From: Patescibacteria group bacterium
Lineage (GTDB): Bacteria; Patescibacteriota; Minisyncoccia; Minisyncoccales; JANBVM01
Reading direction: 5' to 3'
DNA length: 37,251 nucleotides
Assembly (NCBI GenBank): GCA_024239015.1
Contig: JANBVM010000006.1
Location: 1 to 37,251 of the forward strand
Shown in pieces: positions 1-37,251 of the stretch (position 1 is its first letter; every line of letters starts with the position of its first letter). The position numbers were made by a program, and so were the translations under genes. Under the pieces are notes generated by a model, which was given only the letters and a program-made list of their open reading frames with translations, had not been told where the DNA came from and ran no database searches.

Positions 1-1
1 A

Positions 2-85
2 AAATTCGATCAAGATGAATTTTCTAGTTTTTTACTACGACAAAAAGAGAGAGGTTCATTCTTTATTCCGACTAAAAAAGAATAG
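2..85 (+). CDS. C-terminal fragment of an unidentified protein, cut by the left edge
   Basis: An open frame enters from the left edge and ends at a TAG at 83-85, giving the last 27 residues of a protein (it ends FFIPTKKE). The composition is protein-like: charged, with phenylalanine and leucine spaced as in a small amphipathic fold. It lies on the plus strand, opposite to the large gene block that starts at 913, and is separated from it by the iteron region. It may be a flanking host gene or another gene of the element. The fragment is too short to name. Confidence 0.4.
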   Translation, partial: KFDQDEFSSFLLRQKERGSFFIPTKKE

Positions 86-290
86 TTGAAAAGATCTGAT
101 TTTTACTATCGGTGTTATTTTTTGCAAAATTAAAAAATCGAGATCTTATGATTAGCTTATTCAGAAGCAGATATTGATATTTGTAATCAAAATTGAGAAA
201 AATTTTTTAGAGAAAATTATTTTAGTCGTCTATCGATAATTTTGGACATTATAATGTCGCAAGTTATCTCGATTTTCCAGGTTTGTAGAA

Positions 291-349
291 ATCGATTTTA
301 TCTTGTAAAAATGCGATTTATCTTGTAAAAGTTCAATTTATCTTGTATT
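291..349 (-). repeat. Left iteron array, about three copies
   Basis: Three adjacent degenerate copies of ATTTATCTTGTAAAA, the reverse complement of the right-hand unit, spaced about 20-21 bp. The middle copy keeps the full core TGCGATTTATCTTGTAAAA. The outer copies diverge on the TGCG side and keep TTATCTTGTA. Confidence 0.75.
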
Positions 350-620
350 AAGAGTTCCAACCCACTCTCCACCAATGACATCGTTTCCTTATTTTGAGCC
401 TATAAGCTTACTTCTCTATAATAATAATAAATAAATTAAAAAAAAAAAAAAAAAATATAATATAACAAGAAAAGAAACGTTATAATCTCAATATAGGTTT
501 TTTTGAAATTTTTGCTGATTATTTTTTTCCCACTTAGGTCCCTAAGATTTCTTCTCACCAAAAACAGCAAATAAAAAACTGAAGTCTTTATGAAGTGAAA
601 AGGGTAAAGCAGTAGTCACA

Positions 621-731
621 ATACAAGATAAATCGCATTTTTACAAGATAAATCGCATTTTTACAAGATAAATCGCATTTTTACAAGGTAAATCGCATTT
701 TTACAAGGTAAAATCAAGTTTTACAGGATGA
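621..731 (+). repeat. Right iteron array, five and a half copies of a 20-bp unit
   Basis: Head-to-tail copies of TTACAAGATAAATCGCATTT start at 621, 641, 661, 681 and 701, with a partial copy at 721. The first four differ only by AGATA to AGGTA or by the first bases. The fifth and the partial copy decay towards the right end, as expected for the edge of an array. The 20-bp period puts the copies on about the same DNA face (two helical turns). Confidence 0.85.
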
Positions 732-874
732 TTTTGAGCTCTTAGGGTTGAACTGAACTAAAATGATTAACCAATAATCTCTGGAAAATAGGATAAGATG
801 ATGTTCACTCCCTATTTTAAATAATGGTTAATAATATAATTCTTTATGATTCGAAAATCTAGATTAAGCATAAT

Positions 875-908
875 TAAAAATCAAAAAATTTTAAAAAACC
901 AAAAAAGT
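875..908 (-). terminator. T-rich archaeal-type terminator after the left operon
   Basis: Read on the minus strand, the sequence just after the last gene of the left operon contains several runs of five to six T separated by short interruptions and has no strong hairpin. T-tract termination is typical of archaeal RNA polymerase. Confidence 0.4.
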
Positions 909-912
909 TTAC

Positions 913-1524
913 TCACTTTTGTGATGTCTTAGCTATTTTTAGATTGAAAGGAAAAAGCTTATTTTTATAACCAATCCACTTTCCTTGAAACTCAGGACAC
1001 TCTAATACTAATTCACTACTATGAAACGAGACTTGTTTGCTCCCAAGCTGGAAGTAATAAATATAATAATGAAATGACTGCTGCGGATCCTCTTGCCATC
1101 CATATGAAAATACTTTTCTCTCAATCTTATTTGCGATTTTTAAAGCCAATTCTAAAAATCCTTGCTTATCATTATACGCTTTTTGAATCGCTGAATACAT
1201 CCTATTTTCTTTAGCCCTGTTGTTGCGCTGAAATATATATTTTAAAATTTGTATCAATTGTGTCAGGGGATCTTTTCGATAAAATCGCGCTCTTTTTTCA
1301 AGGATTTTTTTCTTAAAATCTGCTCTTAATCGATTAAAATCATTCTCTAAAATCAGATAAGAATCTACATTCCGATATTTCCCATGCCATTTATAATTTA
1401 TATCCAGGATAAGATCTTTTTTTTTTGCTTGTTTTATAATTTGGCTGCTAAATTGATTAGGATAAAAATAATAAATGAAACCTACTTTCTTATAGTTTAA
1501 TTTCTGCTTTAAAAGAAATTTCAT
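913..1524 (-). CDS. Hypothetical protein, 203 aa, last gene of the left operon
   Basis: Starts at an ATG and shares no recognised motif. The N-terminal half is lysine-rich and helical. The C-terminal 60 residues are rich in Tyr, Phe and Trp (GWQEDPQQSFHYY, then GKWIGYKNKLFPF) and look like a compact beta-rich domain. There is no signal peptide or membrane segment. It lies 13 bp downstream of the 159-aa gene in the same direction and is probably co-transcribed with the MCM-to-iteron gene string. The basic charge would allow nucleic-acid binding, but nothing proves it. Confidence 0.6.
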   Translation of the reverse strand: MKFLLKQKLNYKKVGFIYYFYPNQFSSQIIKQAKKKDLILDINYKWHGKYRNVDSYLILENDFNRLRADFKKKILEKRARFYRKDPLTQLIQILKYIFQRNNRAKENRMYSAIQKAYNDKQGFLELALKIANKIERKVFSYGWQEDPQQSFHYYIYYFQLGSKQVSFHSSELVLECPEFQGKWIGYKNKLFPFNLKIAKTSQK

Positions 1525-1537
1525 CTAATCTAGCTAT

Positions 1538-2017
1538 TTAATATCTAATAATTTTCTTCTCTTTATTATCAAATGAAATATGTTCTATTCCATAATGTTG
1601 TAAGACAAATTTATAGCTATTAAAGTGAATACCATCTTTTTCCCCAATCCTTTTGGCATGATCTAAGCATCTTTTAAGTAAAAATTTTTTTAATAAATCT
1701 AAGAAGGCCTTATTTTTCTTCCTGATAATTGAATTCTTATCTGAGCTCAGGACCATAATTAGAGGCTTTAATATACTCGAAAATAAGTAACAATCACCAT
1801 TGAAAGAGATTTTTCCTTTATCTGGTAAAAGTTCTAATTGAAAGGTAAATTTCAATAATCCCTCTGTTGGATTTAAAGGAACAATAATAGGTGTTTCAAG
1901 GTTATAAGAATATTCAGTATTAATTGATGACCCTATTTTTACCCATTTCTCTACATGCTCGTCTTCAAATCGAAATTTTCCCACTGCCCATCTTACTTTT
2001 TTAGATTCTCCTTCCAA
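1538..2017 (-). CDS. Hypothetical protein, about 159 aa, TTG start set by a repeated ribosome-binding module
   Basis: I place the start at the TTG at 2017 because it follows AAGGAAGTGAGTGAA, the same stop/Shine-Dalgarno/start unit used by the two genes upstream. The frame is open to a TTG at 2035, but that codon lies upstream of the Shine-Dalgarno site. The first two-thirds alternate beta-like strands, with LLPDKGKISFNGD as a clear strand-turn-strand. A lysine-rich helical tail follows. No family is recognised. The upstream 75-aa gene stops one base before this start, so translation is probably coupled. Confidence 0.6.
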   Translation of the reverse strand: MEGESKKVRWAVGKFRFEDEHVEKWVKIGSSINTEYSYNLETPIIVPLNPTEGLLKFTFQLELLPDKGKISFNGDCYLFSSILKPLIMVLSSDKNSIIRKKNKAFLDLLKKFLLKRCLDHAKRIGEKDGIHFNSYKFVLQHYGIEHISFDNKEKKIIRY

Positions 2018-2032
2018 TTCACTCACTTCCTT
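2015..2032 (-). promoter_or_regulatory. Translation-coupling repeat, copy A
   Basis: AAGGAAGTGAGTGAATTG contains the last codons and TGA stop of the upstream gene, a GGAAGTGAG Shine-Dalgarno site and the TTG start of the next gene. Nearly identical units lie at 2244-2263, 2415-2432 and 2590-2608. Confidence 0.7.
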
Positions 2033-2246
2033 CAAATTTGAATTCTATATTCTTACCAACAACTATCCAATACCACTCTGTAGCCCATTTGGTATTTATA
2101 CCAATGTATTTCATTCTACAAAACACTACTCTAAATAAACTGCAAAAATATGTAGGTAGGTCTTTAATTTTCAAGCTTCTTTCTTTTAAATCTTTAATAA
2201 AGCATGATAACCATATTAATATAGCAAAATTCCTTTTTAGTTTCAA
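2019..2246 (-). CDS. Small hypothetical protein, 75 aa, TTG start
   Basis: It starts at a TTG placed by AAAGGAAGTGAGTGAGAA and ends with the same KGSE-like tail (FEGSE) as its upstream neighbours, because the stop codon lies inside the repeated ribosome-binding unit. It is basic at the N-terminus with Trp-rich hydrophobic patches and two cysteines in the middle. It has no known family. Its standing as a real gene rests on the conserved start and stop arrangement. Confidence 0.5.
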   Translation of the reverse strand: MKLKRNFAILIWLSCFIKDLKERSLKIKDLPTYFCSLFRVVFCRMKYIGINTKWATEWYWIVVGKNIEFKFEGSE

Positions 2247-2263
2247 TTCTCACTCACTTCCTT
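2244..2263 (-). promoter_or_regulatory. Translation-coupling repeat, copy B
   Basis: AAAGGAAGTGAGTGAGAATTG has the same layout as copy A with two extra bases between the stop and the TTG start. Confidence 0.7.
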
Positions 2264-2417
2264 TATTTAATTTTTTATAATTATCACATATATTTGCAAA
2301 TGATTGTATTTTATATTCTTTAAAAAATACCAATAATTCACTTCTCTTTTTTATTGTAAGATAAAAATAACAAATTCTACAATAAACACATTCATGGCAA
2401 CTCTTTTCTTTATCCAA
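2250..2417 (-). CDS. Small Cys-rich (zinc-finger-like) protein, 55 aa
   Basis: A short TTG-started frame fills the gap between the 57-aa and 75-aa genes. Near its N-terminus it carries CHECVYCRIC, four cysteines spaced CxxCxxCxxC, which suggests metal binding (zinc or Fe-S). The rest is Lys/Tyr-rich. It ends LNKGSE, like its neighbours. The start follows AAAGGAAGTGAGTGAA at the usual spacing, and the upstream stop is one base away. Its size and non-ATG start make it easy to miss. Confidence 0.6.
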   Translation of the reverse strand: MDKEKSCHECVYCRICYFYLTIKKRSELLVFFKEYKIQSFANICDNYKKLNKGSE

Positions 2418-2432
2418 TTCACTCACTTCCTT
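2415..2432 (-). promoter_or_regulatory. Translation-coupling repeat, copy C
   Basis: AAGGAAGTGAGTGAATTG is identical over its length to copy A. It sits at the 57-aa to 55-aa gene junction. Confidence 0.7.
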
Positions 2433-2592
2433 TATTTAGTTCTTCATCAAATATGGAGTCTTTTTCTTCTGGAACCCAAACATACCAACCTTTAAAATTA
2501 TCAAGATCAATTTTTTCCCCATCAACTTCTATTTCAATTTCATCAATACCAATTTCTCCGATTTTCAGTTCTTCTTCTCTTTCCTTTTCCAC
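2419..2592 (-). CDS. Small acidic protein, 57 aa
   Basis: A very acidic protein (EKEREEEL at the start, then alternating EIEIEVDGEKIDL) ending LNKGSE. The start is taken as the GTG at 2592 because it aligns with the TTG starts of the next genes in the unit AAAGGATGTGAGCGAAGTGG. A GTG at 2601 is possible but lies within the ribosome-binding site. Such acidic mini-proteins in mobile elements are sometimes DNA mimics or anti-defence factors. That is speculation here. Confidence 0.5.
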   Translation of the reverse strand: MEKEREEELKIGEIGIDEIEIEVDGEKIDLDNFKGWYVWVPEEKDSIFDEELNKGSE

Positions 2593-2608
2593 TTCGCTCA
2601 CATCCTTT
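2590..2608 (-). promoter_or_regulatory. Translation-coupling repeat, diverged copy D
   Basis: AAGGATGTGAGCGAAGTG aligns without gaps with copies A and C. It supports the GTG start at 2592. Here it does not include the upstream stop, which lies a few bases earlier. Confidence 0.55.
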
Positions 2609-2611
2609 AAA

Positions 2612-3418
2612 TTAACGGGGAATTTTAAATAAACAATATATCTTTTTTTTCCTGTTAAGCTTTAGACAATCTATGCATTCATTGCTTGAATAACCACAGA
2701 AACTATATGGGGCTACTGGTTCCGCTCGAAATCCTATTTCTGAACTATGAATAATTTCACCATGACCATGTATATGAGAATAATAAAATAAACCGTTTAA
2801 TGGGAGATTCTCTAAAATCTCATTCTTTGCGCGCGTCCAGTATAAGCCAGTACAAAAAGAATAGGCAAAAAGTATCTTATCTTTATGCATAAATTTGATA
2901 ATATCCCTCCTGGATTTGATTTTTTCTATATCAAATCGTAATTCCTTATCGATTCGTGCTATAGGGTTTCTTGTTCCATATTTTTTTAAAAAATAGTCTG
3001 AATTCCCCTTTAAAAAATAATAATTACCAATCTTCCTAAATTCGTTAATGATTAATTCAAAAGCAGTTTTAAGGTATTTGGTTGTTATAATTAGATTGAT
3101 ATCATCAACATGCTTTTTAAATTGATAATAATTCCTAATTTTAAAAATTTTATTTTCAAAATGTCCAATCACTTCTATTATAAAATAAGTTTCATCATTT
3201 TCAATTAGAACATCCTTTACGATAAAAGGAGTACGGAGCATACGCCAATACATTTTTATTTCTCCCTTATTATTATATGCACTCCGAATTAGCCCATAAT
3301 CCCCCATTTCAAAAAAATGATTATGCCTTTTATTACTCTTCCAGAGAATTCTAATATTTGTATTGTTTATTTTCGATTCTCTAAAGCTTTTTAACTTTTG
3401 AATCATTTCAGCATCCAA
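2612..3418 (-). CDS. Hypothetical protein, 268 aa, His/Cys-rich C-terminus
   Basis: No family is recognised. It is rich in Lys, Tyr and Phe, with beta-like stretches in the first half. The C-terminal 60 residues are better conserved-looking: SHIHGHGEIIHSSEIGF, then a cysteine group (CGYSSNECIDC) that could bind a metal. The TTG start at 3418 follows a weak GTGA site. It lies 85 bp after the MCM gene and is probably in the same operon. The histidine cluster plus EPVAPYSFC might be a metallo-hydrolase-like site, but the spacing fits no family I know. Confidence 0.6.
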   Translation of the reverse strand: MDAEMIQKLKSFRESKINNTNIRILWKSNKRHNHFFEMGDYGLIRSAYNNKGEIKMYWRMLRTPFIVKDVLIENDETYFIIEVIGHFENKIFKIRNYYQFKKHVDDINLIITTKYLKTAFELIINEFRKIGNYYFLKGNSDYFLKKYGTRNPIARIDKELRFDIEKIKSRRDIIKFMHKDKILFAYSFCTGLYWTRAKNEILENLPLNGLFYYSHIHGHGEIIHSSEIGFRAEPVAPYSFCGYSSNECIDCLKLNRKKKIYCLFKIPR

Positions 3419-3503
3419 TTTTTTTTCACTTTTGGTTCTGTTATTTTATAAAATATATTTCTAAGTTTTTAAAAAAATATTTATTAATCTTCGGACATTC
3501 ACC

Positions 3504-5924
3504 TTAAATCTTGGATTTTGAGGTTGATATTTTCAGTTTATTCCCTTCTTTGACAAAAGTCCCTTCTTTTATAAGGTCTCTAATTTGCTTTTCTATTAAT
3601 TCTTGAGTGAAGTTAAGATTTGTTTCTAATATTTGTATTATGCTGTCGTAGTCAAGAGCCTTTCTCTTATTATCCTTGAAAATTTCAGTTAATTTCTCAT
3701 TGATCTGATTAGAAACCCATTTTTCTTTAAGAAAATAAGTTGTTTTATTTTTCATAATATCAATGATATAACCCTGTCTATGAATAAAATCAATGTTTTG
3801 AGGATCTTCAAATAAAGCTTTATATTTAGTATTGGATTTATTGTTCTCCTTTCCAACGTAATCATATAACTTATATGGTTCAAGAGCTTCCTCTGGTGTT
3901 AGGGGAAAATAATGATTTCTAAGATATTCTTTTATAAAACGGACATGTTCCGAAATTGATATAAAATTATGTAATTCTGTAAGCATTTTAAAGCTAAGTT
4001 GGAAAATTTCATTAATGTTAATTATTCTTTCATCAGTTATAGCTATATTTTCATGAAAAGGTATAATTGTGTGTATTAAATGCTTTTTCAAAAATTCTAA
4101 ATCCCTTTCGTCAACAGTATCCTTTAGCTTTAATGCAGATATGGCCTTAATTATTTTTAGTAAAACAGCAAATTCTCTGGGTGTATTTATTTTTTTCACA
4201 TCTTTTAAATCTGTTATCGTATCATCAAGTTTCTCTACAATCTCAATCATTTTTTTTGGGAGTTTTATCCCTTCTGAATATAATCGTTTACTTTCAATAA
4301 GATAATTGAAGATATATTCATTAGAAACATCTTGGATGGGCGGCTTAAATAATCGTCTTCTAAGCGTTTTTTTGATTCTTTTTGATAATTTAGGAATTGC
4401 ATAATGCAAATCAAATCTATCTAAGATAGACTCTTGACCTTCTGGTAGACCAAGATTTTCATATAGTGGTTTACCATAATCATAAGCTTCCTTCTGCTCT
4501 TTATTTCCTTTATAATTCATTAACATTAATATAGCCGTTTCTGCAGGCGCATTTATGATCGTGCCATCCAAAGCTCTTGTAATTTTGCCAACTTCAAGAC
4601 ATTTCATTGATTCTAAAGAAGCTTCTTCTAAATATTGTGCTTCATCAATTACTAATAGTTTTCTTGAATAATAGGGGATTGCTCCTAATCGTTTTACTAA
4701 GTTTTTCTGATCACTAACTCGTTGTGATGTAGGAATTAAACCTTTGTTGGTAGTATCTTTCCCGCTTATTATTCCTACATTACTAATCCCTAAGATTTCT
4801 TGTAATGATTCTGCAATTGACGATTTAAACAAACCTCTATGCCCTCCAATTATCGAGTTTAACGTATTTCGCTTAGTTCCTCCATGCCTAAATGAGTCAC
4901 TCGTTATCCAGGCCAATACCATAATAATTTTTTCAATATAATACTCGTATATCTCTTTTGAATACGAGTGTATTGAATGGATTATTTTATCCTGATAATC
5001 AGGATCGTCATCAAAACGCTTATATATCGTTTTTAAGATATCCTTATCTAATTTTTTACTTTCCAACATTTTAATATCTAACACCTCAACATAATCAATA
5101 ATTTCATGATTATCTTTTTTTGAATCCAAATCGGAATAATCCAACTGGATGACACCAAGGATCTCAACTTCATCATTCGGGTTGAGTTCCTTAACTTTTT
5201 CATAGAAGTAGTCATAATTTTTCAAAGTATAACATACTTTCTCCCTTTCGGGGTTATTTTGATCCAGATCTCCAGCAACAAAATATCCGGCTTCAAACTT
5301 TTCCACTTGTTCTTTAATTAATTGAAAGTCTGAAGTTCCCTTTGCTTTACAGCTTCTTTTATTACAGAATTTAGGTTTTCTATATCTCCCCCGAAGCTTT
5401 GTTTCTTGGAGTATTTCAACATCCGCTCCGCACAATAAACACCTATAAGTGAGTTTAGTAGCAATATATTTTTTATGGAGTCCAAAATCCAAGAACCTGC
5501 ATCTTAAACGAACTAATTTCCCAATATAATCAACAAGACTTTTAGAGAATTCTGTAATCTCAGGTATAATCTCTTCGAATTCTGAAATATCTGGTATAAG
5601 AAGGATACCTTTAAATTGCTCCTTTTCTATTATTGTTTTAATCTCTTGATTAAACTTTAATTCTTCAATAATAATCTCATTTAATTCTTCACTGCATTTC
5701 TGAGTATTTTTACGATAATAATCAAATAACTCATCATCCTTGAAGTTCTTTAATAATATTCGTAAAATTGGGTAAGATTCACCCTTTAAAATCTGATTTT
5801 TTAAATTCTCAATGTATTCAGGACATTCAATTTTAAAATGAACTTTCATTATTTCAAATCGATTAAAATCAAACCCATTAGGATTTTCAGCTTCCTTATT
5901 CTTACTTTCTACTATTTTACTCAC
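3504..5924 (-). CDS. mcm: MCM-like replicative helicase, divergent, 806 aa
   Basis: An AAA+ helicase of the MCM family, expected to form a hexamer that unwinds the replication origin. Around residues 162-192 there is a zinc ribbon (CLLC, then CNKRSC). The ATPase core shows a Walker A-like IIGGHRGLFKSS (360-370), Walker B LLVIDEAQ (423-430), a sensor-1 Asn in MLMN (467-470) and the MCM arginine-finger motif SILDRFDL (499-506). A winged-helix-like C-terminus follows. The usual GDPGxxKS loop is changed to GGHRGLFKSS, so it is far from cellular MCM. The GTG start overlaps the stop of the TFB-like gene. It probably initiates or drives replication of the element. Confidence 0.88.
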   Translation of the reverse strand: MSKIVESKNKEAENPNGFDFNRFEIMKVHFKIECPEYIENLKNQILKGESYPILRILLKNFKDDELFDYYRKNTQKCSEELNEIIIEELKFNQEIKTIIEKEQFKGILLIPDISEFEEIIPEITEFSKSLVDYIGKLVRLRCRFLDFGLHKKYIATKLTYRCLLCGADVEILQETKLRGRYRKPKFCNKRSCKAKGTSDFQLIKEQVEKFEAGYFVAGDLDQNNPEREKVCYTLKNYDYFYEKVKELNPNDEVEILGVIQLDYSDLDSKKDNHEIIDYVEVLDIKMLESKKLDKDILKTIYKRFDDDPDYQDKIIHSIHSYSKEIYEYYIEKIIMVLAWITSDSFRHGGTKRNTLNSIIGGHRGLFKSSIAESLQEILGISNVGIISGKDTTNKGLIPTSQRVSDQKNLVKRLGAIPYYSRKLLVIDEAQYLEEASLESMKCLEVGKITRALDGTIINAPAETAILMLMNYKGNKEQKEAYDYGKPLYENLGLPEGQESILDRFDLHYAIPKLSKRIKKTLRRRLFKPPIQDVSNEYIFNYLIESKRLYSEGIKLPKKMIEIVEKLDDTITDLKDVKKINTPREFAVLLKIIKAISALKLKDTVDERDLEFLKKHLIHTIIPFHENIAITDERIININEIFQLSFKMLTELHNFISISEHVRFIKEYLRNHYFPLTPEEALEPYKLYDYVGKENNKSNTKYKALFEDPQNIDFIHRQGYIIDIMKNKTTYFLKEKWVSNQINEKLTEIFKDNKRKALDYDSIIQILETNLNFTQELIEKQIRDLIKEGTFVKEGNKLKISTSKSKI

Positions 5925-6294
5925 CCCGATAATATTTTAAATATCTACCAATTGCACTTTGAGATTTATTAAAAATATTTGAAATAAACCTTTGACTCTT
6001 ACAACAGGTAAGTTTCCTACAAGCATAATAAAGAGCTGCTGCAACCGTGAGGTCAATTCTTAGATACTTGTTCTTTTTATTGCCATTCTCTACCATTTGT
6101 ACTATTGTTTTTTCAGTTTCAAAAAAAAGGTCACTAAAAAAGTTTACTGAAAACTCCTGTTTTCGACCCAAAATAGGTTTTAGAAATTCATTCTTGATCA
6201 TTTCTCTATTTTCTTCTAAAAATCTTAATTTTTTATTGATATCCTTCTCAGAGAAATTAAAGTGTAATTGATTTCTATTAATTATTTCAGTCAA
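5917..6294 (-). CDS. TFIIB/TFB-like protein with one cyclin repeat, 125 aa
   Basis: Residues about 81-120 read DLTVAAALYYACRKL, then SQSAIGRYLKYY, matching the final helices of a TFIIB cyclin repeat, where VAAAxIYxACR is followed by a helix-turn-helix. Normal archaeal TFB is about 300 aa with a zinc ribbon, B-finger and two repeats. This protein has neither ribbon nor second repeat. The preceding 80 residues are helical. It could act as a promoter-selecting or dominant-negative TFB, or be an origin-recognition partner of the MCM gene it overlaps. The TTG at 6294 is preferred because it follows GAGGT at 9 bp. A TTG at 6300 is also in frame. Confidence 0.65.
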   Translation of the reverse strand: MTEIINRNQLHFNFSEKDINKKLRFLEENREMIKNEFLKPILGRKQEFSVNFFSDLFFETEKTIVQMVENGNKKNKYLRIDLTVAAALYYACRKLTCCKSQRFISNIFNKSQSAIGRYLKYYRGE

Positions 6295-6296
6295 TT

Positions 6297-7028
6297 TCAA
6301 TCAACCTCTATATTATTTTTTTTACAAAAATTCACAATTGAATCTTTTAGTCGAATTTTCTTCCTGATATCTTCAGGTAAAAGTTTTAAATCACTCAATA
6401 TTGATGCAATATTTTTTATAGAATGGTATTTATATTTTCTTCCTGTCATTATACCAATCCATATCGTTTCAGTACAGAACTTTTCTATTAATTCTATTAC
6501 CCAAATCGGTGTTTTATCAAGAAAGGGTTCTACAGAAACGCTTGTATTCCATCCTTTACGATATGCATATTCTAAGCAGATTATTCTTTCAGATATGAAA
6601 GGGGCTTCTTTTTCCCACTTTACTGCTGTAGAATCCCATTTTGATGTTATAGTAAATCTAAATAAAATTCGTTCCTGGTAATTTTCTAATGCTTTACAGA
6701 GCTTTTTAATACATTCAATATTCGGCTTAGAAACAATTAGAAGCTTATTATTAGTTTCTTTAAGTAATCGTAATAGAAATTTAATGCAGGTATCGACATT
6801 CTCGGTTGTAATATCGTGAGAGGTTGGAAACATTACAACACCCCAATTATATAAACGCTGATTAAAAGCTCTTTCATTAAATTCCATATTAATCCAATCA
6901 TCTTTCTTTTTCCAACCGAAGTGATTACCGATTCTCTTCGCATAACAATACTCACAGTTATTAGGACATCCCTTATAGATATTTAATTCCTTATCACACC
7001 ATTCTTGAGTTCCTGAAGTTTTATTCAT
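6297..7028 (-). CDS. Three-cysteine radical-SAM-type protein, DUF5131 (phage Gp37-like) family
   Basis: The N-terminus has KGCPNNCEYCYAKR (Cys 21, 25, 28), the CxxxCxxC 4Fe-4S/S-adenosylmethionine signature of radical-SAM enzymes. Downstream VSVEPFLD matches the SVEP motif I associate with the phage/plasmid DUF5131 group and the related spore-photoproduct-lyase-like proteins. The substrate is unknown. Its place between replication genes and a ParB/methyltransferase cluster suggests a role on nucleic acid, possibly base modification or repair. It overlaps the upstream 72-aa gene by 8 bp and the TFB-like gene follows directly. Confidence 0.75.
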   Translation of the reverse strand: MNKTSGTQEWCDKELNIYKGCPNNCEYCYAKRIGNHFGWKKKDDWINMEFNERAFNQRLYNWGVVMFPTSHDITTENVDTCIKFLLRLLKETNNKLLIVSKPNIECIKKLCKALENYQERILFRFTITSKWDSTAVKWEKEAPFISERIICLEYAYRKGWNTSVSVEPFLDKTPIWVIELIEKFCTETIWIGIMTGRKYKYHSIKNIASILSDLKLLPEDIRKKIRLKDSIVNFCKKNNIEVD

Positions 7029-7239
7029 TTAGCTTTATCTCCCATTTCTCATGGTTTTTAATAGACATTTTATAACATTCACCATCAAAAACAAAATCGT
7101 TAAGAATCCTCTTTATTTGTCTATTCTTTGCTCTCTGTATAAGGATATGACATGGCTCTACTTTCTCCCAGTAATCCTTTTCAGTTAACACTCCTTCTTT
7201 AATCGCTGCTTTCCAATAGGAAGGTATTTCTCTACTCAT
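7021..7239 (-). CDS. Small hypothetical protein, 72 aa
   Basis: A basic, Trp/Lys-rich protein without a recognised domain. Overlaps of 8 bp on both sides place it firmly in the operon between the zinc-ribbon and radical-SAM genes. The middle (IQRAKNRQIKRILNDF) is a basic helix that could touch nucleic acid. Confidence 0.6.
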   Translation of the reverse strand: MSREIPSYWKAAIKEGVLTEKDYWEKVEPCHILIQRAKNRQIKRILNDFVFDGECYKMSIKNHEKWEIKLNE

Positions 7240-7477
7240 GATCTTTCTCCGACAGATATTTCTCTATTTCATCTGATACTACTTTTACAGCATATTTATT
7301 AGGACTATTCCCTAATGCTCTTTTAATAGATTTTAAAACGTCAAGGAACTCCCGTGTCAAGCCCGTTGCGTCGGACGGACGCTTTTCATAACAGCTATTA
7401 CATACTAATTTTATATAAGATGGTATAGCTCGATATATTTCTCCGCATATATTACATCGTACTTGATCTTCACTCAT
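7232..7477 (-). CDS. Zinc-ribbon mini-protein, 81 aa
   Basis: Two CxxC pairs (CNICGEIYR and CNSCYEKR) at residues 8-11 and 26-29 form a classic treble-clef or zinc-ribbon unit, followed by a helical tail (VLKSIKRALG, then VVSDEIEKYL). Such proteins are common in archaeal viruses and plasmids as nucleic-acid or protein-binding adaptors. It starts at an ATG and overlaps the 72-aa gene. Confidence 0.65.
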   Translation of the reverse strand: MSEDQVRCNICGEIYRAIPSYIKLVCNSCYEKRPSDATGLTREFLDVLKSIKRALGNSPNKYAVKVVSDEIEKYLSEKDHE

Positions 7478-7488
7478 TCTTTATCCTC

Positions 7489-8037
7489 TTATTCTGTATA
7501 TCTTTTATGGTCTTCGTATTTCTGTCCTCTTATATGTTTATGTTTACATATTGGACAAAAGTAAGGACCTGTTATTTTCTTTGGTGGTTTGTTCCTTATC
7601 TCAAGATTGTTTATGTATTTTTCCAGTTCTTTAACTCTATTCTTTTCTATTAAACCTCTTTCATCCATATCATTCATTATACCTCTGAAGGTTTCAATAC
7701 TACGTTTTTTTTGTTCATAAGTTAATTCTTTACATCCAAGTGTAGCTGAAAAATAAATTCCCATAGCATCACTGTCAGAAAGATCCAATACTTTACACAT
7801 GATTGTTTCGTGACCTAAGATTTGTTTGGCTTTAAGTCTTCTATAACCTTTTACGAGAAGATATTTATTTCCATCATTATTTATTCTAACAATAATAGGA
7901 AGTATCAATCCTACAGTATGAATAGATTCTAACAGTTCTGTGTCTTTTTTATTATAATTCCATCTATTTAGATAACGATCCTGGAACAATTCGTCTAATT
8001 CAATATCTTTAATAGGTATTTCTTTTATTTCTATCAT
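7489..8037 (-). CDS. ParB/Srx-domain protein with C-terminal zinc finger, 182 aa
   Basis: Residues 1-100 show a ParB-like N-terminal domain: IPIKDIELDELF, then the Gly-x-Arg-Arg box (VKGYRRLKAKQIL, 60-74) typical of the CTP- or nucleotide-binding pocket. Residues 161-168 (CPICKHKH) look like a zinc finger. There is no centromere-binding helix-turn-helix comparable to chromosomal ParB, so segregation is not certain. Phages often pair ParB-domain proteins with DNA methyltransferases, as here. I place the start at ATG 8037 because GAGGT lies 8 bp upstream. A longer TTG start at 8052 would begin before that site. Confidence 0.8.
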   Translation of the reverse strand: MIEIKEIPIKDIELDELFQDRYLNRWNYNKKDTELLESIHTVGLILPIIVRINNDGNKYLLVKGYRRLKAKQILGHETIMCKVLDLSDSDAMGIYFSATLGCKELTYEQKKRSIETFRGIMNDMDERGLIEKNRVKELEKYINNLEIRNKPPKKITGPYFCPICKHKHIRGQKYEDHKRYTE

Positions 8038-8038
8038 T

Positions 8039-8782
8039 TCAGTCAACCTCAAAAAATCCTTTTATTGTTTTTTGGTTAAATCTTTTATCTATATCTTGTT
8101 TATAAATTGGTTTATTCTCATATCCTAACCATTTAATACCCAAGATATCTGCTGCTTTTAGGAATGAACCAGAACCCGCAAAAGGATCGGTTAATGATTC
8201 TGGTTTCAGTTGTTTTAAAACCTCTAATGCTACAGTTATTCCTTTAGGAGAAGGATGTATAAAGTGTTTTTCTTTACTGCAGAATCCCCACTCAAGTGTA
8301 AATGGTTCAATAAAATGACTTTCTTTCGAATATAACCGTTTAGCGATATAATCATATTTGAGCTTTTTTCCTTTTTCAAATTTACCATAAAATAAATAAG
8401 TAGACTTTCTGCTTTGATTAGCAATTTTACTTCCAGAAAAACCATTCTTCCATAGAACAGGCGCGTCTCCCGTTGGTTCTGTATTCCTAATCCACCAATA
8501 TTTACTACTTTCAGGAATTACTAATACAATTTTTACACATACTCTTTCAAGTTGATAAAACCAATTCAGTGTCCATTCTTCAAAATTATCGATTTTGTCA
8601 TTAAAAAATACTTTATTTTTGTCATTATCTAATTCTCTGTTATGAAATTTTCTAATATTAGGTTTCATATCAGAATTCCAAACTGGATCAGTATATCCTA
8701 ACTCGATGGATTTATCCGGTAATGATGGTAATCCTATTTTTGAATCCATGCAATCAACATAAAAAACTTCGTTCCAATCCAT
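8039..8782 (-). CDS. DNA methyltransferase, class beta, with atypical DPVW motif
   Basis: The order motif IV (TDPVWN, 31-36) before motif I (LTDPFAGSGSFLKAA, 197-211) marks a beta-class amino-methyltransferase that would transfer a methyl group from AdoMet to adenine N6 or cytosine N4. HPSPKG (176-181) matches the box preceding motif I in this class. The catalytic DPPY/W is changed to DPVW, which may alter activity. No endonuclease is seen nearby. It overlaps the ATG of the ParB gene's ribosome-binding unit and directly follows a second methyltransferase. Confidence 0.8.
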   Translation of the reverse strand: MDWNEVFYVDCMDSKIGLPSLPDKSIELGYTDPVWNSDMKPNIRKFHNRELDNDKNKVFFNDKIDNFEEWTLNWFYQLERVCVKIVLVIPESSKYWWIRNTEPTGDAPVLWKNGFSGSKIANQSRKSTYLFYGKFEKGKKLKYDYIAKRLYSKESHFIEPFTLEWGFCSKEKHFIHPSPKGITVALEVLKQLKPESLTDPFAGSGSFLKAADILGIKWLGYENKPIYKQDIDKRFNQKTIKGFFEVD

Positions 8783-9639
8783 TATTTTAATCCTCTAATT
8801 CGCTTTTTACATAATTCAATAGCATTAGGATTTTTATCACAGGCAATAAAATTCCTCTTTGCCTTTTTAGCAGCGATAATAGTTGTACCTGAACCACAAA
8901 AAAAGTCTGCTACTATATCATCTTCATTGGAAGAAGCTAAAATTATCCTTTGGATTAAGCTTAAAGGTTTCTGAGTAGGATATTTAAAATATTCTTTTGC
9001 GTTCGTTCGAGTTTGAAACGATAGAACATCATTCCAGACACTTCCAATGGGTTTACCTTTACTTTCATCTAAATATTGTCGTCCATTCCTTCTTTTTCGA
9101 TAGATCCTTCCATCCTCATCCTTATACCTAAACATCTTTTCGATGTAATTTACCGAATAAGGAAGAAACAGCTTATTAAATGTAAAATTGTTTGATTTGG
9201 TATAATACAAAATAGTATCATGCTGTCGAATCCATCCATTAACCTTACTTTTGAATCCTGAAACAGATCCAGTGTTCCAAATAATTTCTCGACGAAAATT
9301 CTTTTTCCCAAATATATTGTCTAATAGTAGTTTAAGCTCAAATTTTGCATGTTTATCGCATTGGAGATAAAAACTTCCCGTATTTTTCAATATTCTATGT
9401 ATTTCTAAAATTCTTTCCCTCATATACCCAATATAACCACTTACCGATTCCCATTTATCTGAAAATTCAATATAATCTTCTTCAGTGCAATAAGGGGGAT
9501 CAATGTAAATTAAATCAATTACTCCTGTACTTAATCTTTTTAATAGATCTATATTTTCGCATAAATACACTTGATTTAAATTGTTGTTAAACCTCGAGAC
9601 ATTGCTAATGATCTCTTCATTTAATATTGTATTAATCAA
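8782..9639 (-). CDS. DNA (adenine-N6 or cytosine-N4) methyltransferase, 285 aa
   Basis: It has the complete beta-class motifs: catalytic DPPY (47-50) in LIYIDPPYCTEED, YPTQKP (about 222-227) and AdoMet-binding DFFCGSGTT (245-253). The length and motif order fit Mod-like or M.EcoP/MboII-type enzymes without a large target domain. It is an orphan methyltransferase, since no restriction partner is encoded next to it, so self-protection against host restriction or epigenetic control is likely. TTG start with GAGAGGT upstream. Its stop overlaps the ATG of the next methyltransferase. Confidence 0.9.
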   Translation of the reverse strand: MINTILNEEIISNVSRFNNNLNQVYLCENIDLLKRLSTGVIDLIYIDPPYCTEEDYIEFSDKWESVSGYIGYMRERILEIHRILKNTGSFYLQCDKHAKFELKLLLDNIFGKKNFRREIIWNTGSVSGFKSKVNGWIRQHDTILYYTKSNNFTFNKLFLPYSVNYIEKMFRYKDEDGRIYRKRRNGRQYLDESKGKPIGSVWNDVLSFQTRTNAKEYFKYPTQKPLSLIQRIILASSNEDDIVADFFCGSGTTIIAAKKAKRNFIACDKNPNAIELCKKRIRGLK

Positions 9640-9654
9640 TTGCTATAACCTCTC

Positions 9655-10335
9655 TCACTTTTCTTTTAGATACAGATAAGTTGCATATACAATCTTGGCT
9701 TCATGTTTAGCGTCGTCTAAAGCTCTATGTCGTTCTACATATCTTTCTTTTGGAAAGAAATAATCATACGCTTCTTGGACCGATGGCCATTTGTAGGAAC
9801 CATTATATCTCCGAATCTTAAGAATTGATGTTAATTTATGCATTGGGTCCCAAAATTTCGTTGGAATTTGAAAATTTCTAGCCTTTAAAAAACTGAAATC
9901 AAAGTTTTGGTTATAAGCAGTACAAGGAATTTTCATGTTAAAAAATCCTTGAAGCTCTTCTCTAAATTCGTTCAGAAAAGGTGCGTTCTTCACATCCTCA
10001 ATATCAAGATCACTATTCTGAAAGATCCATGAATCAAAGCTAAATTCCTTGTTTTCTTCCTGGCATGTAATATTTAAAATTGGTTCAATAACTCCCGTAT
10101 CCAATTCTAAAAAGCACAATCCAATTTCGCAAATCATAGCATAATAAGGATCTAATCCTGTAGTCTCAATATCAAGTATGAAGATTATATTCTTCTCTAC
10201 TCTCTCAATGCTTAGATTTTCTTCTTCCCAATTCTTTAGGAAATTTCTAAAATTATTTTCAGAAATTCCAAGGGTATTTTTCGGTTTAGACCTAAAAGAA
10301 TGTTCCCAATCATAATAAGACTGTGCTTTAGCCAT
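9655..10335 (-). CDS. DnaQ-like 3'-5' exonuclease (DEDDh), 226 aa
   Basis: All three exonuclease motifs are present: ExoI FILDIETTGLD (Asp55, Glu57), ExoII YNQNFDFSF (Asp146) and ExoIII HRALDDA (His203, Asp208), which make it a DEDDh enzyme. It would trim 3' ends of DNA or RNA and could act in proofreading, recombination or degradation of host nucleic acid. About 45 N-terminal residues precede the catalytic fold. It begins 2 bp after the stop of the 49-aa gene and is followed by the methyltransferases. Confidence 0.9.
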   Translation of the reverse strand: MAKAQSYYDWEHSFRSKPKNTLGISENNFRNFLKNWEEENLSIERVEKNIIFILDIETTGLDPYYAMICEIGLCFLELDTGVIEPILNITCQEENKEFSFDSWIFQNSDLDIEDVKNAPFLNEFREELQGFFNMKIPCTAYNQNFDFSFLKARNFQIPTKFWDPMHKLTSILKIRRYNGSYKWPSVQEAYDYFFPKERYVERHRALDDAKHEAKIVYATYLYLKEK

Positions 10336-10337
10336 AG

Positions 10338-10487
10338 TTAGTCACCTTTTATTTTTAGTTCAGATTCTAGCTTTTTTATCTTATCATTACTCTGAGTTAG
10401 TTTTTGATACGAATTCTTGAAAGCATTAATGAGTATCTCTGAAACACCCTCTTCCTTATCTCTTTTTTTTGAATCCTTTATTACCAT
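10338..10487 (-). CDS. Small charged coiled-coil protein, 49 aa
   Basis: ATG start with a strong GGAGG seven bases upstream, and the stop is 2 bp before the exonuclease ATG. The protein is Lys/Glu/Asp-rich. Its C-terminal half (AFKNSYQKLTQSNDKIKKL) has heptad-like hydrophobics, suggesting a short coiled coil. The perfect ribosome-binding site and tight spacing are the evidence that it is real. The function is unknown. Confidence 0.65.
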   Translation of the reverse strand: MVIKDSKKRDKEEGVSEILINAFKNSYQKLTQSNDKIKKLESELKIKGD

Positions 10488-10523
10488 AATTTTTCCTCCA
10501 CTTATTTTTTGTTAAATTTTTCG

Positions 10524-10554
10524 CCGGGCAGGTATTTTGCAACCTGAAACCCGG
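10524..10554 (-). promoter_or_regulatory. GC-rich dyad in the leader of the 49-aa/exonuclease genes
   Basis: CCGGGCAGGT pairs with ACCTG and CCCGG, with three unpaired bases (AAA) between the two halves and an 8-base loop, giving a ten-pair stem in an otherwise AT-rich intergenic region. No T-run follows on the minus strand, so a terminator is unlikely. It lies just downstream of an RHH gene pair and could be their operator or a structured mRNA leader. Confidence 0.45.
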
Positions 10555-10589
10555 TCTTGATTAAAAAAAATAAAAATTTAATTTGAATT

Positions 10590-10880
10590 TCAATATTCAA
10601 GTCTCTTGACTATTTTATATGTTTTGAACTCTCGAACCGGTTCATTATTCTCATCCATTTTTGTAATAGGTACACGTACATGGGTCTTATCGTCGAATTC
10701 CTCAACCTTTACGTCTTTAAATTTAATCATCTCATTGACCATTTTTAACTCTTTTATCAAGAATTCGCGAACGGCACAACGAATTAATTCAGAGCGCGAC
10801 GGATATAATCCACCTTCACCAACTAATCTCTTAATACTGTCGAGATAAGATTCTGGGACGTTAACAGTAACAATTTTCAA
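10590..10880 (-). CDS. Ribbon-helix-helix transcriptional regulator, 96 aa
   Basis: The first 45 residues are a textbook RHH: a beta strand KIVTVNVPESYLDSI, a helix, then PSRSELIRCAVREFLIKEL. This is the CopG/NikR-like DNA-binding fold that dimerises and inserts its strand into the major groove. A 45-residue tail (KVEEFDDKTHVRVPI) may mediate oligomerisation. The TTG start follows GAGGTGA at 8 bp. It sits beside a second RHH gene and upstream of a GC-rich dyad that may be its target. Confidence 0.85.
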   Translation of the reverse strand: MKIVTVNVPESYLDSIKRLVGEGGLYPSRSELIRCAVREFLIKELKMVNEMIKFKDVKVEEFDDKTHVRVPITKMDENNEPVREFKTYKIVKRLEY

Positions 10881-10895
10881 ATTTTCACCTCATTT

Positions 10896-11105
10896 TTAAT
10901 TAAAATAACCTAAAACTTTCAGATTTTTGTATTCAGAATGTAAAAACTCCCGTATGGCTATTCTTATAGCCTCAGAGCGACTTGGAACTATTTTTCTCTT
11001 AATAAGCTTTTGAATATTCTCATCGTAGAGTTCGGGGAGATTGATTGTAATATTTTTCATCTTAGATTTTTTTGATTTACCCTTTTCTTCGCTTTTTGAG
11101 CCCAT
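10896..11105 (-). CDS. Ribbon-helix-helix protein, 69 aa
   Basis: After a Ser/Lys/Glu-rich lead of 15 residues comes an RHH core (MKNITINLPELY, then IVPSRSEAIRIAIREFL). It resembles the 96-aa RHH directly downstream in the NLPE and PSRSE-IR-A-REFL positions, so the two are likely paralogues. ATG start at 11105, though the internal Met16 is an alternative. Probably a repressor of the operon or of the origin. Confidence 0.8.
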   Translation of the reverse strand: MGSKSEEKGKSKKSKMKNITINLPELYDENIQKLIKRKIVPSRSEAIRIAIREFLHSEYKNLKVLGYFN

Positions 11106-11311
11106 TATGATATCCTCTTTTTCTGATTCTCCAATATCAATTGTAATACGTCTCGAGTTTTTTCAAGAGACATATTAAGAACGTTATTTGATAATTTATG
11201 CAACAATTGATTCAGATCCTTTCCCTCAATTTCGAATTCTTTTGTGCTTTTATGATCTTTATTATATTGAATCTCAAGTTTACCCTTTAATTTCAAATAT
11301 GGTTTTTCCAT
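11105..11311 (-). CDS. Small hypothetical protein, 68 aa
   Basis: No domain is recognised. An N-terminal beta hairpin-like part (KGKLEIQYNKDHKSTKEFEI) precedes a helical part (LLHKLSNNVLNMSLEKTRDVL). GAGGT eight bases before the ATG and a shared base with the next gene's start support translation. It lies between a zinc-ribbon gene and the RHH genes. Confidence 0.55.
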   Translation of the reverse strand: MEKPYLKLKGKLEIQYNKDHKSTKEFEIEGKDLNQLLHKLSNNVLNMSLEKTRDVLQLILENQKKRIS

Positions 11312-11314
11312 GAT

Positions 11315-11476
11315 TTAATACCTCATAATGGATTTTTCTTCTTTAAATTCTAAATGAAATTCTTTACTTAAATCGCATCCACACATACCACATTCAAGAT
11401 TACCCTCCGTATCTATGACATATGTTTCTTCAATTGGATATTTACATTTCGGACATTTATATGACAGGTGGATCAC
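11315..11476 (-). CDS. Zinc-ribbon mini-protein, 53 aa
   Basis: This short frame overlaps the end of the 146-aa gene by 20 bp. It begins at a GTG (11476) and contains CPKCKYPIEE and CGMCGCD, two CxxC knuckles about 20 residues apart, as in zinc ribbons. The stop is 3 bp before the next ATG. The start is not fixed by a strong ribosome-binding site, so translation may rely on coupling to the upstream gene. Confidence 0.5.
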   Translation of the reverse strand: MIHLSYKCPKCKYPIEETYVIDTEGNLECGMCGCDLSKEFHLEFKEEKSIMRY

Positions 11477-11897
11477 CAGGATCTAAATAATTTATTTCGA
11501 TTTGATTTTCTAATTCTCTCTGAGCTTTATAATGTTCACAGAAATCACTATTATGTTCGTAAGGATAATGGCATTCTAACATATGACCAAATGGACAAGA
11601 TACATGGCACATCATAATATTTTGGATCTCCATGTGAAATTGTGGACAATATACGACAGGATTTTGTTTTTGGCCCTGAAGTTTTTTAAATCTATTTAAA
11701 TTTCGTTCTTTTAGATCTTTACCGGTAGGATAATCATCTTTAATTATTTGGATCTCTCTTTGTACTATGAATCTAAGAACCATATTCATCGATAATCCAT
11801 CTTTTTCTTTCCTCTCTCTTCGCAACTTCATAAGTTTTAATAGCAGCTGTACCGTTTCTGCGTCTAATACATCTTTCATAAACATTTTATCGCTCAT
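11457..11897 (-). CDS. Cys/His-rich hypothetical protein, 146 aa
   Basis: The N-terminal 55 residues are helical (LLLKLMKLRRERKE). The C-terminal half carries cysteines and histidines in YCPQFH, MMCHVSCPFGHMLECHYPYEH and FCEHY, spaced like a metal-binding or Fe-S domain. No family is recognised. The arrangement resembles C-x-C-x-H modules seen in archaeal small DNA-binding proteins. ATG start, 15 bp after the preceding gene. Confidence 0.6.
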   Translation of the reverse strand: MSDKMFMKDVLDAETVQLLLKLMKLRRERKEKDGLSMNMVLRFIVQREIQIIKDDYPTGKDLKERNLNRFKKLQGQKQNPVVYCPQFHMEIQNIMMCHVSCPFGHMLECHYPYEHNSDFCEHYKAQRELENQIEINYLDPGDPPVI

Positions 11898-11912
11898 CGA
11901 ATAATCACTTTC

Positions 11913-12320
11913 TCATCTATCATTTTTTAATTTAATTTCAAATACTTCATGTGCAAGAACATGACCTTGTTTTTCTGCTCTCTTTTTCATAGAATCCAGG
12001 AATTCTTTATTTATGAACGGATTTTGCTTTCTTTTTAAAAGTCTTAGTGCTTTTCCCATCATTGTATTAGTTATCAACTTCCTTGCGAAGTAATGATCCA
12101 ACATATCTAAGATTGCGTCTAAATTGCTTTCATAACGTCTATCTAAAGTAATATTTTGAAATCCCTTACCGATCTCCTCGCTTTTAATAGAGATTTTATT
12201 AACGGGTAATTCTGCATCAAATTCTCTTTCAGTTTTATCTGCTGCACACTCACAACATAATTCTAAGGTTTTCATTTCAATCCAATTTGTTTTTTTCCCG
12301 CATAATTCACATTCATTCAA
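11913..12320 (-). CDS. Zinc-ribbon protein with helical C-terminus, 135 aa
   Basis: CELCGKKTN and CCECAADK at the N-terminus (residues 4-7 and 22-25) form a zinc knuckle pair. Residues 60-135 are helical and basic (MMGKALRLLKRKQNPF). It may be an adaptor or DNA-binding factor. ATG start. The N-terminus overlaps the end of the preceding 98-aa frame by 8 bp. Confidence 0.6.
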   Translation of the reverse strand: MNECELCGKKTNWIEMKTLELCCECAADKTEREFDAELPVNKISIKSEEIGKGFQNITLDRRYESNLDAILDMLDHYFARKLITNTMMGKALRLLKRKQNPFINKEFLDSMKKRAEKQGHVLAHEVFEIKLKNDR

Positions 12321-12609
12321 TTTTTTTATTCACCTGTATTGTTTGTATCAAATTTATTGTAGAAAGCCCGTAGGCTACCCTGAAAGAAGCTTTCAAGGGC
12401 TTTAGCCAAGTTGGAAAAATTAATAATTTTATACTGCAAAAAATGAAAGTATAAAAATTGACCAAAAGACAAAAATCCAGGATGCAATTTAAATTATTAA
12501 CTACATTATTAAAATAAGGTTTTCCAGCCTTGTTTACTGATTCTACACCAATATTAATATTAAGATTGATATTAGTTTTTATTTTTGGAAGATAAATTTC
12601 ATTGGTCAT
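12313..12609 (-). pseudogene. Weak frame of 98 aa disrupted by a hairpin element
   Basis: The first 38 residues (KTNINLNINIGVESVNK) look like a protein N-terminus. The rest runs through the multi-hairpin sequence at 12363-12407 and reads as hydrophobic, low-information peptide (FCLLVNFYTFIF). I read it as a small gene whose 3' part was replaced or interrupted by a palindromic element, or as a non-coding spacer that happens to be open. The ATG and operon position are normal. Confidence 0.4.
12363..12407. repeat. Multi-hairpin palindromic element, IS200/IS605-end-like
   Basis: Within 45 bp there are several overlapping dyads: AGCC-cgta-GGCT (12365-12376), CCCTGAAAG-aag-CTTTC-a-AGGG (12378-12399), GGCT-tt-AGCC (12398-12407), and an outer AAAGCCC/GGGCTTT pair (12363-12369 with 12397-12403). 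Subterminal hairpins with an AAGCCC motif are typical of IS200/IS605-type ends and of derived non-autonomous palindromic elements. No transposase or TnpB is present. It could also be a structured RNA. Confidence 0.45.
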
Positions 12610-12618
12610 TTCTAGTTC

Positions 12619-13176
12619 TCAGCTTCCAGTTCCTCTTTTATAATATCCGCTCCAATCTAAAACATTAAAAGTAAGAAATCTTCTGAATTCTTCAAGTTTT
12701 CTAAGTGTGTAATATTTACATCTTTTGGTTCTAATCCCTATTTCCACAGGACCATTGAAATCACATATATGTTTTATACTACCAACTATTCTTATTTCTC
12801 CTTCAAAATCTATTTCACATGAATCTTGATTTTTACCAAAATCGATATAACCAAAATCATAATAGAATCTATAATAGTAGCATTCTTTACAAGCATGTGG
12901 AAAATCGGGATTCAATATTGGATACTTATGATTATATTTTGCACTTCCCTTTTTTAAGTGTTCTAATTTCTCTTCTTTTGTTTTAGGCATTTTATCTCTA
13001 ATTTGTTTGCATCTTAGCCTATAAAATTCAATTCTTTGTTGCCTTTCTCCCTCCTCTGTCCTTCTCTCTTCTATTTCTGTTGGGGTTAATGGTCTACAGA
13101 ATAATTGAGAATGTAATACACTTCCATCTTTAAACTCTTCAAATTCTTCTGCAATTAATTTGCCTATCTTTTCCAT
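12619..13176 (-). CDS. Hypothetical protein, 185 aa, with Cys-rich middle
   Basis: A charged helical N-terminal half (EERRTEEGERQQRIEFYRLR) is followed by CKECYYYRFYYDFG and later single cysteines (DSCEIDF, HICDF, RCKYY). Together they could form a zinc or Fe-S site. No known family. ATG start, 19 bp after the Topo VI-A-like gene, so they are probably co-translated partners. Confidence 0.6.
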   Translation of the reverse strand: MEKIGKLIAEEFEEFKDGSVLHSQLFCRPLTPTEIEERRTEEGERQQRIEFYRLRCKQIRDKMPKTKEEKLEHLKKGSAKYNHKYPILNPDFPHACKECYYYRFYYDFGYIDFGKNQDSCEIDFEGEIRIVGSIKHICDFNGPVEIGIRTKRCKYYTLRKLEEFRRFLTFNVLDWSGYYKRGTGS

Positions 13177-13195
13177 ATTTTAACTTAACCTCACT

Positions 13196-14965
13196 TCATA
13201 ATCCTTTTAATGTTTCTTTAATACTTTCTTTAAAATTTGTTAGGTTTGTCTCAACTTCATTATATTCTTCGCTCTCTTCAATTTTTAATTCAATTGAATC
13301 ATTTATTTTATTGATAAAATTTCTCAAAAAGCGTTGCTTTTTATCTCTTATTCCCCGCAGTTCTTTAGATTGTTCAGATATATAATTCTTGACTTTTTTA
13401 AGAGATTTGTCATATTCCTCGTTATCCTTGACCATTTCTCCTTTATGGTTTTCAAGAATCTTCATTTTCCTTTTTGTAGAAGCTTTTAAGTGTTTTTCAG
13501 CTGCTTCCATGACATCAGAGACGAAATCTCTCCAAAAATCTTCATCATCATATTCTTCTAAATATTCGTCAATTTTGTTCGAAAGTAAATTTATGATCTC
13601 TTCTCTCATTGATTCAATTAAACTTGGTTTAGCATCTACAATATTAGGTTCTGATATATCATCCCAAGTATATTCACCCCATTTTGGAGTACCAAATCGA
13701 TTCAAGTCAAATATTCGCTCATCATTTTCTAAAAGATACTCTATGTATTCCGCATAATCTCTTGCGGGATTTTGGGTCATATCTTCCTCAATTCGATAAC
13801 CAGTAAGAGATTGTAATTCTAATCTTCTTTTTGAACAAGCATTAATCCAACTCTCTAAATCTGCTTTTTCTTTCACATCGATTAGGTTTTTATCAAAAAT
13901 CTCTTGGATCATTGACATCGCACCTTTAATTTGGAATAGTTTTGCTTCTCCTGATTTTCCTTTGTATTCCTGCAATAGAGAATTAGTGTCGATCCCGACT
14001 CTCTCCAATAGGTGTGGATTTAATCCCACACTTTCACAGTGGAAATATCTTTTCATATCTAAATAGATTTTAATCCCATCAACATCAAAATCATGCAAAA
14101 CAAATACGAAAAACTTATCTGAAATCTCCTTTTTATATTCCATCAGAATACGGATTACTGCTGTGGAAGCATACCCTTGAGTACCCATTCCCAACCAACC
14201 ATACCTATATCCATCTTCTCGTAATTTCCGCATTGTTGATTTTAACACTTCTTCTTTTTCGCATATGATAAATCCAAATGGAGTTTCATTAATAATTTCA
14301 TAAAAATCATTTTTTTCATTATTAAACCATCTCTTTGTTATTGTTTCGGAATCCACCAAATAGGATTTACCCTCGATGGTAAACGCTACAGTCCGCGCTT
14401 TCGATTTAATTTTCAACTCATCCTGAACATAACCCCAATATGGGGCCTTAAAATATTTTTTTACTTTTTGGCAAAAACTTTTAACTGCACCATCGAAACT
14501 TATTTGTTGTTGTAGAGGATCTCCATTTAAGTCCATCTTGCCTTTCAATCTTTTATGAACTTGATACCATAAATCACGATTATCCGCGGGTGGCATTTTT
14601 AATTCTAATTGCTTTCTAACAAATCGCTCATTAAGGATGTTAAGAAGTTCTCGTCCCACGTTCTTTCGAGAACCATCTTTAACTAAATAAACTTCATTTT
14701 CATAGAATTGTTCAGGAATATTTTTGAGCCATCTCTCAGGTAAATCCTTAACCAGCACCCTTAAGAGATTTTTGTTAATTTCTGGTTTTTTTGCTAAATC
14801 ATTTTCTTTCTTTTTTCTTAATCTTCTCTCCCTAATCTTCTCTATTTTTTGTTCTAAGTCATAGCAGATCTTACATCTATGATGCTTAAATCCACTTTTT
14901 ACATAGGTACATTCTTCTTTAGCAACATCTCCACAAATATCACAATCTCGGTATTTTACACCCAT
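13196..14965 (-). CDS. Topo VI-A/Spo11-like protein with zinc ribbon and coiled-coil tail, 589 aa
   Basis: Residues 8-34 are a zinc ribbon (CDIC, then CKIC). Around residue 130, NRDLWYQVHKRL resembles the Topo VI-A/Spo11 winged-helix motif holding the DNA-cleaving tyrosine (Tyr134). Residues 231-298 read FIICEKEEVL, GYRYGWLGMGTQG and VLHDFDVDGIKIY, the TOPRIM glutamate and DxD of that family (Glu236, Asp292, Asp294). Residues 350-589 are a long charged helical extension absent from cellular Topo VI-A. No B subunit is encoded here, as in orphan mobile-element forms. It may cut and rejoin element DNA during replication, resolution or recombination. Confidence 0.78.
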   Translation of the reverse strand: MGVKYRDCDICGDVAKEECTYVKSGFKHHRCKICYDLEQKIEKIRERRLRKKKENDLAKKPEINKNLLRVLVKDLPERWLKNIPEQFYENEVYLVKDGSRKNVGRELLNILNERFVRKQLELKMPPADNRDLWYQVHKRLKGKMDLNGDPLQQQISFDGAVKSFCQKVKKYFKAPYWGYVQDELKIKSKARTVAFTIEGKSYLVDSETITKRWFNNEKNDFYEIINETPFGFIICEKEEVLKSTMRKLREDGYRYGWLGMGTQGYASTAVIRILMEYKKEISDKFFVFVLHDFDVDGIKIYLDMKRYFHCESVGLNPHLLERVGIDTNSLLQEYKGKSGEAKLFQIKGAMSMIQEIFDKNLIDVKEKADLESWINACSKRRLELQSLTGYRIEEDMTQNPARDYAEYIEYLLENDERIFDLNRFGTPKWGEYTWDDISEPNIVDAKPSLIESMREEIINLLSNKIDEYLEEYDDEDFWRDFVSDVMEAAEKHLKASTKRKMKILENHKGEMVKDNEEYDKSLKKVKNYISEQSKELRGIRDKKQRFLRNFINKINDSIELKIEESEEYNEVETNLTNFKESIKETLKGL

Positions 14966-14979
14966 TTTTATTCACCCTA

Positions 14980-15492
14980 TTAGTTCAATAATTCATTCAT
15001 CCAATTATCAAAGATCGTAAACATTTTATGCTTTGTTGGCCATTTTCGCTTACTAAATGCAGAAGCAATAGAGGGACCTAAATCCTTCCAAGCTATTCTA
15101 ATATGCTCAGGTACCGTAATTTTATCTTTTTCAGTACTACTACTATGAATACTACTACTTCCTTGATCACCACTACTACTTGTAACACCTGAATTAAACT
15201 CTCTGTCTTCTGTTAAATCAACATCTTTCTCTTTTTCAGTACTACTACTATGAATACTACTACTTCCTTGATCACCACTACTACTGGCCATTGATTTTAC
15301 AATCTTCTGATTTCCTACTTTTTTAACAAGTAGTTGACCTTCTTTCGCCATTGGATTAATAATTTTCCCGATATTTGTCTTACTTAGTTCAAGCTCCTCA
15401 GCAATTGCACCATAAGTGAAATTTTTTGAAGAATTATCCCTTAACAATTCTAAAATCCGATCTTTAGCAGGTTTCTCTGACATTGAGCTCAT
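14980..15492 (-). CDS. Winged-helix DNA-binding protein with duplicated Ser-rich linker, 170 aa
   Basis: Residues 8-60 form a winged helix: RILELLRDN, then YGAIAEELELSKTNIGKIINPM and a wing. The middle holds two exact copies of SSSGDQGSSSIHSSSTEK, encoded by a 56-bp perfect direct repeat. The C-terminal 45 residues (IRIAWKDLGPSIASAF) are a helical domain. This gives a head-linker-tail layout typical of replication-initiator or regulator proteins. Candidate iteron binder. It starts at ATG 15492 and overlaps the next gene's end by 4 bp. Confidence 0.7.
   Translation of the reverse strand: MSSMSEKPAKDRILELLRDNSSKNFTYGAIAEELELSKTNIGKIINPMAKEGQLLVKKVGNQKIVKSMASSSGDQGSSSIHSSSTEKEKDVDLTEDREFNSGVTSSSGDQGSSSIHSSSTEKDKITVPEHIRIAWKDLGPSIASAFSKRKWPTKHKMFTIFDNWMNELLN
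15125..15285 (-). repeat. 56-bp perfect direct repeat inside the winged-helix gene
   Basis: Positions 15125-15180 and 15230-15285 are identical and 105 bp apart, which keeps the frame (35 codons). Perfect identity, even at synonymous sites, implies a recent duplication or active homogenisation. Confidence 0.9.
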
Positions 15493-15701
15493 TTCTTTAC
15501 ACCTTTTTTACCGTTATTTTGAACTGCTTTTAATAAATTATGCATATTGATTCTATCGAAGTTATTTTGGAATTCCTGAACGACCTTCCTATATTTTTCA
15601 TCAAAAGTTATATTTCCTTGAAATAAGCCAAGGGTTATTCGCATAAAATTATCTGCGTCTGATGACCCCACGATTTCAAATTCTTTATTAGTTTTTACCA
15701 A
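15489..15701 (-). CDS. Small hypothetical protein, 70 aa
   Basis: I place the start at TTG 15701, because GAGGTG lies seven bases upstream. A GTG at 15710 would lie inside that site. The protein is helical and mixed-charge (FDEKYRKVVQEFQNNFDRINMHNLL) with no known family. Its stop overlaps the ATG of the winged-helix gene, suggesting the two act together. Confidence 0.6.
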   Translation of the reverse strand: MVKTNKEFEIVGSSDADNFMRITLGLFQGNITFDEKYRKVVQEFQNNFDRINMHNLLKAVQNNGKKGVKK

Positions 15702-15711
15702 TCTTTTCACC

Positions 15712-15879
15712 TCATAAGTTTATTGACAATTTTTTATATCCTTGAGGAATAGAATTTTTTACCTGATTATCTTGGTGTAATTTAAGCTCATCAAAATACC
15801 ATCCTTGGAGTCTTTGCTTTGAATTGTAAATCTCTATTTCAATTTCGAAAACATCTCTAAAATTAAATTTTAAACTCAT
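15712..15879 (-). CDS. Small hypothetical protein, 55 aa
   Basis: This frame starts at an ATG that overlaps the stop of the 69-aa gene (ATGA), with GGGGAGG upstream. It encodes a beta-rich mini-protein (FRDVFEIEIEIYNSKQRLQGW) and ends just before the GAGGTG site of the next gene. The perfect overlaps on both sides are the main support. Confidence 0.6.
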   Translation of the reverse strand: MSLKFNFRDVFEIEIEIYNSKQRLQGWYFDELKLHQDNQVKNSIPQGYKKLSINL

Positions 15880-16085
15880 AATGCTGCCTCCCCGTAATTA
15901 ATGTCTTCATTATCTAAACACAATCGAAAAATCTCAGGATCATCGCAAAAGACTAAATGATCTGTGTGGTGCTGAAATTGACATTTACATTCTGATAGCC
16001 AACACAGACATTTTGAATTTTCAGGAATTTGAGGTCTTTTGCGTTTTTCCCATGTAAGCTTTTGATGATTATAATAATATCCCAT
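15876..16085 (-). CDS. Cys/His-rich mini-protein, 69 aa
   Basis: CLCWLSECKCQFQHHTDH provides four cysteines and three histidines in 18 residues, which suggests a compact metal-binding motif, with two more cysteines later. No family is recognised. ATG start; its stop overlaps the next ATG. Confidence 0.55.
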   Translation of the reverse strand: MGYYYNHQKLTWEKRKRPQIPENSKCLCWLSECKCQFQHHTDHLVFCDDPEIFRLCLDNEDINYGEAAL

Positions 16086-16088
16086 TGC

Positions 16089-16322
16089 TTAGACCTCCAA
16101 ATTCATAACGCTGATTTCCCGTTCAATTTCTTCTTCACTAACTACCTCTCCAGCAATTTCATGTTCTACTGTTTTCAGGCAAAAGAGAAGGCTTTTTTTA
16201 TCTTCAGCATCTCCTTTTTCAAATCCTGTAGATGTACTAATGCAATGAGCCCAATTGGGACAAATTAGACGACAATATTCTACAATAAACGTAATACATT
16301 TTTCATGCATTTTTTTAATCAA
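16089..16322 (-). CDS. Small Cys-containing protein, 77 aa
   Basis: Cysteines at CITFIVEYCRLICPNWAHC, near the N-terminus, suggest metal binding, followed by an acidic helical tail (VSEEEIEREISVM). The start is uncertain: a TTG at 16322 or an ATG four codons later, with GGAG just upstream. It is tightly packed between neighbours. Confidence 0.5.
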   Translation of the reverse strand: MIKKMHEKCITFIVEYCRLICPNWAHCISTSTGFEKGDAEDKKSLLFCLKTVEHEIAGEVVSEEEIEREISVMNLEV

Positions 16323-16327
16323 CTCCT

Positions 16328-16573
16328 TTATGGTAATAAATCATAATCTTTCAAGATAGAATGATCGTAAAGCTTATTCCTCTGCTCTTCCGTTAGAATA
16401 GCTATAAAAGCTTCTAACTTGCCTGTGTTATGAAGAAGTTCAAGTGATTCGGTAAGATTAGTTAGTTTTTCTTCTCGGAAAAATTTCATTTCCTTAAGTT
16501 CTTTTTCAGTAATCCAATCGATTTCATTACCATCAATATCCAAATTATTATTAAGCCAATTTTCTGTTGACAT
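16328..16573 (-). CDS. Small acidic hypothetical protein, 81 aa
   Basis: A mostly helical, acidic protein (NNLDIDGNEIDWITEKELKEM, then LEAFIAILTEEQRNKL) without known motifs. ATG at 16573 directly abuts the stop of the upstream RHH gene, so the two are probably translated together. Confidence 0.55.
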   Translation of the reverse strand: MSTENWLNNNLDIDGNEIDWITEKELKEMKFFREEKLTNLTESLELLHNTGKLEAFIAILTEEQRNKLYDHSILKDYDLLP

Positions 16574-16822
16574 CTATGAACTCTCCTCCGTAATGGTTTC
16601 TATTGGATTTTGATTCTCAGGATTTTTATCAGAATCATAGTTAACACTTAACATACCCAAGAAGTCAGATAATTTCATGTTTGAAGCAACTTTAAGGATC
16701 AGTCTGAGTACTTCAGAATTATTTTTTATACCTGTAGCTTTTTTTATTTTCAGAAATGCCTTATAAATTGGGTCATCAATCTTAAATGGTAATCTTAAAT
16801 CAATAGTCTCTTTGTTTGACAT
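16574..16822 (-). CDS. RHH-like regulator, 82 aa, first gene of the left operon
   Basis: Residues 8-48 have the RHH outline: strand TIDLRLPFKIDDPIYKAFLKI, a turn at ATGIKNNSEV, then VLRLILKVA. The pattern DDPIYKAFLKIKKATG matches the divergent 58-aa protein (NDQPIYDFFIEIKKALG), so the two are paralogues. As the promoter-proximal gene facing the operator at 16867-16958, it probably represses its own transcription and that of its neighbour. The C-terminal tail is acidic. Confidence 0.7.
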   Translation of the reverse strand: MSNKETIDLRLPFKIDDPIYKAFLKIKKATGIKNNSEVLRLILKVASNMKLSDFLGMLSVNYDSDKNPENQNPIETITEESS

Positions 16823-16866
16823 TTTAAATCTCCCTTTTCATTCTTTTTTAGTTAATTATATTGTTT

Positions 16867-16958
16867 TTTATTCTTTTTTATTCGATAGTATACTATAAAT
16901 CTTTTTTATATTTATATGCTTGGATAAAATTGGATAAAAAAGAATAAAAAAGGATAAA
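16867..16958. promoter_or_regulatory. Divergent promoter with phased heptamers and a 12-bp palindrome
   Basis: Between two divergent RHH genes are G(G/A)ATAAA heptamers at 16922, 16932, 16942 and 16952, exactly 10 bp apart. Inverted copies (TTTATTC) end at 16873 and 16883, also 10 bp apart. The perfect palindrome ATAGTATACTAT lies at 16885-16896, and a TATA-like TTTATATTTATATG follows it. This is a typical cooperative RHH operator overlapping a shared promoter region. Confidence 0.7.
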
Positions 16959-16999
16959 CCTTTCAAAAGTTTAAAATTTTCAGAAATTAATTTAATATT

Positions 17000-17176
17000 A
17001 TGACTAAAAAAGAAGAGATGATACGTTTAGTTCTTAATCCTGACAATGATCAACCAATTTATGATTTCTTTATAGAAATCAAAAAGGCGTTAGGGTTAAA
17101 GGTTAATACAGAAGTAGCTAGATATTGCATTAAAAAGGCACATGAACTTATGTTTGAAAATAAAAAAGAAGATTAA
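17000..17176 (+). CDS. RHH-like mini-regulator, 58 aa, plus strand
   Basis: An ATG-started frame on the plus strand opposite to the RHH operon. The sequence NDQPIYDFFIEIKKALGLK, then VARYCIKKAHELMF, has the RHH outline and matches the 82-aa divergent protein in spacing and residues. It is too short and too isolated to be seen by usual size cut-offs. It ends 4 bp before the convergent 70-aa gene. Likely role: a competing or cooperating repressor at the shared operator, as in a bistable switch. Confidence 0.65.
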   Translation: MTKKEEMIRLVLNPDNDQPIYDFFIEIKKALGLKVNTEVARYCIKKAHELMFENKKED

Positions 17177-17179
17177 TAT

Positions 17180-17392
17180 TTAACTAAAAATGGCTTCTCT
17201 ATAAGTTGATTCTTCTAAAGCTTTTACTTCTCTTATTAAAAATTCGGCAATTTCTTCTTCGAGATTTTTATTTTTAATAATTGCACGAGTATTAAAAAAT
17301 TTGTAAACAGCATTAGGTATTTCAATCTCAATTTTTCTTCTACTTGTTTTATGATCCCCTAAATGTTTCTGATTCTTTACACACAAATTCAT
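17180..17392 (-). CDS. Small RHH-like protein, 70 aa
   Basis: A basic stretch (KTSRRKIEIEIPNAVYKFF) forms a beta strand, followed by helices (LEEEIAEFLIREVKALE), giving an RHH outline with an extra basic N-terminus. It is convergent with the 58-aa gene and is preceded on its own strand by two palindromes at 17434-17471. ATG start. Probably a third RHH regulator of the central switch. Confidence 0.6.
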   Translation of the reverse strand: MNLCVKNQKHLGDHKTSRRKIEIEIPNAVYKFFNTRAIIKNKNLEEEIAEFLIREVKALEESTYREAIFS

Positions 17393-17433
17393 TCTTAGCT
17401 CCTGGATTTTTTACCACAAAAGCCATGTGGTTT

Positions 17434-17471
17434 AAATCTTTAGATTTAGATATATTAGTTTCGTCTAATAT
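17434..17471. promoter_or_regulatory. Two adjacent inverted repeats upstream of the 70-aa RHH gene
   Basis: AAATCT-tt-AGATTT (17434-17447) and ATATTAG-tttcgt-CTAATAT (17452-17471) are perfect dyads only four bases apart in the 230-bp gap between the 70-aa gene and the plus-strand membrane gene. Operators for RHH or winged-helix repressors are likely. Neither is followed by a clear T-run. Confidence 0.5.
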
Positions 17472-17534
17472 TTAAGAATTTTGTAATTTAGAAAATTAAT
17501 ACCGTATATTGATATTTCTAAGAGAGGGAGGGGG

Positions 17535-17574
17535 GTGATTGGAAGTAAAAGGAAGCTTTAAAAATAATGTCGGC
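17535..17574 (+). promoter_or_regulatory. 40-bp promoter block, copy 1
   Basis: It contains ATTGGAAGTA, a TATA-like CTTTAAAAAT and ATGTCGG. A second copy at 18931-18970 aligns without gaps at 34 of 40 positions. The block ends about 50 bp before the start of the 425-aa gene. The conserved block plus TATA box suggests a shared, perhaps co-regulated archaeal promoter. Confidence 0.6.
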
Positions 17575-17623
17575 TAGATCATAATGTCGAAAATCTAATT
17601 TAGACAAAAAGATAGATTTTAAA

Positions 17624-18901
17624 ATGGGCTTTAAAATGCAAAAAAAAGGTTTCGTTTTAGGATTCATATTTTTATTTTTCGTGCTGCTTATAGGCTCAAC
17701 TATTCTACCAGCAAAAGCAGAAGTACAATCAAAAACGCTTTTACCTAATCAGTATTGGGGTTTAGGAACAGATTTAGATAGTGGTGATACATTATATTTT
17801 CAAATTACTTCACCTTCTATAGGTGTAAATATATATATCATGAATGATACTCAAATGTCAATTTATCAAAATAATCCCCAGGATTTAGCAACTAATTATA
17901 TATATCAATGGACAGGTTATTATCTATTGACATATTCTTTTATGGCTCCAGATAATCAGCATTATTGGGTTCTTATAATAAATCCAAATGACTCACTAAG
18001 TACATATGTAACTATTGATGCTTATATTGTTAAATCTCTTACTATTACCTCTCCAACGACAATAGATACTATTTTACCAGGATATTTTTATATTACTTGG
18101 ACATCTACAGGAGATATTTCACGTGTTAATATTGAACTATATAAAGCTGGAATGTTTTTAGAAACAATTAGTTTTTTTGACTTTAATGATGGCTCTTGTC
18201 TGTGGTCCATTTCTGATGATCAATATGAAGATGGAAGTTATTATCAGATTAAAATTATAGATTATTATGATGATTCTATATATGATTATACTAATTATTT
18301 CACTATAGAAACAGAAACAAAAACAATTACAATTACTTCACCAACAAGTACAGACACTTTTTTACCTGGACATAATTATATAACTTGGACTACAACTGGC
18401 TCTATTGATTATGTACGAATACGATTATATGATGGTTCTTATTTCTTAGAGACAATAGAATCCAGTGCATATAATGATGGGTCTTATGATTGGTATCTTA
18501 GTTCGTATGATACATACGATGGAAGTAATTATCGTATTGAAATATCTGATTATGATGACAACTTAGTTTATACATTTAGTAATTATTTTTCTATTGAAAT
18601 CGAACAAGGAAGTAATGGAGCTTCTGATGTACATATTCAAATAATTTTTTGGAATGTATTATTATTTATCATAATTCCTGTAGCTGTTATCTTAGCTATT
18701 GCTGTAGTCCTTATTCATAGACGTAGAAGACAAATTCCAGAAGAAATTATACCTATTACAAGAGAGATTTCTGTTAAAGAAGAACCAGTTAAATCGCAAG
18801 AAAGGGAATTACCTAAAATTACCTATTGTTCCTTATGTGGCACAGAAATTTTAGATAAGACAGGTGGTTTTTGCTCTAAATGTGGAGCGTCAATTAAATA
18901 A
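17624..18901 (+). CDS. Secreted-domain membrane protein with two Kre9/KNH-like repeats and a C-terminal zinc ribbon, 425 aa
   Basis: Residues 1-33 are a signal peptide (GFVLGFIFLFFVLLIGSTIL). Two repeats of about 90 residues begin with TITSPT, then YITWT and ETI, and end with YFTIE or YFSIE. These match the Ser/Thr-rich Kre9/KNH-like surface domain. A membrane helix lies at about 342-364, with a basic stop-transfer RRRR. The last 24 residues (CSLC, then CSKC, at 402-420) form a cytoplasmic zinc ribbon. This puts an outside sensing or adhesion domain on an inside metal knuckle. It is on the plus strand, apart from the operons, and is probably cargo or surface exposed. Confidence 0.75.
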   Translation: MGFKMQKKGFVLGFIFLFFVLLIGSTILPAKAEVQSKTLLPNQYWGLGTDLDSGDTLYFQITSPSIGVNIYIMNDTQMSIYQNNPQDLATNYIYQWTGYYLLTYSFMAPDNQHYWVLIINPNDSLSTYVTIDAYIVKSLTITSPTTIDTILPGYFYITWTSTGDISRVNIELYKAGMFLETISFFDFNDGSCLWSISDDQYEDGSYYQIKIIDYYDDSIYDYTNYFTIETETKTITITSPTSTDTFLPGHNYITWTTTGSIDYVRIRLYDGSYFLETIESSAYNDGSYDWYLSSYDTYDGSNYRIEISDYDDNLVYTFSNYFSIEIEQGSNGASDVHIQIIFWNVLLFIIIPVAVILAIAVVLIHRRRRQIPEEIIPITREISVKEEPVKSQERELPKITYCSLCGTEILDKTGGFCSKCGASIK

Positions 18902-18930
18902 TTTCTATCTTTTTTTAATTAGAAATTTAG

Positions 18931-18970
18931 GTCATTGGAAGTAGAAGTAAGGTTTAAAAATTATGTCGGA
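18931..18970 (+). promoter_or_regulatory. 40-bp promoter block, copy 2
   Basis: It aligns gaplessly with 17535-17574 (34 of 40 identical), including the TATA-like TTTAAAAAT and ATGTCGG, and lies about 38 bp before the 129-aa gene. A shared regulator or recent duplication is implied. Confidence 0.6.
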
Positions 18971-19008
18971 AAAGTTACATCATTACTAAAATCAAAAATA
19001 TTAGAGTA

Positions 19009-19398
19009 ATGAAAGAAATGGAATATAAAAATTTGAGAATTTTAAGTATTTTATTGATTGTAGGTAGCAGTTTAGTTTGGTTTGTAATTATGGGACTAAT
19101 TAATAGCATAGGTTTTATAATATATATTCAACACACTGGTTTTTCTCATTGGGAAAGCTTTATGATGATGGAATTAAAAGCTATTCTATGGATTTTTTCT
19201 TCTATGATTTTTGGTGGAATTATAATTGCTTCAATATTATATTTAAGATTAAGAAAGAAAAGATTAACTAAAGTTGAAAAAATAGATAAGATGCCTATAA
19301 GACAAAATCGGGATGTTGGAATTTGTCCTTCCTGTGGTGCTGAAGTTTTAGATAAAACAGGTGATTTCTGCTCTAAATGTGGAGTTTCCTTAAAATAA
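19009..19398 (+). CDS. Two-helix membrane protein with C-terminal zinc ribbon, 129 aa
   Basis: Two membrane segments (about 8-40 and 54-80) precede a basic linker and a zinc ribbon (CPSC, then CSKC, at 106-124). The ribbon is nearly the same as that ending the 425-aa neighbour: both have xVL/ILDKTGxFCSKCG. The two genes share an ancestral C-terminal module and promoter block but differ in the outer part. Likely partners in the same membrane complex or a tandem duplication with shuffling. Confidence 0.65.
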   Translation: MKEMEYKNLRILSILLIVGSSLVWFVIMGLINSIGFIIYIQHTGFSHWESFMMMELKAILWIFSSMIFGGIIIASILYLRLRKKRLTKVEKIDKMPIRQNRDVGICPSCGAEVLDKTGDFCSKCGVSLK

Positions 19399-19828
19399 AT
19401 AATAAAACTTTTTTTATGGCCATCTTGAGATCAAAATTTTACCCGGGTAATTTTTTTCAGGCCCAGGATTTTATAATTATTTTTTCCATTATCTCTTATA
19501 AAGACAGATTTTTTAAAACTTTTTTATCTTGAGATTAATGTCGGCTCAAATTAAATCGTTTTTTCTAAAATTGATATAATAATTATCAATAAAAACTGCT
19601 GAAAATTACGTTTTTTGACACAAAAAAGGTAGATTTTTAGCACTGAGGACAGGTGTACAAAGTACATTTTATGGGTATTAGACAAGTCCCATTTTACATT
19701 TTTTTACCTGAAAACCCATCCCTTCAAAGAAGATCCCAAGGATAGGATAAGGGTAGGGGGTGTCTACTATTAGTTTTCGAAAGATTGAATTTCTAAATCC
19801 TGGTCTTGTAAAAAAGTTTCAGTAGCAG
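19399..19828. other. 430-bp intergenic region with palindromes, no gene seen
   Basis: No coding frame is supported. It holds a T-run after the 129-aa gene, the 12-bp perfect palindrome TTACCCGGGTAA (19439-19450), another ATGTCGGCT (19538-19546) as in the promoter blocks, and a weak ATGGG/CCCAT hairpin followed by T-runs near 19670-19705. The operon ending at 19829 terminates into this region from the other side, so it may be a bidirectional terminator. Confidence 0.5.
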
Positions 19829-21496
19829 CTATATTTTAATTGGTTTTACAGGATAGGATAAATCAATGCTCTTAATTGAAAATATTTCTAGTATATTATC
19901 AAAAATCCCCAAATATGCATAAACTTCTTTTTTATGCCGTTCCTTCTGTTCACGGGCAAATTTTACTTCAGGATAATATTCTTCTCCAAGGATCGCATCA
20001 TAATGCTGTTTATCAACCTTAATATTTTTTAATGAAAAGACAAAAACTTTATTATTTTTGTAAGCAGCAACATCAAATTCTCCATGTGCGCCATTATTTT
20101 CTACTTTATCAAAAACCTCTAAGGATTGTAGATATTTAGTAAACGCATCTTCTAATAATCTTCCTTTAATCCTATTTACTTCACCTTGAACTTTTCTCAC
20201 TACTTCAGAAATACCTGTTTTACCCTTAATAGTCTTATAGGATTTAGCAATTTCATTATACAATAGTTTCTCCTTTGTTGCTTGTGAATAAATTTCAATA
20301 TCCCTTTCAACATTGCGCCAAACACCTTCCTTTTCTATTCTGATAAGATCATAAATATCAAGATCATCGAATCTGAAATCAAATTTAGTTAAATCTTTTT
20401 TAATATGTTGCTCTATTTCTATTTTAGCATGTTCTTTTCGTTTTTCTTCCATCTTTTTCTCATGGACCTTCTTTAATTCTTGCATTCTCTTCTTCCTACT
20501 TTCAATTCGCTTTCTCTTCCGTTTTACTTTGGACCAGGTTTTATTAATTAGCATAGGCATTGTACTTGAGTCCCACTTCACCATTTTATCTCTTTCAGTA
20601 TCAGGGTCAAATTTAGAATTGTATAAATAAATTTCAGGCTCAATCAAATTCTTTTGGTCAACTTTTTCTCTCATACACCATTTAAAAATAGAATTAATAT
20701 CACGTTTAAATCGTTCAAGGTCGATTTGAGCTGAATAATGGCCCCCATGCTTTATGCCATCAACTATGAAGCCATCTTTTCTTTTCTCATATAATTCTTT
20801 AAGCTTTGGATCTTCATCAATATCAAAATAAATCCTTCCAACGGGTTCTTTTCCATCTTTAAAAGAAGGATCATATAATAAACATCTAATTTGCCCAGTT
20901 TCTTTATTTTTACCGGCAGTCTCTAAGTAATATGTAACTAAAATACTGGTTAATTTTCTTGGCGCAATAAAGATAAATGAATTTAGGTGTTTTCTAATTA
21001 TATCAACGATGTTCCCTAAGTTTTCCTGCATGTTCCTTGTTCCTTTACCGTGCTCTTTAGGTGATTCATCGCGAATCATTACATCACCTATATTTAAAAG
21101 AGGTAATTTCATGTTAAATTCACTTGTAGTAAATGAATCTAATAACGCAATTTCCTTTTCCAAAATAATTTTATTCTGATCTATGATCTCATGACCAACT
21201 TTACGGCCAACTGTAGATTTACCAGAATTGGGTTCACCAAATATTATAAGAAGTAGATTAGTCTCATTTATGCTCCTTGTTATTATCGCGTTATGAAGAC
21301 TTTGAGTATAATTACAACTTTTAGAAAATATATGAATTAATTTTGGGTCGCTGTACTTATTATTGAAGGATTTTTCTTTTATCTCATCTTCAAGTCTAAA
21401 ATTCTTACAGAAATCATGAATTTTATACTTCTTTTTTTGCTCTGCTTTAAGATTTGCTTTCGCTCTTGATAATTTTTCTGTATAATCAACGGTCAT
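19829..21496 (-). CDS. P-loop ATPase fused to a PD-(D/E)XK-like nuclease, 555 aa
   Basis: Residues 80-180 contain a Walker A GEPNSGKST (87-95) and a Walker B-like GDVMIRDE (137-144). A Lys/Arg/Glu-rich helical linker spans about 300-380. The C-terminal domain shows the restriction-like nuclease order: RLLEDAF (Glu449), GEFDVA (Asp475) and FSLKN (Ser488-x-Lys490). The second acidic residue of the (D/E)xK motif is replaced by Ser, so activity is uncertain. The ATPase-nuclease architecture suits DNA packaging, translocation or processing. It is the last gene of the 16-kb membrane-protein operon. Confidence 0.7.
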   Translation of the reverse strand: MTVDYTEKLSRAKANLKAEQKKKYKIHDFCKNFRLEDEIKEKSFNNKYSDPKLIHIFSKSCNYTQSLHNAIITRSINETNLLLIIFGEPNSGKSTVGRKVGHEIIDQNKIILEKEIALLDSFTTSEFNMKLPLLNIGDVMIRDESPKEHGKGTRNMQENLGNIVDIIRKHLNSFIFIAPRKLTSILVTYYLETAGKNKETGQIRCLLYDPSFKDGKEPVGRIYFDIDEDPKLKELYEKRKDGFIVDGIKHGGHYSAQIDLERFKRDINSIFKWCMREKVDQKNLIEPEIYLYNSKFDPDTERDKMVKWDSSTMPMLINKTWSKVKRKRKRIESRKKRMQELKKVHEKKMEEKRKEHAKIEIEQHIKKDLTKFDFRFDDLDIYDLIRIEKEGVWRNVERDIEIYSQATKEKLLYNEIAKSYKTIKGKTGISEVVRKVQGEVNRIKGRLLEDAFTKYLQSLEVFDKVENNGAHGEFDVAAYKNNKVFVFSLKNIKVDKQHYDAILGEEYYPEVKFAREQKERHKKEVYAYLGIFDNILEIFSIKSIDLSYPVKPIKI

Positions 21497-21498
21497 TC

Positions 21499-21957
21499 TT
21501 AATCTAACTCAATATCTTCATCATTAGACTTATCATAATCTCTATAAGAAAGTTGAGCTTTATCTAAAATGTAGTCTTCACCCATTCCTTTTAACAGCAT
21601 TTTTTTCTTGGTTTGGTATGAATCTGCTTGATGAAATGTTAATGCCATCTTAAATGAACCCCATGTAAGATTTAACAATTGCCTGATCAATGCAGCACTC
21701 TGATGTGGTAGTTCACACCCTAATTCCACATCCAATAAATTTGAATAATATGTAAACATTGCATTTGCTACTGGATGACCTGTAGTATTCATTAATGCTC
21801 TTAACTGATGCATTCTCCCTTCTTGAGCTAACCCCTTAAAATCATCTTTAGATATTTTTTCTAACTGTGATTTAGTCAGCCTTTCTTCATCAATCGTTTT
21901 CATGGCCAGATTTAAACTGGCTATTGCTCGTTGATTATCTGATTCTTTTGTCATCAA
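21499..21957 (-). CDS. Helical hypothetical protein, 152 aa
   Basis: Almost entirely alpha-helical, without signal or membrane segment. It has an HxLRALMNTTGHPVANAMF stretch and a Gln/His-rich core, and ends in an acidic tail (DKSNDEDIELD). It overlaps the 339-aa gene by 4 bp and lies 2 bp upstream of the ATPase-nuclease gene, so it may be that enzyme's partner or a small cytosolic linker. No family is recognised. Confidence 0.55.
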   Translation of the reverse strand: MMTKESDNQRAIASLNLAMKTIDEERLTKSQLEKISKDDFKGLAQEGRMHQLRALMNTTGHPVANAMFTYYSNLLDVELGCELPHQSAALIRQLLNLTWGSFKMALTFHQADSYQTKKKMLLKGMGEDYILDKAQLSYRDYDKSNDEDIELD

Positions 21958-22973
21958 AGCCCCCCAGACATTAATTTTAATATATTTGTTGAAGTGGATA
22001 AATTCTCAACAGACGTGGATCCTGTATTTATGGGTATAAAATTAAGAAAAAACCATGCAACAACAAGGGCAAGAACCGCAAAGAAGACAATTATTATTAT
22101 CGCGGTCCAATCTACGGAGACTTTCTTTTTCGAATATTCGCTTTCTTTAAGTCGTTTCTTGAATTCTTGTTCAAGATTATGCTGTCGTTCTGCTTGAATA
22201 TCTTTAGTTCTAACGATATATGCCGCTTTATACAATTCAGCTTTTTGAGCTGATTCATCAATTTGATCCTCTTTTAATTCTTTTTCTCCCATCAGGTGAT
22301 TGATCAATCGTTGCTGATCTTTTTTGATTGTTTGATCAATATTTTTAGCTTCGATCACTGCATTATACAAAAGATCGTAAGTACCAGGAGCATCTCGAAC
22401 TAAAATCACAAAACGACCATGTCTTGATTTTCCTAACATCATCATATTACAACGGCCCATCCTTACTCTGGTTGGATATCCATCCAATTTATGTTTATAA
22501 TTCTCAATCCAGTGGAGTGCATTTTCTAAATGTACCGGTGCTAAGAACTTTATTTCAGAAAATTTCTCTCCGGGAAAATTATCAAATTCTGTGGGATTAT
22601 CTAATACCACTATTGTTTCCTCATAACTATCTAAGATGATCCTCGGAACAACAGAATATATAGCAGGTTTTCTCTCTGTTCTGGAATAATAACAAGCTAA
22701 GTCTATTAAGTCTTTTTTATGCTCAATTAATTTCTCGAAATCATGATACATATCATTAATATAGCCAATGACTTGATACCTATTTTTCTCCAGTGCTTCC
22801 CTTAATTCTCTATGTTCAAATACGGTTGATAATTCCTTCGCTACTTCTTTAAGTCTCTCTCTAAATTGCTTCTTTTCCGTTGCTTTTTTCTCAAAATAAT
22901 TCTTAATTAAAATTCTTATCTTTTCCATCCTTACTTTTATTGGTTTCTTTTCCTTTATTGATTTTTTTTCCAT
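21954..22973 (-). CDS. Tail-anchored membrane protein with long cytosolic domain, 339 aa
   Basis: A charged helical region of about 290 residues is followed by one membrane segment (DWTAIIIIVFFAVLALVVAW) near the C-terminus and a short outer tail. It has coiled-coil-like parts (QRLINHLMGEKELKE and AERQHNLEQEFKKRLKE). The upstream gene overlaps by 71 bp, which is unusually long. Met16 (22928) is an alternative start that would reduce this. It probably anchors the soluble ATPase-side components to the membrane. Confidence 0.6.
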   Translation of the reverse strand: MEKKSIKEKKPIKVRMEKIRILIKNYFEKKATEKKQFRERLKEVAKELSTVFEHRELREALEKNRYQVIGYINDMYHDFEKLIEHKKDLIDLACYYSRTERKPAIYSVVPRIILDSYEETIVVLDNPTEFDNFPGEKFSEIKFLAPVHLENALHWIENYKHKLDGYPTRVRMGRCNMMMLGKSRHGRFVILVRDAPGTYDLLYNAVIEAKNIDQTIKKDQQRLINHLMGEKELKEDQIDESAQKAELYKAAYIVRTKDIQAERQHNLEQEFKKRLKESEYSKKKVSVDWTAIIIIVFFAVLALVVAWFFLNFIPINTGSTSVENLSTSTNILKLMSGGL

Positions 22974-23430
22974 TATCTTCAGCTAATAGTTCTTTTCTTT
23001 TTCCTTGATTTGTATGATCAGGAAGCCTTCCTTCAAGTTTAGCCTTCTCTAAAAGCGCCAGAAGTTCTTTTTTGTCTATTGCTGTGCTTTTTTTGGCTCT
23101 TTTAAATTTTTTAACCCTAAATTCGCAATCCTCCCCCATTTCAGGTCCTTGATCCATAGGTCCTTTTATAATGGAGGTGCCTGATCTTTTTTTTGCATGA
23201 CTATATAATGAATAAACGTACCCAATTGTATAGAGAAGTACATAATAAACTATCCCTTGTAGTAAATAACCTGTGGTCTGAGGATTCAGAATTGAAGTTG
23301 GATTTCCTTCGCTATCTGTGACTTTTAAATTTGTTAATACAAGTGCTACGATTAATAATGCCATTAAAGACCATGTTTGTATGTTTTCCCAGAGTTCCTG
23401 TCCTTTATACCATTTATTCCCAATTTTCAT
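22903..23430 (-). CDS. Two-helix membrane protein with basic tail, 175 aa
   Basis: Two membrane segments (about 17-36 and 52-75, LMALLIVALVL and GYLLQGIVYYVLLYTIGY) are followed by a 100-residue basic, low-complexity cytosolic tail (KKFKRAKKSTAIDKKEL and KGKETNKSKDGKDKN). Such tails can bind DNA or acidic partners. ATG start. It overlaps the 339-aa gene. Confidence 0.55.
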   Translation of the reverse strand: MKIGNKWYKGQELWENIQTWSLMALLIVALVLTNLKVTDSEGNPTSILNPQTTGYLLQGIVYYVLLYTIGYVYSLYSHAKKRSGTSIIKGPMDQGPEMGEDCEFRVKKFKRAKKSTAIDKKELLALLEKAKLEGRLPDHTNQGKRKELLAEDNGKKINKGKETNKSKDGKDKNFN

Positions 23431-23646
23431 CTATAATTTACCTCTACGTTTAGATTTTCGAAATAGTAATGAGATGATTATTGCTATGGCCATCCCCGCA
23501 ATAGTCAATAGGAACATTTGATAATTAAAAAACTCATTCTCTTGAGGATAAGCAACATTTATTCTCGCAGAGATTACTGAAAGAATAATTCCAGTAAGTA
23601 ATGTTAACCCTATAAACAAACCAATTCTTTTTATTCTATTCTTCAA
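23431..23646 (-). CDS. Small two-helix membrane protein, 71 aa
   Basis: Two membrane segments (IGLFIGLTLLTGIILSVI and MFLLTIAGMAIAIIISLLF) joined by a short outer loop, ending in a basic KSKRRGKL tail. This size and layout resembles the major coat proteins of spindle-shaped archaeal viruses, but many unrelated small membrane proteins share it. TTG start with AAGGTG upstream. Confidence 0.5.
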   Translation of the reverse strand: MKNRIKRIGLFIGLTLLTGIILSVISARINVAYPQENEFFNYQMFLLTIAGMAIAIIISLLFRKSKRRGKL

Positions 23647-23670
23647 GTTTTACACCTTTAATATTATTCT

Positions 23671-24165
23671 TTATGTTTTTTTCCTTGATATAAATAAGAT
23701 TATAATTTTGACGATAAGATATGTGATCATTAATGATAAGAGGTTATTTTCTGAACTTGGAAATAAAAGTAATTGCAATAAGATTGTTGCTCCTATCATA
23801 AAAGTAATAGAGCTAAGGAGCATGGCTATAACCCAAGCACCATCCAATCGACTGAGTCCCTGATTTAATGATTCCCATCGTCTTACCTTACTTCCTTTTA
23901 TGACATATTTGAAAAATATTAGCTTTAAAAAGAGAAACGCAAGAACTCTTCCAGATACTGCAGCAAAAAGGGAAATAACAAAGACTAACCCTAATTTTTG
24001 GAGAAATTGTGCACCAACAATATTAAATAAACTAAATTCAGGGTATATTCTAAATAAATTTGTCAACCCAAAGAACAAAAACATTGAAATAATGTTATGA
24101 ATGATAAAATAGAAGTGTTTATCTCCTCTTGCATATCCTTCAGTATCTTGGCTTTCAGTCTTCAT
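23671..24165 (-). CDS. Multi-pass membrane protein, about 164 aa
   Basis: About four membrane segments separated by short loops. The start is taken as ATG 24165 because GGGTGA lies five to six bases upstream. An ATG at 24180 is in frame but lies upstream of that site. The protein is Phe/Leu-rich with an RVLAFLFLKLIFFKYV segment. No recognised family. It overlaps the 91-aa gene. Confidence 0.5.
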   Translation of the reverse strand: MKTESQDTEGYARGDKHFYFIIHNIISMFLFFGLTNLFRIYPEFSLFNIVGAQFLQKLGLVFVISLFAAVSGRVLAFLFLKLIFFKYVIKGSKVRRWESLNQGLSRLDGAWVIAMLLSSITFMIGATILLQLLLFPSSENNLLSLMITYLIVKIIILFISRKKT

Positions 24166-24430
24166 CCTTTTCACCCTCACTGTTTACAATTTTATTGATT
24201 TTCTTACGAAGCAATAGGTAAAAATATCCTGAAAGTGAGATTAAGATAAATATGAAAATCAAGCTAAATATCTCGCTGATCCTCCATATTGATTTATGAT
24301 CTATTACCCCGGGAAGTTGAATTAGTGTAATTAAATGTATTTGAACCCCAAAAATTAATATTGCTATTGACACTAATAATGGCCCATATATCCCTACTTT
24401 AAACCAAAATAATTTTCTCATTTCTTCCAT
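24155..24430 (-). CDS. Two-helix membrane protein, 91 aa
   Basis: Two membrane segments (VGIYGPLLVSIAILIFGVQI and SLIFIFILISLSGYFYLLL) and an acidic C-terminal tail (NSEGEKDED). Both 91- and 164-aa proteins are small integral membrane parts of the module. No further function can be read. Confidence 0.5.
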   Translation of the reverse strand: MEEMRKLFWFKVGIYGPLLVSIAILIFGVQIHLITLIQLPGVIDHKSIWRISEIFSLIFIFILISLSGYFYLLLRKKINKIVNSEGEKDED

Positions 24431-24436
24431 ATCTTA

Positions 24437-24946
24437 TTACACCTGAATTTTTATTTCTATAATATAGAAATCATTTAAGAAAAGAATAAACAATAAGAAA
24501 TAACTAACAATGCTAAAAATGAACAGAGAGATGATATTTTCTAAGAAATAGATTGTAAATGTAATTATTACCTGTGGAAATATCATAAATAGAGCAAACC
24601 CATGAACTCGTCGAAAAAGTGCGGGATTATACATAAATAAAGTAACGTAGCTAATAATAATCAACGCATATAGAGTACCGAAAAATGCCATAAATGATGC
24701 AGATAATACTGATATACTACTAATATATTTCGTTATCAATTGACTTGCTATGATTGATGAGAGAAAAGAGATAAATAACAAGCCAAAAATGATTAAGAAT
24801 AACGTAAATTGTTTGTCAATATTAATTAAGACAAAATCCGTTAATAATTGAGCAAAACCAACCTGAATTATAAGGAAAATTAATAAGGAAATTCCAATTC
24901 CTACTCCTAAGATATTAATAATTTCTTTTCCTTTCATAAAACTCAT
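24437..24946 (-). CDS. Multi-pass membrane protein, 169 aa
   Basis: Four to five membrane segments throughout its length (ILGVGIGISLLIFLIIQV, then LFLIIFGLLFISFLSSI and more). The N-terminus (MSFMKGKEI) is short and basic. No catalytic motif is visible. It lies between the CPBP protease and the 91-aa protein, so it may be a substrate or partner. Confidence 0.5.
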   Translation of the reverse strand: MSFMKGKEIINILGVGIGISLLIFLIIQVGFAQLLTDFVLINIDKQFTLFLIIFGLLFISFLSSIIASQLITKYISSISVLSASFMAFFGTLYALIIISYVTLFMYNPALFRRVHGFALFMIFPQVIITFTIYFLENIISLFIFSIVSYFLLFILFLNDFYIIEIKIQV

Positions 24947-24947
24947 T

Positions 24948-25643
24948 TCAGAAGTTCACCATCCAAAAATATTGACCTACAACCCATATATTCAAAAACA
25001 TATGTGCTAAAATATTTGCTGTTAAATCTCGCCAATACCAAAAGAAAAAGCTAAGTACCAATCCAGAAATAAACACTATTAGCATTAAATTGGGATTTCT
25101 GTAATAGTTTGTATGTAAATAGGCAAATACCAAGGAAGATATAATCATTCCTATAATTTCTGTAATAGTAATTTCTCGATTACCAGGAAGTTTATATTTC
25201 TTAAAGCCTGTCCCGCGACTAATTACTATGAATAATGAGATTAAAAAACCCCGAAAGAAGACTTCTTCTGCGGGAGCAGCAAAAACTATTGCTAAAGCTC
25301 TTTCAGTATCTTGAATCGTAAGTGGTATTCTCATTAAAAACACTTGAATTAAAACTATAATTAAGAAAATAGCTATGGCTCTTAAAAATGTAGATGGATC
25401 TGATTTCTTAAATCGTGGTTTAATTTTAAAAGGTTGACCAAGCAACGGATCAGTTAAAAATAATCCAACCACAGCCACAATTACGTATATCAGTGTAATT
25501 GTCCCAAAAAACTGTTCTTCAGGGTTTAAAGAACCAACATATTTGAATGTTAAGAAAAATTGAAAGATTATTGCTAATAAGATTGTAAGATAACTGATCC
25601 GTGTATTAACACTCTCAGATCCATATTCATCTTCATATTTCAA
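24948..25643 (-). CDS. CPBP (CAAX-type) intramembrane protease, 231 aa
   Basis: A multi-pass membrane protein with the CPBP/ABI motifs: EEVFFRG (Glu126, Glu127, Arg131), the FxxxH of FAYLH (Phe173, His177) and a third histidine in ILAHMFLN (His214). These residues form the metal-dependent or glutamate protease site shared by Rce1 and bacterial ABI proteins. It may process the surface proteins of the operon or tails of membrane-bound partners. TTG start with GGGGTGA upstream. Confidence 0.88.
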   Translation of the reverse strand: MKYEDEYGSESVNTRISYLTILLAIIFQFFLTFKYVGSLNPEEQFFGTITLIYVIVAVVGLFLTDPLLGQPFKIKPRFKKSDPSTFLRAIAIFLIIVLIQVFLMRIPLTIQDTERALAIVFAAPAEEVFFRGFLISLFIVISRGTGFKKYKLPGNREITITEIIGMIISSLVFAYLHTNYYRNPNLMLIVFISGLVLSFFFWYWRDLTANILAHMFLNIWVVGQYFWMVNF

Positions 25644-28600
25644 CCAAAAGTCACCCCATCATTATAGGTCCCTTCTCCAACCTTTCTACTTCTTTTCTTT
25701 TTGATTCTTGGATTAAGCTTCTTCTGTTGATATTTAATTCTAAAATAAAGAAACATCCCTATCATCCCAATTGCTGCTATCACCATTAAAAATATAGAAA
25801 AATTTACAAAATCCAAAAAAAAGGGATTTGGATCTGTTGGAACTGTCTCTTCAGAAAATCCAAAACTTACCACCTTGTTATTTTTATCTAATTCGATTTC
25901 TTTCTCTTCAATTAACGTTCCATTAGTATAATACGTTCGTAGTATATATTCTACATTTGGTAAGAAACGATAGCTTAAACTACTCTGAGCAGGTACAATT
26001 TGAGAAATCTCAATATCATTTCTTTCGATTTCTAACCGAATTGAATGAGTATAATTATTGTTTATTACAAGTGTGTAAACCTCAACATTGATACTATATT
26101 CTGTATAAGATCGTAGATTGAGATCCTGGTTAAATAGTGTTGCATTGAAATAATCTAAAACGTTCAAATTGTTAGTGTCTTGAGTTATGGTATTAAATCC
26201 TAAATCTTTTCTCAATCCGTTTATATAAAACCTAAATAAATTCGGATCTAATCCTAATCCATCGAAATTAAATAAGCTAAAATAAACATTGAAATAAGTA
26301 GAATTAATGATTAATATTTGATGTGAAACTAAATTGATATTAATAGATTGGAGAGAATTATCCTCTTGATTAGTGTAATTAAAAATATATACTCCAGAAC
26401 TAATTTGATATTCTATTATTTCTCCAGGAAAAATATTTCCCGATTTTTCTATATTCGAATTATTATTTGTTAAAGTAAAATTAACTAACTCTATAGCTTC
26501 ATTCTTAATTTTTAGAGAAAATATGTTTAAAGTAATATCTATAAATGTCTCTTCATAAGTTTCATAATTCTTTACTAAAACATCAAAGGAATCATAAATA
26601 TTAAATGTAATTAACGTATCATCATCTACAGATAATATTTTATTTGATAAGCGATCATTTAGAATATTTAATCCATCATACGTATAATTAACGTAAGTTG
26701 TAAACAAATTAAAATCAAGATACTCATTATTTACATCATAAAGAGAAATATAACATTCCTTTACTTTAGGAACTTCATAAATTAACGTAATCGTTTCATT
26801 AGAACTTGTAAAATTAACTGAATAAACTAATAGATTCTGTTCATATACATTACAAGTAAAATCGTTAGGATACTCAAGAAAAATCTGTTTAATACCATCT
26901 GGATCTACATTTTCTTCAATTATTTCTCCTGAAGAGATATACCTAAAAATTCTGATATTTTCTATGAATAGATTCTTTGTATCATCAAAAATTCCTTCAA
27001 ATTCTAACTGATCTACTGTCATATCAGAATCTATACTAATTGTTTTAGTATAAGTATCAAAATTAAGATTTCCTTGCTTAGAGATTTGATAACTTCCTTG
27101 TTCTACACCACTATTTAATACATTAATATCAATTTTATTTGATGAGCTAGTATTAAACTGAATCTCAATTTTATCTCCTGATAATAAAGTTAAATTGAGA
27201 TTATTTTTACTTCTTACCTTTAATGTTTCAGTTTCGTTAGTTTGGATATAAGTATATCCATCTCCATTAGAAACTTTAGAATTATCGAATATATTATCAC
27301 ATCTATAAACCAAATAACTAGGATTGGAAGCATACCAATATCCATCATAAAAAAACAGAGTATAAACTGATAAAATGTATTCCAATGGATAAGTATCTAT
27401 CTTATTCCAACTTGTATCGAATTTATATGCATATTGAGTACCACTTCTCGCACCAGAAACGTAGAACTCACCATTAACAACATCTAAGCCATATATCGAA
27501 GTTAATGATGTATCACTCATTACATCATAATCAGCAACATAATTAAAACTCGAATCATACTTATAGACAAGACCAGATTTATCTGCAACATACCAATATC
27601 CGTCATAATAAAAAAGATCTGTTGGATGAGCGATAGCACCACCACCAGAATTCTTCAGATCATAAGAAGTTCCCGTATAACTCCAATCAGGATTATATTT
27701 ATATGCTTTATTCCCTATATTTCCTGCCAAATACCAATATCCATCATAAAAATAAATTCCTTCAGGATAATCATCTTCAGAATTTATATTCCAAGAAGTT
27801 CCTGTATAACTCCAATCAGGATTGTATTTTATAATTAAATCATTAGTACCACCAGAATCATGACTAGAAACATACCAATATCCATTATAAAAAGATATAC
27901 CTCTAATAGAATCTGCTCCTCCAGATATAGTAAATTGAGATTCATAAGTAAAAGACATCATCTCAAAAGAACTATTTTCAACTAAATATGGATTATCCCT
28001 TTCTGATGTTAATATCGTAAAGTTTGTATTTGATACATCATGTAAAAGCCAATTATCAGAACTAACACCAAAATCCTGTTCATACAAATCATTTTCAGTA
28101 AAATCTGATCCTAAAATTTCCCATTCTGTATAATATTCACTCTCAGAAATTAACTCTACGTTAGGTTCAAATTGGACTATATTAATATATCTATAAGTTG
28201 AATTATGTTCCGTTCCTAATCCTTCATCCAAGACAAAACGATATTTCCAAGTACCGATTAAATTTAGGGATTTTTCGTATTCAAAATCTGTTTTAAAATA
28301 AATTATAATTGTAAGCTGATCTATTTTTAGATTAAATTCTGAGCTGTTAAACCCATAATACTTGAACCTCATGTTCCCATTAGAATCAAATAATCCACTT
28401 ATACCATCATAGCTTATTACATCATACTCAACCAGTGTTTCTGATGTATATATATCATTATCAATTAAAACCCAAGAAGTTGATGTAAAATTATAAATAC
28501 TGAAACTCATATTGGCTAAAATAGAAGTAAAATGTCTTGAATCGATATTAAGTTGCATAACTTCATGGTCGTAATACCCAAAAGGAATATCCATATAGAA

Positions 28601-30877
28601 ATCAATCATGGCTTCTATAATCCCATGTTGGTTATCTCCAACTGTGTTTCCAGATGTCCAAGAATAACTTATAGCATCAAAATATCCCGAATATGTAGCA
28701 ACAGAAGCTAAATAGCTTCGAAGTCTATCTACATTATCAACAGCATTCCAAAAAGGAAATGGGCCAAATCGAACGTTATCAATCCACACGTAAAACGTAT
28801 CAGCAGATAATCCTTTATATCCTCCAGATCCACATTCAAACTCAATCTTCACATGATACCATGTGTCATCGGTAGCTGCAACCCCTACATCTTTTGTAGC
28901 ACCATCATGATATTGCCATTTCTCGTTTTCTATTGATACCAAAAAGGCAGTTGTTGCTGTACCATCATTTAAGCGTAATTGAAAGGAATGAGTTGCATCA
29001 CTACTGTTCATCCAACCTTCTAACGTTCCAGAGGATTGAGATGCAAAAGTAGGACTATAGAAATAAGCATTTCCACCACCCACTGTCGTGTTTATTTGTA
29101 GTACTTTTTTATGTGCATTAAATTCTGGGATAATCTCTGCTGAAAGACCAGCTCCAATAGAGGAAACAAACCCTATTGAAGTCCCAGAAGTTCCCACGTC
29201 TTTACTTTCAAAATCAGAATCTTGATCTTTTAGGTTTGTGTAATAAACATTATCTCCAATATTGTAAGTAGTATCCCCAGACTCTCCATAAGCATCAATA
29301 TATGCTTCCAAACTATTAACACCATCACCTTCTTGAAGCTGAAATCTCCAATAGGGTATCGATGTTGCTACATAATCATTATAAAAGTTCTCATCATCTA
29401 CTACTAACACACCATTAAGCCAAATAGATTGTTTATCCGTAGCACAACTAAATTGCAACTTGATGTGATGCCATGTATCTGCAACAGCACTATAATCATC
29501 AATAGTAGTTCCTCCCACACCATTACCGTATCGTATGTAGATTTTATTATCTAATGAATCTATCCAAAAACTAATTATTGTAATTGAACCTTCATTAATA
29601 CCATAAAAAGCCAGTAGTCCTTGACCATTATCAATATATTTAATCCAAACTTCAACCGTTCCTGCTGTTTCTGTTTCAGTATGACGCCATTGACTGTATT
29701 TCGTATTATCTCCTGCTGATAAGATTTTCATTACACCTTTATGTCCATCTTCAGACGCAACAATTTCAGCACTATAACTGGAATCAGTTCCAGATTCATC
29801 ATCTACCCAAGAAATATCAGTCCCACTTGTATAAACTAATTCATTTTCAAAACCATATGTCGCAGGATAATGACCTAAAGGATCTTGGTCTTCTCGATTA
29901 TCGCCAACAGTATATCCAGAATCCCAAGAATAAGCAACAGCATCGAGATACATAGTGAAATCTGTTTGACTATTATCTGTAACAAATCTGATATAATCCA
30001 TAGCAGAAGGACTACCTTTATAACTGTATCCAACACCACTATCCATAGAAACTCCATTAATCCATAAATGCCAATCTGTTGCAGTATCAAACTCAATTTT
30101 AATGTGATACCAAGTATTAGCAGAATATGATTGTATCGTATGCCAAGACCCATCGTCATATTCTATATCTCCATTATCCATAAATCTAAGATAACTTCCT
30201 ATGTTCCATGAACCATCATTAACAGAAAAATACACAGGTTTATTAGTTTGAGCTACTCTTAACCAATATTCTACAGTTCCTGTTGCTCTTTCTGTAAAAA
30301 ACTGTTCAACTTGGTTTCCACTTACTCCAGAATTGTCATATATTTTTAAAACTTTTTTATGCCCATCTAAATTAGAAGTTATAGAAATATCACAGCCAGG
30401 TTGTTGATTAATAGAAAAACCAACTGGATCAGAGCCATCCAAATCACTTTCAAAACTATAAGTAGCATTATAAACACCAACTCCATCATAATCGAACTGG
30501 GCATTTGAATCATCGTTAGATTGCATATTATCAGTATCAAAATACGTCCCATTAGTCATAACAACATTAGTTTCATCAACAGGTTGCTGAGATTCTGTAT
30601 TTTCAAAAGAAGTTATCGCATGAGAATATGTAAGTGTTGGATCCTCTATATATACAAATTCTATTTTTGAAGTAGTCCATGCAAAAGTAGGATCCGAATC
30701 ATCATAGAACGTTCCCTGATATAAATAATTTTTTCCAACATTAACAAGTGTTCCTTTGGAAACAGAAATATCTTCTTCTTGTATTGCAGAATTTCCAAAA
30801 CTAACTAAACTTGAAAAAATTGGAATAAAAATTAATAATAATACCAGGAGAAAATTAAGTTTTTTTTTATTTAGCAT
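25640..30877 (-). CDS. Giant surface protein: three LamG/ConA-like repeats, beta-propeller, C-terminal membrane anchor, 1745 aa
   Basis: An N-terminal signal segment (LNFLLVLLLIFIPIFSSL) leads into three repeats of about 165 residues (roughly 165-330, 370-540, 585-750). Each has an HKKVL or HKGVM strand, a TWYHIKIEF or TWHHIKLQF strand and a closing aromatic segment, as in LamG/ConA jelly rolls. Residues about 980-1195 hold five or six FYDGYWY(V/L/A) blades, probably a beta-propeller. Ser/Thr/Asn-rich beta repeats follow, then a membrane helix near 1680-1712 and a basic tail. It is likely an adhesin or receptor-binding surface protein. The start overlaps the HExxH protease gene by 11 bp. Confidence 0.8.
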   Translation of the reverse strand: MLNKKKLNFLLVLLLIFIPIFSSLVSFGNSAIQEEDISVSKGTLVNVGKNYLYQGTFYDDSDPTFAWTTSKIEFVYIEDPTLTYSHAITSFENTESQQPVDETNVVMTNGTYFDTDNMQSNDDSNAQFDYDGVGVYNATYSFESDLDGSDPVGFSINQQPGCDISITSNLDGHKKVLKIYDNSGVSGNQVEQFFTERATGTVEYWLRVAQTNKPVYFSVNDGSWNIGSYLRFMDNGDIEYDDGSWHTIQSYSANTWYHIKIEFDTATDWHLWINGVSMDSGVGYSYKGSPSAMDYIRFVTDNSQTDFTMYLDAVAYSWDSGYTVGDNREDQDPLGHYPATYGFENELVYTSGTDISWVDDESGTDSSYSAEIVASEDGHKGVMKILSAGDNTKYSQWRHTETETAGTVEVWIKYIDNGQGLLAFYGINEGSITIISFWIDSLDNKIYIRYGNGVGGTTIDDYSAVADTWHHIKLQFSCATDKQSIWLNGVLVVDDENFYNDYVATSIPYWRFQLQEGDGVNSLEAYIDAYGESGDTTYNIGDNVYYTNLKDQDSDFESKDVGTSGTSIGFVSSIGAGLSAEIIPEFNAHKKVLQINTTVGGGNAYFYSPTFASQSSGTLEGWMNSSDATHSFQLRLNDGTATTAFLVSIENEKWQYHDGATKDVGVAATDDTWYHVKIEFECGSGGYKGLSADTFYVWIDNVRFGPFPFWNAVDNVDRLRSYLASVATYSGYFDAISYSWTSGNTVGDNQHGIIEAMIDFYMDIPFGYYDHEVMQLNIDSRHFTSILANMSFSIYNFTSTSWVLIDNDIYTSETLVEYDVISYDGISGLFDSNGNMRFKYYGFNSSEFNLKIDQLTIIIYFKTDFEYEKSLNLIGTWKYRFVLDEGLGTEHNSTYRYINIVQFEPNVELISESEYYTEWEILGSDFTENDLYEQDFGVSSDNWLLHDVSNTNFTILTSERDNPYLVENSSFEMMSFTYESQFTISGGADSIRGISFYNGYWYVSSHDSGGTNDLIIKYNPDWSYTGTSWNINSEDDYPEGIYFYDGYWYLAGNIGNKAYKYNPDWSYTGTSYDLKNSGGGAIAHPTDLFYYDGYWYVADKSGLVYKYDSSFNYVADYDVMSDTSLTSIYGLDVVNGEFYVSGARSGTQYAYKFDTSWNKIDTYPLEYILSVYTLFFYDGYWYASNPSYLVYRCDNIFDNSKVSNGDGYTYIQTNETETLKVRSKNNLNLTLLSGDKIEIQFNTSSSNKIDINVLNSGVEQGSYQISKQGNLNFDTYTKTISIDSDMTVDQLEFEGIFDDTKNLFIENIRIFRYISSGEIIEENVDPDGIKQIFLEYPNDFTCNVYEQNLLVYSVNFTSSNETITLIYEVPKVKECYISLYDVNNEYLDFNLFTTYVNYTYDGLNILNDRLSNKILSVDDDTLITFNIYDSFDVLVKNYETYEETFIDITLNIFSLKIKNEAIELVNFTLTNNNSNIEKSGNIFPGEIIEYQISSGVYIFNYTNQEDNSLQSININLVSHQILIINSTYFNVYFSLFNFDGLGLDPNLFRFYINGLRKDLGFNTITQDTNNLNVLDYFNATLFNQDLNLRSYTEYSINVEVYTLVINNNYTHSIRLEIERNDIEISQIVPAQSSLSYRFLPNVEYILRTYYTNGTLIEEKEIELDKNNKVVSFGFSEETVPTDPNPFFLDFVNFSIFLMVIAAIGMIGMFLYFRIKYQQKKLNPRIKKKRSRKVGEGTYNDGVTFG

Positions 30878-31418
30878 GTGAATACCTTCTTAATTTTCTA
30901 ATAAAAATAAAAATACTTAGAATGATACCAAAAACAAAAATTAGATAAAATATTACTCCAAAAATGAATAGAGTTTTCAAGTCAATAAATCTTTCATAAA
31001 GAACGCTAATATCTCCTATATTTAATATTCCACTAATACCCAAATACCAAATTTCTCTTAATATAGACCAAAATCCAAAAGCAAGTAAATAATAATTCTT
31101 TCGAAATAATCCAGAAATTAGAAAAGGAATTGAGAGAAGAACTGATCCAATTACTCCTGCTAATAGTGTTAGAGTAAATGGAACAGGAAGAGTATTAGTA
31201 AAAAATATATCTGCATAAACCATTGGAATTCCTTTTTGAGTTAAATAACCAATTCCATCAACTCTATATCCACATAGAATTGCAACAAACATGTGAGAGA
31301 ATTCATGCATAAATAAACCATAATATTGAGAACCGATAAGTAATATTATTGTAATTAATCCAACACTAATTTTTTCTGGATTAAGTCTAATTACTTCAAT
31401 CGAATTTTTATACCACAT
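30867..31418 (-). CDS. M50-like (site-2-protease-type) membrane metalloprotease, about 183 aa
   Basis: A multi-pass membrane protein with YYGLFMHEFSHMFVAIL, containing HExxH in a membrane segment, the zinc site of M50/site-2-type proteases. It is short for the family and I see no clear NPDG-type motif, so the aspartate ligand is uncertain. I prefer ATG 31418, since GGTGAG lies just upstream. A longer start at 31472 would put 18 residues before it. It lies beside the giant surface protein that a membrane protease could process. Confidence 0.65.
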   Translation of the reverse strand: MWYKNSIEVIRLNPEKISVGLITIILLIGSQYYGLFMHEFSHMFVAILCGYRVDGIGYLTQKGIPMVYADIFFTNTLPVPFTLTLLAGVIGSVLLSIPFLISGLFRKNYYLLAFGFWSILREIWYLGISGILNIGDISVLYERFIDLKTLFIFGVIFYLIFVFGIILSIFIFIRKLRRYSHAK

Positions 31419-31425
31419 CTTTTTC

Positions 31426-32268
31426 TCACCGTTTTTTTCTTTTATATAAAAAACAAAATCCAATAACAACAATCGAAATTATCACTAAAATGATAACGTT
31501 CCCAGGATGTATATAATCAACAGGTTGGGATAACGTAATTTTAATATTATCTACATAAAATCGAAAATTTCTTGGTGTTGCTATTGCTATAAAATATAAC
31601 GAAGCAAAATAAGGGGGATTGTATTTCGGATAATAAAATACCCCTAAAAAATCCCCATTTATAGTTAATAAAAATCTTTCCCGAGTAAAATCTATTCTTA
31701 TTAAGTACCAAGAATTTGCGTCATAATTCATAACAGGAACAGAGTTTAAAAGATTCTGTTCATCAATAGCCCATGACAATTCATCATTTAATAATATTAG
31801 CCTCTCCCCAAACGAAGGGGGATTCTCTGATTCAATAATATCATCCTCTCCAACCACATATATTCCTCCTTTCAAAAACATAATCATAATGTCATCATAA
31901 GGATTATATTCACGATCCAATTGAGGAATATGAATCGCAAACCCATTCTGTATATCAAGAGGTTTTACCTTACACTCAATAATCCCTTCAGATGTTCTTT
32001 TGAACCTTTTCACGATTTCCGTTATTTGGGAAGTTGTGCCTCTGACTTCCATAACCTTATTTCCACTGTCAGAAACAACTCTTATATTAAATGGATTTAC
32101 AGCAGATATCCATCCTATTGGAAAAAGACCAGGAATTTGATCTTCAAAATTATCTTCTAAATAATTATAAGAAAGGATAGGTTTGTTTGCATGATATAAA
32201 AACGCTCCTACAGGTATAGAAATTAAAATGAATCCTGCAATCAACAATAAATTTCTCTTGTTCTTCAT
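31426..32268 (-). CDS. Anchored surface protein with one ConA-like domain, 280 aa
   Basis: It has a signal anchor (NLLLIAGFILISIPVGAFL), then one beta-sandwich of about 200 residues, like a single repeat of the 1745-aa protein (DANSWYLIRIDFTRERFLLTI compares with TWYHIKIEF). A C-terminal membrane helix (VIILVIISIVVIGFCFLY) and RKKR tail follow. It lies between the 52-aa gene and the HExxH protease. Likely a carbohydrate- or surface-binding partner of the giant protein. Confidence 0.7.
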   Translation of the reverse strand: MKNKRNLLLIAGFILISIPVGAFLYHANKPILSYNYLEDNFEDQIPGLFPIGWISAVNPFNIRVVSDSGNKVMEVRGTTSQITEIVKRFKRTSEGIIECKVKPLDIQNGFAIHIPQLDREYNPYDDIMIMFLKGGIYVVGEDDIIESENPPSFGERLILLNDELSWAIDEQNLLNSVPVMNYDANSWYLIRIDFTRERFLLTINGDFLGVFYYPKYNPPYFASLYFIAIATPRNFRFYVDNIKITLSQPVDYIHPGNVIILVIISIVVIGFCFLYKRKKR

Positions 32269-32273
32269 TTTAA

Positions 32274-32432
32274 TTAATCTCTTAATGTATTTTGGGAAAG
32301 GATGGAATTTGGTTCAAAATTAGAGTGAGGTGTTTCCCTAAAGTATGAACCAACTTCCATGTTAGCTGAAAATAATAAATTAAAAATAAGTGTGAGAATA
32401 CGTTTTTTAGCTTTTTTCAGTTTTTTTACCAT
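32274..32432 (-). CDS. Small basic signal-anchored protein, 52 aa
   Basis: An ATG preceded by GAGGTG at 8-9 bp opens a frame in the gap between two surface genes. The N-terminus VKKLKKAKKR is very basic and a hydrophobic segment (ILTLIFNLLFS) follows, with a polar tail. It resembles a signal-anchored mini-protein. The strong ribosome-binding site is the main support. Confidence 0.5.
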   Translation of the reverse strand: MVKKLKKAKKRILTLIFNLLFSANMEVGSYFRETPHSNFEPNSILSQNTLRD

Positions 32433-32468
32433 TTTTATAACACCTCATCATAAAACTTAAAAAAAAAA

Positions 32469-33404
32469 TTATTTCGACTTTAATTTACTTCGTTTTCTGT
32501 ATTTTAGATAAATTATTGTGGCAATTAATCCTCCAAGGCCCCCAAGTAGAATATATAAAATCGTATAGTCAGTTATAGGTGTTGATTGTTCAGTTGGCGG
32601 TGGTAGTGGTGGTGGCGGTGGTGATTGAATGGTAGGAATCGTTACAGTTACGGTTATAATGTTGGAGTCAGGAGACCTCTTTGTTGGATTAACACCAATA
32701 ATTTTGTAATTATAGTTTCCATTAGTTATAATTGTGTCAGTATACGTGCCTGTTATTATTAAATCTGCTATTCTTACATAAGGAGCACCATCATCGCTAC
32801 GCCAGACCTCATAAGATAAAGCTGAAGATTCTTTAGTCCAACTTAATTGTATTATTCCATCAGAACTTACACTGGGAATAATTACTGTTAAAAATAGTGC
32901 AGGAATTTCGGGTATTATGATGATTGGTGGTGGTGGTGGTTCTAAAGGAGATATTATTGATATATCTACTATAACTGATTTTATATTAGATAAAATAGAA
33001 ATTCCATATTCTGAATATGCTTTTACAGCGTATTCAAATGTTCCACTTGTTAGTCCTCTATGTGTATATGCAATTAAAACTGTAGTTTTTATAAGAACCC
33101 AACTTCCTCCTCTTGGACGAAAATAGAGCTGATATCCAACTGAACTTATAGAGCTAACAATACTCCATTGTAAACTGATATCTCCATCTGTATCAGGATT
33201 CGGGATTATTGATGCAAGAATTGGTGCAGGAGGAGGGAAAACCTGTACTGGCGGTGGTGGTGGCGGTGGTAAAGAACCACCACCATCATCATGCAATATA
33301 AATGCTAGAGGAATAACTTGTGTTAAGGTAAAGCCCACAATTGTTATTGATAATATTCCTACTATTAAAGACACAATTAAGAAGTTTTTTTGTTTTTTTT
33401 TCAT
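32469..33404 (-). CDS. Surface protein with two fibronectin-III-like domains and proline-rich linkers, 311 aa
   Basis: A signal segment (NFLIVSLIVGILSITIVGFTL) leads into three proline runs (up to seven in a row) separating two Fn3-like domains (about 57-147 and 168-255). These contain the paired Trp/Tyr/Leu core motifs ISLQWSI, YEVWRSDDG and YNYKIIGV. A C-terminal membrane helix follows, with a basic tail. The layout is that of a stalk or spacer on the cell surface. The DNA holds GGTGGCGGTGG-type low-complexity stretches that encode the prolines. Confidence 0.75.
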   Translation of the reverse strand: MKKKQKNFLIVSLIVGILSITIVGFTLTQVIPLAFILHDDGGGSLPPPPPPPVQVFPPPAPILASIIPNPDTDGDISLQWSIVSSISSVGYQLYFRPRGGSWVLIKTTVLIAYTHRGLTSGTFEYAVKAYSEYGISILSNIKSVIVDISIISPLEPPPPPIIIIPEIPALFLTVIIPSVSSDGIIQLSWTKESSALSYEVWRSDDGAPYVRIADLIITGTYTDTIITNGNYNYKIIGVNPTKRSPDSNIITVTVTIPTIQSPPPPPLPPPTEQSTPITDYTILYILLGGLGGLIATIIYLKYRKRSKLKSK

Positions 33405-33409
33405 ATCAA

Positions 33410-34867
33410 TTATCTCCTCTTTGAACCTCTCATTATTTCCCTAATTTCATTTCGTCTCTGTCTTCCCCGTATTATTGGACCTCCAATTTTAATGAATAAA
33501 TAACCTCCAATAATGACACCAAGGATTATTATTATAGGCAACCATCCAATTCCAAAAGGATTTAACCAATCTAATCCCGGTGTTTCTGTGTGCTGTTGTC
33601 CACCACCAAATCCATCTACAGTTGTTAGCCATGTAAGAAGATCGTAATATTCCATCGGAAAATCTAAATTATAATCTTCAATTCCATCAGCACCTACATC
33701 AATTTTATAGGATGTAAATATATCAAAAACCACTTTGACTTCTGACTGAATATATCTATTGGTGACATGTAAAGCAATAGGTCTTGTATGTGAATAATCT
33801 TGTGGCTCATTCCTTTTTGTGCCAATCTGCCAAAATGGTTCATCTACTGTTTCATAATATAAATAAGTGTATGATAACGTAGCTGAATATTCCATCACTA
33901 CTGGCGAAATTGATCCAAGATTGTAAATAAATCTGGCATCAGTCATAGAACTCTGTTGAAGTTTAGGATCCCATATTGGACTTCCACTTTTTGTTCTTGG
34001 ATTCATAGAACTCCCTGCTGATTGTGGCATAATACCACCATCAAATGAATCCGAGAAATCACTAAGTATATTTAAATTTATATCTGGATCATAATAAGCG
34101 TTCCATTTATTACCAGCAGTACCTCCAAAAGAATCTAAAGGACTAAGAATATTTTTTTTTTCTTCATATTTTCTTGGAGTTAAACCAACAATATCAGGTA
34201 GAGAATCATCTAATTTACCATAAAGATTATCAACTACACCAATGGAAGAAACAGCTACATAGTCAAAACTCTTTGTTAAACTATCTCCAGAAAGTGTTTG
34301 AAAATTAGGAAGTGGACTTTGAGCTATATCAAATGACATTACCAAATCTCCCCCAAAATCATTATGTATGGAATTCCATTGTTTTACATTACCAAAATCA
34401 TAATGAGTCCAGTGAAGATATGCTTCCCATCCAAACATTCTATGTCCAAAAAGACCTGAATGTTGATACTCAGCTACTAAAAAATCTTCAGTTATTCTAT
34501 TTAATAGATTATTTTCTGCTCCTTGATTTATCTCTACAGTTGTATACATATTGATCTTACTTGTCATCCCTACTTTATATCTAATATAAACATCATCTCC
34601 CTGTGTAAAAATGTTAACTAACTGTATATCATTTGGATTAATTCTCCATGAAGCCTGTGATTCAAATTGGAGTTTTTGGTCATTTGTTTGACCAGATAAA
34701 CCCACAGGATTACCATCAAAAGATTCAAACTTAAAATTCTTTATAATATCATTTGATATTAAATAAACGTCATCTCCAACAGCGTGTACTATTGGAATAA
34801 ATAGAATTAAAGAACTACAAAAAAATAAAATAAGAAAAAAAAAACTTTTAGATTTGTGTGTTTTCAT
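33410..34867 (-). CDS. Signal-peptide and tail-anchored surface protein, 485 aa
   Basis: The start is taken as ATG 34867 because GAGGTGATC, a near-perfect Shine-Dalgarno site, precedes it. The longer frame begins at GTG 34888. Signal segment (SFFFLILFFCSSLILFIPIV), then a 430-residue Tyr/Asp/Asn-rich outer domain (FGHRMFGWEAYLHWTHYDF), one C-terminal membrane helix (LPIIIILGVIIGGYLFIKI) and a basic tail. No family is recognised. Probably a structural surface component with an unknown beta fold. Confidence 0.7.
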   Translation of the reverse strand: MKTHKSKSFFFLILFFCSSLILFIPIVHAVGDDVYLISNDIIKNFKFESFDGNPVGLSGQTNDQKLQFESQASWRINPNDIQLVNIFTQGDDVYIRYKVGMTSKINMYTTVEINQGAENNLLNRITEDFLVAEYQHSGLFGHRMFGWEAYLHWTHYDFGNVKQWNSIHNDFGGDLVMSFDIAQSPLPNFQTLSGDSLTKSFDYVAVSSIGVVDNLYGKLDDSLPDIVGLTPRKYEEKKNILSPLDSFGGTAGNKWNAYYDPDINLNILSDFSDSFDGGIMPQSAGSSMNPRTKSGSPIWDPKLQQSSMTDARFIYNLGSISPVVMEYSATLSYTYLYYETVDEPFWQIGTKRNEPQDYSHTRPIALHVTNRYIQSEVKVVFDIFTSYKIDVGADGIEDYNLDFPMEYYDLLTWLTTVDGFGGGQQHTETPGLDWLNPFGIGWLPIIIILGVIIGGYLFIKIGGPIIRGRQRRNEIREIMRGSKRR

Positions 34868-34892
34868 AGGTTTGATCACCTCAAACACGACT

Positions 34893-35936
34893 TTATACTC
34901 CTATTGAGCTATATGCTGTAAATGTAACTGGTACATCATTAGGAACTGTGACACGTCCGCTTTGTACAGTTGAAACTGAAATATTGTCTCCCATATACAT
35001 CTCAAATTTGAAATCGTAAGCACCATTTTCAAAGTTAATTACTTCAGTAACAAGAAGATATACAAAAGTACCACTAATTACTGCTCTGACATTTTCACCT
35101 TTAGCAACAGTGACATTGACTTCAAGTACATTTCCAATTATAGTACTAATTGAAGCATCGAACGTAATTCTTATAGCAAAGAATTCTGTATAAGCTTCTA
35201 AACCCTCAATGTATTCATGGTCTGCGGTATCGAGAGTAGGATCAAGATAAGGAGCTTGAACTCTCCAGTTCTTTTCATCCCACACTTCATTCTTTTGAGC
35301 ATCAGTGTAATCAGCGAAATCAGTAGCAGATAAATCCCAACCAGTACCATAATGCATATCAGCAACAGTCTGAGTTAGATGTGGAGCATCGAGTAAAACT
35401 GTATGATTATCATCCCCATTATAATTATAAGCACCAACATTATCAGGCCATGAAGCATTCAAGTTAGAATCCAAGATGTTAAAGTTTACATCAGAAGTCG
35501 GGTGATATACATAGAATTCATAATCATAGTTCACGCCACCAACTAATAAACGAAATATATTGGCAAACACAGAATTCCCAGTAATTTCAGCCCATACATG
35601 AGCCTCATCTCGTAAATCAATTGAAATATCATCAGCGTCTTTACCAGATTCTGCTCGTTCAAAATTAGACATTGTATAGACGTCATCCATGTCATCAAAA
35701 GTCGCACTTGACTTCGGTGTCCAAATATCCATTTCTACGAAATTACTAACGTCTTCCCCATCTGGATAAGACCATAATGTAAAAGTAGAAGTTGTTTTCT
35801 CCGGTGTTGTAACCGTACCACCTAAATTTATATTTCCCAATTGAATTACTCCTGTTCCCATAAGAACTACGATGACGAAAATGATGATACTCCCGCCCAA
35901 AATCAACCTTTTATGTCCTTTTTTCAATTTTTTCAC
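34893..35936 (-). CDS. N-terminally anchored surface protein, first gene of the 16-kb operon, 347 aa
   Basis: A basic N-terminus (KKLKKGHKRL) precedes one membrane segment (ILGGSIIIFVIVVLMGTG), then about 310 residues of Asp/Thr/Val-rich beta-like sequence with no cysteine group. It is the promoter-proximal gene, which often encodes the most abundant structural part. It could be a coat-like or matrix protein. The start is a GTG at 35936 or a TTG at 35927 after GTGA. Confidence 0.6.
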   Translation of the reverse strand: MKKLKKGHKRLILGGSIIIFVIVVLMGTGVIQLGNINLGGTVTTPEKTTSTFTLWSYPDGEDVSNFVEMDIWTPKSSATFDDMDDVYTMSNFERAESGKDADDISIDLRDEAHVWAEITGNSVFANIFRLLVGGVNYDYEFYVYHPTSDVNFNILDSNLNASWPDNVGAYNYNGDDNHTVLLDAPHLTQTVADMHYGTGWDLSATDFADYTDAQKNEVWDEKNWRVQAPYLDPTLDTADHEYIEGLEAYTEFFAIRITFDASISTIIGNVLEVNVTVAKGENVRAVISGTFVYLLVTEVINFENGAYDFKFEMYMGDNISVSTVQSGRVTVPNDVPVTFTAYSSIGV

Positions 35937-35994
35937 TTTTCTAAATATTTTTTTTTGAAATTTTTTAATAAATTAGATTTTTATGTAAAGATTA

Positions 35995-36020
35995 TACAAC
36001 CTTATATTTATATTTTTAGG
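35995..36020 (-). promoter_or_regulatory. Probable promoter of the 16-kb operon
   Basis: On the minus strand CCTAAAAATATAAATATAAG gives a clear TATA box (about 36003-36014), 65-80 bp before the first start codon. No other TATA box stands out between the palindromes and the operon. Confidence 0.5.
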
Positions 36021-36039
36021 AGAATGTTTAGTTTATCTT

Positions 36040-36523
36040 TAAATAATTAGACATTGTTCATTGTTTATATTAATGTGTTAATAAAAATGAAGAAAGCTAA
36101 AATACTTTCATTTTTTTGATTAGATAATGAAAAATATTTAACAAAAAAAAATTGTTCAAAATTTAGCTTTATTCTATGCATTCTGAAAGAAATTTTAAAT
36201 AAATTCAAAAATAGATCATCGAAATTCGAAAAGGTGCTAAAAGTAAAATTAAGCAATAACAATTTCAATTAAAAATTGCTCCTGATTAATAAAAATCTCA
36301 GATTTAATTATAGATTTCAAAAAAATCCTAAATTTAATTATTTTACAGAAATTTTTAGATCATTAAGGAAATTAGAGATTTTCAAATTCAGTTTTTTAAA
36401 AGAAAGTAGGCCCAGTAAAGAAGAGTATAAAGTTTATACTTTTTCTGACGTGAAAGACTTGTTTCACGAATCTGTTTTAGAATAAATGTTCCTTCCCAAA
36501 GATAAGAATGAAGGTTATTTAAT
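36040..36523. other. AT-rich gap between the 16-kb operon and the nitroreductase
   Basis: No gene is convincing. A plus-strand frame ending at 36485 has protein-like C-terminal residues (EEYKVYTFSDVKDLF), but its body is low-complexity and it spans two palindromes. The right end of the element, if integrated, is expected in or near this stretch. No direct repeat was recognised against the left region by eye. Confidence 0.4.
36424..36468. repeat. Two back-to-back palindromes near the nitroreductase
   Basis: AGTATAAA-g-TTTATACT (36424-36440) and CGTGAAA-gacttg-TTTCACG (36449-36468) are perfect dyads only eight bases apart. On the plus strand the first is followed by T-runs. Possible functions are terminator, operator or an end-associated site. 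Confidence 0.55.
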
Positions 36524-37251
36524 CTATTTCTCAATATTTCTTACTTTTAAAGGAGGTCTGGGAGGAGCTCGAGGATAATTTACAGCAGGATATCCGAGGG
36601 TCATAACACCTAATATGTAGCTTTTAATCCCGGTTAGTTTAACTCGGATTTCGGAATTTTTCATAAGAACACCATGAGCATAACCTATCCAACAACTACC
36701 TAATCCCAAAGATTGAGCGCTTAGCATTCCAAATGTCATGGCAATAGTCGCATTCCTTGTATTCCATTGATTATTTGAGTAGAAGATCACTACAATAGGG
36801 GCATTGTAAAATATCGGATCAATTCCCAAGTTTCTTTTTGTAACTAAATTAATATTAGGATTTTCTTGGGCAATGAAGTCAATAATAGAATCGGATAATA
36901 TTTTTATTCTCGTATCATCTGAGATTATTAAACATTTTAAAGTTCGAATATTAGCACCTGTACAAGCATATCGCATGGACTCCAGGACTTTCTCGATTAC
37001 ATCCTTAGGAACTTTTTTGTTTTTATATTGACGAATTGATCTTTTTGCTCTTAAAAATGGATGTAAACTTTCATAAGATATCAATGTGGTTGGATCTTGA
37101 TTTTTCTCAAAATCTAATGCTTCACCTTTCATATTTTGATATAAAATCGCATCTACAGGACAAACAGCTATGCAATGACCGCATAAGATACAACCTTTAG
37201 AATTATCGAACGAGATTTTATTCAACTGCTTATCCTCTCCAAAACATAAAG
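36524..37251 (-). CDS. Ferredoxin-type nitroreductase, cut by the right edge
   Basis: The N-terminal part holds CILCGHCIAVCP, a 4Fe-4S ferredoxin motif, followed by the nitroreductase fold with RAKRSIRQYKNKKVPKD, RYACTGANIRT and the GSCWIGYAHG FMN-site segment. Members of this archaeal family usually carry two cluster motifs. Here the frame stays open to the right edge (LCFGED precedes the TTG at 37225), so the true start and first cluster are probably outside the window. It would reduce nitro or other small electron acceptors with ferredoxin-derived electrons, and is probably a host gene. Confidence 0.8.
   Translation of the reverse strand, partial: LCFGEDKQLNKISFDNSKGCILCGHCIAVCPVDAILYQNMKGEALDFEKNQDPTTLISYESLHPFLRAKRSIRQYKNKKVPKDVIEKVLESMRYACTGANIRTLKCLIISDDTRIKILSDSIIDFIAQENPNINLVTKRNLGIDPIFYNAPIVVIFYSNNQWNTRNATIAMTFGMLSAQSLGLGSCWIGYAHGVLMKNSEIRVKLTGIKSYILGVMTLGYPAVNYPRAPPRPPLKVRNIEK

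Follow-up and report, generated by a model that had tools for sequence, protein, structure and literature searches.

A sixteen-gene operon of surface and membrane proteins with viral adhesin links on an archaeal-type contig of a bacterial genome bin

Introduction

The pR1SE-like plasmids of haloarchaea spread in self-encoded plasmid vesicles. Their core comprises vesicle structural proteins, the giant and often WD40-containing ORF6, a protease and the lectin-like ORF17, and the last core gene encodes a protein with a fold similar to VirB4, HerA, and a viral packaging NTPase. MCM is their commonest replication gene, repeats adjoin the core, and ORF6 homologues resemble one another at only about 18% (PMC10818511). 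In pleolipoviruses, one compact cluster holds the genes of the spike, the internal membrane protein, and an NTPase along with two ORFs; these viruses bud without lysis and have no capsid (PMC5882103). In the spindle-type virus WyrdV1 of Lokiarchaeota (MZ666939), the coat gene is followed by those of the adhesin, small membrane proteins, a C-terminally anchored protein, a small soluble protein, and the ATPase.

Here, we analyze an operon that shares ingredients with all of these. It lies on contig C6, which at 37,251 bp is contained completely in the window and belongs to a bin of 58 contigs. The operon is real, coherent, and largely unrecognised, and it has links to viral adhesins.

Results

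Sixteen minus-strand ORFs run head to tail between positions 19829 and 35936. From the first gene to the last, successive ORFs are separated by 4, 5, 36, 5, −47, −11, −4, 1, 6, −26, 24, 0, −71, −4, and 2 nt. Because all 16 are co-directional and the gaps range only from −71 to +36 nt, a single transcript is the natural reading. The ORF positions and their tight spacing thus bear out the initial annotation, which had described one apparent sixteen-gene transcript. Ahead of the first gene lies an A/T-rich stretch that is TATA-like. Hydropathy analysis assigned terminal anchors to five surface proteins and a polytopic topology to both proteases. It also recognized four small membrane proteins, two that combine membrane segments with charged cytoplasmic parts, and two soluble products, of which one is the ATPase-nuclease. 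Together with motifs and database matches, this agrees with the inventory given earlier (anchored surface proteins, a giant adhesin, two membrane proteases, small membrane proteins, and an ATPase-nuclease).

The giant adhesin (1,745 aa; 25640–30877) provided the clearest evolutionary link. It contains a signal, three ConA-like domains, a C-terminal transmembrane (TM) segment with a basic tail, and 24 N-glycosylation sequons. Five repeats of about 45 aa (43–47) occupy residues ~990–1185, with a spacing typical of a β-propeller, to judge by the sequence. A sialidase-like CBM was detected by Pfam above the cut-off. Among 50,697 phage records, the only match at E 1e-3 was the adhesin of WyrdV1, with 28% identity over 464 aa (E 4e-44; 9.8e-51 in the pairwise comparison), and tblastn against 72,556 plasmids gave no match. 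A repeat-alignment search of IMG/VR returned two contigs with domains of the giant protein, the larger of which is the tailed-virus contig IMGVR_UViG_3300002053_000022 (L075). The relatives in WyrdV1 and L075 are presumed to be host-attachment proteins. AlphaFold predicted a jelly roll of the ConA sugar-binding type for six ConA-like repeats (pLDDT 74, pTM 0.76). Foldseek with the ConA domain model retrieved sialidase sugar-binding domains and CBM66 from the PDB, as well as LamG/ConA proteins of phages. Toxin-like Foldseek matches (clostridial neurotoxin binding domains) were rejected as generic jelly-roll similarity and do not suggest toxin activity. The predicted fold makes the giant protein a probable glycan-binding adhesin.

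Two intramembrane proteases flank the adhesin gene. The CPBP/Rce1-like glutamic protease (24948–25643) matched Pfam PF02517 well over the cut-off (1.4e-14, 54.6 bits against 22.4) and keeps the motifs EEVFFR, FAYLH, and HMFLN (EExxxR, FxxxH, and HxxxN). Its best NCBIfam models, below their own cut-offs, were surface-sorting CPBP proteins of the myxosortase type (3e-8). The second protein (30867–31472) resembles M50B metalloproteases: it contains HEFSH (residues 56–60, HExxH) and NIGD (151–154), and its Pfam Peptidase_M50B match (7.8e-4, 19.6 bits) falls below the curated cut-off of 26. It aligned pairwise with a protein encoded downstream of the L075 tail-fibre ORF (E = 0.001). Four surface proteins end in a TM segment followed by a basic tail and are plausible substrates of these proteases.

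The remaining surface proteins lie upstream of the adhesin. The first gene of the operon encodes a 347-aa protein (34893–35936) anchored by one hydrophobic segment at its N-terminus; it had no family match in Pfam or PHROGs and no relative in an exact-word scan of IMG/VR. The next ORF (33410–34888) encodes a spike-like protein of 492 aa, for which 485 aa had been counted earlier from an internal ATG. Its hydropathy profile indicates a signal-like N-terminus, a large ectodomain, a single C-terminal TM segment, and a basic tail. It matched no Pfam, PHROGs, or NCBIfam family and had no relative in 379 genomes of the phylum of the bin; the AlphaFold model, computed from the one sequence without relatives, was unusable (pLDDT 36). 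The 311-aa protein (32469–33404) has hydrophobic segments at both ends, a C-terminal anchor, proline-rich linkers, and two Ig/FnIII-like domains, recognized through a PHROG tail fibre J match (3e-7) and a weak Pfam Ig_J match. The 280-aa protein (31426–32268), likewise with hydrophobic segments at both ends, is membrane-anchored. It aligned with the ConA-like domain of the giant protein at 20% identity (alignment A3), which suggests that it probably carries one such domain. Between these two genes, a 52-aa ORF (32274–32432) rests on the ORF call and is doubtful as a gene.

Downstream of the CPBP gene, hydropathy predicted two polytopic proteins of 169 aa, one with about six TM segments (24437–24946) and the other with about five (23671–24180), neither belonging to any family. 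The ORF between them encodes a 91-aa protein with two TM segments (24155–24430) and no family above the cut-off. They are followed by a 71-aa protein that forms a hairpin of two TM segments and is basic at its ends (23431–23646), a 175-aa membrane protein whose cytoplasmic tail is basic (22903–23430), and a 339-aa protein (21954–22973) consisting of a charged domain, a TM segment near the C-terminus, and a short tail. No relative of the 339-aa protein was found in phages (tblastn) or IMG/VR (exact-word scan). The adjoining 152-aa protein (21499–21957) is predicted to be soluble and has no Pfam family.

The last gene (19829–21496) encodes a soluble 555-aa protein, whose motifs mark it as a P-loop ATPase joined to a nuclease-like C-terminal part. 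The Walker A motif GEPNSGKST (residues 87–95) and a DE-containing Walker B motif (138–145) are followed by a basic linker. The C-terminus is NERD/PD-(D/E)xK-like (GEFDVAAY...FSLKN, 472–491) and gave a weak NERD match when tested alone (0.014). No FtsK/HerA, Zot/pI, or terminase model in Pfam, PHROGs, or NCBIfam matched this protein. Neither the phages nor the 72,556 plasmids (both by tblastn), nor 286 other genomes of the phylum, contained a relative. An exact-word scan of GTDB genomes was also empty, which is a weak test for the operon in host chromosomes. A match to G194 (E 4e-4) has stops inside and was rejected as chance. The genes of the ATPase-nuclease and of the 152-, 339-, and 175-aa proteins overlap or abut, and no break follows the surface genes.

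Apart from the giant protein, the operon proteins yielded no full-length relatives, only generic protease and Ig/FnIII-type domain matches. Exact-word scans of IMG/VR with the 555-, 492-, 806-, 589-, 339-, and 347-aa proteins and with a DNA pattern for the Walker A motif returned nothing. Similarly, tblastn against the phages gave no match for most of the other operon proteins in concatenated form (leaving aside the 311-aa, 52-aa, and CPBP proteins). Since relatives of the other full-length proteins were not found, co-conservation lends no support to the grouping. Among the operon proteins, we recognized none as a spike, coat, or packaging protein of a known family. Neither the profile nor the phage searches gave a known capsid, conjugation, or secretion family, as the initial annotation had judged by eye.

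A replication-type module (913–16822) lies to the left of the operon. It includes an MCM helicase (3504–5924, minus strand; Pfam MCM 1.8e-11), and the genes left of the operon further encode a TFIIB-like protein (a weak Pfam match of 0.0042, below the cut-off), ParB, two methyltransferases, ribbon-helix-helix proteins, a TOPRIM-like protein, and an exonuclease akin to the exonuclease subunits of phage polymerases (4.5e-22). A 20-bp repeat occurs in two inverted clusters, with three copies at 283–349, five at 602–729, and an A-tract between them; this region (283–729) is a candidate replication origin. Divergent to the operon, a plus-strand gene (17624–18901) encodes a 425-aa surface protein with a TM segment and a C-terminal zinc ribbon. 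This protein shares 50–52% identity over 80–99 aa with a protein on contig C1 of the same bin, a defence-rich, chromosome-like contig, and is accessory and host-like; an exact-word GTDB scan with it found nothing. A nitroreductase-ferredoxin gene of host-like appearance closes the right end of the contig, which would fit either integration or a plasmid that carries cargo. Among the window proteins scanned, we recognized no integrase, capsid, or terminase, PHROGs detected no terminase, portal, or HK97 coat in the operon proteins and ten other window proteins, and the window has no tRNA or Rfam RNA.

The composition and gene content of the contig set it apart from the main contigs of the bin. 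Its GC content is 0.302, as against ~0.355 in the main contigs, which carry bacterial cell-wall and replication genes; the contig itself is archaeal-type (MCM, the weak TFIIB-like match, and the inverted 20-bp repeats). The MCM has no relative among 379 other genomes of the bin's phylum, which is apparently Patescibacteria. Given this and the archaeal-type genes, the contig is most simply explained as mis-binned archaeal DNA. The match to the WyrdV1 adhesin, together with the overall character of the surface proteins, suggests that the source was probably a Lokiarchaeon-like host. Contigs C1 and C11, also low in GC, are nearest to it by tetranucleotide profile among the bin contigs. The profiles of its two halves are similar, not identical (r = 0.78). 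The composition of surface genes commonly deviates, and a chimeric assembly of the two halves is formally possible. The contig ends contain no terminal repeats and do not overlap the other bin contigs compared. A simple script found no CRISPR arrays that might target the window in the bin contigs examined.

With WyrdV1, the operon shares the adhesin with its homologous ConA-like repeats, which is an accessory rather than a defining trait of such viruses. The operon order of adhesin, small membrane proteins, 339-aa protein, 152-aa protein, and ATPase broadly parallels that of the virus, and a TFIIB-like gene is common to both. WyrdV1 differs, however, in its size (15.6 kb), its His1-like coat genes, and its pI-type ATPase, of which we detected no homologue here, and its annotation includes neither proteases nor MCM. 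We compared 11 protein pairs with WyrdV1 using shuffled alignments. The 71-aa protein had been likened to a spindle-virus coat protein. The layout agrees with this idea; the sequence lends it no support, the p values of about 0.04–0.07 against the WyrdV1 coats, before correction for 11 pairs, being near chance. PHROGs is blind to the genuine WyrdV1 coat, and the absence of a coat profile therefore carries no weight. The 339-aa protein scored at chance against B277, and the soluble-protein, ATPase, and TFIIB-like pairs were at or near chance. The WyrdV1 ATPase matches the Zot/pI models in PHROGs, whereas the 555-aa protein neither matches them nor aligns to the WyrdV1 ATPase. Because PHROGs recognizes the viral enzyme as Zot/pI-like, this result counts against membership in the spindle-shaped viruses.

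The pR1SE-like plasmids resemble the operon and its surroundings in the giant surface protein, which frequently bears a propeller domain in those plasmids, and in the protease, the lectin-like proteins, the terminal ATPase, the frequent MCM, and the repeats. They differ in being haloarchaeal and in using subtilisin instead of intramembrane proteases. With the ATPase and the giant protein, tblastn returned no match in the 72,556 plasmids, a collection in which the pR1SE record was not found. In Pleolipoviridae (PMC5882103, PMC10599561), as here, a spike-like protein anchored at its C-terminus is encoded in one cluster with small membrane proteins and an NTPase, but their genomes are 7–16 kb, and the operon encodes many more surface proteins. 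The 492-, 347-, 71-, and 555-aa proteins gave no Pfam, PHROG, or phage match to a VP4-like spike, a VP3-like protein, ORF6/7, or the NTPase. The likeness to plasmid vesicles and pleolipoviruses is thus one of layout, drawn from published descriptions, with no detectable homology. The tailed-virus contig L075 encodes the same ConA-like domains in an 817-aa tail-fibre-like ORF (28–31% by tblastn), followed downstream by an M50-like membrane protein with HExxH. In contrast to the operon, it has baseplate J and tail collar genes, and the 20 kb examined contained no shared ATPase or spike genes.

Discussion

We tentatively favor the reading that the operon is the dissemination module, for surface or particle functions, of an archaeal plasmid or virus comparable to vesicle plasmids and pleolipoviruses, with a probably Lokiarchaeon-like host. 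This reading is favored because the tightly packed ORFs are linked to MCM, TFIIB-like, ParB, and methyltransferase genes and to 20-bp repeats, because the adhesin is akin to that of WyrdV1 and to the tail-fibre-like ORF of L075 and has a predicted ConA fold, and because the last gene combines ATPase and nuclease-like motifs among ingredients similar to those of pR1SE-like plasmids and pleolipoviruses. The earlier proposal of an envelope, vesicle, or virion module gained from the linkage to the replication-type module and from the viral-adhesin kinship; its spindle-coat component was not supported by sequence comparison. In such a module, the small polytopic proteins, joined by those of 175 and 339 aa, would mark a membrane patch, and the 492-, 347-, 311-, 280-, and 1,745-aa proteins would stud its outside. 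The giant protein could bind glycans of the target cell through its ConA-like domains, and the CPBP and M50-type proteases might trim or release C-terminally anchored proteins. The ATPase-nuclease would recruit the DNA of the element and then cut it or pump it into the bud. The resulting membrane-wrapped particle may carry this DNA between cells.

The same genes could instead form a cell-surface cluster of a plasmid or chromosome, in which protease-matured adhesins serve attachment to other cells or particles, no particle is exported, and the ATPase-nuclease is unrelated or defensive. We regard this main alternative as serious, though somewhat less probable, and some of the observations behind it also tell against a dissemination module. 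ConA folds are widespread, such adhesin domains and intramembrane proteases are found on cells too, and the best NCBIfam models of the CPBP protease are of the surface-sorting type. The neighboring zinc-ribbon protein has its 50%-identical relative on a chromosome-like contig, and the nitroreductase at the right end is host-like. A dissemination module is further weakened because the operon offers neither a known spike, coat, or packaging family nor co-conservation, and because its ATPase matches no FtsK/HerA, Zot/pI, or terminase model. A purely cellular role is harder to reconcile with the continuity of the ATPase-nuclease, 152-, 339-, and 175-aa genes with the surface genes, and with a Lokiarchaeota virus as the only match of the adhesin in the phage set.

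Two further explanations carry less weight. A true virus, such as a large spindle-shaped relative of the wyrdviruses with the 71-aa protein as the coat, the giant protein as a terminal fibre, and the 555-aa protein as the packaging ATPase, would account for the parallel gene layout and the TFIIB-like gene in both genomes; with the coat, B277, soluble, ATPase, and TFIIB-like pairs at or near chance, we consider it improbable. DNA transfer through cell contact would use the adhesins for mating contact and the ATPase-nuclease as a coupling ATPase and relaxase substitute. The fusion of the ATPase to a nuclease-like domain and the adjoining membrane proteins with charged cytoplasmic parts would suit this role. 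However, Pfam and NCBIfam gave no match to a VirB4/VirD4-type ATPase or a relaxase, nor did a plasmid search with the ATPase; no pilin matched either, the Pfam T4SS_pilin model scoring 0.35 on a protease only, which leaves contact-dependent transfer very improbable.

Returning to the favored dissemination module, its strongest form would be a new class of Asgard mobile elements with adhesin-covered membrane particles and self-encoded lectins, proteases, and a packaging ATPase-nuclease, independent of pleolipoviruses and plasmid vesicles. We consider this form unlikely on present evidence. If the contig is mis-binned, as appears simplest, elements of this type hide within bacterial genome bins. 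If one element does join sugar-binding adhesins to intramembrane proteolysis and an ATPase-nuclease, it would be relevant to gene flow to and from such cells and to the gradation between membrane vesicles and viruses.

Arrays of a 20-bp repeat adjoin the module on the MCM side of the window. The repeat, at positions 283–729, forms inverted arrays of three and five copies with an A-tract between them, and this region is a candidate replication origin. Within the replication-type module, a 589-aa protein (13196–14965) contains a TOPRIM-like region. PADLOC showed a weak similarity to JetD (E 2.6e-4), and searches of Pfam, NCBIfam, PHROG, and PDB returned no matches for this protein. Judged by eye, it resembles TopoVI-A. 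The serine-rich, 170-aa winged-helix protein is encoded at 14980–15492; its gene contains an almost perfect 60-bp duplication, with the copies 105 bp apart.

Two membrane proteins with zinc-ribbon ends are encoded on the plus strand (17624–18901 and 19009–19398). Their terminal ribbons are closely similar, and the duplication is visible in the DNA (75% over 91 nt). The ferredoxin-nitroreductase gene at the right end of the contig (36524–37225) is apparently cargo or flanking host DNA.

The main genome of G000, the bin that includes this contig, is bacterial (Patescibacteria-like). The bin also contains several low-GC contigs that look archaeal, among them the window, C1, and C11. C1 is 75 kb long and defence-rich, and near-identical genes are common to C1 and C11.

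In the tailed-virus contig L075 (IMGVR_UViG_3300002053_000022), an M50-like membrane protein (13660–14160) is encoded downstream of the ConA-domain tail-fibre ORF. A protease near an adhesin may be a recurring viral pair.
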